64,000 nt of DNA. Source: Malus domestica (Eukaryota; Streptophyta; Magnoliopsida; Rosales; Rosaceae). Every line of letters starts with the position of its first letter. Position 1 is the first letter of the stretch. Shown here one piece after another: positions 1 through 64,000 of this stretch. The stretch lies in contig NC_091669.1 of NCBI RefSeq assembly GCF_042453785.1, positions 9,126,501 to 9,190,500 on the forward strand, given 5' to 3'. Under the pieces are notes generated by a model. It was not told the origin of the DNA, searched no databases, and worked only from the letters and a program-made list of their open reading frames with translations. A program made the position numbers and the translations under genes.

Positions 1-1261
1 ATTGCAAAACTACAAGCAGATCAAACCTTTAAGGCACATGAAATTTTCACAGTTTTTCACTCACTCCCCTGAAGTCTGTCATTTGTACTTTGTTGTTTGT
101 AAAGTATGTGCCACATAAATAGGTCAACATTACTCTATTCTAAACTTGGAGAGGGGTGGCACTGTAGCTAAGCTACATTGCAATTGAGCCATGCATGTAA
201 ATGTAATTAGCTAGGGCCTATTTAAACGTATATGGTTTCTTTTTAAGGTTAACGGTTTTATTAGTGGAGCAAGTTCATTTTCATCAAATAGATAGTGGGT
301 TGAATGCTATAATATGTAAGTACACTTAGTTGTATTGTTGTTGAAAACAAATGTATCCTTTTCTAATATTGCTTTAATTTCATTTTGTGGACAGAAATCA
401 AAATTTTTTTTCTTGCACAAATATATGGTATTAAAAAACTTGAGTATAATTCTTTATTTACATGAAAAATTTCTCGACCTGTTATAACGCGCGAGCATGA
501 ATACTTGTGTATATTATTATTAGAAGAAAGGTTTTCCCCTATGGTTTGATCAAATCTTGCATTTCCCTACTATTTGACCAAATATTGCATTGGCACTCAG
601 ATCTATGACCCAATAAGTCGAGCATATCATAGTTGGAAAGTTAAATCAGAATGAGAAATGAAATTCATGCACCTTATATGTTTTTTACGAAAAATTAACA
701 AAAATATTTCGAAACTTTAAATCTTAACCATAAGTATTTTAATAGCTTTATTTAATGATTAGAATAAGATCAAACATTAAACAGCCCAATTAGATTGCCC
801 AACCAAAATAATTGACCGAGTTTCGATTTTGCTCTTTGACAATTTTCGTTCTACCGGTTTTCTTATTTTCAATTTTAAATTCTTCATAAGTTTCTCATAC
901 GGTAACGAAATCACGCAAAGACACATATTATGATTTTGTGTTGATGCCTTCTTTCTTCTAATACAAGACCCCACACCTTGAAATTTAATGTCTATGGAAA
1001 TCAAGCTCTTCAAAGGTGACGTTTTTCCAGTGATTTTTGCCAATTTTCGACCAAACCTGATGAAATTAGTCCTCAACCCAAGAGAGAAGATCCTGTCCTC
1101 ATAGGCTTCCTGTGAAGCAACAGAGTTATAGACTAAGAAAACACTCAAACAAACTTATAAAATAATATGTAATCTATTGGCATGTGGCACTACATCATCT
1201 ATTGATCCTATACTGTTATCACTTTCTTTTTGTGTACATGCCTCCTCAAAACTGATACTTT
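1..1261. other. AT-rich intergenic DNA, no gene seen
   Basis: The stretch is AT-rich with scattered homopolymers. One 123-codon minus-strand open frame (777-1148) is present, but it has no recognisable domain, no splice context and an ordinary composition, so I treat it as chance. No RNA gene or transposon end was recognised. Confidence 0.5.
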
Positions 1262-1515
1262 CAGATTTGGTTCTAGAAATAGTAGCGGCATTTAGTTCTG
1301 GAAATAATCGCAGTATTTAGTTCTAAAAATAGCGGTAATGTTTAGTTCTAGAAATAGTTGTAGTGGTAGTTTTCGGTTCTAAAAATAGTAGCAGTGACAA
1401 TGTTCAGTTCTAGAAATAGTTGCAGTGTTCAGTTTGAGAATAATGGCAGTACAATGTTCAGTTCGAGAAATAGTGGCACTACAATGTTCAGCTCTAAAAA
1501 TAGTTGCAATAGTTT
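1262..1515. repeat. Degenerate minisatellite, about eight copies
   Basis: A motif of the form TTCAGTTCTAGAAATAGT followed by a short variable GCAGT/ACAATG part recurs about eight times with a period of roughly 27-36 bases. Copies differ by substitutions and small indels, so the array is old. It ends just before a purine-rich stretch. No coding potential is seen. Confidence 0.7.
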
Positions 1516-1662
1516 AACGGATTTACTAGGGTAACGCCCATTAAGGGCAAGGGCAAGAAGAAAAAAATGGGAGGGTTGCATTTGCTTCCAAGCCTTGAGT
1601 TTTAATATTTAGAGTTTGATATATGTAATTTGTGTTTTTTTTATTAAATAGAGTTATTAGGG

Positions 1663-1748
1663 CGTCAGGTAGTCGACAGCCCGGATAAAGGAGGAGGGGG
1701 AGGGCGTCAGGTAGTCGACAGCCGGCACTCCATGATCACGTCGAATCC
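1663..1748 (+). mobile_element. 86-bp insertion made only of RTE-LINE 5' leader
   Basis: The segment matches the 5' untranslated leader of the full-length LINE at 55451-59520 (leader on the minus strand near 59416-59500). It includes the GCCCGGATAAAGGAGGAGG block and the CACTCCATGATCACGTCG block that lie just before that element's start codon. It stops exactly before the LINE ATG. Both flanks carry the 9-base direct repeat TTATTAGGG (1654-1662 and 1749-1757). The first 19 bases repeat a block found again 47 bases later, so the insert is itself rearranged. No LINE 3' end is present, which is unlike ordinary 5'-truncated LINE copies. Confidence 0.75.
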
Positions 1749-2119
1749 TTATTAGGGTATTTTCAGTTAAGAAATTTTTTTTAGAAAAGTCCTTTCCATT
1801 AAATCTCTTTTTTTATGCACACCTTTGTTAATTTATATTCATTAGATTGGTTTTAATTTATTCAATTGGAATGCGTTGTGTATGTAGTTGGAAAAATGAG
1901 TTGTGAAAATCATATTTTCCAATTTGAATCTCTCTGTCCCTCCCATCTTCAATGAAAGATTTTCTAAACAATGGCAAATGCTTTTCCAACAAAAAAGAGA
2001 AAAAAAAGAAGAAAAAAGGCAAATGCATGCACTTCACGTAATGACTATTGAGATTTTACACAATATGTACCGATGATGTTGGAGCTTATAACTTTTTGCT
2101 TTCTGTATAGATTGAAATA

Positions 2120-2265
2120 GGGGTGTGCTATCCACACACCCCAAATTACTTCTCACACACCCTTGTTAATTTCTGTCCGTTGATCTTTTTTAATTCATCC
2201 GATCCGACGGCCGAAAATTAAAAAGGTGTGTGAGAAGTAAAATGAGGTGTGTAGATATCACACCA
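2120..2265. mobile_element. 146-bp MITE, family A (copy 1)
   Basis: Imperfect terminal inverted repeats of about 50 bases start GGGGTGTGCTATCC and contain ACTTCTCACACACC, mirrored near the right end. The flanks carry a candidate 9-base duplication (ATTGAAATA / TTTGAAATA, one mismatch, 2111-2119 and 2266-2274). A second member with a perfect 9-base duplication is at 44360-44517. The 9-base size points to a Mutator-like mobiliser, which is inference. Confidence 0.75.
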
Positions 2266-2620
2266 TTTGAAATATTATCGATTCTAAAGTTGAGGAGCAA
2301 CGTGGCAATAGCTTAGCTACAGTCAATTATTTGCCCCTTGATTTTGCTTCATTTACACAATGGCCCATCAAATCTGTGTTGGGCTAGGGTTTGGGCTCCC
2401 CCTTTCTCTTCATGAGCTTTGTGTTGGGTTTCGGTAAGAAGCTCGGCCCTCAGTCAGGCCCTTAATGATTTAATTACATTTCTGCCCATCAAAGATTACA
2501 ATCCGATATGGGGAGGATGGTGTATTTGGAAGGGCAATTTTGTCCTCTAGGTTTTGAGCGAATTAGGGGGTAGCCGGGTAGGCTTTCATTTGTTGTCGTT
2601 CAATGAGGGTTTCGGGGAGG

Positions 2621-2624
<4 letters not shown>

Positions 2625-2653
<29 letters not shown>
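2625..2653. repeat. (GA)n microsatellite
   Basis: About 14 consecutive GA units, followed by GGGA-rich sequence. In plants such tracts are common in 5' leaders and promoters. Here it lies at the head of the possible transcription unit described for 2600-6030. Confidence 0.9.
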
Positions 2654-2659
<6 letters not shown>

Positions 2660-5487
2660 AGGAAGGGAACAGAGACGGAGGTAGATGGCGATGGAAAGAG
2701 AGCGAGGGGGAGGGGTAGGGGTGATGGATTTCACAAGTGGGAGAGTGGGGATGGTCAGAGAAAACCATAGGGGTCGTCCGGATCTCGCGCTGCATGCTTG
2801 GATTTCCAAAGATAAGTTCGTTTTTTTTTTAATTCGATTCTTTACCATTAGCTTAGATTGTCATCATTTCTGCCTTTTTGTTGTGAATTATTTTCGAATT
2901 TTTTAGTACGTTAGGTCAGGTTTTGGGGGATTCCTCTCTCTGTTATGTCTGTTTGTTCTTTGTTCTAAGGTCAGTTGCTTTTTTTTTTTTTTTTGTGGGT
3001 TTTCAGTTTGTTAATCTGTGATTCTGTGTTTAGATTTTTCTTTCGTATATGATTAAATCGGTATTGGGTTTTGGTTGTTGAATTTTTTTTTTTGGGGAGA
3101 ATTTGTGTTTGGTTGTCGGATTTAATTTGGTTTTTGCTTTCAGGAAAAACTGGGGTTCGAATTTTGGGGTTTTTGATGTGGGTTTGGTTTCTTTTTCGTG
3201 GAATTTGTTGTATTTGTACCCTTTGGGTTTAGGTTTCATCAGATGGCGTTTGTAGTGTTTATATTGAACTGTTGACTCTTTTATTCTTTGTAGGTGAAAT
3301 TGAAGGTCAGTAATCTCTTAAATTGATGAGGGGGCTACAATTCGTGCAAGGAAAAAGCCAGAGATATGCTACTATTTTGGAAGAGAACAGATAAAGAGAT
3401 GGTATCCTTCCCTTCTCCTCTGGAAATGCATTGAGTACAAGAAGTGTGTGCTTGAAAATATAAAGATGCATGTCTTTTTATTTAAACTTAGTCCTCTCTA
3501 ATGATGTGCAGGAGGCCTCAAATTCATATCTTGAAATATTCATGTCTAAAGTTCTGTAGATCTTCTGTTTTGGGTTTTTTTTTCCCCTATTTTAGGCCAA
3601 ATAAAAAAATTAGTATGAAGTCTGGATAGTCATTTAGAATTTGGTGATATTGAGAGTTGATGAAGTAGGTGTTGAAGGAGGAGGGGATGGAGAAGGTGAA
3701 GGTACTGATGGAGTATGAAATTGGTGAATTTAAGTCTGAAGGCACTATCACCTTGATAATTTGCACCACTGATATGTAATAATTTTCATCAGAAGCAATA
3801 TGTCGAACTACTGCTGCATTGTCAGAATGAGCAGTTGAAACAATCGAGTTTATTTAATTATGATTTTCCTTATTAATTTGACCATGAAAATTGTCAATTA
3901 TTTTCTAAATATTATATGCTTTAAGTCATAAATTGAGCAGTTTGTGTTACCCCTGTTGTCATTTTCATGCTCATTATTTAATTGCGGACATTACACTAAA
4001 CGTGTTCAATCTGTTTCATAATTTCTGATAAGTTCATGCCCATTGAACGCATCAACTTATTATACATATATATATATATGTATATGTATATGATATATGT
4101 GACTGCTTTAATCAAGACTTATTGAATGAAGACAGCAGCAAGGAAATTTGAGCCTTGGCCTGTAGAGATACAATTTTGCAAGGAAGCTAAGCTAGGTACC
4201 TTCTAAACTTATTGGATGTGAAGATTTGTATGATCAAATTTGTGATTAATGTAATTGGATTCTATTAAAGTTTTCATGATTTTATAGAATTTTTGGTTTA
4301 AATTTGTGGGTTTTTTCATTTAAATTGTAGGGTTTGGAGAATTCTTAGTCAAATTTATGGGTTCTTTTGATGCGAATTTATGTGAGATTAATCAACTGCA
4401 ATGTCAGATATGATAATAGGTGGGCATGTTCATATGTTTTCCAATGTTGTTATTTACTCTCCTATCCAACTCTGAATGTTGAATTAGTCAACTATTAATG
4501 TCAGATTAATCAAAAGTTGGGCATCAGTTCATATGTTTTTCAATGTTTTATAAAAACGACGCAATTTTCACTTGGTTTTGAGTATGTGGTTTTTTAAGTA
4601 GAATAGTGGGAGATTCATTTGTAAAAATTCCTCAATGATCATCTTAAAGCGCTCTAATACATGCATAATCTGAATGAATATGTAAAGACTACTTGAGAAA
4701 CTAACCGTATACAAAATATGAATGATTTTATTTGTTTCTGTCTTTTTATGGGTTTGTCTACTATGGCTATTATGAGTTTCTGGTTTTCTTCATGTTTCAG
4801 GCAGTTGCTTCTTTAGGGACTTATGACATAGCATTAGAGATGGGAAAGAAGGTGATATGTCAAAGGTAATTTTCGTTATCCGTTCAATTTTGATGGTGGT
4901 CCTTATCTTAGTTGTGTTTATTTTCTATGTTGTATATATCCATGTACATATGCGTATGTGTGTGTGTAGCTCGATCATCTAACAAAAAACATGCTAAACT
5001 ATATAGAAAATGAAAATGCTAGGTATTAGTGTGTAAAGGTGTTGCCTTTTTATTATTTTGTAGTACACTACTTTTATTGTGCTAGGCACTATTCTCTATC
5101 ATTCAGAAGTAATTTGCACACAACAATTTAGAACGTTTTATGTGTAAATTTCCGAAATCATGGCACTATTGATGGTTGCTCTCTAAGCTGCCAAATTAGG
5201 TAAAAAAAAAAAAAATCTGAGCTGTGAATTTTTTGCTTGGTGTACTTGATGACATTACTAGGTTCATAGTGTATTGAACCTACAATGGTTGGTAGGCATT
5301 GCGGTGTACCATGTGCAGATGATTAGGGAGGGTGCAATACCAAGTGAAGAATTACACCTTGAGAAGGTAGACTTTCCTTCATTTAGATTTTGACCTCTAT
5401 GTCTGGAGAATAAGGTTTGTGATTTTGGTATGCATATGTGGTTCTTGGTTTTAAGAACAAAAATTACTTTTGTTTTGAAATTGCAAT

Positions 5488-5735
5488 TTGATTCATTCAA
5501 AAGTAGGAAAAAATGGGATCTTTGCAGTGAATTTGTCCTGTTTTGGTTCAGTGGTTTGGGCAATATGGACAAAAGTTACATTGGTTTTCAAATGGCATGC
5601 TTGATTCATTCAAAAGTAGAAAAAATTGGGATTTTTGCAGTGAATTTGTTCTGTTTTGGTTCAATGGTTTAGGCAAAAAACAAAGCTGCCTATTTGGTTC
5701 AATAGTTTGGGCAAAAAACAACACTGCCCTATTAA
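5488..5735 (+). repeat. Tandem duplication, about 112-bp period
   Basis: The block beginning GATTCATTCAAAAGTAG and ending near TTTGGGCAA (about 5489-5564) recurs at about 5602-5676. A third partial repeat of its tail (TTTGGTTCAATAGTTTGGGC) lies at about 5693-5715. Divergence between units is roughly one base in ten. It overlaps the possible unit at 2600-6030 and explains the similar open frames there. Confidence 0.7.
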
Positions 5736-7383
5736 AGTGCCATGCTTGAATGATCCACTGTGTGTGTGTGTTCTGTGTTTTGTGTTTTATTTGGCTTCTG
5801 CTTTAATTAGATTTCAATCTTTAGCTAAATAAAACAGAACATGAATAGATTGTTAATGGATTTACTATGCTTGGGAATTTCAGGAATTTGGATCGTTGGA
5901 GGGAGAAGTTGGTCCCTTGGCATTTTGAGGTGTATAGTTATATGCCCTTGGCATTTTAATGCAATTGAAAATGCATTACGGAATCAGAACGCGCTGTTGC
6001 GCGTGGGCAATTTTCTAGTTATAACCTAAATAAGCCCTTTTCTCAAATTCAAAACCAAATATAAGTTTCAGAAGTTATATTTTGGAGCACCAATGTAACA
6101 CGAAATATAAAATTTTCCTTCTACAATGCAAGGTTTGAACTTTGAACTTAAAATTCAAATTTGAGTATGTGTAAATTGGAGGAAAAATGTGAAAACTCAA
6201 TCATTTTTTTTGATCCACATGTGCGAATATGTATTTTAAGGTTAATATGTTCTGTAGGATTAGGAAAGTCAAGAAGAATAAACTAAACATTTCTTTGCCC
6301 AAACACATAGTGATAAGAACTTGGAAACAATGTGATCCAAACAAACCAGCGTAGAAAAGGTAAGCCGAGAAAGACTTGAAAAACAGACAATTAATTTACA
6401 GCCATGGTTGTAAAATCAGTGCAATATATGACACATATACTTGGCCAACTGCTCTCTTAGCCAGAAGTGAACCATTTGCGGAATCTGTGGTCTGATATAG
6501 GCTGGGAAACTTTGCAACAAATGCTTGTAGGTCTTCTCTATGGCATTATGAAATTCTCAATTTTCATCTTATCGCTATGTCATCAATCCTCAATTGTTGC
6601 GTCGTCGAAATTTATTGTTTGATCAATTTAATAATTTGAAAATGACATTTGACAATTCGGTTGGAGAAGTATAAAATTTGACATAAGGCTTCAAATTGTC
6701 ACTTCAACCATGAATTGTAATTTAACATTTCCTTTGAAGATGGTCTAATGGTCCATTTTTTTTTTTCAAGTCCAACAATAAAAAAAATCCAACAATTGAA
6801 ATTTAAATCTAATGATCATAATAAAATAACAAATTTAAAATAGATCCACTTTAAAAAATTATTCCAATCCCATCACCCGGACAAGGCGTATAGTTTTAGC
6901 TTATATGAACTATCATTTATGTTTTTAATTACTATTCAAGTTTTCAATTTATCTTATGAACTATCATTTATATTGAAGTTTAGTTGATTGAATGGTTGGT
7001 TGGCGTGATACGTTTGGTTTTAAAAAAAAAAAATCAAAATATAATTTTTTTAGGTTAAAACATCTGTAAAATTAAATTATGATAACATAAAAAGTTATTG
7101 AAAATGTTCACAAAGCTAAATTTTATCTCTTAGTGAACCTGAATATTTGAGTTTGGGTCTAAAAGTTTGAGTTGGCCTTATCATGGACTTACACGTAAAA
7201 AGCCTAATAAATTTTGACCTAGAAACAAATGGATATTGAAAATGTAATGCCAACTACTTTATTGATAACATTGAATTTTTTTTAGTACATTGATAACACT
7301 GAATTTGATCAAGTAGAAATACAATACAAAGCAAACTTAGAACCTCACTATTGTACGTAACAACATATACTGAAGCACCAGAA

Positions 7384-7392
7384 ATCTTCGAC

Positions 7393-7422
<30 letters not shown>
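7384..7422 (+). mobile_element. Poly(A)-only micro-insertion with 12-bp target duplication
   Basis: A 28-A run preceded by ATCTTCGAC and followed by TG sits between two copies of GAAGCACCAGAA (7372-7383 and 7423-7434). The matching site in the right arm (about 33183-33196) has one such copy and no A-run. This is the footprint expected of a drastically truncated poly(A)-tailed retro-insertion. It lies about 80 bases past the RLP stop codon. Confidence 0.7.
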
Positions 7423-7423
<1 letters not shown>

Positions 7424-7503
7424 AAGCACCAGAAGAAATCATATAAAAACAAGACATTGGCCTTCAAGGCCCAAACACTTTTTTAACCGCTAGATGCATC
7501 AAG

Positions 7504-10464
7504 CTAGGTTCTGCGTCCCCTCCTCGCCCTTGTGGTTGTTGGCTTCCTCCTGCTGAATTTCTCCGCAAACCATTCATGCTTCTTGTCTGCCAACGTGTTT
7601 CCAGCAACCACTCCCACTATTAGTCCGCTAACAACTCCCGGCAAGACTACATACCAGTCAAACTCAAATGGAAATCCAGCCTCTTCATCTTCTTCAAAGC
7701 TTGATGGTGGCGCCAGCCTCGAGCTCTCATAACCCTCACATTTCTTGGACAAAGGCTTTCCACACAAACCTGAGTTTCCTTGGTATGAATCTTCTAGAAA
7801 TGTACCGAATTGTTGGCCAAGTGGTATAGGTCCCCAAAGATGGTTATGCGACACATTGAAGTACTCAAGGAAAGTGAGTTGTGCCAAGCTACTGGGGATC
7901 CTTCCGGAGAGCTTGTTTTGAGAGAGATCCAACGATTCAAGAGCTGTCAAGTTCCCTAAAGATGAGGGGATGTGACCAGAGAAAGCGTTGTTGGAGAGGT
8001 TTAGCAACTGAAGTTCTCTTAGACTCCCAATGATACTTGCTGGAATCTCTCCTTCAAATCTATTACTTGAGAAATCTATGAGTCTCAAATCATAAGGGGT
8101 CCGATAATATGTCAACTTAACACCTTTTACAGGAATTATCATATCGTATGAAAATTGATAGTAATTTCCATATTTATTTGTGCTGACGTTCGATGAGACT
8201 TCAAAGTACCGACTTCCATCGTTTACGACAACATATTTCATGAAATTCCAGTTCTCTATGTACTTAGAAGGGAACATACCTGAAAACAGATTGTTGGATA
8301 AATCAATGATGCACAAGTTTGGGAACTCATGATTAGTTTGAGGCTTCCCAATTATCCCATGAAATGCATTCGACCCCAAAATGAGACCCCTCAATACTGG
8401 AAGTACCCCTAACCAAGAAGGGAAGATGTCACTGATCTGATTGTTGCCAATGTCGAGAAACTCTAACCGAGTGCAATCGGCCATTGATCTTGGTAGCTTC
8501 CCCTGTAACCGATTGTAACCCAACAAAACCAATTTCAAACTATTTTTGTTAGCACAAAATGGAGGAATATTGCCATGGAAAGAATTATAAGTCAAGGCCA
8601 GCATTTCCAAGCTACTGGACTTCCCCAAACACCGTGGAAGCATGCCACTCAGGCTGTTGTTGCCCAAATTAAGAACTTGAAGATAATTCAAGTTGCAGAA
8701 CAATGGTGAAACTTCTCCACTATAATTATTGTTGCCGACACTGTAAGATATGATAGATTGTGGTGGAATTGGCAATGACCCTTGTAACCGATTAGTGTCA
8801 AGACTAAAAAGCTGCAGATTTTTCCATGGAAGAGTGACTGGATTTTCTTCAAGGCCTGTTAATAAGTTATAATCGAGGTTGAGATTGACCAAGGTTTCTC
8901 TAGTTGCATTCCAGAGCCATTTTGGTATTTGGCCATGAATATTGTTATCATAAAGGTCTAGGGCTCCCAATTCGTATTGATTTTTCAAAAATTCTGGAAA
9001 CTCTGTCAAGTTGCATTCAGCCAACTTTAGAACTTCGAACTTTGGAAGAGTAGCACTCGAACTAGATTTGACACGCACGGATAACTTGTTGTCAGATAAA
9101 CCAAGTTTCTTCAACTTTTTGAGGTTGGAAAACTCATCAAACTCAACTAATCCACTTAAATTATTAGAGGAAAGGCCAAGAAATTCAAGATTTCTGAGGT
9201 GGAAAAGCGATTTAGGAATTACTCCCTGCAAATCGTTGAAGGTGAGCCGCAGAAAAGTTAATTGGGTCAACTCTAATGCGAACCAAGATGGGATTTCACC
9301 AGTTATTGAATTGTCAAACAAGTCTAGAAACGCAAGTTGGGTCAGGTTAGCCACAAAACATGGGAAATTCCCCTGTAAGTTAATATCCGAAAGATCCAAG
9401 TAGTTGAGCTTGGTTAATTTTCCAAAACAAGACAAGGAATCAGGAACTAAGAATTGGCCTGCAGAAACGTCATGAAATGAAGCCATCTCAAGGAAACTGA
9501 GCTGGGTAAGGTTTCCAAATGAAGATGGAACATGGGAATCAAAACCACAATATGAGATATCAAAGTAATTTAAGGAATGAAGGTTTCCGATAGAACTAGG
9601 AAGTTCACCAGAGAAATTTGTCCATGAAACATCCAATGTTTTGAAGGAATTGGTCCTGTTAAAAGTAGGAAAATAACCATTTAGGTTTGTATTTGAGTAT
9701 AATATAAGCTCTTCTAGGTTTGGTAGGTGGAAAATGCCAACTGGGAATTCCCCATTCAACCCACAGTAGCTTAGATTGAGAGATGTGAGAGAAGATGCAT
9801 TGACCAAGATATCAGGCACAGTAGAGTATATGCCTACATCATTAAGATGAAGTTGTTTTATGCTGGTCAAGTTTTGGATTAGGATTCTCATGTTGGACTT
9901 CCTAAGCTCCAAACCATTATTTTGATACAGATCAAGGGTAGACAGTTTGGATAGCTTTGAAATTTCAAATGGAATTTGACCAGAAAATGCAGACAGTGAA
10001 AGGTTGAGATATGATATACTCGAAAGGTCATGGCCCAATCTCGATGGTACTTCAGAGTAATTGAAGTTGTTATCTGAGAGGTCAAGCATCTGCAAGTGAA
10101 CAAGTCGGAAAAGGGTGCTGTTGGAATTGATAGAACCATAGAGACAACTGCTCTTGAGGTCAAGGCCAATGACACGGCCAGACTCCGCATGACACTTAAC
10201 ACCATCCCACAAACAACAATTACTCTGATTCTGATCTCCTTCTTGAGCCCAAGATGCAACCTTCGGATAAGCAAAAGGAGATGAAGAAGCTGACTTGTCT
10301 ATCGTAAAGCTTTCCTTGAATTGTAACAAGAATGATTGCTCGTCAACATGGCAAAGTGTCTGTGTCTGAGTCTGCACAAATGAAAAATAGTGAGTAGCAT
10401 TGAGTAATAGCAAAAGAAGACAATGCAAACAGGTAAACTTGGACAACCAAGATTCCATTTTCAT
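7504..10464 (-). CDS. Receptor-like protein (LRR-RLP, Cf-9 type), intact
   Basis: A single-exon gene of 986 codons. Such proteins sit in the plasma membrane, bind apoplastic ligands through leucine-rich repeats and signal through partner kinases (SOBIR1/BAK1 in known cases), usually in immunity. Visible parts in order: a signal peptide (about residues 1-32), an N-terminal cap with the paired-cysteine NQSNCCLWDGVKCH motif (about 80-93), some two dozen LRRs of LxxLxLSxNxLSGxIP type, a non-LRR island near residues 735-780, the last LRRs ending NVSHNHLWGPIP, the cap GNSGLCGKPLSKKCE, an acidic stretch (SFEEDEEAGF), one transmembrane helix (about 935-960) and a short basic tail. It has no kinase domain, as expected for an RLP. 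The ATG at 10464 precedes a good signal peptide. A paralogue split by a LINE lies at 33257-43563. Ligand and function are unknown. Confidence 0.93.
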   Translation of the reverse strand: MKMESWLSKFTCLHCLLLLLLNATHYFSFVQTQTQTLCHVDEQSFLLQFKESFTIDKSASSSPFAYPKVASWAQEGDQNQSNCCLWDGVKCHAESGRVIGLDLKSSCLYGSINSNSTLFRLVHLQMLDLSDNNFNYSEVPSRLGHDLSSISYLNLSLSAFSGQIPFEISKLSKLSTLDLYQNNGLELRKSNMRILIQNLTSIKQLHLNDVGIYSTVPDILVNASSLTSLNLSYCGLNGEFPVGIFHLPNLEELILYSNTNLNGYFPTFNRTNSFKTLDVSWTNFSGELPSSIGNLHSLNYFDISYCGFDSHVPSSFGNLTQLSFLEMASFHDVSAGQFLVPDSLSCFGKLTKLNYLDLSDINLQGNFPCFVANLTQLAFLDLFDNSITGEIPSWFALELTQLTFLRLTFNDLQGVIPKSLFHLRNLEFLGLSSNNLSGLVEFDEFSNLKKLKKLGLSDNKLSVRVKSSSSATLPKFEVLKLAECNLTEFPEFLKNQYELGALDLYDNNIHGQIPKWLWNATRETLVNLNLDYNLLTGLEENPVTLPWKNLQLFSLDTNRLQGSLPIPPQSIISYSVGNNNYSGEVSPLFCNLNYLQVLNLGNNSLSGMLPRCLGKSSSLEMLALTYNSFHGNIPPFCANKNSLKLVLLGYNRLQGKLPRSMADCTRLEFLDIGNNQISDIFPSWLGVLPVLRGLILGSNAFHGIIGKPQTNHEFPNLCIIDLSNNLFSGMFPSKYIENWNFMKYVVVNDGSRYFEVSSNVSTNKYGNYYQFSYDMIIPVKGVKLTYYRTPYDLRLIDFSSNRFEGEIPASIIGSLRELQLLNLSNNAFSGHIPSSLGNLTALESLDLSQNKLSGRIPSSLAQLTFLEYFNVSHNHLWGPIPLGQQFGTFLEDSYQGNSGLCGKPLSKKCEGYESSRLAPPSSFEEDEEAGFPFEFDWYVVLPGVVSGLIVGVVAGNTLADKKHEWFAEKFSRRKPTTTRARRGRRT

Positions 10465-10693
10465 GGCAGTGTGTTTTTCTGGTTATAGGAAATATTGTTT
10501 TATGGCTCTCGAATAATTAAGAGTGGAGAAGTTAACTCCTTTTATAGACACAACCCATGCAAAGCATAAATAAATAAAAAAGCATGAGTCAATTGACGAG
10601 TGGGTGGTGAATTGATGTCTCGATCAATTGAAGACTTGGAAGTCATGAATTCTTTTTCAAGATTCTTGGAAATATTTTGACTCAGAGTAAGTA

Positions 10694-10900
10694 CTGGTTT
10701 GGTAGTGAGGTACTTTTATAAAAAAAGTGGGTATAAAAAAAAGCTGAGCTCAAAAAGGTGTTTGGTAAACACTTAAAAACAACTTATTTTCACAGTTTTG
10801 GGTGAAAAAAAAGCTGAAAACGTGAAGCAGCAAAAATGAGCTTATTCTCATAGCACATCAATTTTTTTTATTTTTTAAAGCACAACAATACCAAACCAGC
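10694..10900. mobile_element. Probable MITE of about 207 bp, 230 bp upstream of the RLP
   Basis: The ends form an inverted repeat: CTGGTTTGGTAGTG on the left and AATACCAAACCAG on the right. The interior is AT-rich with short internal complementarity and no open frame. I could not define a clear target-site duplication, so the class is open. It is absent from the corresponding promoter of the right-arm RLP (43600-43760). It lies in the 5' flank of the intact RLP and could affect its promoter. Confidence 0.55.
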
Positions 10901-11520
10901 CTTGAGTCGTTTGGATGTAACAACTCTAGCTAGCCTAGCCAATATAGGAAAGTTTTGAGAATGGGAGAATTAGTGCCACGCTAGAACATGTAACTCTTGA
11001 AGGTAGAATATATATTACTCATTAAAGAAACTTATCCATTTCAATCAATCCACCCAAAAAATGGGAGAATTAGTGCCACGCCCTGATCTTGAGAATCCTC
11101 TAGAAACATGCTAACATTTGGAACATCAAAACATGATGGGAAAATCAATAAACAAGGCACCACAAAGTCACATTAGATAATAGTCAAGGGCGTATAATTT
11201 GGTTGAAGCTTCGTCCAACTTGTGTCTCAATTGTTCATGAATGTAACTATAACAAACACCGTCAAACACTTTGTGGTAATAGTCAAAGGCGTATAATTTG
11301 GTTCAAGACTATAAGCCTTAATCAATTAGTAGCAAAAATATGGTTTCACACTAATCTCATGACGAGAATGTTTGCGGTGACAGTGAAAGAGTGTAATTTG
11401 GTTCAAGACTTTAAGCCTTAAAAGTGGATCCATGCATAAGACTAGAAGGGAGATGGAAGAGGCGGGGGAAAGGAGGTAGTAGGGACCCGCCGACTGGTGA
11501 GAGCTTCGACTACTGTTTTA

Positions 11521-14338
11521 ATTTTTAATTTTTTTTATTATAAAAAAAATTTCAGTAAGCCCATATCAATTCCAGAACATTTTAAGTTTAAAACCGAAAT
11601 TAGGCATAATCAAAGATGGACCATTTCATCAGCATATGTGAAAGGTCTCAAGACATACCAAGAAAAAGGTAGGCAACAAAAAGAAATTAAACGCAGAAAC
11701 TCAACAAAATAAACAATTTAGAGGTTAAGCATCTAAGGTACAAGCTTAAAGATCATAGAAAATAAGAACTTACAGAGATTATCAGGCAATTTCTGGTTTT
11801 TGAATTTGGGATTAAATGATTCAAATAAGCACTTGAAAGAGTGATTGATAACAAAAATCTGAAGTCAACACAACATGCAGTCATCTACAGAGCTCAAATA
11901 CACATTCACTAAACATAGTCCACCATCAATCCACACACATATTTGGTTAAAGGATAAAAGTAAGTTTAACCTGTTGTGCCACCACAGCATCTTGAGGATC
12001 ATCCGTGAGGAGCAGAAAGCAAAGTTTGTACAAAAAGAAGTGTTGTTTTCAATGTTAGGGTGCCTTCAACATATGAGATACATGCACCCAAAAAACATTA
12101 TTAGTGATCCTTATGGATATTGTTTCTCTGAGTATTCCAATTCAGCGGCACTTGGCTGTTTCTCTTACTCTATGAACTGTTTTTTCCTTAAAGCAAATTC
12201 TGCTGATAAATAGTTTATTCACAAAAATTATGAAATACAATTGTACATTAAGTGCTAATAATTTTCATAAATTGGCTAGTTAAATTTCCTCACAACTTGA
12301 GTGATGTCTAAAATAAATGATGGATGTGGTTATAGTTTACAAGTTTCACCTTTACATTTACCCACGATTTAAGTGGTATATTTAAACTCCAAACGATGCA
12401 TAGGTTATCAAGTAGTTACATCATTATTTTAAAAATTCACATCCAATAAGAGTATAAATACATCTAATTGGTAATATCTTGAGAAAGAGATACCTGGCAA
12501 TGGGTCGACTTGCAATGAACTAAAGAACTCGACTTTTTCTTATGATTACATCACCACCTTCAAGAAATACATTAATCAGTAAAATCAAAAGCGACAATAC
12601 AAAAGAAAATCCCAAGTAAAGTTCTCATTAACAGTGAAATTATATTGCACTAAAAGATTTAGAGATAAGGAGATAACGATTTAAACAATATTATCTCAAT
12701 CATCGTTCTGATAAAGAGAATATGTTACTTGTCCAAAACTACCAATCAGACCACGGATCAAAACTAACTGTCAAAACCTTTCATAATAGAATTATTGTTC
12801 TTTCTTAAGATTCCAAATACTTGGACACACAATCCTTTTATAGTTTTTATGGATACTTGACCCTCATCAGTCTTATATACTCCCCTCGTGGCCATGAGAC
12901 TTTTTTATGAGAGCATTAGACAGAAGGGCATGCTTTGAGTATTCAAAATTTTTCAATTTCTCAGTTTTCTCTAAACCTCGTGATATGCCAATAATAGTTA
13001 AAGATGAATGAACAAAATAAAGAAAAAGGTTAAAACCAAAGGAGAACTGAAATAGAGAAAGGAAGAAAGAAAACCATAAATGGAACCCAAACGCAAAGAG
13101 AGAGAGAGAGAGTGAGTGAGAGAGAGAGAGAGAGAGAGAGATAAACCCAAAAGCTTAACACAATCTCATTTGCATACCATTTGACCACATTAAGAAACCC
13201 ATAAAGCATAAAAATTTAGAAGCAGAAAAGAAAAGGTTCGTAATTGCCATTGGAAATGCATAATGTACATATGGAAACCAAATTGAATTATTATGCCCTT
13301 TCTCCTCCTCTCCTCCTTCCTCCATATACTGGTAGTTACAGTCAATCCATTTAATTTATTCTCAACTTCATCAAAACAACCAAGAAGTATAAAACAACAA
13401 GGTTAATTCTCACTTTCTTTAATCAAAATGAATTCTACTTCTTCTCATCTATTTGCACATCCCTTCAGCACTCTCAATTGATAGTAAAACAGAAAACAAA
13501 TTGTTGCAAGAAAGAAGAGATTGGGGCAAGGTTTGCACATCCCTTCAGCACTTCTTCTTTTGTTTACAATGTAAGCACTTTCTTTAAGGGAAATGGTACT
13601 GAATGTTTACAAAGGGAATCAATACTACACAAGAACATGTAGCAGAGCTTCTAAAAATTACAAAGGATAGCTTTGTTGCAAAAGGAATGTAAAGGAAATG
13701 ACAGGAAATAATAGAGCCTTTTGGGAAGTCTTGCTGTTTTGTTAAGAGAGTTGAGTGTCCTTTTCACTTGCTTTTCTTGCTGCTTTTATAGACTTCTTAG
13801 TTCGATTGTCCAAGTTTTCCCTTTCTAGCAAAATTTCAATCCCGCATGACTGTCTTCGCATGGGGTGAATCACCTTAGATCCTTCATTATTTACCAATTT
13901 TGCCATTGAAAAGGTGCCTTTTTGCTAAGACCTTACTGTTCATCGTACATCGTGTGATTAATTTTTGTAAGGTACTGTTTGTATTTAATTTTAAATAAAA
14001 ATATTTAAAATGATTTCTGACTGCACGATATATGATGAATGGACACGATTAACAGATACCCGGGATCTTCACAAAGAGGATTCGGATTCTTAGCTGCCCT
14101 GCACCATCATTTTAATATTATGTGGGCCGCCGCTTCACCAAAGCAGTCACTAGCCCAAAACAAATGCATTGCACAACTGGGCTTCCTTTGAATTAAGCCC
14201 AAGATTAATTATAAACCCAAACACTTGCCAGAGAGATGGACACAGAAGGGGATTGAGAGAGAGCGCCCGCAGAGACAGGAAGGCCGGAAATTGAGAAAGA
14301 AGGCCATGCTTGCAGAGAGCGACTGAGATTTGAAATCC
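11521..14338. other. Intergenic DNA, no gene recognised
   Basis: AT-rich sequence with a GA-rich microsatellite (about 13099-13141) and short open frames that resemble nothing I know. A CATCCCTTCAGCACT block occurs twice (about 13458 and 13541). No RNA gene or transposon end was identified. Confidence 0.5.
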
Positions 14339-14850
14339 ATGCCTGCCTCAGCTGATTACAAAGGTGAGAAGTCGTTTTCAAATCTTTGTGCTTCAGGGTT
14401 ATGTTTACGAACTCTATTTAGTTCATAGAGCTTCAGATTCGAAATTGTAATTGTGGTCAGCAAGAATTCGAAAAATACTTGAGCGATGCAGATGTCTAAG
14501 ACGTAGCCATGGATGCAGATGCATATGGCCATTCCATGGCTGCTGCTGGAAAGAATCAAATGGAAAGTTAAAAAAATATTTTGTTCCCAACCCCAAGATC
14601 AAGTTTGATTGGCCAAGACAGCTTGGTCCGACGGATCCTGAGAGAACGATCCGGAGAGCAATCGAACATGCAAAGGTAGTGATTGAAGGTTTAAGAAGTA
14701 AAGTTGTTTCAGTATTAGCGCTGTGGGGTTGTGTTGGGCCGGTGAGTTCATTTTCCTATGTCATGGACCATTGTTTTTTGTTGGGATTTCTTTGTTCGCT
14801 TGAAAAGAGTCATAATCTAACCATTTGTAATGTGTGTACATCAATCAATT
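14339..14850 (+). other. Possible gene remnant, unrecognised
   Basis: An ATG at 14339 opens a short frame followed by GTGAGA. Two later stretches look exon-like: about 14459-14524, and 14570-14676 with the frame KIKFDWPRQLGPTDPERTI. A stop interrupts the middle block (TAA shortly after the codons for YLSDAD), so an intact gene is unlikely. I do not recognise the family. A GC-richer 5' region at 14230-14340 supports a former promoter or leader. Confidence 0.25.
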
Positions 14851-14969
14851 AATGGAAAATAATCTATCTTCTAAGTTTCTTAAACATTGCCTCGGAAATT
14901 TACATTCGCATCCACGTTTAATGTAGTTATATGGGTTACATTGTCTCCATCTACAACCTCCCGAGCTTC

Positions 14970-14972
<3 letters not shown>

Positions 14973-15014
<42 letters not shown>
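14973..15014. repeat. (CT)n microsatellite
   Basis: About 20 CT units without interruption. Confidence 0.9.
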
Positions 15015-15016
<2 letters not shown>

Positions 15017-15204
15017 GTCATATGCCCGCCATAGTTATTAACTTTCTTGCTTACAACTAAATTGTCAAATACTCTGAAATCATACTATATTTCAGAGCCT
15101 TAAACTCCATAGATCAAAATTCCAACATCAGAAAAAAAAATCACACGTAAAGATGGAGGAAGGCAAAGACAGGACAGACGGGGGTTTGGGGCACAAAGGG
15201 GATC

Positions 15205-15357
15205 TTTATACACATCACATACACTTATCCACACAGAGTACACACACTTACCTACACTTACACATTTTATATACATACAGAGTACACACACATGCAGTGT
15301 CACACAAACACTGTCATACACTTATGCACACACAACACATACAATATATACTCACAC
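15205..15357. repeat. CA-rich cryptic repeat at the composite-element target site
   Basis: Sequence rich in ACAC, CACTTAC and GTACACAC with no fixed period. Similar CA-rich sequence continues beyond the retroelement at about 20525-20580, so the composite element landed inside a CA-rich tract. Confidence 0.6.
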
Positions 15358-15734
15358 GCTTACACCTTTTTTTATATCTAACGAAGGACATGACACAGGA
15401 TCGAGCACAATGGCGTTCTAAGATTCATATAGCCGATCCCACTCAGTGACTTGGATTTTCCAAGTCTCCAACCGAGAAGTTTTCCTCACTCGGGAAATTA
15501 AGGGAACACTACCCCAACCCACATGCTCCACTCAGAAAGCTTCAACATACAAGCTTCAACAAAAGAAAATTCAAAGACCTTAGCGAAGAAGGCTTTGGTG
15601 TATTTAACACAATACGTTGAAATGAAGGAAAGCTTATTTATTGATATCCCCGATAAGCTACAAATATGTACATATACATGAGTCAAAATAAACACACAAG
15701 AGGGAGCCTTCACAAAGGTTGCTTAGGAGAAGTC

Positions 15735-16382
15735 TCAGCTAGGTAGAGCCTCAGAAAGAGAAGGCACCGGAGGGGGATCATTTGGAGCCTCAGTACTGGA
15801 CAGAACCCTAGAAGGAGGAGGCATCAGAGGTTGATCATTCGGAGCTTCATTACGCGGTACAGCCCCAGAAGACGAAGGCAATAAATGCCTTTGGAACAAA
15901 CCCACAAATCTCTGATGATCAAGTAAAACCTGACCATCAGTTTCCTTCATTTGGTCAAGCTTCCTCTTCATGTTTGTAGCATAGTCATGTGCGAGCCGGT
16001 GCAACTGTTTATTCTCATGCTTGAGCCCTCTAATCTCCTGTTTGAGACTCATCACTTCAGCCGCCAATGATTCAACTTGGCGGGTTCGAGCAAATAGGCG
16101 TTGGGCCATATTAGACACAGAACCTGCACACTGAACACTGAGAGCCAGCGAATCCTTAACAGCTAACTCATCAGACCGTTTGGAAAGTAGTCTGTTATCT
16201 TTGGGAGTGAGAAGGTTCCTGGCCACCACCGCAGCGGTCATATCATTCTTCATCACGGAATCCCCAACGGTAAGAGGACCAGTAGGGGAGACGAAGGATG
16301 GGCGCCATATGTTGTCTGGAGAAGGCGGGGCTGCCTCTTCAACAAGGTTCAAGTCAAAACGACGGTCGGAGGGGCCAGACAT
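15735..16382 (-). CDS. Passenger-encoded 215-aa orphan protein with coiled coil
   Basis: The ATG at 16382 begins MSGPSDRRFDLNLVEE. Residues about 95-150 form a heptad-like charged helix (KQEIRGLKHENKQLHRL), followed by a Pro/Ser-rich tail with a repeated EAPNDxPxxP pattern. The function is unknown. It is probably a structural, gag-like or captured protein of a non-autonomous repeat, but no zinc knuckle, protease or polymerase accompanies it. Upstream on the minus strand is a TATA-like TTTTTATAG (about 16493-16501), and downstream an AATAAATAAG-type signal (about 15634-15643), so it has the look of a complete Pol II unit. It runs antisense to the enclosing LINE. Copy 2 of the element has the same gene with a nonsense codon. 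DLNL near the N-terminus resembles an EAR repression motif, perhaps by chance. Confidence 0.7.
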   Translation of the reverse strand: MSGPSDRRFDLNLVEEAAPPSPDNIWRPSFVSPTGPLTVGDSVMKNDMTAAVVARNLLTPKDNRLLSKRSDELAVKDSLALSVQCAGSVSNMAQRLFARTRQVESLAAEVMSLKQEIRGLKHENKQLHRLAHDYATNMKRKLDQMKETDGQVLLDHQRFVGLFQRHLLPSSSGAVPRNEAPNDQPLMPPPSRVLSSTEAPNDPPPVPSLSEALPS

Positions 16383-16499
16383 TTTCAAAGGTGTTGAAGA
16401 GAGAAGAGGTCGGACAAATCAAGATCTTAGAAGTGCAAGAATGAAGCTTCTACTGGTGGAGATTCAAGTGTGCTTTGGAACTTAAAGCCAGCCCCTATA

Positions 16500-18470
16500 A
16501 AAATCTGCACTCGACGGAGCTTCAGAAATCGAAGAGGCGCCAGCTCAGAAATCGAAGAGGCGTTTGCTTTCTCAAAAGTTGGGCTGCTCAAAGACCACGA
16601 AGGCCGATCTCAGAAATCGAAGAGGCGCTCGCTTTCTCAAAAGCTGGGCTCCCCAGAGACCACGAGGGCCGATCTCAGAAATCGAAGAGGCAGGCACCTA
16701 CTTTTCCAGCCTTGTCAGCACCTGTCACACGCACACTCAGCTTTGCGGAAATTATGGGCATTCTGTCGAAGACTTCTGGGGAAGTAGAAAACACATGAAT
16801 CTTACTGTTCAATCACCCACTTCCCACACGCAACAATAGCTCATGGGTACCACAGATAATTTTGCCAAAGTTCTCTGCCAAAGTTGAGCACGTGAAGCTT
16901 GCAGCTCCCACTACATCGCTCTGACCAAGAAGGGTAAAAGAATAGCAAAGAAACAGCACTAACAAAGTTTAGACCCATAAATTTTGAAGGTCTAGCTACC
17001 ATATTATTACCCACAAGGGTAAAGGAACAGTACCACTGCTGGATAATTGGAAAGTCCCTGTGTGTCAACCTCTGTGCTTCGTGGCAAGGTAGACTAGCAA
17101 ACATGCCCAACCTTTACTCACATTCGAGAAAACACTCCCAATAAGATTGCTTGCTCCAAAATCGAAGAGGCACCGTCCTCCGAATCTCGAGAGCCAGACT
17201 CCCAACATGACTACTTTCTTAAAAATCGAAGAGAGGGTAAAGGAACAGTACCATTGCTGGATAATTGGAAAGTCCCTGTGTGTCAACCTCTGTGCTTCGT
17301 GGCAAGGTAGACTAGCAAACATGCCCAACCTTTACTCACATTCGAGAAAACACTCCCAACAAGATTGCTTGCTCCAAAATCGAAGAGGCACCGCCCTCCG
17401 AATCTCGAGAGCCAGACTCTCAACATGATTACTTTCTCAAAAATCGAAGAGACACTACTCCCCGAATCTTCGAGAGCCAAACCCCCAGCATGATTGCTTT
17501 CTCAAAAATCGATGAGGCATCGTTCTCCGAATCAATCGAAGAGGGGCTCGCTTTCTCAAAAGCTGGGCTGCTCAGAGACCACGAGGGCCGATCTCAGAAA
17601 TCGAAGAGGCACCTACTTTTCTAGCCTTGTCAGCACCTGTCACACGCACACTCAGCTTTGCAGAAATTATGGGCATTCTGTCGAAGACTTTTGGTGAAGT
17701 AGAAAGCACATGAATCTTACTGTTCAATCACCCACTTCCCACACGCAACAATAGCTCATGGGTACCACAGATAACTTTGCCAAAGTTCTCTGCCAAAGTT
17801 GAGCACGTGAAGCTTGCAGCTCCCACTACATCGCTCTGACCAAGAAAGGTAAAAGAATAGCAAAGAAACACCACTAACAAAGTTTAGACACATAAATTTT
17901 GAAGGTCTAGCTACCATATTATTACCCACAAGGGTAAAGGAACAGTACCACTGCTGGATAATTGGAAAGTCCCTGTGTGTCAACCTCTGTGCTTCGTGGC
18001 AAGGTAGACTAGCAAACATGCCCAACCTTTACTCACATTCGAGAAAACACTCCCAACAAGATTGCTTGCTCCAAAATCGAAGAGGCACCGTCCTCCGAAT
18101 CTCGAGAGCCAGACTCCCAACATGACTACTTTCTCAAAAGCGAAGAGAGGGTAAAGGAACAGTACCATTGCTGGATAATTGGAAAGTCCCTGTGTGTCAA
18201 CCTTTGTGCTTCGTGGCAAGGTAGACTAGCAAACATGCCCAACCTTTACTCACATTCGAGACAACACTCCCAACAGGATTGCTTGCCCCAAAATCGAAGA
18301 GGCACCGCCCTCCGAATCTCGAGAGCCAGACTCCCAACATGATTACTTCCTCAAAAATCGAAGAGACACTGCTCTCCGAATCTCGAGAGCCAGACCCCCA
18401 GCATGATTGCTTTCTCAAAAATCGAAGAGGCATCGTTCTCCGAATCTCGAGAGCCAGATACCACAGACCA
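16500..18470. repeat. Nested tandem repeats in the passenger
   Basis: The core AATCGAAGAGGC occurs about 16 times. It sits in three levels of repeat: units of about 64 bases (CTCAGAAATCGAAGAGG plus a CTTTCTCAAAAG part), units of about 216 bases starting AGGGTAAAGGAACAGTACCA (about 17021, 17237, 17936 and 18151), and a whole block of about 915 bases present twice (16841-17110 matches 17756-18025 almost perfectly). Copy 2 (37600-38650) has the large block once. The array lies upstream of the orphan gene's TATA-like box. It generates many overlapping short open frames that I consider spurious. Confidence 0.85.
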
Positions 18471-19851
18471 CTTTTTCAAAGTGCTCTGACAGAGTTAAAA
18501 CATGTGAAACTGGCAGCTCCCACTACCGTGCTATGACCAAGCAGGGTAAAGGAATAGCATTACTACTTGTTGTTAGGGAGACTCCTATATATGTCGACCT
18601 CCATCCCCAACGGACAGGCAGACCTGCAAAAATGCTCAACCCTTCATCATATCTGAGAGGGCACTCCCAACGAAGCCTTTCGAAATATTCAGCTTTCTTT
18701 CCCCCCGATAATACCTCTGCAAACAAGCTATACTAGAGCAAGAATATCTCATATCATCAGGGTTAAAAGCAAGAGTATCCCATATCATGCTTTTTCCCTG
18801 TCTTTTCCTTTGGCCTTGTTTTTACCTGCAAGACAAGGAGAAAGAGAGGAATCAGTCAGCACTTGGAATCAAGCTTCCAGCCAGGAACTGACTGCCTGGA
18901 ACCCCTTACCTGATTACTTACCTGGCATTGCTCTCGAGTACTCATCTTCAACATCTTATGTTTCCAGGGAAGATTCCGCATCTGCTTGAGGAACAGATAG
19001 GGCAAGTGCGAAGGATACAAGGAAGCATGTGGAGACAAGCGTAACAACACACGTGCCGATACATCCATTACTCTGTCAAAAGCAAAAGTATCACATATCA
19101 GCAGGGTGGAACGTACTCTAGATTTGATGGACTTGTTTTGACCCTCAAATTCTTCAGTCGGCCTTATACTCTGGAGGAAACCAGAAAACCCTCCAGCTTA
19201 GTTCAAGAATAAGCCTGTGGAAAGTTACTTCTTCAAAAGCAAAAGTATCTCATATCATCTCTTCTCATTTTTCTTCTCTTTATCCTTCATGCTGCTGCAA
19301 GATGGGGAGAAGGTGAACAATCAGTCGGAGCTCTGATTGCTTACCTTGTCTGTCACCTCTTTCAGCAGACCCCCTAGCTCGGCGACTTGGGGACTCCTAC
19401 TACATGGTTTGTATCGCGCTTGACCAAGCCTGAAACTACAAGTAAGCTTCAAGTGAAATTGATACATTACCTTGTGCATCTCCACCAGTTGAAGATACCA
19501 CCCCTGGATGGAGGAAGAGTACTTCCAGAGAAGATGCCACATCTACCTATGAGACAGATAAGGCAAGTCAAGACGACACCACACTCCGATACTTAGAAGT
19601 TTCGTGATTACGAGATCATTCTCCCACAATATTTCCTAATGTCATTTTTACTAAATCATTCACTTGTACTCACTAAAGGAGAGCTTGAACCTATGTACTT
19701 GTGTAAACCCTTCACAATTAATGAGAACTCTTCTATTCCGTGGACGTAGCCAATCTGGGTGAACCACGTACATCTTGTGTTTGCTTTTCTATCTCTATCC
19801 ATTTATATACTTATCCACACTAATGACCGGAGCAATCTAGCGAAGATCACA

Positions 19852-20445
19852 AAAAGCGACCGTTTTCGCTACCTAGGATCTATCTTGCAAGAGAACGGAG
19901 AATTAGATGGAGATCTCAAACATGGAATACGAGCTGGATGGATGAAGTGTAAGAGTGCATCCGGCGTGTTGTGTGACCGTCGTAGGCCACTGAAGCTCAA
20001 GGGAAAATTTTATAGGACGGCAATAAGGCCAGCAATGTTGTATGGCACAGAATGTTGGGCGGTGAAGCATCAACACGTACACAAAATGGGTGTAGCGGAG
20101 ATGAGGATGCTTCGTGGGATGTGTGGGCACACGAGAAAGGATAAGATTGGGAATGAGGATATCCGAGGTAAAGTAGGAGTAGCCGAAATTGTAGGAAAGA
20201 TGAGAGAAAATCGGCTCCGGTGATTTGGACATGTGCAAAGAAGGCCGACTGACGCTCCGGTTCGAAGATGTGACTACGGGACAGAGGTTCAGGGCCGAAG
20301 GGGTAGAGGAAGACCTAGGAAAACTTTGGAAGAGACTCTAAGAAAAGACTTAGAGTACTTGGATCTAACGGAGGACATGACACAAAACCGAGCGCAATGG
20401 CGTTCTAGGATTCATATAGCCGACCCCACTTAGTGGGAAAAGGCT
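19852..20445 (+). pseudogene. Second LINE 3' module (RTE RT C-terminus), copy 1
   Basis: The reading frame corresponds to the C-terminal part of the RTE polyprotein: [19 protein letters not shown], then a Cys/His region ([19 protein letters not shown]), [19 protein letters not shown] and the basic [19 protein letters not shown], ending before CCCACTTAGTGGG. It is interrupted by TGA at 20221-20223, where the intact first modules encode Trp in RWFGH. It begins abruptly at AAAAAGCGACCG and ends in (TTG)n. It supplies the 3' end of the composite element. Confidence 0.85.
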
Positions 20446-20740
20446 TTGTTGTTGTTGTTGTTGTTGTTGTTGCTTACACCTTTTTTTATCGCTTGGAAGA
20501 TATTGTTGTTTTTCCTCGGCAATACAATATACACTCACACACTTATGCAGCACATACACTCACACATGCAGTACACACATTGTTGTTTTTCCTTATTTGA
20601 TTATTGGGATGCCAAACTTTAAGAATTTGTGTTTAATTTGATTCTTTGGTATACTCAGTTAATTAGCTAAGAATTGGTTTACATTTAGATTATATATATA
20701 TGATTTTGGACTGTAGTTTTTCTCTAACTGAATTGGTTTA

Positions 20741-21228
20741 TCAGCTGCTCACTTACTGTTTTTGCCACAGATACCATGTCGAGAATGATGCTTGGATCTA
20801 GGCCTGCACCACCGCATTTGGTCAACCCGCAGATGTGCCCTTGCCTATTGACGGAAATCGAAACAGCCGAGTTCATTTGTGATTCCTCTTCTGAAGTGGC
20901 ATCCACAGTATAGTGCCTTACCTCTGAAAAACATATGCACATGATTCAGTACAGGGCAACAAAGCATTTGCAATTCGCTAAGGGACAGAAGAGATGGTTA
21001 AATTTTGTCACCTTTGTTAATGTAACTATGACAGGGACCTTAGATGCGTCAAATTGCAGAAATTCCTCATCGCTTACATCAACCTCTGGTTGCTCATCGC
21101 CTGATGCACCAGCTGCAACATTTACTTTTGGGATGCCTGTATCGCTCAGAGCGGCCTTTGGGAACATCAATTTCTTTTCCTTTCGTTTTTTCACTTTATT
21201 TGGAAACAACAATTAAGTGCACCTTAAC
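20741..21228 (-). pseudogene. RRP42 exosome gene fragment (two 3' exons)
   Basis: Two minus-strand coding blocks match the 3' exons of the RRP42-like gene at 49887-52359: AALSDTGIPKVNVAAGASGD to IVTLTKV (about 21012-21160) and HYTVDATSEEESQMNSAVS to KTVSEQLIN (about 20738-20920). The fragment ends within the final exon and continues into unrelated sequence, so it lacks the last ~20 codons and all 5' exons. Nucleotide similarity includes the intron between the exons, so it is a genomic, not a processed, copy. The breakpoints are TTTATCAGC on the left and just past AACAATTAAGTGCAC on the right. Confidence 0.85.
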
Positions 21229-21232
21229 TGTT

Positions 21233-21597
21233 TATCAATTGCCACCACCTCCTCATCTGGGACGCAGGCAGAAGCTCTGCTAACCTGGAAGAACAGCTTC
21301 GACTTCGGTGATTGACCTTCTTCTCTCGATTCATGGTCCCTCACCAACCTCAACAACCTCTGCAACTGGACTGCCATTGTTTGAAACCGGCGACCGCAAT
21401 ACCAAAACAGTTTCCAAAATAGATCTCTCCAACTTGCAGATCACAGCCACACTAACCCACTTCAACTTCACCCCATTTCTTAATCTCACTCAGTTCTACC
21501 TCCATCAAAACAGTTTCCGAGGGCCTATGCCATCTGCCATTGGCAACCTCTCTAGGCTGACAATCTTGGACTTGGGCAACAATTTATATTCGTTCGT
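21233..21597 (+). pseudogene. LRR receptor-kinase N-terminal fragment
   Basis: The frame QAEALLTWKNSF, then SLTNLNNLCNWTAIV, KTVSKIDLSNLQITATLTH, LTQFYLHQN and MPSAIGNLSRLTILDLGNN is the LRRNT cap plus first repeats of MIK2/At1g35710-type LRR receptor kinases. At least one frameshift (after KNSFDFGD) and a stop in place of the Cys of the NWTAIVC motif break it, and the rest of the gene is missing. It directly abuts the RRP42 fragment on the opposite strand. Confidence 0.8.
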
Positions 21598-21831
21598 GGT
21601 TTTTTTTTTTGTTGGAGTGAAAAGCTAAAAACAGAAAAATGTATGTAGTTGGAATTCTTTCCGATTTTGTTTTCGGTGTATGAGTTATGAATTTCCATGT
21701 TTTCGGTACTTATATGTAGCTGATTGCTTTCCTCGATTTTTATCCGTACCGCTTGGTTCAAAGAATGAAAACACGCATTCCTGCTTTGTGAACTCTGTTT
21801 CGTTATCTCTTTAATCCCTGCTTTGCAATCT

Positions 21832-22080
21832 CCGTTGGTATTTCCACCAACCAATGAAATGCCCAGGAGGCCGCCCAGTGCAAGGTAGTACATAATAATG
21901 TGCAAGTAGGTAGTACATATATAAATTGCATATGCGTGTGCTATTGTTTATTGCATGCGGGTGTATGTTGTTTATTACATATATAAGTTAACGGATCTCC
22001 GTTAACAATCACTTTATTGTAATTATTTATTGCATCCGTTGGTATTTCCACCAACCAATGAGGCCGCCTAGTGCAAGGTA
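21832..22080. repeat. Direct repeat flanking a Copia LTR fragment
   Basis: A block of about 45-56 bases starting CCGTTGGTATTTCCACCAAC and ending AGTGCAAGGTA occurs at 21832-21887 and 22036-22080. The first copy has 11 extra bases (AAATGCCCAGG). Between them, about 21930-22035, lies sequence matching the plus-strand complement of the LTR of the Copia element at 24982-29685 (GCGTGTGCTATTGTTTATTG and CACTTTATTGTAATTATTTA). Confidence 0.65.
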
Positions 22081-22081
22081 A

Positions 22082-24728
22082 CTTTTCTTTTTTAACTTTT
22101 CTGGGTGAAATGTCAATATGGGTTTGACCTAATTATTGCAATTGATAAATTATTGGTTTTGGTTGATGGTTTACCTTGCGCTGGGTTTTAGTTGATGGGT
22201 TTTTCTTATGGGTTTTGCTTGCATTTGGTTTTGGTTGACGGCAGTTATATTTGATCTCCGTTGCACACCTCGCCTTCTCATCACTGTCGCACACCTTACC
22301 AGAACTTGAATCAATGGTAACGTATAAATTGTATGGATTTCGCGCCTATTTTAATCTTCGTTAACGAAATTAGTGCTTAAGTTGAATAATTCATACTCTT
22401 TTGATATTGGGAATCAGGATCTGATTTCTCAGTCCTATGCTTCTTTGTTGTATAAGATGAGTTTGGTTATATTACTCAAAAACGGGATTTTTTTTTTCTT
22501 TTTAGTGAGAGAGTGAAAATCCCTAGCCTTTAGATTTTCAAGTATTTTGTCAGCAATAATAATTTGTTTTTGCAGCTTTATATGTGTGTCTGTCTCGAGG
22601 ATCTCTTAATTTGCTTATGTAGCTTTTGTAATATGATGATCTCTTAATTTACTTTTGCATATCTTCTTTGCTTCCTCTGCTAGCTCTATATGTGATCCTA
22701 TCTCCAAATAATTATTCCATATTTCCTATTTTTTATAGGAACCAAATCATTGAATACACATGGAAAATTAAAAGGGTTTTAGTTTTTGGATTGGTTTAAA
22801 TTTTTTATTGTAATTGGTTGTATTGATGTCAAATATTTGATGGGAAGTTTGAAATGGAGAACTTGGTTGATTGGGACCAAGAGAATCCGACAGCTGCAGA
22901 CTCTGATTTATTGGCTTAGAAATAGAGAAGTTATTTCTCGGTTCACTTCCACAGCGTAAACCAACTTCTCAGATCAGTTATCAGATATGAGGTTTCTTAG
23001 CTACCTCTTTTTTGTAATGAAACATTTGAATAGTACTCGCCGGGATATCCAATTAATTAGGTCATTTTTTGTTTAATTGGGATTCTTAAATTTGATATAG
23101 GGATTTTAATTTGATTGGGTTTTGGATTGCATTGTACATTGTTTCGGGTATCTTTAGCAAAATAGGATTTTTTGGGGGGATTCTAAAAGTTTAGTTGAAC
23201 GCTAATATTAAATTTCTAACCCCTGTGGTGTCTCTCTCTATTTGAGTTTGAGTTGGGGATGGTGAACAATGAGCAGTTCAGAGATTTATCGCAGTGCAAT
23301 TTGTCATTTCCACAGACCACCTATAATACTGGCTTACATTTTTCTTCTTTTTTCTTTGCCTATAGTAGTATTATTGTTTATTTCCAAGATCTGAGTTTGT
23401 CATTCAGAAGAGATGCTTCATTCAGAAAATTGAAATTTCCCAAATCTTTGTTAATAGTTGTATCCCTTGTAGAAGGATTTAATTTTCTTGGATGTCTACT
23501 TTTGAGCTTTAAGTTTTCCATGCATGCAGCATTACTAGACCAAAAAAAGCGCAGTGTCGTGGAGTAATTAGGATTGTTTCTGTTCCTTTTTTTTTATGTT
23601 GAATTGACAAGTGGTTTTAAAAAATGGATAATTTTTTTTACTAGGTTTAGCTTCTGTGTTTGGTTTGAGAGTAAATTCAGAGAGCTAAAAGGCAGTAAAG
23701 TTTGAATATTTACGTTAAATGTTGTTTTGGGTTTGGATTAATTTTGTTTGTTTGATATTAGAAATTGAGTGATAGGGAATTCACATTTTTCTCCCTTTTG
23801 AATAGCGTTTAACTCATTTCTCATTTTCTATTTGGTTTATGAGAAAATTGAGGGAAAAAAGGATAGAAGATTAATGAATTCATTGAATTGAGTGCTTTTA
23901 AGTCCATTTATGATTGAAGTTATTCCCTTTGCTTTCATTTTTGTTTTTGTTCTTTTGGGTTTCGAGCACGTTGAGGATGGTAAAATCAATTATTTTGATT
24001 TTGGAAGTCTACTTTGTTTTTCAGCTTTAGTGCTTGAGAGAAGCGAAAATGTGATTTCATGTATGGTGGTTGTGGTTGTATTTGTCTGTTATTTGAAAGG
24101 AATTCAGACAGAAAGAGAAGGGAGAGGGTAGGTTTGTTGTCATTCTCAATCACTCCAAGACTTGAAGTCAAGTCGTCTCCCTCTGCAGTAAAATCTAAGT
24201 TTTGAGAGTTAAACCAGATGATGGGCAATTGATCATTACCACACACATTGCTGCATTCAAAATTATCCATCGTGCGTGCTGACAAAATTTAGGTTTCAAC
24301 ATTTGATATCTAAACTAAACTATTGCTTCTCTATGAAGCCTTGATAAATTTTTAAGCCATGAACTTCATTAGAAAAGTTCAGTGAAAAATATGAGTTGAA
24401 TTACAAATAATCCTTCTGAACATAAATGTGCACTCAAATGTGTTGTGTTACACATAATTTACCGAATATTATCTCATGCCTTGTGACTTTCTTGTTTTTC
24501 CTTCTATCGTCTCATATTATTTAGCTATGCAATGTTGCTTGACGATCTATTTTCAATGTTATTAAACGGTTCATATTATTAAGCAATTATATCGTCATTT
24601 GAATTTTTTTTATTTGGAATTTGAACACAAGAGAGCAAATGTGTGCTTAACAAACTTAGAAATAACCCACATCTCCATCCCTATTGCAGAAGGAGAGTCC
24701 AATGGAAAAAGTTGCTTAGCTTCCTCAA
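22082..24728. other. Intergenic DNA, no gene recognised
   Basis: T-rich sequence. Open frames such as 23253-23567 and 23892-24131 are rich in F/L/V and match no family I know. The motif GACTTGAAGTCAAGTC occurs once near 24161, as it does in the RLP upstream region at 43.8-44.1 kb. Confidence 0.45.
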
Positions 24729-24981
24729 ACCCTTAACAATTAATTTACAGTCATAGTTGTAAAATCAGTGCAATATATGGCATATATACTTGGCCAATTG
24801 CTCTCTTAGCTAGAAGTGAACCATTGCGGAATATGTGGTCTGATATAGGCTGGGAAACTTAGCAACAAATGCTTGGTAGGTTTTCCTTATGACATTATGA
24901 AATTATCAATTTTCATCTTATGCTATGCCATCAATCTTCAATCGTTGTATTGTCTAAATTTAACGTTTAATCAGTTTATAA

Positions 24982-25270
24982 TAAAGAAATATACTTTAGC
25001 TCAGTAACCTATAACTGCTTCAATAGCAGTATGGTCTTTATACAGTTTTATATACACCCGCATGCAATAAACAATAGCACACGCATGCAATAAATAATTA
25101 CAATAAAGTGATTGTCTAGTTGTGAGATCATGCAATATTCTTCTGCCCATCTTCATCAGCATCTTCGACAGGACTTCATGGGTTTCATTTAGAATAGTCA
25201 TTTCATCATGTCATTGTCAGCAGCACATGGCTTATCAACACATGGCATGTCAGCAGCACATGGCTTATCA
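24982..25270 (-). repeat. Copia 3' LTR (289 bp)
   Basis: It reads TGATAAGCCATGTGCTG at its minus-strand start and ends TTTCTTTA. It contains a duplicated CAGCAGCACATGGCTTATCA block relative to the other LTR. Confidence 0.88.
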
Positions 25271-28200
25271 CGGCCCCTCAAGCTGAGTGGGCAGGAACGG
25301 ACAGGAAGCTTGGAAACCAGAAACAAAAACCGGGGAAATGACAAGCCTTTTGTGAGAAGATCAGCTAGTTGATCAGTGGAGGCAACATAACCGACAACAA
25401 TTTCTTTTCGAGTGACTTTTTCCCGCACATAATGGTAATCAACCTCGACATGTCGCATCCGAGCTTGATAGACTAGATTAGAGGCAACAACGATAGCACT
25501 GATATTATCACACCAGAGACGTGGAGGAAGAAGATGAAGATGAAGATCACGAAAAATGTTTCGGAACCAAGAGAGAGTGGCGGAGGTGTAAGCAAGCTGA
25601 CGGTATTCGGCCTCTGTGCTGGAGCGAGAGACTCCTCTTTGTTTCTTGGAACTCCACGAAATGAGATTACTATCGAGGAAAATACAGTAACCTCCAGTGG
25701 ATCGTCGATCATCTAGATCCCCCGCGTAATCAGCATCAGCATACGCAGTGAGAGTGAGGGAACTAGTAGTGTAGACATGGGCATGATCATGTGTTGCTTT
25801 TAAGTATCGAAGAATACGTTTGACAGCAGCCCAATGTGTGGTTGTCGGTGAATGCATATATTGACAAACTTGGTTAACCGCGAAAGCAATGTCAGGACGT
25901 GTGAAGAGAAGGTACTGAAGAGCACCAACAACACTTCTAAATTCAGTGGCATCTGAAAGAGGTTCCCCTTCATGAAGACTAAGACGACGACCGGCAGTAG
26001 CAAGTGTTGAAGTTGGCTTGCAGTCGGTCATCTTGGTGCGACGAAGGAGATCCACAATGTATTTGGATTGAGAAAGGTACATGCCAGTAGGTGTACGAGT
26101 GACTTCCATGCCAAGGAAAAATTTAAGGGGCCCAAGATCTTTCATAAAGAATAATAGGCCAAGCTGAGCAATGAGATGTGAAATGTGAGCTGCATCATTC
26201 CGAGTGACTAAAATGTCATCTACATAAATCAAAAGATAAATAATAGTGGCACCATTGAAATATGTAAACAGGGAGGAGTCGATAGTGGAAGCAAGGAAAC
26301 CTAAGTCCTCCAAGTGATGAGAAAAACACTGAAACCATGCCCGGGGTGCTTGTTTAAGGCCGTATAAAGAACGACGAAGCTTGCAAACATGAGTAGGATA
26401 TTGAGGGTCCACAAAGCCTGATGGTTGTCTCATAAAAACGTCTTCAGCCAGTGTGCCATGGAGAAAGGCATTTTGGACGTCAAGTTGACGAATAGGCCAG
26501 TGAAAGTGAAGAGCAACGGACAGTATGAGGCGAATGGTGGCATGAGTCACAACTGGACTAAAAGTTTCCCCATAATCAAGACCTTCATGTTGATGAAAAC
26601 CATTGGCAACAAGACTGTGCTTTGAACCGTTCAATGGAACCATCAGACTTACGCTTGATGCGATACACCCATTTGTTTGGAAGAACATTGAAATGGGGCT
26701 GACAGGGAACAAGTGTCCAAGTACCTGTGCGTTGGAGTGCATTAAACTCCTCTGCCATTGCTTGCCTCCACTCGTGATATTTATTTGCTTGACTGAAACA
26801 AGTAGGTTCAACTAAATCATCAACAGTAATAGCAAGTAAAGCAAAGAGCTGATGGGTGTGGGACGTAAAGGGGATGGATCTGATATGGGAGTGGTGTTAG
26901 CAGGTAGTATATTGGGAGTAGGTTGGGAAGAAGAGGTTATAATAGGAGTAAGAGAAGTGATAGGATAGTGGGGCCCTAATTCTAACGTGGCAGGAAGTGC
27001 ATCAGAGGAAGAAGAGGGGATAGTAGGAATGGAGTCTTTGTATGGAAAAGACTTTTCATCAAAAACAACATGGCGAGATAAAAATATGCGACCTGTAAAG
27101 GGATCTAAACAACGATATCCTTGTTGATTTAATGAATATCCAAGAAATATGCACTTTTTGGAACGAAATTGCAACTTGTTATTGTTATATGGACGTAAGT
27201 ATGGAAAACATGCACAGCCAAATACTTTAAGAAAATCGAATTGAGGAGATTTTGAAAATAATTTGTAATAAGGAGAATCATTTTGTAAAACTTTTGTTGG
27301 CAACCGATTGATAAGGTAGTTAGCCGTATGAAAGGCTTCAACCCAAAAGGACGCAGGCAAAGATGCATGAGCAAGAAGAGTAAGTCCAATTTCGACCAAA
27401 TGACGGTGTTTTCTTTCGGCTAAGCCATTTTGTTCCGGATGATGTGGGCAAGTGAAACGATGATGTATGCCACGAGTTGCCAAAAATTATTTAAAATGAG
27501 TATTGATATATTCGCCACCTCCATCTGTTTGAAATGATTTTATTGTTGTACTAAACATGTTTTCCACTAATTTTTTAAAAGTGACAAAAGTTGCAAAGAC
27601 GTCAAATTTTAATTTTAAAGGATAAATCCAAGAATACCTAGAGAAATCATCAATAAAAATAACATAATATTTGAATCCATTAATAGAATGAGACGGAGAC
27701 GTCCATACATCAGAGTGGATCAATTCTAAAGGAAATGACGACACAGAAGTAGACAATGAAAAAGGTAATTTATGACTCTTACCCAGTGGACATGAGTGAC
27801 ACACTTCACTGTTGACTTTACCAGAAATGGGCAATTTATTTCTAGTGACAAGAAGTTTCAAAATGGAACTAGATGGATGTCCTAAACGAGAATGCCAAAT
27901 ACTATCTGATACACGAGTACCGATGCATGCAAAAACGACATTATTGTTTGAGATGGAAAGTCTGGAAAAGGGATAGAAGCCATTCCTACTCTGGCCGTGC
28001 AAAAGGATCTTCCCCGTTTGCATGTCCTGAATATGATAAGAGGTAGGAGACAAAGTTAGAGAACACTTGTTATCTGTGGTAAAACGATTGATGGAGATGA
28101 CATTAGTGGTAGCATTAGGGCAATAAAGAGTGTCTGATAATTTAAAGGTGTGATGAGGTGTTCGAATATAGGAATGGCCAACTTTTGAAATATGCAAACC

Positions 28201-29397
28201 TGTGCCACCAACTACTCCGTTCACATGATCAGTTCCATGATAGTCACGGGCAGTAGGGACTTGAGCTAAGTCGTTGGTGATGTGGGCGTTGGCACCAGAA
28301 TCGAAGAGCCAGTCTTGAAGAGCAGGGGTACTGCGAGAGCCTGATGATGGAGCAGCTGCAGCAAAGGCTTGAAGACGAGAGCCAGGAACACATCCCTCAT
28401 AGGCCATATTCAGACGGTTGAAACAGTCAATGGCAGCATGTCCGTGGCGTTGACAAATTTGGCATTGAACTCTCCCAGAAGAATAAAAAACATTACCTCC
28501 AGAACCACCATTGGAAGGTGCAGTACCAAGAACTCCATCATTGTTGGAGCGATGTGGAGGACCTGAGGGATGAGCAAAGCGTGGTCCTCCAGGTTTGTGG
28601 TAATGTCTAGTGTGGAAATTATGACCACCAGAAGAAGATCCACGTCCACCACGGTAGGAAGAGCCACGACCCCGGAAACCACCACCAGAGCGTCCTCCAC
28701 GCTGAGCAGCAAGAATAGTCGGTGCAGCGTCGGAAGGAAGAATGGAGTGACCTTTTTGGCGTCGCTCTGCACTGAGAAGAAGAGCTTCTAAAGCAGCATA
28801 TGAAATGGCTTCATCTCGAGCCTGTGCAGATGCCACAGTACTCTCATAAGCCGGGCCAACATTGTTAAGAACGATGGCCACCAAGTCCTCATCAGATATA
28901 GGAGAACCAGAGAGGGAGAGAGTATCGGCAATGCCATTGACACGATCCAAAAAATCAGCAATGGAAGTGTCACCACGATGAGTGTTCATTAACTCACTTC
29001 GGAGCTGAAGAAGACGACCGGTAGACTGAGAAGCATATCTGTCCCGAAGAGAGGTCCAGATAAAGTGGGAGCTCGTCTTACCAATGAGAATGGCAAGAAT
29101 AGTAGGATGAACAGAACTATTTAACCAAGACATCACCATGGCGTCTTGTTGGATCCATGCCTCATAGGCCGAATTAGGTTCAGTAGTAGTGTTGCCTGCA
29201 GTGTCTTTGAGGAAGGCAGGAGGGCAAACACTGGTTCCATCGACAAAAGGGACCAAGTTCCGGCTCCGAAGAAGAGGCAGCATCTGTGCTTGCCATAGGG
29301 GATAGTTGGTACGGTCCAACTTGATAGTGAGGAAATTGGAGACATTGGGAAGAACTGGAGAAGAAATGGGGGGAGATGATTCATGTGCAGAGGCCAT
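25198..29397 (-). pseudogene. Copia gag-pol polyprotein, broken
   Basis: Domain order is that of Ty1/Copia: Gag from the ATG at 29397, a zinc knuckle CQICQRHGHAAIDC, aspartic protease (DWLFDSGANAHIT), GAG-pre-integrase (HSRLGHPSSSILKLL), integrase (SFQTDGGGEY onward), reverse transcriptase with YVDDIL, and RNase H (ADADYAGDLDDRRSTGGYC). An in-frame TAA at 27487-27489 interrupts the integrase. A frameshift lies upstream of 26820 and a one-base insertion near 26624 restores the RT frame, so a functional polyprotein is not encoded. The Gly/Arg/Ser-rich tract before the zinc knuckle is typical of RE1-like Gag. Confidence 0.9.
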
Positions 29398-29431
29398 CGG
29401 GGAAAAAAAAAATTGGGTGTTTTGAGTACCA

Positions 29432-29685
29432 TAAAGAAATATACTTTAGCTCAATAACCTATAACTGCTTCAATAGCAGTATGGTCTTTATACAGTTTTA
29501 CATACACCCGCATGCAATAAACAATAGCACACGCATGCAATAAATAATTACAATAAAGTTGTGAGATCATGCAATATTCTTTTGCCCATCTTCATCAGCA
29601 TCTTCGACAGGACTTCATGGGTTTCATTTATAATAGTCATTTCATCATGTCAGCAGCACATGGCTTATCAGCACATGGCTTATCA
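29432..29685 (-). repeat. Copia 5' LTR (254 bp)
   Basis: Direct repeat of 24982-25270. It is followed on the minus strand by TGGTAC and, 35 bases further on, by the gag ATG. Confidence 0.88.
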
Positions 29686-30393
29686 TATAATAGTTGAAAT
29701 TTTATTTATGACATTTTAGCCATTTTTATCAAGCCTCATGTGGAATTAAGGGTACTTTTGGAAAGGAAACTTCCTCATTAAGGTTGCCAAAAACCTTCTG
29801 GTAGGATTTGGGTGCATGCGCAGTAAAATTTTAGATTAAAATTCGTTTTTTTGGCATTTTTTATTTTTATTTTGATCTAATGGTCCATATTTTTAGTTCT
29901 TCAAAAACAACGATATAGAATAAAGATCCAACGGATGAAATTTAAATTCAAAGTCAAAATAATAAAATAAAACTTTAAGACGATCCACTTTAATAAATTA
30001 TTTTCCAATCCCATCACCAGGACAAGGCGAATACTTTTAGCTTATATGAACTATTATTTATATTTTCAATTAGTGTTTAAGTTTTTAGTTTATGTTATGA
30101 ATTATCATCGATATTTTGGTTGGTTGAGTGGTTGATTGGTGTGATTTGTTCGGTTTTAAATTTTTTGTCGAAATTTAAATTTTTTTATGTTAATATATTT
30201 GTAAAATTAAATTAAGATAACATAACTCAAAGTTACAAAAAAATCATTTCCCAAAAAAATAGGGTTAAAACAATTCCACAACAATTAACATATTTTAAGT
30301 CATGAAATTTAGGTCTTGAGGTTTGAGTAACATTCATTGTTCATAGACTTAAATTTTGTCTTTTAGTAAACTTAAATATTTGAGTTTGGGGTC

Positions 30394-30558
30394 ACTCAGT
30401 ACTACGGTATGGTGATATTCCTCTTCACTTAGAAGTGAGAGGTCTTAAGTTCGAATCTCGTAGATGGCGAATTCGATACCAAATTAGGTTGCTCATTGTG
30501 TAACTTAGCCGAACTCCCTCTCCCTCTAGTGTAAAATATCGATGTACTAAAAAAATAC
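30394..30558 (+). mobile_element. tRNA-derived SINE, about 165 bp
   Basis: It has a Pol III box A-like stretch (ACTACGGTATGGTGA) and a box B (AAGTTCGAATCTC) about 40 bases downstream, a pyrimidine-rich middle and a short A-rich 3' end. The flanks repeat ATTTGAGTTTGGGGTC / ATTTGAATTTGGGTC (30378-30393 and 30559-30573). The left arm (about 7147-7161) has the single unoccupied site, which directly confirms an insertion. Confidence 0.85.
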
Positions 30559-31090
30559 ATTTGAATTTGGGTCCAAAATTTGAAGTTGGTCTTATCGAAA
30601 GTTTACACGTGAAAAGCCATAATAAATTATCTATACTAAGGCTCAATAAGGAAAATAAACAATATTTCTACGTACAGTGAAAGGACAAAAAAAGCCCCTG
30701 TTTCACTATCATTTTTCAGTGCTATTTTTTTAGCTGCATAGTAAGATGGCCAAAAAGGATCCCTTCCACCTAATCCTACTCATCAAATAATCCGAACCCT
30801 TAAAATTTGATCCAACGGTTAAAATTATTATAAATTTTAAAGTGGGCCTATGTTTTTAGCCGTTGGATCAAATTTCAAGTGCTTAGATTGTTTAATGAGG
30901 ATGATTAGGTGGAAGAGATCCGGAGAGGATCCCTTTCCTTTCAATTTGTCGAGAAATTTTTCCTTGTGCTCGTAACACAAGTGGTACACCACGTGTTATT
31001 AAATAAGTTATTTTTTATGTCATTAAATTTTTAATACAAAAATCTTACTATTTATATAGAAACACATGATGAATCATCTCGTGTTCCAGG

Positions 31091-31474
31091 TAGACCTGGC
31101 ATTTTGGACCCGACCCGATTCGACCCGTTAATATTAGTATTTGGGTGGATGCTTAACGGGTCAGGTCGGGTCGTTAACGGGTGAACCGTTAACAACCCGT
31201 TAAATAACGGGTTACTTTAGGTCAACCCGTTAGATCCATTAGCACCCGTTAACACCCTTTAGTTGAGGATATTTTAGTAATTTCAATAAAGTCTTAACAA
31301 CAAAATATAAACTCTATGCAAAAAAAATAATAATAATAATAATTGTTAATGGGTCTTAACAGGTGAAACGGATGATCCGTTAGCTTAACGGGTTGAGTTC
31401 GGATGATCCGTTAACTTAATGGGTCGGATTGAATCCGATCCAAACCCAATAAACCCGACCCGTTCACAGGTCTA
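31091..31474. mobile_element. hAT-like MITE of 384 bp (family B, copy 1)
   Basis: It begins TAGACCTGGCATTTTGGACC and ends CACAGGTCTA, is dense in ACCCGTTA/TAACGGGT motifs, and is flanked by the perfect 8-base duplication GTTCCAGG (31083-31090 and 31475-31482). The 8-base duplication is the hAT hallmark. No transposase is encoded. Confidence 0.85.
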
Positions 31475-31568
31475 GTTCCAGGCATATTAAAAAATCTTCC
31501 CAATTTGTTAACCCACCGTTTCTCTAGTTACTTCCCAGTTCCCACATTGTTTTTCTCACCGTTAAAAC

Positions 31569-31959
31569 TAGACCCGTAAACGGGTCGGGTTTATTGGGTT
31601 TGGGTCGAGTTCAACTCGACCCGTTAAGTTAACGGGTGACCCGAACCCAACCCGTTAAGCTAACGGGTCACCCGAACCCGACCCGTTATCACCCGTTAAC
31701 AATTATTATTATTATTTTTTTTGCATAAAGTTTATTTTTTGTTATTAATATTTTACTAAAATTAGTAAAATATCCTCAATTAACGGGTGCTAACGGGTGT
31801 TAACGGGTCCTAACGGGTCTAACGGGTTGACCCAAAGTGACCCGTTATTTAACGGGTTCACCCGTTAGCGATCCAACCCGTTAAGCATCAACCCAAATAC
31901 AAATATTAACGGGTTGGGTCGGGTCGGATTAACGGGTTGGGTCCAAAATGCCAGGCCTA
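31569..31959. mobile_element. hAT-like MITE of 391 bp (family B, copy 2, inverted)
   Basis: Same family in the opposite orientation: it starts TAGACCCGTAAACGGG and ends AATGCCAGGCCTA. The flanks GTTAAAAC / GCTAAAAC (31561-31568 and 31960-31967) differ by one base. With copy 1 it makes a pair of inverted arms of about 385 bp separated by about 94 bp. Confidence 0.83.
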
Positions 31960-33060
31960 GCTAAAACCCTCACCGCGCTGCTTGCCTCTACTCTCCCCGT
32001 CCTCCTCCTCGCCTCATCTGCTAAAATCTCTTCGATTCTACCAACCGCCGCAACCGCTCAGACTTTCCCAAAGGTAAATTCTTTTCTCTTCCTTACAAAA
32101 TTTGATATTAATTTTGAAAATAGTGAAAACCCCATAAAACAAACTGACTTTCTCAACCGAAGATTATGATATATGTTTCGCATTTGATGAATACGTCTAA
32201 TTTTAAGGTAGGAGCCTTTAGATTAGAACTCACTTTATGGTTTTGCATTAGAACTCAAAATTTGATGAATACGTCTCGAGGAAATCTGCACTTAGTTGAT
32301 GCTCTGTCTCCGTCTTTTTCGCCTGCTTTAATATGCTTTCTTCTGATCTCTAACTTTTTAAATTTTTTATTTTTGTTTTATTAATTTGATTCGGAAGATT
32401 TGCAGAGAATAGCTTCAATTGATTGGGTTTTGTTCAATTTAATCTCATTAGTTTCATTCCAATTCAATGATTTTGTGTAGCGCTGAGTTTTCTGTTGGAG
32501 TTTAAATTTTCTTCATGGTTCATTCAATTTTGTTTTATTTTCTGATTTGGATTTTGAAATTGAGACTCCTAGCTTTGCCCTCATCAAGAATTTTTTATTG
32601 ATTCCAATTGATAAATGTTACCAGGATGAGAAGGGGATCGCCAATTTCAAATCAGCTCTTCAGGTATGCATTCATTCCAGATTTAAAACATCACTTCCGT
32701 TTAGTATGTTGTTTATCATTTTTTTTATCAAAACATCCGTCCTTTTAGTTGTTAAAATCTGCTTTTTTGAGTTGTACATAGAACTCTTAATGTAGAATTC
32801 GTAAAATGCAGGTGCAGAATGAATGACTAATCAATGTGGGAAACTTTTGGAAATGTATGTAACTTTAACTTAGAAATCTCCCATTTGGATTGCACATATG
32901 CTCTTGATGCAAAGTAAATAAAATCTAATGTAACTACTTATTTTACCATGATGGTTTAGATGTTCTGTTAATTTTTGAAATATTTAGAAATGAATGGGTT
33001 GATTTGTAATTTTATGGAATTTTCAGAAGTATCTATTTGGTAGCTTTTTTTGGGAAATGG
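31960..33060 (+). other. Possible gene fragment next to MITE copy 2, unrecognised
   Basis: A hydrophobic open frame (KTLTALLASTLPVLLLASSAK, about 31966-32028) runs to AAAG/GTAAAT at about 32073. A short exon-like stretch DEKGIANFKSALQ (about 32624-32662) ends at CAG/GTATGC. This looks like the start of a spliced gene with a signal or transit peptide. The only upstream ATG in this frame (31948) lies inside the MITE. I see no later exons or family match. Confidence 0.3.
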
Positions 33061-33256
33061 AAACGGGAAACGTAATTCCAACTACTTAGTTGATAACACA
33101 TAATTTGATCAAGTAGAAATATTATACAAAGCAAACTTATAGAACCCCATTATTGTAATATAACATAACAACATATGCTAAAGCACCAGAAATCATATAA
33201 AACATGACATTGGCCTTGAAGGCCCAAACATTTCTCCAACCGGTAGGCACATCAAG

Positions 33257-35592
33257 CTAAGTTCGGCGTCCCCTCGTCGCCGTTGCGGTTGTTGGCTTCC
33301 TCCTCTTGCTGAATGTCTCCACAAACCATTCATGCTTCTTGTCTGCCAATGTGTTTCCAGCAAGCACTCCCACTATTAGTCCGCTAATAACTCCCGGCAA
33401 GACTACATACCAGTCAAACTCAAATGGAAATCCAGCCTCTTCATCTTCTTCAAAGCTTGATGGTGGCGGCAGCCTCGAGCTCTGAGAACCCTCACATTTC
33501 TTGGACAAAGGCTTTCCACACAGACCTGAGTTTCCTTGGTATGAATCTTCTAGGAATGTACCAAATTGTTGGCCAAGTGGTATAGGCCCCCAAAGATGGT
33601 TATGCGACACATTGAAGTACTCAAGGAAAGTGAGTTGTGCCAAACTACTGGGGATCCTTCCTAAGAGCTTGTTTTGAGAGAGATCCAACGATTCAAGAGC
33701 GGTCAAGTTCCCTAGAGATGAAGGGATGTGACCAGAGAGAGCGTTGTTGGAGAGGTTTAGAAAATGAAGTGCTCTTAGACTCCCAATGATACTTGCTGGA
33801 ATCTCTCCTTCAAATCTATTACTTGAGAAATCTATGAGTCTCAGAACATAGGGGGTCTCATCATATGTCAACTCAACACCTTTTCCGAGAATTATCATCG
33901 GGTACGAAATTTGATTGTAAAACCCATATTTATTTGTGCTGAAGTTTGATGAGACTTCAAAGTACCAGCTTCCCTTGTTTGCGACAACATATTTCATGAA
34001 ATTCCAGTTCTCCATATACTTAGAAGGCAACATACCTGAAAACAGATTGTTGGATAAATCAATGATGCATAAGTTTGGGAACTCATGATTTGTTGGAGGC
34101 TTCCCAATTATCCCATGAAATGAATTTGACCGCAAAATGAGACCCCTCAATACTGGAAGTACCCCTAACCAAGAAGGGAAGATGTCACTCATCTGATTGT
34201 TGCCAATGTCAAGAAACTCTAACCGAGTGCAATCGGCCATTGATCTTGGTAGCTTCCCCTGTAACCGATTGTGACCCAACAGAACCAATTTGAAACTATT
34301 TCTGTTAGCACAAAATGGAGGAATATCACCGTGGAAAGAATTATACATCAAGATCAATATTTCCAAGCTGCTGGACTTCCCCAAACACCGTGGAAGCATG
34401 CCACTCAGGCTATTTATGGCCAAATCAAGAACTTGAAGATAATTCAAGTCGCAGAACAGTGGTGAAACTTCTCCACTATAATTATTGTTGCCGACCAAGT
34501 AAGACATGATAGATTGTGGTGGAATTGGCAATGACCCTTGTAACCGATTATTCCGAAGATTAAAATACTGCAGATTTTTCCATGGAAGCATGACTGGATT
34601 TTCCTCAAAGCCTGTTAAGAAGTTCATATCGAGGTTCAGATTGACCAAAGTTTCTCTAGTTGCATTCCAGACCCATTTTGGTATTTGGCCATGAATATTG
34701 TTACTAGAAAGGTCTAGGGCTTCCAATTCGTATTGATTTTTCAAAAATTCTGGAAACTCTGTCAAGTTGCATTCAGCCAACTCTAGAATTTCGAACTTTG
34801 GAAAAGTAGCACTCAAACCAGATTTGACACTTACGGATAACTTGTTGAACGATAAACCAACTTTCTTCAACTTTTTGAGGTTGGAAAACTCATCAAACTC
34901 AACTAATCCACTCAAATTATTATCGGAAAGGCCAAGAGATTCAAGATTGCTGAGGTGGAAAAGCGATTTAGGAATTGCTCCTTGCAAATCGTTGAAGGCG
35001 AGCTGTAGAAAAGTTAATTGGGTCAAGTCTACTGCAAGCCAAGATGGGATTTCACCAGTTATTAAATTGCCACGCAAGTTTAGATATGCAAGTTGGGTCA
35101 GGTTAGCCACAAAACGTGGGAAATTTCCCCTTAAGTTAATTTGCCGAAGATTCAAGTAGTTGAGCTTGGTTAGTTTTCCAAAACAAGACAAGGAATCAGG
35201 AACTAAGAATGGGCCAGCGGAAACGTTATAAAATGAATACATCCTAAGGAAACTGAGCTGCGTAAGGTTTCCGAATGAAGATGGAACATGGGAATCAAAA
35301 CCACAGAATGAGATATCAAAGTAATTTAAGGAATGAAGGTTTCCGATAGAACTAGGAAGTTCACCAGAGAAATTTGTCCCTGAAACAACCAATATTTTGA
35401 GGGAATTGGTCCTGTTAAAATTAGGAAAAGAACCATTTAGGTCTATGTTTGATTGCAATCTAAGCTCCTCTATGTTTGGTAGGTGGAAAATGCCTACTGG
35501 GAATTCCTCATACAACCCACAGTTGCTTAGATCGAGAGATGTGAGAAAAGATGCATTGACCAAGATATCAGGCACAGTGGAGTATATGCCCA
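33257..35592 (-). pseudogene. Split receptor-like protein gene, 3' part
   Basis: This covers the LRRs from GIYSTVPDILVNASFLTS to the C-terminal cap, acidic stretch, transmembrane helix and basic tail, matching residues about 208-986 of the intact RLP at 7504-10464 at high identity. No internal stop or shift is seen. It is cut from its 5' part (42929-43563) by the 7.3-kb composite LINE. The apparent run of leucines before GIYST comes from the LINE (TTG)n tail, not the gene. Before the insertion the paralogue would have been full length, so the LINE is the visible inactivating event. Confidence 0.9.
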
Positions 35593-35612
35593 ACAACAAC
35601 AACAACAACAAA

Positions 35613-36197
35613 GCCTTTTCCCACTAAGTGGGGTCGGCTATATGAATCCTAGAACGCCATTGCGCTCGGTTTTGTGTCATGCCCTCCGTTAGATCCAAGT
35701 ACTCTAAGTCTTTTCTTAGAGTCTCTTCCAAAGTTTTCCTAGGTCTTCCTCTACCCCTTCGGCCCTGAACCTCTGTCCCGTAGTCACATCTTCGAACCGG
35801 AGCGTCAGTCGGCCTTCTTTGCACATGTCCAAATCACCAGAGCCGATTTTCTCTCATCTTTCCTACAATTTCGGCTACTCCTACTTTACCTCGGATATCC
35901 TCATTCCCAATCTTATCCTTTCTCGTGTGCCCACACATCCCACGAAGCATCCTCATCTCCGCTACACCCATTTTGTGTACGTGTTGATGCTTCACCACCC
36001 AACATTCTCTGCCATACAACATCACTGGCCTTATTGCCGTCCTATAAAATTTTCCCTTGAGCTTCAGTGGCCTACGACGGTCACACAACACGCCGGATGC
36101 ACTCTTTCCATCCAGCTCGTATTCTATGGTTGAGATCTCCATCTAATTCTCCGTTCTCTTGCAAGATAGATCCTAGGTAACGAAAACGGTCGCTTTT
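35613..36197 (-). pseudogene. Second LINE 3' module, copy 2
   Basis: C-terminal RTE polyprotein segment as in copy 1, with the same TGA at the RWFGH Trp (frame ends MRENRLW then stop). It includes [19 protein letters not shown] and ends at the (TTG)n tail. It begins at the same LINE position (AAAAAGCGACCG) as in copies 1 and 3. Confidence 0.83.
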
Positions 36198-39100
36198 TGT
36201 GATCTTCGCTAGATTGCTCCGGTCATTAGTGTGGATAAGTATATAAATGGATAGAGATAGGAAAGCAAACACAAGATGTACGTGGTTCACCCAGATTGGC
36301 TACGTCCACGGAATAGAAGAGTTCTCATTAATTGTGAAGGGTTTACACAAGTACATAGGTTCAAGCTCTCATTTAGTGAGTACGAGTGAATGATTTAGTA
36401 CAAATGACATTAGGAAATATTGTGGGAGAATGATCTCGTAATCACGAAACTTCTAAGTATCGGAGTGTGGTGTCGTCTTGACTTGCCTTATCTGTCTCAT
36501 AGGTAGATGTGGCATCTTCTCTGGAAGTACTCTTCCTCCATCCATGGGTGGTATCTTTAACTGGTGGAGATGCACAAGGTAATGTATCAATTTCACTTGA
36601 AGCTTACTTGTAGTTTCAGGCTTGGTCAAGCGCGATACAAACCATGTAGTAGGAGTCCCCCAAGTCGTCGAGCTAGGGGGTCTGCTGAAAGAGGTGACAG
36701 ACAAGGTAAGCAATCAGAGCTCCGACTGATTGTTCACCTTCTCCCCATCTTGCAGCAGCATGAAGGATAAAGAGAAGAAAAATGAGAAGAGATGATATGA
36801 GATACTTTTGCTTTTGAAGAAGTAACTTTCCACAGGCTTATTCTTGAACTGAGCTGGAGGGTTTTCTGGTTTCCTCCAGAGTATAAGGCCGACTAAAGAA
36901 TTTGAGGGTCAAAACAAGTCCATCAAATCTAGAGTACGTTCCACCCTGCTGATATGGGATACTTTTGCTTTTGACAGAGTAATGGATGTATCGGCACGTG
37001 TGCTGTTACGCTTGTCTCCACATGCTTCCTTGTATCCTTCGCACTTGCCCTATCTGTTCCTCAAGCAGATGCGGAATCTTCCCTGGAAACATAAGATGAT
37101 GAAGATGAGTACTCGAGAGCAATGTCAGGTAAGTAATCAGGTAAGGGGTTCCAGGCAGTCAGTTCCTGGCTGGAAGCTTGATTCCAAGTGCTGACTGATT
37201 GCTCTCTTTCTCCTTGTCTTGCAGGTAAAAACAAGGCCAAAAGAAAAAACAGGGAAAAAGCATGATATGGGATACTCTTGCTTTTAACCCTGATGATATG
37301 AGATATTCTTGCTCTAGTATAGCTTGTTTGCAGAGGTATTATCGGGGGGAAAGAAAGCTGAATATTTCGAAAGGCTTTGTTGGGAGTGCCCTCTCAGATA
37401 TGATGAAGGGTTGAGCATTTTTGCAGGTCTGCCTGTCCGTTGGGGATGGAGGTCGACATATATAGGAGTCTCCCTAACAACAAGTAGTAATGCTATTCAT
37501 TTACCCTGCTTGGTCATAGCACGGTAGTGGGAGCTGCCAGTTTCACATGTTTTAACTCTGTCAGAGCACTTTGAAAAAGTGGTCTGTGGTATCTGGCTCT
37601 CGAGATTCGGAGAACGATGCCTCTTCGATTTTTGAGAAAGCAATCATGCTGGGGGTCTGACTCTCGAGATTCGGAGAGCAGTGTCTCTTCGATTTTTGAG
37701 GAAGTAATCATGTTGGGAGTCTGGCTCTCGAGATTCGGAAGGCGGTGCCTCTTCGATTTTGGAGCAAGCAATCTTGTTGGGAGTGTTGTCTCGAATGTGA
37801 GTAAAGGTTGGACATGTTTGCTAGTCTACCTTGCCACGAAGCACAAAGGTTGACACACAGGGACTTTCCAATTATCCAGCAATGGTACTGTTCCTTTACC
37901 CTCTCTTCGATTTTGAGAAAGTAGTCATGTTGGGAGTCTGGCTCTCGAGATTCGGAGGACGGTGCCTCTTCGATTTTGGAGCAAGCAATCTTGTTGGGAC
38001 TGTTTTCTCGAATGTGAGTAAAGGTTGGGCATGTTTGCTAGTCTACCTTGCCACGAAGCACAGAGGTTGACACACAGGGACTTTCCAATTATCCAGCAGT
38101 GGTACTGTTCCTTTACCCTTGTGGGTAATAATATGGTAGCTAGACCTTCAAAATTTATGTGTCTAAACTTTGTTAGTGCTGTTTCTTTGCTATTCTTTTA
38201 CCTTTCTTGGTCAGAGCGATGTAGTGGGAGCTGCAAGCTTCACGTGCTCAACTTTGGCAGAGAACTTTGGCAAAGTGATCTGTGGTACCCATGAGTTATT
38301 GTTGCATGTGGGAAGTGGGTGATTGAACAGTAAGATTCATGTGCTTTCTACTTCACCAGAAGTCTTCGACAAAATGCCCATAATTTCTGCAAAGCTGAGT
38401 GTGCGTGTGACAGGTGCTGACAAGGCTAGAAAAGTAGGTGCCTCTTCGATTTCTGAGATCGGCCCTCGTGGTCTCTGAGCAGCCCAGCTTTTGAGAAAGC
38501 GAGCGCCTCTTCGATTTCTGAGATCGGCCTTCGTGGTCTTTGAGCAGCCCAACTTTTGAGAAAGCAAACGGCTCTTCGGTTTCTGAGATCAACCCTCGTG
38601 ATCTCTAAGCAGCCCAACTTTTGAGAAAGCAAACGCCTCTTCGATTTCTGAGCAGGCGCCTCTTTGATTTCTGAAGCTCCGTCGAGTGCAGATTTTTATA
38701 GAGGCTGGCATTAAGTTCCAAAGCACACTTGAATCTCCACCAGTAGAAGCTTCATTCTTGCACTTCTAAGATCTTGATTTGTCCGACCTCTTCTCTCTTC
38801 AACACCTTTGAAAATGTCTGGCCCCTCCGACCGTCGTTTTGACTTGAACCTTGTTGAAGAGGCAGCCCCGCCTTCTCCAGACAACATATGGCGCCCATCC
38901 TTCGTCTCCCCAACTGGTCCTCTTACCGTTGGGGATTCCGTGATGAAGAATGATATGACCGCTGCGGTGGTGGCCAGGAACCTTCTCACTCCCAAAGATA
39001 ACAGACTACTTTCCAAACGGTCTGATGAGTTAGCTGTTAAGGATTCGCTGGCTCTCAGTGTTCAGTGTGCAGGTTCTGTGTCTAATATGGCCCAACGCCT

Positions 39101-39750
39101 ATTTGCTCGAACCCGCCAAGTTGAATCATTGGCGGCTGAAGTGATGAGTCTCAAACAGGAGATTAGAGGGCTCAAGCATGAGAATAAACAGTTGCACCGG
39201 CTCGCACATGACTATGCTACAAACATGAAGAGGAAGCTTGACCAGATGAAGGAAACTGATGGTCAGGTTTTACTTGATCATCAGAGATTTGTGGGTTTGT
39301 TCTAAAGGCATTTATTGCCTTCGTCTTCTGGGGCTGTACCGCGTAATGAAGCTCCAAATGATCAACCTCTGATGCCTCCTCCTTCTAGGGTTCTGTCCAG
39401 TACTGAGGCTCCAAATGATCCCCCTCCGGTGCCTTCTCTTTCTGGGGCTCTACCGACTGCTGAGACTTCTCCTAAGCAACCTTTGTGAAGGCTCTCTCTT
39501 GTGTGTTTATTTTGACTCATGTATATGTACATATTTGTAGCTTATCGGGGATATCAATAAATAAGCTTTCCTTCATTTCAACGTATTGTGTTAAATACAC
39601 CAAAGCCTTCTTCGCTAAGTTCTTTGAATTTTCTTTTGTTGAAGCTTGTATGTTGAAGCTTTCTGAGTGGAGCATGTAGGTTGGGGTAGTGTTCCCTTAA
39701 TTTCCCGAGTGAGGAAAACTTCTTGGTTGGAGACTTGGAAAATCCAAGTC
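36198..39750. mobile_element. Passenger segment of composite copy 2
   Basis: About 3.55 kb, reverse-complementary to 15449-19851 and largely collinear with it, but with one instead of two copies of the 915-bp block. One end carries an LTR-like sequence (TTCCGTGGACGTAGCC and GTGAACCACGTACATC on the minus strand, about 36240-36320), and the other end the orphan gene. Only one LTR-like end is present, so this is not an intact LTR element. Confidence 0.8.
38814..39488 (+). pseudogene. Orphan passenger gene, nonsense-bearing copy
   Basis: Same protein as 15735-16382, starting at the ATG at 38814. A CAA-to-TAA change at 39303-39305 ends the frame after FVGLF (163 aa). Homology continues in frame through the Pro/Ser-rich tail to a stop at 39486-39488, which in this copy ends TAETSPKQPL. 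A TATA-like TTTTTATAGAGG lies at about 38693-38704, and an AATAAATAAGC polyadenylation-type region at about 39556-39566. The gene is antisense to its LINE host. Confidence 0.75.
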
Positions 39751-42700
39751 ACTGAGTGGGATCGGCTATATGAATCTTAGAACGCCATTGTGCTCGATCC
39801 TGTGTCATGTCCTTCGTTAGATCCAAGTACTCTAAGTCTTTTCTTAGAGTCTCTTCCAAAGTTTTCCTAGGTCTTCCTCTACCCCTTCGGCCCTGAACCT
39901 CTGTCCCATAGTCGCATCTTCTAATCGGAGCGTCAGTAGGCCTTCTTTGCACATGTCCAAACCACCGTAACCGATTTTCTCTCATCTTTCCTTCAATTTC
40001 GGCTACTCCTACTTTACCCCGGATATCCTCATTCCTAATCTTATCCTTTCTCGTGTGCCCACACATCCAACGAAGCATCCTCATCTCCGCTACACCCATT
40101 TTGTGTACGTGTTGATGTTTCACCGCCCAACATTCTGTGCCATACAGCATCGCCGGCCTTATTGCCGTCCTATAAAATTTTCCCTTGAGCTTCAGTGGCA
40201 TACGGCGGTCACACAACACGCCGGATGCACTCTTCCACTTCATCCATCCAGCTTGTATTCTATGGTTGAGATCTCCATCTAATTCTCCGTTCTTTTGCAA
40301 GATAGATCCTAGGTAACGAAAACGGTCGCTCTTTGGTATTTCTTGATCTCCGATCCTCACCCCTAACTCGTTTTGGCCTCCATTTGCACTGAACTTGCAC
40401 TTCATATATTCTGTCTTTGATCGGCTTAGGCGAAGACCTTTAGATTCCAACACTTCTCTCCAAAGGTTAAGCTTTGCATTTACCTCTTCCTGAGTTTCAT
40501 CTATCAACACTATATCGTCTGCGAAAAGCATACACCAAGGAATATCATCTTGAATATGTCCTGTTAACTCATCCATTACCAACGCAAAAAGGTAAGGACT
40601 TAAGAATGACCCTTGATGTAATCCTACAGTTATGGGAAAGCTTTCGGTTTGTCCTTCATGAGTTCTTACGGCAGTCTTTGCTCCTTCATACATATCCTTT
40701 ATAGCTTGGATATATGCTACTCGTACTCCTTTCTTCTCTAAAATCCTCCAAAGAATGTCTCTTGGGACCCTATCATACGCTTTTTCCAAATCTATAAAGA
40801 CCATGTGTAAATCCTTTTTCCCATCTCTATATCTTTCCATCAATCTTCATAAGAGATAGATTGCCTCCATGGTTGAGCGCCCTGGCATGAATCCGAATTG
40901 GTTGTCCGAAACCCGTGTCTCTTGCCTCAATCTATGCTCAATGACTCTCTCCCAGAGCTTCATTGTATGACTCATTAGCTTAATACCCCTATAGTTCATG
41001 CAATTTTGTACGTCGCCCTTATTCTTGTAGATAGGCACCAAAGTGCTCGTTCGCCACTCATTTGGCATCTTCTTCGTTTTCAAAATCCTATTGAAAAGGT
41101 CAGTGAGCCATGTTATACCTGTCTCTCCCAAAACTTTCCACACTTCGATTGGTATATCGTCTGGGCCTATTGCTTTTCTATGCTTCATCTTCTTCAAAGC
41201 TACAACCACTTCTTCCTTCCGGATTCGACGATAAAAGGAGTAGTTTCTACACTCTTCTGAGTTACTCAACTCCCCTAAAGAAGCACTCCTTTCATGTCCT
41301 TCATTGAAAAGATTATGAAAATAACCTCTCCATCTGTCTTTAACCGCGTTCTCTGTAGCAAGAACCTTTCCATCCTCATCCTTGATGCACCTCACTTGGT
41401 TTAGGTCCCTTGTCTTCTTTTCCCTTGCTCTAGCTAGTTTATAGATATCCAACTCTCCTTCTTTGGTATCTAGTCGTTTATACATATCGTCGTAAGCCGC
41501 TAACTTAGCTTCTCTGACAGCTTTCTTCGCCTCTTGCTTCGCTTTTCTATACCTTTCACCATTTTCATCGGTCCTCTCCTTGTATAAGGCTTTACAACAT
41601 TCCTTCTTAGCCTTCACCTTTGTTTGTACCTCCTCATTCCACCACCAAGATTCCTTTTGGTGTGGGGCAAAGCCCTTGGACTCTCCTAATACCTCTTTTG
41701 CTACTTTTCGGATACAACTAGCCATGGAATCCCACATTTGGCTAGCTTCCCCCTCTCTATCCCACGCACATTGGGTGATTACCTTCTCTTTGAAAATGGC
41801 TTGTTTTTCTTCTTTTAGATTCCACCATCTAGTTCTTGGGCACTTCCAAGTCTTGTTCTTTTGTCTTACTCTTTTGATATGTACATCCATCACCAACAAG
41901 CGATGTTGATTAGCCACGCTATCTCCTGGTATAACTTTGCAATCCTTACAAGTTATACGATCCCCTTTCCTCATTAGAAGAAAATCTATTTGTGTTTTTG
42001 ACGACCCACTCTTGTAGGTGATCACATGTTCTTCTCTCTTCTTAAAGAAGGTGTTGGCTAAGAAGAGATCATATGCCATTGCAAAATCCAAGATAGCTTC
42101 CCCATCCTCGTTTCTCTCCCCAAAACCATGGCCACCATGAAAACCTCCATAGTTGCCTGTCTCCCTGCCCACGTGTCCATTTAAATCTCCTCCTATAAAT
42201 AACTTCTCCGTCTGAGCAATTCCTTGCACCAAGTCTCCAAGATCTTCCCAAAATTTCTCCTTCGAACTCGTATCCAACCCTACTTGAGGTGCGTACGCAC
42301 TAATCACATTGATAAGTTCTTGTCCTATTACAATCTTGATTGCCATGATTCTATCTCCTACCCTCTTGACATCTACAACATCTTGTACCAAGGTCTTGTC
42401 CACGATGATGCCAACACCGTTTCTCGTTCTATTTGTGCCCGAATACCAAAGTTTAAACCCTGAGTTTTCTAGATCCTTTGCCTTACTACCAACCCACTTA
42501 GTTTCTTGTAGGCACATAATATTTATCCTTCTCCTCACCATAACTTCCACTACTTCCATAGATTTTCCCGTTAAGGTTCCTATATTCCACGTTCCTAAAC
42601 GCATTTTGCTCTCTTGAACTCTACCCTTCTGTCCTAGCTTCTTCACCCTCCCCCGTCTAATAGGATCAAAGTACTTCTTTTGTGTGTCCCGGGTAAAGTT

Positions 42701-42907
42701 GATAGGAGCATATGCTCCCAAACAACTTTGAGTGGAGTCGTTCGAAAAGAAGTTTCTATGGCCCCCTTGCTCATTTAACACTGCATCCGGGTGCCGATGG
42801 AGATACAGCGACCCTTGCTCACTTATCACTGTGCTCGGGCCACACAGCGCGCCACTTACGGGTGACGCCCTAGCTTTAGCGCGATTTTGTTCTAGATTCA
42901 TTTTCAT
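39749..42907 (-). pseudogene. RTE-type LINE polyprotein (endonuclease + reverse transcriptase), one nonsense codon
   Basis: One frame of about 1052 codons from the ATG at 42907. The AP-endonuclease domain shows LGTWNIGTLTG, LQETKW, GGDLNGHVG and QIDFLL (about residues 100-330). A basic linker follows, then the reverse transcriptase with [18 protein letters not shown] and FADDIVLID. The C-terminal part has [10 protein letters not shown] and [22 protein letters not shown]-to-TGA change just after EAIYLL (about 40847-40849) splits it into 686 and 364 codons. The enzyme pair nicks target DNA and primes cDNA there. The order and motifs match the RTE clade, whose members end in short microsatellite tails. 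Confidence 0.9.
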
Positions 42908-42928
42908 AAGGATTCGACGTGATCATGG

Positions 42929-43563
42929 ATGCCCACATCACTAAAATGAAGTTGTTTTATGCTGGTCAAGTTTTGGACTAGGATTCTCATATTGGACTTC
43001 CTAAGCTCCAAACCATTATTGTAAGACAGAACAAGGGTGGACAGTTTGGATAGCTTTGAAATTTCAGATGGAATTTGGCCAGAAAATGCAGACCATGAAA
43101 GGTTGAGATAGGATAGACTGGAAAGGTCATGGCCCAATCTCGATGGTATTTCAGAGGAATTGAAGTTGTTATCTGAGAGGTCAAGCATTTGCAAGTGAAC
43201 AAGTCGGAAAAGGGTGCTGTTGGAATTGATAGAACCATAGAGACAACTGCTCTTGAGGTCAAGGCCAATGACACGACCAGACTCCGCATGGCACTCAACA
43301 CCATCCCACGAACAACAGTTACTCTGATTCTGATCTCCTTCTTGAGCCCAAGATGCAACCTTCGGATAAGCAAAAGGAGATGAAGACGCTGACTTGTCTA
43401 TCGTAAAGCTTTCCTTGAATTGTAACAAGAAGGAGTGCTCGTCAGTGTGGCAAAGTGTTTGTGTCTGTGTCTGCACAAATGAAAAACAATGAGTAGCATT
43501 GAGTAATAGAAAAAGAAGACAATGGAAACAGGTAAACTTGGACAACCAAGATTCCATTTTCAT
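42929..43563 (-). pseudogene. Split receptor-like protein gene, 5' part
   Basis: Start codon at 43563, signal peptide, LRRNT with NQSNCCSWDGVECH, and the first LRRs to about residue 207, then cut by the LINE at ATGCCCA. Read on, it would run into LINE leader and stop within about eight codons. It is highly similar to residues 1-207 of the intact RLP. The promoter region (43564-43760) is also shared, so a truncated LRR transcript might still be made. Confidence 0.9.
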
Positions 43564-43839
43564 GGCAGTGTGTTTTTTATGGTTATAGGAAATATTGTTT
43601 TATGACTCTCGGATAATTAAGAGTGGAGAAGTTAACTTCTTTTATAGACACAACTCATGCAAAGCATAAATAAATAAAAAAGCATGAGTCGATCGATGAG
43701 TGGGTGGTGAATTGATGTCTCGATCAATTGAAGACTTGGAAGTCATGAATTCTTAGTCATGATTCTTCTTCTTTACATGGCCAGGAAACGTTTGTTTTCA
43801 AGATTCTTCTTCTTTAGGGAAGCTTTGCGTATCTAATAG

Positions 43840-44130
43840 GTAACCTCAGCTGAAGTCAAGTCATCGTTTGATAAAATCAGCGCATCCCCATCACTTGAAG
43901 ACTTGAAGTCATTCATCGTTTGCATGTAATAATTTGCAAACTCGATCGTTTAGTTTTATTTGTACGCTCGTATGATCTTAAAGAATGTGAACATAATATA
44001 CTTTGAGCAGATAAAATTAGGTGATCATCATCACTTAAAGACTTGAAGTCAAGTCGTCGTTTGCATATGTGACTCATCACAACGCTTATTGAAGACTTGA
44101 AGTCAATTCATCGTTTGCATGTAATAATTA
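43840..44130. repeat. Repeated GACTTGAAGTCAAGTC / CATCGTTTGCAT block upstream of the split RLP
   Basis: Four related copies (about 43848-43875, 43899-43930, 44035-44065 and 44090-44122) share AAGACTTGAAGTCA followed by A/GTCGTTTGCAT. The GACTTGA-AG-TCAAGTC part is a perfect inverted repeat with 7-base arms in the third copy. They lie 280-560 bases upstream of the RLP start codon. Confidence 0.55.
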
Positions 44131-44359
44131 TTATGTTCACCTTTGAACAAAAGGAAAAAAAAAACCGTCTCACTGTTAGACTGAAAATTTATGTACTCAT
44201 ATCTAAAAACAAAATCTTAACGTATACAAGTAAAATTTTTCTAACCTAGTTACAAATACCATACCATTATTCATCCGACCCTCTTAATTATATACTAATC
44301 AGAAGGGGCTTATGGGCGTTTCGATCACCATGGCACGTAAGCTACAGAAATAAAAAGAA

Positions 44360-44517
44360 GGGGTATGATATTCACACACCTCTTTTTACTTCTCACACAC
44401 CCTTTTAATTTTCGACCGTTGGATCGGATGAATTGAAGAATATCAAATGACAGAAATCAACAAGAGGTGAGTGAGAAGTAAAAAGGGATGTGTGGATAGC
44501 ACACCCCTAAAAAGAAA
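44360..44517. mobile_element. 158-bp MITE, family A (copy 2)
   Basis: It begins GGGGTATGATATTCACACACC and ends GTGGATAGCACACCCC, and its inverted arms match those of 2120-2265. Flanked by the perfect 9-base duplication TAAAAAGAA (44351-44359 and 44518-44526). Confidence 0.85.
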
Positions 44518-45859
44518 TGCAAATATGATGAGGAGAGCTACTTTCCAGCAGAAAGAAGTAAAGGAAGAAGCAAAAGAAGGCGGCTGTGGAGATAGAATCT
44601 TTATGGCAAGTGAAACATTTTATCTTTGTCAAAGCACAATTTGAGAGTGAATCAGTTATTAATTACTCTTGTTACTATTCTCCAATAGGCTTTTTCATGT
44701 TTCCACTCAATTTTCACGAAGATGTATTATGTTAGGTCGAGTCCTCTACGAACTGCAGGAGATAGTTGCCCATCATGCAAAGTGACTTTTTTTTTCTCAC
44801 CAATCTGTTCATTTTCTTTCCACCATACTAGTCATCCACTAGCGTTGTCTCCAAAAGGGAAGCATTTGATGATATGAGATATAGAGATGGAAAAGTACAT
44901 GAGTCTATAGGCTAGGGTTTAATATTTTTATTTTTCTTTAATCATCAAGAAAAAAAAGGTCATTGGATCATCGTGGTTTAACTTGTTTTCTATACCTTGT
45001 ATTGTTTTGTTTTTCATCAAAGTCACTCATTGTTTTAATCATGGTTTAAAATTTCTTCGATACAGTCGAAATTTCTATGGAAATATCTAAAAAATCATAT
45101 AAAGATATGGAGATGGGGGGGGTGAAGTCTAAACTTCACCTTGTATTGGAGAAACTCTTAACTTTATGATAAAATCGACATATATCGTCGATATTTTTTT
45201 ATACATCTATTAAATATCGAAAAAATCGTATATTTCGTCTAAATCAATGTTTCCAATATTTCATTTTAAATTTTCATTATTTCCATAGAAAGCAACCGAT
45301 ATTCGATATGTCCGTCGATATTTCCACAAATTTACTTATCAATATTTCCACAATTACTGATATTTTATGCATTGGTTTTAACAGATACAACAAAAATACC
45401 TTTGGTTGAAGCTTCCTCCAGCTTGTGTCTCAATTGTTCAGGAATGTGATTATAACAAACACCTCCAAACACTTTGTGGTAATAGTCAAAGACGTATAAT
45501 TTGGTTCAAGACTATAAGCCTTAATCAATTAGTACCAAAAATATGGTTTCACACTAATCCCATGACGAGAATGTTTGCAGTGATAGTGAAAGGCATGGAA
45601 TTTGGTTCAAAACTTTTAAGCCTTAAAAGTGGATCCATGCATACGACTAAAAGGGAGATGGAAGAGGTGGGGAAAGTAGGTAGTTGGGAGCCGTCTACTC
45701 CGGTCAGAGCTTCGACTACTGTTTTATTTTATTATTATTTTTACAACTTTATTTTTTAAAAGGGTAAAATGAAACCTTTGAATTTTCCTAAGTAATAACA
45801 TATAATTATTAAGTGTGTTGTAAGCATAATTTACTGAATAATTATGGCAGCTATAGAGA

Positions 45860-46470
45860 GAGAGGTGCGGCAATAGTAGAGAGAAAGAGAGAGACGTGTA
45901 ATTGTGGGGTGTATTCTATTACACCCCATTGTGCATTTATTTATAGTAGTAATGAAGGTTAATTCCTTATCCTTTTAGGATTACAACTCTTAATAGGTAA
46001 TCAACTCCTAATAGGAATATAAGAGATATTCCTAGATACACTAGGATTTACACAATCACATTCCTAATCTAATAGGACTCTCCCTCTTGAATGTGTAAAT
46101 ACTCAAGTAAATGGCGCATTAGGTCTTCGGTGATGAAGTAAGTACAATTGATGAAGTCGTCGGCATAATGAACGAATGCGAGTCTCAGATCAACGGAAGA
46201 ATGCGTAAAAAATAAAACTCACAAAACCTTGCTATGGTAAAACTCAAGGTGGGGGAAAACTCATAGTCTAAGGAGAAAAGTTAGAAATTGCATTAAGTCA
46301 AAACTATACGTCTTTTGGACGCAAGTAGAAGAGCTCACAAGGGTATGATCCGTCCAGGATGGGTGCCTTATTAAAACCTAGTTAGGTAGCAAAAACCCAG
46401 TGGGAAAAATGCTCATAATCGTAGGAAAAAATAGTACATTAAGATCAAGTAAGTATACTTCTGGATACTC
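45860..46470. mobile_element. Probable LTR-retrotransposon remnant (LTR/PBS side)
   Basis: The sequence has the composition of a Copia LTR edge: TAATAGGAATATAAGAG and TAATAGGACTCTCCCTC, then GGTGCCTTATTAAAACC, and TACTCCCCCTGAG (a minus-strand purine tract) at about 46469. No coding domain is attached, so the boundaries are approximate. Confidence 0.4.
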
Positions 46471-46929
46471 CCCCTGAGTTTGACATAACTTCCAAATGAA
46501 AACTACAAGCATCGCATATAAATAGTTAGGCATACCAATTCCTCGGACAAACTTCTGGAAGGTTAACTTCGGCAGTGACATCGTGTAGAAATCAACAAAG
46601 TTGTTTGGGATCGGCTTGCATGACTTCAGTCTCCTAATGCTTTGCTAATGTAGATGTAGACGCAATATGTCTTGGCGTTGACTTCGTTGATGTATCATGT
46701 CTTGGTCGGGTGGATACATACAACATAGTCTTCATGGATCGTCGTTGGGACTTAACAATGGATGAAAACAACAAGTACTTCGAATATGGTCAACAAGAAC
46801 TCCTAACCATGTCTCACTTGTGGCGTAGTGAAGTAAGGTGAGTCTTGGAATGATTCGAAAATTTCGCAACTAAGGTCATATCGTGGACCTCCAAGGGCTA
46901 GGTGCATTGATGATTGAAAGAGTACCTCA

Positions 46930-47288
46930 GGGGGGATTTCTATGTTGTGAACAATTTGGTTGCTTAGCACAATAAGAAGCAAAATTATGTCTCTTTATCA
47001 AATGCCGAGGCAGAATATGTGGTTGTTGGGAGCTGTTGCACTCAATTGATGTGGATGAAACAAATGTTCGGTGACTACGGTATATCTCAATCCACTTTTC
47101 TTGTTTATTGTGATATCATGAGTGTAATTGATATTTCTAAGAATTCTGTCCAACATTCGAGAGCCAAACATTTTGACATGAGACATCACTTCATTAGAGA
47201 TCTAGTGGAAACTAAGATTCTTACACTAAATTTTGTGCCAACTGAAAAACAATTAGTTGACATATTCACTAAAGCCCTAGATAATTGA
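46930..47288 (+). pseudogene. Copia RNase H fragment
   Basis: The frame VSLSNAEAEYVVVGSC, then QLMWMKQMFGDYGI, SRAKHFDMRHHFIRDLV and LVDIFTKALDN is the end of a Ty1/Copia RNase H of a family different from the 25-29 kb element. A stop (TAG in place of Trp/Ser before HNKKQN) lies upstream, and the rest of pol is missing. Confidence 0.85.
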
Positions 47289-49200
47289 AGGTATGAAGAT
47301 CTTCAACGGTCTATTGGTCTTTCTACTATGAACTAAATTGTTTAAATAGCTACGCTTCTGGGTTGTATATGTCTTGTCAGTATACTCATCAGATACCTAC
47401 ATTATGTCTCTCTATATGCTTATCTTAATTGTCATACATTCATGATATTTTTTGGATTATCCTTGGATAATTACTCTATGTGATGTCAAAGGTTCTCCTT
47501 ATTATCTTGATGACATCTGAAAAATCATTTTTCCAGTCACCCAAATCTAGTGGTGTTCTTGAATTTAATGCTACCTTGGTCCTAATTGAGTGGTAGTAAC
47601 TTTACTTACTTTATAATCTGGACCATATGCCAATTCTCTTATTTTTGTCCTCTCCCAAAAATCAAAAATAAAATTAAAAAAATAAATCAAATGGGAGAGT
47701 GTTATATGAAAGGGGTGTCTTCAAAAGAAAGTGTATATTATCAAATGGGAAAATCCATTCATTTTGGCCTTCCATGCAATGTCATGTGTAGTGCTTCAAG
47801 ATTCCCCTCCGTAGGTCATGAACCAAATTCTCTAACAAATCAATGGTGATTCATCAAAATTTCACCTTCATTCAAATGATCTTGGCACTTTTCAAATTGG
47901 TGCCTTCTCAAAGTTCCTCATCAAAGTTGGATTTTCCTTCAAGGCTTATGCCTTGCTTTTTACAAGTCTTGCCCATTGTCCATATTGTGTAGAAAGTGTT
48001 GTCTCTTAAGGTCAATGGATTATTAAAAGCTTGATTGACTTTGAAAATGCTTTTGAGATTAAATACTTGGTTCTATGATTTTAAGATGGCTACCCAAAAT
48101 CCTTTCTCCCATACCTTGACACATCATTGCAAGATTATGAGCTTGTGTTAATATTATTATTAACGTTTGTGTATGCCCTTGAAGATTTGTCCATTAAGAA
48201 CTGCATTGCACTTCTACTTTTTGTGTTCTTCAAATTACATATTTATTAGAAGCATAGATATTCAAGCTACATTGTACTTCATTCTCATCTAGTCATTATG
48301 TTGTTGGTTGTCTATTGGTGCAAAATTCAACTGTTATTTTGATCTCTATCATCTTAATGAGCTACAATTGGTTGTTTAGGTGCTTTGTCTATGTCTTTGC
48401 TCAAATTCATGTTTCAATGGTCATCTCTTCTTTCTGTTGAGTCATTGTCTCTTATCAGATAAATGAAGTTACAATTTAGAATTATGGGGGTATGTTTTCA
48501 TGAAGCGCATCAAGTCTAGGGGAGTTTCCATTATGGGGGAGTTAATTCATAACGCATGCACCTTTTTGTGCTTACTTGTTGTTAGTCTAGTTGTTGCTAC
48601 ACTTTGCTTGGGCATATCCTTATCATCTATTGCATATTCATTATCCGTTGTGCTCTTGTTGTTCGTGTCATGTGTATTTGCATCAAATTTGACTATTATG
48701 TGCGATTTTCCACCTTGTCTTTGTCTTACCATGACAAAATAGGGAGAAATTTTTCATTGTGTTTCATACCTTGCAAGCCTTTTCTTACCCATGATAAATT
48801 TCACTTGTTCTTGTCTAGAGTTATTCATATGCAGGATTCATTCCTTGTCTCTTCTCTTGAGTGTGGGTGAGTGAAATTAGTTATAGACTTGGGGTATTTT
48901 GTCAAGGAAAGCCAAATGGGGAAATTGTAAAGTCTAGGTTTAAGTGTTTGGATTTCCTTGTCAAATATTGTATTTGAGTACCACATGTTCAATCTAGCTT
49001 TAGAATATACTCTAATTATGAGTTGTTACTACTGGAGGAAATGTTCATGAAGTGGCTCATTTCACATCAAAATGTTTGTTCATGCATGTGCATTTCATAT
49101 CTCATTTTGTGTTGCATTCTGTCTAGCTTGATTATCTAGCCAGTTTTGCACGCTGGATTCCAGCTGTCTAGGCACATAGATTAAGACAGCCCACATGGGC
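47289..49200 (+). mobile_element. 3' region and partial LTR of the truncated Copia
   Basis: About 1.6 kb of low-complexity, non-coding sequence follows the RNase H, as in Copia families with long 3' regions (SIRE/Maximus type). The purine tract AAATGGGGAAATTG at about 48915-48928 is followed by TGTAAAGTCTAGG, a typical polypurine-tract/LTR junction. Where the LTR ends cannot be fixed; no second LTR is seen. Confidence 0.5.
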
Positions 49201-49886
49201 TGACTGACACCTTTCTGATGGTAATCAGTTTCTGGCCATTGATCTGCCTATATTTCTTGTGCAGTCGACAAGTGTCCACAAAACGATCCCTACACCCAAA
49301 GGGCAAGACCTTAATTTTGTCAATATTGCAAGTGAAGAAGTTAAGATTCCACCAAAAAATCAATAGGCAATATGGGAAGTAGCCTAACCTCTTATAAGCC
49401 ATTGCAAAAGTTTCTCCCCTCACTTGAGATACCAATACCAATGTTGTAAAGTCACTTGAATTCCATCACTTCCCATCTCATTCATCATGTCCTGCTACAA
49501 AAGGAAATAAGGAATGTCAATTAATGTTAAGATCATTCCTTCTTGTGTTGTTACTCCAAAAATCCGGGTCGAACTCTTCCGATTAGACCCAATTCTCGAG
49601 TTTCTGCTCCAGGTGGCACGGCATTTGTATAACTGCAAGTCGAACATTTGCAAATACCGACTATGCTTTGCCTATGCAAATATATGATATCATCCATTAG
49701 AGACCTAGAATGCAAAAGGCTTCAAAATAATAACTCTGAACTCGTTGACAGCGTAATGATACTAATCTTGGTTAAACGGTGCCAAATATGTGTACTACCA
49801 ATCAAACGTTTTCACAGCTGTGTGTAAGTATCGGAATTACAATTTTCATATAGCTAGGACCTGCTCAAACCGCATATTTAGATATA
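49201..49886. other. Intergenic DNA downstream of RRP42, no gene recognised
   Basis: It should hold the RRP42 3' untranslated region. The minus-strand frame at 49181-49441 has no recognisable domain. Confidence 0.4.
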
Positions 49887-52359
49887 TCAGAGATTCTCAC
49901 TGTTTCCTGATTCATCTTCACCAGCTTCAGCAGCAGCTATCTGAGAATCCAGCGTGTTTATCAGCAGCTCACTTACTGTTTTTGCCACAGATACCATGTC
50001 GAGAATGATGCTTGGATCTAAGCCTGCACCGCCCCGTTTGGTCAACCCGCAGATGTGCCCTTGCCTATTGACGGAAATTGAAACAGCCGAGCTCATTTGT
50101 AATTCCTCTTCTGAAGTGGCATCCACAATATAGTGCTTACCTACCTGAAAAACACATGCACATGATTCAGGGCAAAAAAGCATTTGCAACTCGCTAAGGG
50201 ACAGAAGAGATGGTTAAGTTTTGTCACCTTTGTTAATGTAACTATGACAGGGACCTTAGATGTGTCAAATTGCAGAAATTCGCCATCGCTTACATCAACT
50301 TCTGGTTGCTCCTTGCCTGATGCACCAGCTGCAACATTTACTCTTGGGATGCCTGTATCGCTCAAAGCAGCCTTTGGGAACAGCAGTTCTTTTTCCTTTC
50401 GTTTTTTCACTTTATTGGAAACAACAATTAAGTGCACTTTAACACTTGTTCCTTGCTAGCCACACTAAATTTAATGTGTAAAAATTAAGATCGACAAAGA
50501 AATTATGAAAACACTTTAGACACTCTGAGTTGTCAAATATACCTGCTCTGCCATCACAAGATACGAATCGTTATAAAGGCTGGTTTGCAAGAGCACTAAG
50601 CTCAAATCAGGAAATATCAAGGTAGAAGTATTTTTACTTTCTAATTTATTTATGTTCAATGACTTCAGTCTCAGACAAGTCTTCAATAGAAAAACGATGC
50701 CTATCTCATAACTAGACTTTTCTTGGGCAACATAATCACTAACTTTACCAACAACCAGAAAACAAACAAAACTCATCTACGTATGTTATTATTTTTAGCA
50801 AGAGAATTATACAACTAATGTATAAAGAAAATCAAGTACCTTTATAGCAGCACCTAGGGCATCTAGAAGATTCCCATCTGAACTGACAACAAGGCCGTCA
50901 ATGTAAAGATCCCAACAGATCTTTCCTTCCACAACTACCAGAGAGGAGAGATCAATTCCAGCACCTGAGACTAACAAAGGCACCTATACTTTCAACTCTG
51001 CAGTTGGATTAAAATACGTTCAACTGAGAATCTATTGCCAAAAGAGAACACAGAGCAGATCCAGTTTTACCACCCAAGAGGCAACATCAAAGAGCCACCG
51101 AGAGTTCTGCTGACAGCTCCTCACCCCCTCTACCCTGCAGACATGTTAAAAAAAAATCAAAAACCACTTTACAATAAGCATAAATGCATTGGTCCTACAA
51201 AAGCAAAATAGATATTCATTCCCTGCAATGGACTAGCAACTCGTACACCAGATGGAGAAGTTCAGATTGTCTAATGAACAATGAACATAAACTGAGATAC
51301 AGTGCATTTGTATTTTATCACAGCGTGAACTCAACAACTGTCTACAGGATCGTGAAGAAAGCAAGATGTCTATATAATCTCAATTCACAGAGTAGAACAT
51401 GAGAAGGAAGCAGATAATAAAAGTGTTAACCTCAAACATTGGTGCTGCAGTTGGACTGCAATCAACAATTATAAAGACCCTTCCTTTGTCGGGTTGCAGT
51501 GCAGTTGACCTTCCAAGTTCAGCCTGCACTCGGTTAACATTACCAGCAAATATGATAGTATGAACAACAGGGGCAGCTCAAATAATTAGACTAACAAATT
51601 ACCTAAATTTATCCAGGACATTCCAATAGCATGTAAAAGTAAGTATCGCTTAACATCAAGACCGCAGTTATACCTTCACACTGGCAATGACATCTGTAGC
51701 ACCCATCCTGACCCTTGCCGAGCCATTTGGCTGGGCAACGGCCACAAAGAACGGAAATTATAACGAAATAAGTAAAATTTCATGTCACACCAAAAATTAA
51801 AATCCATTATTTTTAGTGAAACATATGACAGATATTAACCTGGGAAATGACTCCAGTTTTGACATTGATGGGCCGAGGCGTCAGTCTTTTTCGGCTATCA
51901 GAACGAATGTCCTGAGCAATGCCACCCTCTATAAAATGATTTTCTTTCTCCTATGGATAATCCCACCATTTCTGAACATATGATATGGAAAAACATTTCT
52001 CATCTAATTAACTTCATAAATATCAAGAAAAAATAATTATTACAGCAACATAATACGTATATATAAAAATAATCAAAGCAATAAATTCAAAACTAAAAAT
52101 AAAGGCGGCAATCCTAAGCGCTCATATGTCACAGACAAACTCTACAGTTTGCTCAATCAACGTAAACAAATAGCTCAAAGTAAAGGGCAGCCAATTGGAG
52201 TGAAAAATTGTGAACTTTTCAACGATTACTAACAAGCAATGAGGACTAATTACCGGGCAGAGACGATGCTAATGAGTGAGAGTCGGAGTCGGCGACGGCG
52301 GCGGCGATGCTGCGGCTGAGAGGAGATGCAGAGGGATAGACTGTTAGCGGGAACTGCAT
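49887..52359 (-). pseudogene. RRP42: Exosome subunit RRP42-like gene, probably decayed
   Basis: RRP42 is an RNase PH-fold subunit of the exosome core ring that processes and degrades RNA. Exons on the minus strand: 52359-52254 (N-terminus uncertain), 51950-51840 (HFIEGGIAQDIRSDSRKRL), 51730-51674 (NGSARVRMGATDVIASVK), 51533-51431 (GRSTALQPDKG, VDCSPTA), about 51120-51050 (GRGGEELSAELSVAL), 50963-50840 (GAGIDLSSLVVVEGKICWDL), 50371-50228 (PEVDVSDGEFLQFDTSKVP) and 50144-49887 (SAVSISVNRQGHICGLTK to the stop). An in-frame TGA follows GGEELSAELSVAL, the donor of that exon is unclear, and exon 1 does not join in phase with exon 2. These suggest a pseudogene, though assembly error cannot be excluded. 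A partial copy is at 20741-21228. Confidence 0.8.
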
Positions 52360-52676
52360 CTCTAAAAACGACGAGGTTTTAATGGAAGGAATGTTCCCCC
52401 ATCTTTTATTCTGTGAGACGCTCTAGTTAAACGCCTCGTGTCCTGAACTAAATCCAACGGACGATATATGCTCTAGGTATTACTTTTCTCAACCATCAGA
52501 TTAGTGGACGATGACGTGGCGCGCGCACATCGCCGGTGAGGGGATGAGACCCGTACCCGTTTCATCCAGAACATCAACTGGCCCTAACCGAAATTTCCCA
52601 AATCTTCACCTGTTGAAAAATTAGGGTTTTTCATTTTCTAGGGTTTTGCATTCGGTTCGTTGGTGAAATTGAACCG
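52360..52676. promoter_or_regulatory. Shared divergent promoter, RRP42/ADA2
   Basis: Only about 317 bases separate the start regions of RRP42 (minus) and ADA2 (plus). The segment is GC-richer than its surroundings, with CpG-containing blocks such as GACGTGGCGCGCGC (about 52513). It also has AGGGTTTTTC- and AGGGTTTTGC-type telo-box-like motifs (AAACCCTA complement, about 52622 and 52640), often found in promoters of plant housekeeping genes. Confidence 0.5.
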
Positions 52677-54260
52677 ATGGGTCGGTCCCGCGCGGTCTCT
52701 CAGGCCGCCGTCGACAATCACAATCAGATGTCAGTGCAATTTTCACCAATTCGCTGCAAATTTTCAGGCTTTATCAGATAATTAAGCAATTCAAATTTCC
52801 CAATTATGTCTCACAGAAAGTTGTTTATTTGTTGGATAATTTGCAGTAGGGGAAAAAGAAAGAGAACGGCTTCGGGGGCGGAGGTGGCGGAGAACAGCAG
52901 CACAGCTCAGAAACCTGTGGCCCAAGAAATCAGCGAACCCAAAGGGGCTTTCTACCTTTGCAATTACTGCAACAAGGATATTTCTGGGAAAATTCGGATA
53001 AAGTGTGTGGTGTGTCCAGATTTTGACCTTTGCATTGAGTGCTTCTCTGTTGGAGCTGAGCTTACACCTCACAAATGCAATCACCCTTACAGGGTTATGG
53101 TCAGTCCCCCTGTACATTTTCAAAGTTGCTTTCTTTCTGATATCTTAGACTAGTTGAAACTGCTTGAAGAAATTTTGAATTTTTAAGTTTTGAGTATAGC
53201 TAGAGCGGAATTTAGAATCCGGAAATGGAAAAAAAGGCGAGACTGGGATGACCTTAGAGTAAAATGCATTAAAAGGGAAAAGATTGATTCGGTTTTCTGA
53301 CCCGAATTGAGGCTCTATATACTGCCTGCAAATAAGAATGTTTTCCTTAGAATGCAAGCAACAGCCCCATTTAGATTCACCTGAAATCTGTATGTAGTAA
53401 TTTTTCGAGCTTGTTATTTCATTTGACTATATAGGAGATGCTTTCAATAAAGCATGGACTATTAATTAAGCATGCATTTGCGGACTTTTTGGTTTTTAAA
53501 CAGGACAATTTGGCTTTTCCACTTATTTGTCCAGACTGGAATGTAGATGAAGAGATGCTCTTGCTCGAGGTATTGAATAAACTGATTTCTTCTTTCAATT
53601 ATTATGATAAACTTAATTTATTTTTCCCCTGTGAAACTAATAAATTTTGTCTACTATCACTTTTTCTTTGATCATGCTGTTTAGGGTATTCAAATGTATG
53701 GATTTGGGAATTGGACTGAAGTTTCTGAACATGTTGGAACGAAAACCAGACAACAATGTATTGATCATTATAAAGCTATATATATGAACTCTCCATACTT
53801 TCCTCTCCCAGTAAGACCAGTGTTCTAATTAATGCATGTCCACACGCCACACGTGATACACACATAAATTATATAAAACGCAAAAATTCTTACTAATAGT
53901 TTTCATGATATCCCCTTAGGACATGTCTCATGTTATGGGAAAGAGCAGAGAGGAGCTTCTTGCTTTGGTTAAGGGGTCTGATGAAATCAAGAAAGGTTAG
54001 TTCACATTGAGTCCATATTAGGTGAGGCCTGAAAGCAGTTATGCTTTGGTGTATGATTTATGATTTAAGATGCCTCAATAGTTTAAGATCAAACCATTCA
54101 GTAGCTTAAGTGATCTTTTAATAAGCAATTTATATTCAAAGGATCCACGAATTGTTTTCCAATGCTCTGTTTCATCTGTTTGTCATAGATAGTGATAATC
54201 CTTTGAATTAATTAGAATGTCTGTCTCATCTTTTTCTTCTTTATCTGCAGAAGTTCCCAT

Positions 54261-54425
54261 AAGAGGTCGCACTTGGTGCCATGGCAAGTGCCTTTGCCCA
54301 TAAGATGTAGGTCTCGGGTTCGAGACTTGGGAGCAGCCTCTCCATAAATGGGGGTAAGGCTAGCCGACATTCACCTCTCCCAGACCCTGCGTAACGCGGG
54401 AGCCTTGTGCACTGGGTACGACCTT
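54261..54425 (+). mobile_element. Au-type SINE at the intron 5/exon 6 border of ADA2
   Basis: About 165 bp with the tRNA-like head (GTGCCATGGCAAGTGCC, GGTCTCGGGTTCGAGACTTG as box B) and the Au tail (GACCCTGCGTAACGCGGGAG, TTGTGCACTGGGTACGACC, then T-run). Flanks are a perfect 21-base duplication (54240-54260 and 54426-54446) that begins TTTATCTGCAG and ends AAGTTCCCAT. The duplication contains the ADA2 splice acceptor CTGCAG, so an intact acceptor and exon start exist downstream of the SINE. Confidence 0.93.
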
Positions 54426-55467
54426 TTTATCTGCAGAAGTTCCCATGCTTGTGGAGATTACATTGAAAGAAGTTTCCCTTTTTTGCAGGAATCAAGTATG
54501 GTTTTTTTATATTATATTCTGTATCTACGTTAGTATCAAGCGCTTGTTCCATATCTTCTTGTCTAATTTTGTTTCTTAATTTTCTTGATCAGATGTGAAG
54601 AATCAAAGAAGAATCCAACTTCCAAATCATCGTCCCACTCAACTGCTGGTACACCAACTAACATTCTTGAGGCAGTTTTTAGCTCTTGAGCAATCTCATT
54701 TTTGTCATATGTGATTACACATGACTGGAAATGTCTGATCTTCTGTTTTGCATCAGATGTTGCCAAAGGGTTGGTCCCAGGTGCTGTAAAGAAGGCATCC
54801 AATAAAAAGCAGATTAAGGACGAGACTAAAGTCAGTAAAGTGGAAGGTATGATTTTATGGTTACTTTCTGTTTCACGATTATTGCATATGTAAACGTACG
54901 CATATCTACTTTTACATGTCTTTAGAATTTCAGTGACTTTCTTTAAGCATTGGTAATGTATCTCTGTGAACTTTATTGCCCAGAAGTTTTTTCCACACAG
55001 ATTATTTGTTGTCACTTAAATATTCATCTTATACATGATATATATTTATATACTTATGTATTTATCATGTATTTGGTTTAAAGCTCAATTTTATGTTATG
55101 TTATCAGCAGAAACTCAGGTTGACCGAAGCGTTGGAGAAAAAAAAACTAAGGAGTTTAGTGGAAGAGGGACCTTCTATGACAGAACTAAGTCGCTATAAT
55201 TTCAAGAGGCAAGAGTTTGAAATTGAATATGACAATGATGCTGAGCAGATTCTGGCAGATATGGAATTCAAGGATACTGACACTAATGCTGACCGTGAAT
55301 TGACTCTACGAGTTTTGCATGTCTACGCAAACCGGTATTTATATGGCTACTATTATAGATTAAGGCTGATGGGTCTATTTTCAAATTCAAAGCAATTATG
55401 AGGAGGGGAACAGTTTAAAGTTTTAACAAAATGAAGTGATTATTTTCTTTCAACAACAACAACAACA

Positions 55468-56064
55468 AAGCCTTTTCCCACTAAGTGGGGTCGGCTATAT
55501 GAATCCTAGAACGCCATTGCGCTCGGTTTTGTGTCATGTCCTCCGTTAGATCCAAGTACTCTAAGTCTTTTCTTAGAGTCTCTTCCAATGTTTTCCTAGG
55601 TCTTCCTCAACCCCTTCGGCCCTGAAACTCTGTCCAGTAGTGACATCTTCGAACCGGAGCGTCAGTAGGCCTTCTTTGCACATGTCCAAATCACCGGAAC
55701 CGATTTTCTCTCATCTTTCCTTCAATTTCGGCTACTCCTACTTTACCTCGGATATCCTCATTCCCAATCTTATCCTTTCTCGTGTGCCCACACATCCCAC
55801 GAAGCATCCTCATCTCTGCCACACCCATTTTTTGTACGTGTTGATGCTTCACCGCCCAACATTCTGTGTCATACAACATCGCTGGCCTTATTGCCGTCCT
55901 ATAAAATTTTCCCTTGAGCTTCAGTGACCTATGACGGTCACACAACACGCCGGATGCACTCTTACACTTCATCCATCCAGCTTGTATTCTATGGTTGAGA
56001 TCTCCATCTAATTCTCCGTTCTCTTGCACGATAGATCTTAGGTAGCGAAAACGGTCGCTTTTTG
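55468..56064 (-). pseudogene. Second LINE 3' module, copy 3
   Basis: Same start (AAAAAGCGACCG) and same TGA in place of the RWFGH Trp (frame ends MRENRFR then stop) as in copies 1 and 2. It ends with (TTG)n. Confidence 0.83.
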
Positions 56065-56274
56065 TGATCTTCGCTAGATTGCTCCGGTCATTAGTATGGA
56101 TAAGTATATAAATGGATAGAGATAGGAAAGCGAACACAAGATGTACGTGGTTCACCCAGATTGGCTACGTCCACGGAATAAAGGAGTTCTCATTAATTGT
56201 GAAGGGTTTACACAAGTACATAGGTTCAAGCTCTCCTTTAGTGAGTACAAGTGAATGATTTAGTACAAAAGACA

Positions 56275-59200
56275 TTAGGAAATATTAGAACGCCATTGTG
56301 CTCGGTCTTGTGTCATGTCCTTCGTTAGATCCAAGTACTCTAAGTCTTTTCTTAGAGTCTCTTCCAAAGTTTTCCTAGGTCTTCCTCTACCCCTTCGGCC
56401 CTGAACCTCTGTCTCATAGTCGCATCTTCTAATCGGAGCGTCAGTAGGCCTTCTTTGCACATGTCCAAACCACCGTAACCGATTTTCTCTCATCTTTCCT
56501 TCAATTTCGGCTACTCCTACTTTACCCCGTATATCCTCATTCCTAATCTTATCCTTTCTCGTGTGCCCACACATCCAACGAAGCATCCTCATCTCCGCTA
56601 CACCCATTTTGTGTACGTGTTGATGCTTCACCGCCCAACATTCTGTGCCATACAGCATCACCAGCCTTATTGCCGTCCTATAAAATTTTGCCTTGAGCTT
56701 CAGTGGCATACGACGGTCACACAACACGCCGGATGCACTCTTCCACTTCATCCATCCAGCTTGTATTCTATGGTTGAGATCTCTATCTAATTCTCCATTC
56801 TTTTGCAAGATAGATCCTAGGTAACGAAAACGGTCGCTCTTTGGTATTTCTTGATCTCCGATCCTCACCCCTAACTCGTTTTGACCTCCATTTGCACTGA
56901 ACTTGCACTCCATATATTCTGTCTTTGATCGGCCTAGGCGAAGACCTTTAGATTCCAACTCTTCTCTCCAAAGGTTAAGCTTTGCATTTACCCCTTCATG
57001 AGTTTCATCTATCAACACTATATCGTCTGCGAAAAGCATACACCAAGGAATATCATCTTGAATATGTCCTGTTAACTCATCCATTACCAACGCAAAAAGA
57101 TAAGGACTTAAGGATGAGCCTTGATGTAATCCTACAGTTATGGGAAAGCTTTCAGTTTGTCCTTCATGAGTTCTTACGACAGTCTTTGCTCCTTCATACA
57201 TATCCTTTATAGCTTGGATATATGCTACTCGTACTCCTTTCTTTTCTAAAATCCTCCAAAGAATGTCTTTTGGGACCCTATTATACGCTTTCTCCAAATC
57301 TATAAAGATCATGTGTAAATCCTTTTTCCCATCTCTATATCTTTCCATCAATGTTCGTAAGAGATAGATTGCCTCCATGGTTGAGCGCCCTGGCATGAAC
57401 CCGAATTGGTTGTCCGAAACCCGTGTCTCTTGCCTCAATCTATGCTCAATGACTCTCTCCCAGAGCTTCATTGTATGACTCATTAGCTTAATACCCCTAT
57501 AGTTCATGCAATTTTGTACGTCGCCCTTATTCTTGTAGATAGGCACCAAAGTGCTCGTTCGCCACTCATTTGGCATCTTATTCGTTTTCAAAATCCTATT
57601 GAAAAGGTCAGTGAGCCATGTTATACCTGTCTCTCCCAAAACTTTCCACACTTCGATTGGTATATCGTCTGGGCCTATTGCTTTTCTATTCTTCATCTTC
57701 TTCAAAGCTACAACCACTTCTTCCTTCCGGATTCGACGATAAAAAGAGTAGTTTCTACACTCTTCTGAGTTACTCAACTCCCCTAAAGAATCACTCTTTT
57801 CATGTCATTCATTGAAAAGATTATGAAAATAACCTCTCCATCTGTCTTTAACCGCGTTCTCTGTAGCAAGAACCTTTCCATCCTCATCATTGATGCACCT
57901 CACTTGGTTTAGGTCCCTTGTCTTCTTTTCCCTTGCTCTAGCTAGTTTATAGATATCCAACTCTCCTTCTTTGGTATCTAGTCGTTTATACATATCGTCG
58001 TAAGCCGCTAACTTAGCTTCTCTCACAGCTTTCTTCGCCTCTTGCTTCGCTTTTCTATACCTTTCATCATTTTCATCAGTCCTATCCTTGTATAAGGCTT
58101 TACAACATTCCTTCTTAGCCTTCACCTTTGTTTGTACCTCCTCATTCCACCACCAAGATTCCTTTTGGTGTGGGGCAAAGCCCTTGGACTCTCCTAATAC
58201 CTCTTTTGCTACTTTTCGGATACAATTAGCCATGGAATCCCACATTTGGCTAGCTTTCCCATCTCTATCCCACACACACTGGGTGATTACTTTCTCTTTG
58301 AAAATGGCTTGTTTTTCTTCTTTTAGATTCCACCATCTAGTCCTTGGACACTTCCAAGTCTTGTTCTTTTGTCTCACTCTTTTGATATGTACATCCATCA
58401 CCAACAAGCGATGTTGATTAGCCACGCTCTCTCCTGGTATAACTTTGCAATCCTTACAAGTTATACGATCCCCTTTCCTCATTAGAAGAAAATCTATTTG
58501 TGTTTTTGACGACCCACTCTTGTAGGTGATCACATGTTCTTCTCTCTTCTTAAAGAAGGTGTTGGCTAAAAAGAGATCATATGTCATTGCAAAATCCAAG
58601 ATAGCTTCCCCATCCTCGTTTCTCTCCCCAAAACCATGGCCACCATGAAAACCTCCATAGTTGTCTGTCTCCCTGCCCACGTGTCCATTTAAATCTCCTC
58701 CTATAAATAACTTCTCCGTCTGAGCAATTCCTTGCACCAAGTCTCCAAGGTCTTCCCAAAATTTCTCCTTCGAACTCGTATCCAACCCTACTTGAGGTGC
58801 GTACGCACTAATCACATTGATAAGTTCTTGTCCTATTACAATCTTGATTGCCATGATTCTATCTCCTACCCTCTTGACATCTACAACATCTTGTGTCAAG
58901 GTCTTGTCCACGATGATGCCAACACCGTTTCTCGTTCTATTTGTGCCCGAATACCAAAGTTTAAATCCTGAGTTTTCTAGATCCTTTGCCTTACTACCAA
59001 CCCACTTAGTTTCTTCTAGGCACATAATATTTATCCTTCTCCTCACCATAACTTCCACTACTTCCATAGATTTTCCCGTTAAGGTTCCTATATTCCACGT
59101 TCCTAAACGCATTTTGCTCTCTTGAACTCTACCCTTCTGTCCTAGCTTCTTCACCCTCCCCCGTCTAATAGGATCAAAGTACTTCTTTTGTGTGTCCCGT

Positions 59201-59415
59201 GTAAAGTTGATAGGAGCATATGCTCCCAAACAACTTTGAGTGGAGTCGTTCAAAAAGAAGTTTCTATGGCCCCCTTGCTCATTTAACACTGCATCCGGGT
59301 GCCGATGGAGATACAGCGACCCTTGCTCACTTATCACTGTGCTCGGGCCACACAGCGCGCCACTTACGGGTGACGCCCTAGCTTTAGCGCAATTTTGTTC
59401 TGAATTCATTTTCAT
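56275..59415 (-). pseudogene. RTE-type LINE polyprotein, one nonsense codon (copy 3)
   Basis: It has the same domain order as the copy in the split RLP: endonuclease LGTWNIGTLTG and GGDLNGHVG, reverse transcriptase [18 protein letters not shown] and FADDIVLID, and a basic C-terminus. A GGA-to-TGA change after FHNLFNE (about 57805) splits it into 536 and 500 codons. The CGA that became TGA in the other copy is intact here, so the two copies were broken independently. The frame runs a few codons into passenger sequence at its end (WRSNIS) because of the internal deletion. Confidence 0.9.
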
Positions 59416-59678
59416 AAGGATTCGACGTGATCATGGAGTGCCGGCTGTCGACTACCTGACGCCCTTCCCCTCCTCCTTTATCCGGGCTTGGGACCGGCAA
59501 TGTAAGTACATAGGCGGAGTTGAAGTGATTATTTTCTTTACGTTCAGAAAATTTATACAGAACTTTATTTCGTTGTCATAATTATTGCAAATGCTAGGCA
59601 GCAAATGTCACAAAAACTTTCATACAAGTAATGCTGTTATCTCATCCACTAAAACGAGTTAGCCTTGCTGTCTGATTT

Positions 59679-59680
<2 letters not shown>

Positions 59681-59720
<40 letters not shown>
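59681..59720 (-). repeat. T(40) tract before ADA2 exon 10
   Basis: Forty consecutive T residues end 40 bases before the exon 10 acceptor. It may be an expanded polypyrimidine tract or the poly(A) of a tiny minus-strand retro-insertion; no flanking duplication is evident. Confidence 0.8.
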
Positions 59721-59724
<4 letters not shown>

Positions 59725-61062
59725 CTTGATATGCTCAAATAATATGTGGGAATTTGGCAGCCTTGATGTGAGGAAACGTAGGAAGAATTTCGTACTTGAA
59801 AGAAATCTGCTTTACCCCGACCCTTTTGAGAAGGGCCCTTGCACCTGAAGAAAGAGAAGTATACAAGCGTTTCAAAGTTTTCATGCGGTTCCACTCAAGT
59901 GAAGAGCACAAGGAATTGCTTAAGAATATCATTGAGGAACAACAGATTGTCAAATGAATACTGGATCTTCAGGTCTGATGCATGCCTCACACATCGCTTC
60001 TGTTTCCTATTACCTTATTTCCCTCTCTATACAGTGGGTTGCTCTCGTTGAGTAAATAACGGGAACAAGACTACATTATGTTTGTCACATGCTTTTACAT
60101 AATTCTAAGTAAAAAATACCATGGCTTCCCACGGTTAATACGACTAGCTTAAATTACCCCATAATCAGCCATTCAAACTCAGTTATACTTTCCCATCACC
60201 ACACCCAAAAAAAGGTCCCAACCCTCCAGTTTGGCCACTTGCTCATTTTGTTCGTTCTCTAGGGCATATAATAATAAGTGATCATGTTGCATGGCGTATG
60301 CTCAAATTATCTGCATTAACTATGCAGGAAGCTCGAACTGCTGGCTGTAGGACAGCTTCTGAGGCCAGTAGATACCTTGAAGAGAAGAGGAAGAAGGAAG
60401 CGGAAGAAAGTGCCCTAAGGACTAAGGAAAGCTCTCAGGCTGGTAAAGGCTTGCTGATCAGCCCTCGGGGATCTTTTAAGGGATCCACCGTTCTGCATCC
60501 TGTCAGCAAGGACACATACTTAACCACGCAAGCTATTTCAAGCTCCGTGGATTATTGGGATATCACTGGGCTAGTCGGGGCTGATTTACTGTCCGAAACT
60601 GTAAGAATGCCAGACTCAACGTGATTTTGTATTTATCCTTTATACGTGAATTGTTCTTTATGATACGATCAATGTGGCGTAATACATGCAGGAACAAAGA
60701 CTTTGCAGTGAAATCAGAATCCTACCTTCAAATTACCTGAACATGCTGCAGACCATCTCCACAGAGATTGTGAATGGCAATGTTAAGAAGCAAGCGGATG
60801 CCCATCGCCTGTTCAAGGTTCAACCGAGCAAAGTCGATAGGGTTTACGACATGCTTGTGAAAAAGGGAATGGCTGAAGCATAGTTATGTCTCCAGTCTCG
60901 TTCTTGTAAACCTGTACAGTTCTGTTTGTTAATTGAAAGGGAAAATCCCATTCGTATCATCTCGGGATTCCTGAGAGAAAATTAATCCTTAATGCTCATA
61001 TAAGAATTCGGCGCATGCGAAACTATACCGTGCCCAAAAATGATTTAGATATTTTTATACAA

Positions 61063-61168
61063 GCGATAATAGAGACGGGATATCAAACATTGCCCTTCAT
61101 TACGCTGGTTTTACCGCGATAATAGGGACGAGATGTCAAACATTACCCTTAAATATGCTGGTTTTAAC
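61063..61168. repeat. 53-bp tandem duplication
   Basis: Two adjacent units start GCGATAATAG and end GCTGGTTTTA (61063-61115 and 61116-61168), about 85% alike, just downstream of the ADA2 stop. Confidence 0.7.
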
Positions 61169-62101
61169 GCAGCCTTTTAACTTTTTACATATTTTATTTA
61201 TTTATTTACCATCGTATTGAATAAATTAACAGAAGTAACATATATGATTAAACAGAAATGTGTTTTAGAAGAAAAAACAATGCCGAAAGAAGAAGAAACA
61301 GAAAGGCAAGCCTGCAAATATTACAAGAGCAAGCAACTAGAACCTGAACAAAACTAGACTAGACTAGACTAGAAAAGAAAGCTCTCCTCGTTTGTTTTGT
61401 GTGTGGGGCCAGGTCAACATAGTCTCTCTCTCTCTCTCTCTCTCATAAATCATTCTGCAGCATATCTGATGATATCACTAGCCAAGTCAAAAGTTCACTT
61501 CTTATGTCAGTTTCCTTCCTCCATTGCATTACGTTACATAACCCCACGGCCTACAGGCCATGGACATCACAACACAATGTCCATTTTGCTTTCCTCCCTC
61601 CCTACTCTGCGGATCTGCCTGCCTTGTTTCGTCACTCTCATCATCTCCCTATTTATTTAACCATTAACTAAGTTTTGTTTTGTTTTTAAATACGACATAC
61701 CATTCTGAATTATTTTAACGCAAAAACTATTTAACTAGTCAAAATGTCAAAAAATAACTCGATAAATTGTATTAATCAACCTCACTCAATATGCATCTAC
61801 CTACACATTTAATCAAAAAAATAAGCTTAATGGATTGTTCATATCAACCTGATTCAATACACGTCAACTTACTCATTTGGTAAGAAAAAGGCATGATGGA
61901 CTGTTTAGGAACCTAAACTAACTAATACATATTTGATTAACGCATAGTGTGGCAGCTGATCTGTAAGTACCGCACCAATCAATGGCTCTATCTCATTCAA
62001 TTTTAATCAAATACATTATCACATTTCATATGTGATACTCTAATGTCTGATAAATCTAACATTTACTCTATACCAAAGTTATGTTTAACCCCCTACACTA
62101 A
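61169..62101. other. Intergenic DNA between ADA2 and SAP-like gene
   Basis: It contains the short (CT)n tract at about 61423-61443 and the presumed 3' flank of the SAP-like gene. No further gene is recognised. Confidence 0.5.
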
Positions 62102-63220
62102 TCAATCTGCTGCACCAAAGTCCCAAAGGTGCAGCGTCGTACCCCCGGAACACGCTGCGACATGTCGTTCATCGCATACGAAAGCGTTGACTTCCTCAAT
62201 CATCTCCATGAAACTGTACAGATAGGCCCCTCTCTCCCCCTCCCACACCCTCACCACCCCACCGCCGCACATTAGCGCGTACCCTTCGTTCATGCACCCC
62301 ATCACCGCCATCTGCGACGCCCTACTCACGCTAAACCTACAGACCTCCTCCAGCGTGTCAGTCCGGCGCACGCTAGCCAAACCCCTCCTCCCCACTATAA
62401 CGAACGCCGTCCGGCTCACATCAGCCGCAGTCACAATTATCCCTCTCCTGTACTCCTCGCTCAACACAAACCCTTGATTCCTCAGATCGAAGACAATCAC
62501 GCGCACGCTCGTGCACGCCACGGCCGTTTCGTGACTCGTGACTCGGACTCGGCCTACGAACTCGGTCATCTCCGTTAGCATGTGCCACCCCATCACGGCC
62601 TCCGGATCCGTCAATGTCCCGCCGACGAAAGTCAACTGTTCAGTCAAACAATCCCAAATGTGAAACGCCCGACCCGGAACACCCGCATAGAGCCCGACCC
62701 ACCATCTTTCGGATCCAGTGAAATCAACCAAAACCCCATCATTTACCACGTCGCCCAAGTGGGCCCTACGAGTGATCTGCGGGCCGTTGATGATCGCTAC
62801 GTGGATGTCTCCGTCCAGCAATGCGAAGGTGAGAGTGGTGTCTGTTATGACGATGCCGGTAACGGCGCGGGAGAATCGGCCGAGGCGGTCGCGGGGATGG
62901 GGCCGGAAGGTGCTGACATGCAGGCGAGTGGCAAAGTTGAATAGGCGGACGGTGCCGTCGGCGAAGCCGCAGGAGAGATGGGCGTCGGAGAGGGTGAGGC
63001 ATCGGCAGGTGAGGCCGTCGGGGTCTTCGACGTCGGACGGATCGAAGTGGAGGGTCGTGTGGGTGGACCTCCGGGTTCGGAAGTTTGTGGCCGTCCGATG
63101 CCAGTAGACGTACTCGTCTCGCCACCTGTCGCGAAGGAGAATTGTCCGGCCCCAGATACGGCGGGTAAGGCGACGCCAGAGAAGGTCGGAGCGCGAGACG
63201 GCGCGCCACGTCGAACAAAC
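62102..63220 (-). CDS. SAP: STERILE APETALA-like F-box protein, last exon (partial gene)
   Basis: About 372 codons open from a splice acceptor (CCGAGTGCAG before 63220) to the stop at 62102. It starts VCSTWRAVSRSDLLWRRLT, the end of an F-box region. A WD40-like or beta-propeller part follows: DPDGLTCRCLTLSDAHLSCG, FADGTVRLFNFATRLHVS, DPEAVMGWHMLTEMTEFVGR, VFDLRNQGFVLSEEYRRGI and the closing TTLHLWDFGA. In Arabidopsis SAP is the F-box subunit of an SCF ligase that targets PEAPOD/KIX repressors and so controls organ size and flower development. GC content is much higher than in neighbouring DNA, as usual for this gene. The first exon is not in 63241-64000, so it lies beyond the window or is lost. 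No lesion is visible in the exon. Confidence 0.85.
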   Translation of the reverse strand, partial: VCSTWRAVSRSDLLWRRLTRRIWGRTILLRDRWRDEYVYWHRTATNFRTRRSTHTTLHFDPSDVEDPDGLTCRCLTLSDAHLSCGFADGTVRLFNFATRLHVSTFRPHPRDRLGRFSRAVTGIVITDTTLTFALLDGDIHVAIINGPQITRRAHLGDVVNDGVLVDFTGSERWWVGLYAGVPGRAFHIWDCLTEQLTFVGGTLTDPEAVMGWHMLTEMTEFVGRVRVTSHETAVACTSVRVIVFDLRNQGFVLSEEYRRGIIVTAADVSRTAFVIVGRRGLASVRRTDTLEEVCRFSVSRASQMAVMGCMNEGYALMCGGGVVRVWEGERGAYLYSFMEMIEEVNAFVCDERHVAACSGGTTLHLWDFGAAD

Positions 63221-63241
63221 CTGCACTCGGAAAAATGTCAC

Positions 63242-64000
63242 GTACGCGATCAGTTTCAGTAAGAGTAGGTTACAGCTCGTTCATGCATGCACGTTATATT
63301 GAATGGAAAACATGAAAACTAAAACGCATATGAGTTCTCTATTTTTTGTGCATGCAATAAAAATAAAAAAATTAATAAAATATATGCTTTCTAATTATAT
63401 GTGGAGAGATGGGAATGCATGCATGAGTAGGTAGTGTTATTATGGGTATTTAACAGAGGTTTCAGATTTGATGGGTATGTGTTTTAACCAGTTAAAGGAA
63501 TGACTGTAATAATACAATACATGAAGGAGAAACCGACTAATTCAACTTTGAGCATCTCCGAAGAAGCCATAAAACCACTAAAATTTTATTAAAAAAAAAA
63601 AAAACTCCATAAAATCATCTCCAGGATAAAATTTTAATTTTTTGTTAAAATAGCAAGAGAACAGTGTCAAACTCTTTAAATGTAGTTAGGGTTCTTGTAT
63701 TAAATGTTAAAAATTTAATAAAACTCAATGATAGACTCGTGACCAAAGAGTAAAGAAAGAGAAAATGTGATTTTAGAAAATGAGTGAATTAGATTTGAAT
63801 TGTTAATAATAAATATTTAAAGTTTGTTAAAATAGTGTTATTGACATAAAAAATTAATTGAGTAGCTACAATAATTTCATGACACTATTCACTCGCTAGT
63901 TTAACAAGGATTAAAACTAGTAACCAACTTGGAACGTAAAGTATCATTCATTTTGTTTAACCAATTATAGAGATAGGATTCAAAATTCTTCCAAAGTGCA
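63242..64000. other. AT-rich DNA upstream of the SAP-like exon
   Basis: Presumably the 3' part of the SAP-like intron. No F-box-encoding exon, transposon end or RNA gene was recognised. Confidence 0.5.

Follow-up and report, generated by a model that had tools for sequence, protein, structure and literature searches.

LINEs of the plant RTE clade possess a single endonuclease–reverse transcriptase (RT) frame and a (TTG)n tail, generate target duplications and undergo 5' truncation; such tails are reported in PMC3747384. LINE-1 and SVA are known for 3' transduction, in which downstream DNA is copied with the element through read-through. The SVA and LAVA elements of apes are VNTR composites drawn from several sources, with internal tandem repeats of variable length; they are moved by LINE machinery and are non-autonomous. 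Tripartite LINE chimeras, in which three fused pieces are flanked by target duplications, are ascribed to double template switching and known as single cases; one tripartite copy in Magnaporthe and a few in mammals are listed in PMC2104539. In apple, three papers describe HODOR, a high-copy repeat of LTR type (PMC6901071, PMC13334179, PMC8558331), which is 9,716 bp long and concentrated at putative centromeres (PMC13334179); according to the same paper, LINEs make up 4.1% of a Golden Delicious genome (PMC13334179).

The apple locus studied here belongs, very probably, to a composite and probably autonomous RTE-type LINE family that copies a LINE, an LTR segment and a second LINE 3' end as a unit. 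Its structure, common 5' end, target duplications, dispersal and intact frames are read from the genome sequence; we infer that the composite is transcribed as one RNA and that its protein acts on that RNA. The composite has the frame, tail, duplications and truncation of plant RTE-clade LINEs, but differs from them in that an LTR segment of 3.4–4.5 kb and a duplicate of the 3' end are fixed parts of it. As in LINE-1 and SVA transduction, downstream DNA would be copied with the element through read-through, whereas the apple family, present in many copies, has made the cargo a stable component, terminated by a second LINE 3' end. Multiple sources, variable tandem repeats and movement by LINE machinery recall SVA and LAVA; unlike these, the apple composite keeps its own LINE frame with an RT. 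It has three fused pieces and target duplications, as do the tripartite chimeras, but is an amplified family. HODOR and the composite are both high-copy apple retroelements, HODOR being an LTR element, and the two are compared here by description. No such composite family was found in the literature searched, which included the accessible parts of PMC11197308 and PMC6445120, with Repbase and most subscription papers outside its scope.

LINE chimeras and transductions are usually reported as single events. The apple LINE seems to have absorbed about 4 kb of unrelated LTR with its frame kept, and has about 2,500 detectable joins. It makes testable the length of RNA that a plant LINE can copy, whether recognition of the 3' end needs just the last few hundred bases or more, and whether LTR sequence aids the success of a LINE. 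It also suggests that similarity-based repeat annotation may break units of this kind apart, into separate LINE and LTR entries.

The window is a stretch of 64,000 nucleotides, 9126501-9190500 of contig C9, from an apple genome of which 651,096,769 bp in 19 contigs were searched. It contains three copies of the composite. The first is truncated at its 5' end and is laid out as follows:

15358..15375, plus strand: left target-site duplication, the exact 18-mer GCTTACACCTTTTTTTAT
15376..15448, plus strand: 3' end of the first LINE module, 73 bp, 5'-truncated, with the join as in full-length copies
15449..19849, plus strand: passenger of about 4.4 kb, most likely an internal sense-strand LTR-like segment from comparison with donors
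15735..16388, minus strand: antisense open frame of 217 aa in the passenger, without clear constraint
about 19850-20471, plus strand: second LINE 3' end, 586 bp, plus GGAAAAGGCTTTG(TTG)n tail, from sequence
20472..20489, plus strand: right target-site duplication, the same 18-mer GCTTACACCTTTTTTTAT

This is the arrangement claimed in an earlier note on the same DNA, in which a perfect 18-bp duplication brackets a LINE piece, a passenger and a further LINE 3' module that finishes in a TTG tail. On the plus strand of the window the 18-mer occurs in just these two places. The passenger of copy 1 contains an internal duplication of about 0.9 kb as well as shorter tandem repeats.

The other two copies lie on the minus strand:

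42928 to 35593, minus strand: copy 2 as a whole, excluding its duplication, from sequence
39750..42928, minus strand: first LINE module of copy 2, near full length, with endonuclease and RT, frame broken, from sequence
36200..39749, minus strand: passenger of copy 2, from sequence
35593..36199, minus strand: second LINE 3' end and tail of copy 2, from sequence
35586..35592 and 42929-42935, no strand: target duplication of copy 2, ATGCCCA, 7 bp, exact match
56281..59520, minus strand: first LINE module of copy 3 with complete 5' end, aligned to bases 1-3240 of the full-length copy L018, the aligner's last base lying inside the target duplication
56065..56286, minus strand: passenger remnant of copy 3, the last ~222 bp, from sequence, the remainder deleted
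55451..56064, minus strand: second LINE 3' end and tail of copy 3, from sequence
55432..55450 and 59521-59539, no strand: target duplication of copy 3, 19 bp, exact match

The earlier note held that these copies have the same order as copy 1 and duplications of their own. The order and the 7- and 19-bp duplications are present, but copy 3 has lost nearly all of its passenger. The note's description of the first LINE as a stub applies to copy 1, as a truncation, but not to composites generally, the LINE being almost complete in copies 2 and 3. The 5' end of copy 3 is that common to full-length members of the family. Around 56286 of the window a deletion in copy 3 fuses the first LINE module, about 27 bp short of its usual end, to the final ~222 bp of the passenger.

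The first 543 bp of copy 1 were used as a query for further copies, and the best 40 of 1,712 candidates were scored. These comprise copy 1 and 39 others at 98–99% identity, on 15 of the 19 contigs. Twenty of the 39 other places were read at 10 kb each; LINE and passenger are present in all 20, and the tail in 19. The exception, L020, was considered as a copy without a tail and rejected, its passenger being interrupted at position 1402 by other DNA. This intruding DNA begins TGATGCGAAAATTACTTGACAC and is LTR-like by eye. Among the 20 copies the first LINE module ranges from 160 bp to full length, and seven begin at one identical base, AACTCCGCCTATGTCTTAC. The common 5' start of full-length composites reads AACTCCGCC..., and L018, a natural full-length copy, measures 8,113 bp to the first TTG. 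A fixed 5' end deduced from 39 of the 40 matches beginning at query base 19 was wrong, since the query opens with 18 bases of target duplication that are private to copy 1.

Genome-wide counts are 2,479 for the composite-specific 5' junction (at most 3 mismatches in 29) and 2,490 for the 3' junction (at most 2 mismatches in 21), with 0 for the reversed control in each case. The junctions recur across the genome with distinct flanks, as the earlier note had proposed to check. A larger count of 4,306 5' junctions was discarded in favour of 2,479: it mixes composites and donor LTRs because the first 10 bases of its pattern are common to the donor LTR family, with one mismatch in all for most of the aligned donors. 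A search for the passenger start (7 sites) used the same donor-shared bases, and is no proof of that start's absence elsewhere. A LINE site lying 586 bp ahead of the junction has 2,984 matches genome-wide (at most 3 mismatches in 25). On contig C1 the 5' junction follows 567–582 bp after 48 of the 74 exact sites, a tally made with 78 exact 5' junctions and ten from the 4,306-count list; most exact sites of this LINE on that contig are therefore composites. If each of the ~2,479 were whole from junction to tail, composites would fill an estimated 10 Mb or more. Mean pairwise divergence among the copies read is 0.7–1.5% by module, a figure which overstates the youth of the family because the copies were chosen by their likeness to copy 1.

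Target duplications were examined in 22 copies, 19 of those read (L020 being left out) and the three in the window. Eleven of the 22 are bordered by duplications of 10 bp or longer, compared with 0 of 462 mispaired-end controls. Under the same strict rule the remaining 11 copies have end matches of just 2–7 bp; one of them, L028, has a 13-bp duplication by a separate reading which the stricter rule missed. A 7-bp match is reached in 10 of the 462 controls, so that the duplication of copy 2 is weak on its own; the insertion is supported, however, by its place inside an LRR gene whose paralogue in the window reads straight through that point. Its common 5' end, 5' truncation, TTG tail and duplications show that the composite inserts whole, as a LINE-type unit.

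The copies might instead be segmental duplicates of one locus, or separate elements nested by chance. Nested repeats are common in plant genomes, and copy 2 sits within an LRR receptor-like gene (pieces 33257-35611 and 42904-43563, minus strand) with a close paralogue in the window. This paralogue, at 7504-10464, is unbroken across the insertion point of copy 2, whose flanks match it at 9438-9834 and 9830-10201. The spread of the 40 scored matches over 15 of 19 contigs speaks against either explanation, as do the 20 copies read: their flanks and truncation points differ and their duplications of at least 10 bp are private to each, while their joins agree. Duplication of one locus, named beforehand as a refutation, is contradicted by these observations, and the probability left to it or to chance nesting is almost negligible. 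The distinct target duplications support the original claim of one composite unit that kept moving.

The LINE frame encodes 1,052 aa and, in all six full-length copies analysed (L028, L017 and L020 being left out), opens at base 106 of the unit; none of the six has a separate ORF1. Both of the 1,052-aa frames scanned with Pfam contain Exo_endo_phos and RVT_1, giving an N-terminal endonuclease and a C-terminal RT. The closest relatives of the protein among solved structures are led by the L1 ORF2 and R2 proteins. Its frame layout and tail indicate that the composite LINE is probably of RTE type.

The composite could be non-autonomous in practice and depend on simple LINEs of its own type to mobilise it in trans. 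For recognition, the protein of a related LINE might need no more than the second 3' end, and the composite junction is missing at 26 of the 74 exact LINE sites on contig C1. Against this, the 1,052-aa frame is intact in five of the six full-length and six of ten near-full-length copies, and the frame shows 35 synonymous variants against 26.2 expected, figures given without a significance test. Mobilisation in trans is considered quite improbable.

The passenger is 3.4–4.5 kb long in family members, and on contig C1 the members of 32 exactly matching junction pairs are 3,430–4,471 bp apart, from 5' to 3' junction; its internal tandem repeats vary in length. A relative of the passenger without a LINE is found in L036. 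A query of 561 bp from L036, 246 bp of it upstream of the passenger start, was used to find donors, and the best 40 of 3,102 candidates were scored. All 40, L036 itself and 39 others at 85–90%, extend into upstream sequence which is absent from the composite. The donor L043+L047 matches passenger positions 1-488 and 4164-4401 and continues past the composite 3' join as GGTCACAAACTTAACAC...TGCATCA, ending in CA; at its other end a polypurine tract is followed by TGAACACATTAG, with a TG start. L036 has a similar polypurine tract followed by TAAACACATTAG (TAAACAC), its opposite end not having been located. Because of this upstream sequence in donors, the polypurine tract with TG and the CA end, the passenger was most likely taken, in sense orientation, from the interior of a long LTR belonging to another family. 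There are no same-strand donor pairs up to 20 kb apart among the best 40 of the 3,102 candidates, so that the LTR status of the donor rests on its ends rather than on paired LTRs.

The passenger had been proposed to carry its own gene. The antisense frame measures 224 aa in each of the six full-length copies analysed and is unbroken in 16 of the 22 copies. Its variants number 23 nonsynonymous, 15 synonymous and 5 stop, against 30.4, 11.2 and 1.4 expected (without a significance test), and a Pfam scan of the window copy's antisense frame gave no match. With no clear constraint at the protein level and 5 stops against 1.4, a gene-bearing cassette was rejected, and the passenger appears instead as an internal LTR-like piece.

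In the proposed mechanism, a single RNA would start at the LINE 5' end, encode the 1,052-aa endonuclease/RT protein, cross the 3.4–4.5-kb LTR segment and finish in the second LINE 3' end with its (TTG)n tail. The protein would begin target-primed reverse transcription at this second 3' end, and 5' truncation during copying would yield the shorter composites. As to how the chimera arose, the first step may have been insertion of a 5'-truncated LINE close to an LTR end. Another LINE would then have become attached upstream, where CCACT(T/C)AGTG matches; it would have lost its TAG stop, final bases and tail there, and the join would have supplied a TGA stop instead. Read-through across both LINE pieces would have made the first composite RNA.

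At the 5' join CCACT and then AGTG are shared, 9 of 10 bases, rising to 10 of 10 had the LINE carried a C; the 3' join has the short identity CAAA. The stop codon TGA of the LINE is formed at the 5' join (CAG TG|A), and the second LINE module closes its frame with TAG at the equivalent place. Seven of ten aligned donors read CGACCACTCAGTGACTTGG at the position of the join, so that both the C and the TGA are probably derived from the donor. The simple LINE end with CAG, CCACTCAGTGGGAAAAGGCTTTG, is rare, with 10 exact occurrences in the genome. In six copies compared, the end of the first module and the tail module differ by 5–7%, and therefore two LINE sources met. Passenger ends and tail co-vary among copies (r 0.44–0.68, reached in 0 of 999 permutations each), in favour of one unit. 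The distances of the first module follow neither passenger nor tail (r −0.14 to 0.14), which counts against it and for which low diversity or exchange may account.

The same moving family could have been founded in one event by a double template switch, from a LINE RNA to an LTR-containing RNA at CAAA and from there to a second LINE RNA at CCACT(C)AGTG. Magnaporthe and mouse provide precedents of three-part chimeras flanked by target duplications (PMC2104539). Both joins in apple show short identity, and the 5–7% between modules, with its two LINE sources, fits this route as well. However, the passenger seems to span U3 into a U5-like LTR end (R being unmapped), whereas normal LTR-element RNA does not hold U3 to U5 in one piece, and the 3' join resembles an ordinary 5'-truncated LINE insertion. 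The double switch is thus a tentative alternative of limited probability, and an origin by two LINE pieces in one LTR followed by read-through is favoured over it as the somewhat likelier course. The read-through origin put forward in the earlier note is consistent with these observations but stands short of proof, since a genome-wide search for the founder-locus pattern, by exact matches, gave 0 and the double switch competes with it.

On contig C1 an exact 3' junction (21-base pattern) lies 0.2–6 kb downstream of 27 of the 78 exact 5' junctions; 51 of the 78 are without one. Because just 27 are paired, the 3' end of some composites may be altered or of another kind. Decay of the two CpG sites that the 3' join contains, a different 3' end or nested insertions could each explain the missing exact junctions; the inner 17 bases of the pattern are present in 17 of the 19 tail-bearing copies read. 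Six same-strand pairs of LINE 3' sites on this contig are 4,227–4,404 bp apart and without the known exact 5' junction:

1817227/1821454, contig C1, same strand: LINE 3'-site pair 1
2847802/2852175, contig C1, same strand: LINE 3'-site pair 2
15412643/15417047, contig C1, same strand: LINE 3'-site pair 3
21336969/21341308, contig C1, same strand: LINE 3'-site pair 4
22608579/22612916, contig C1, same strand: LINE 3'-site pair 5
23285079/23289418, contig C1, same strand: LINE 3'-site pair 6

These pairs are possibly a second type of composite. A repeated origin of LINE–passenger–LINE units in this genome is rather unlikely; if it happened, carriage of a segment between two LINE ends would be a recurrent and selectively favoured habit of this LINE, the LTR segment perhaps providing promoter or RNA-stability signals.

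Outside the three copies, bases 33-107 of the LINE 5' end recur without a mismatch at 1678-1752 of the window, as an isolated 75-bp piece; part of this piece is repeated just upstream.
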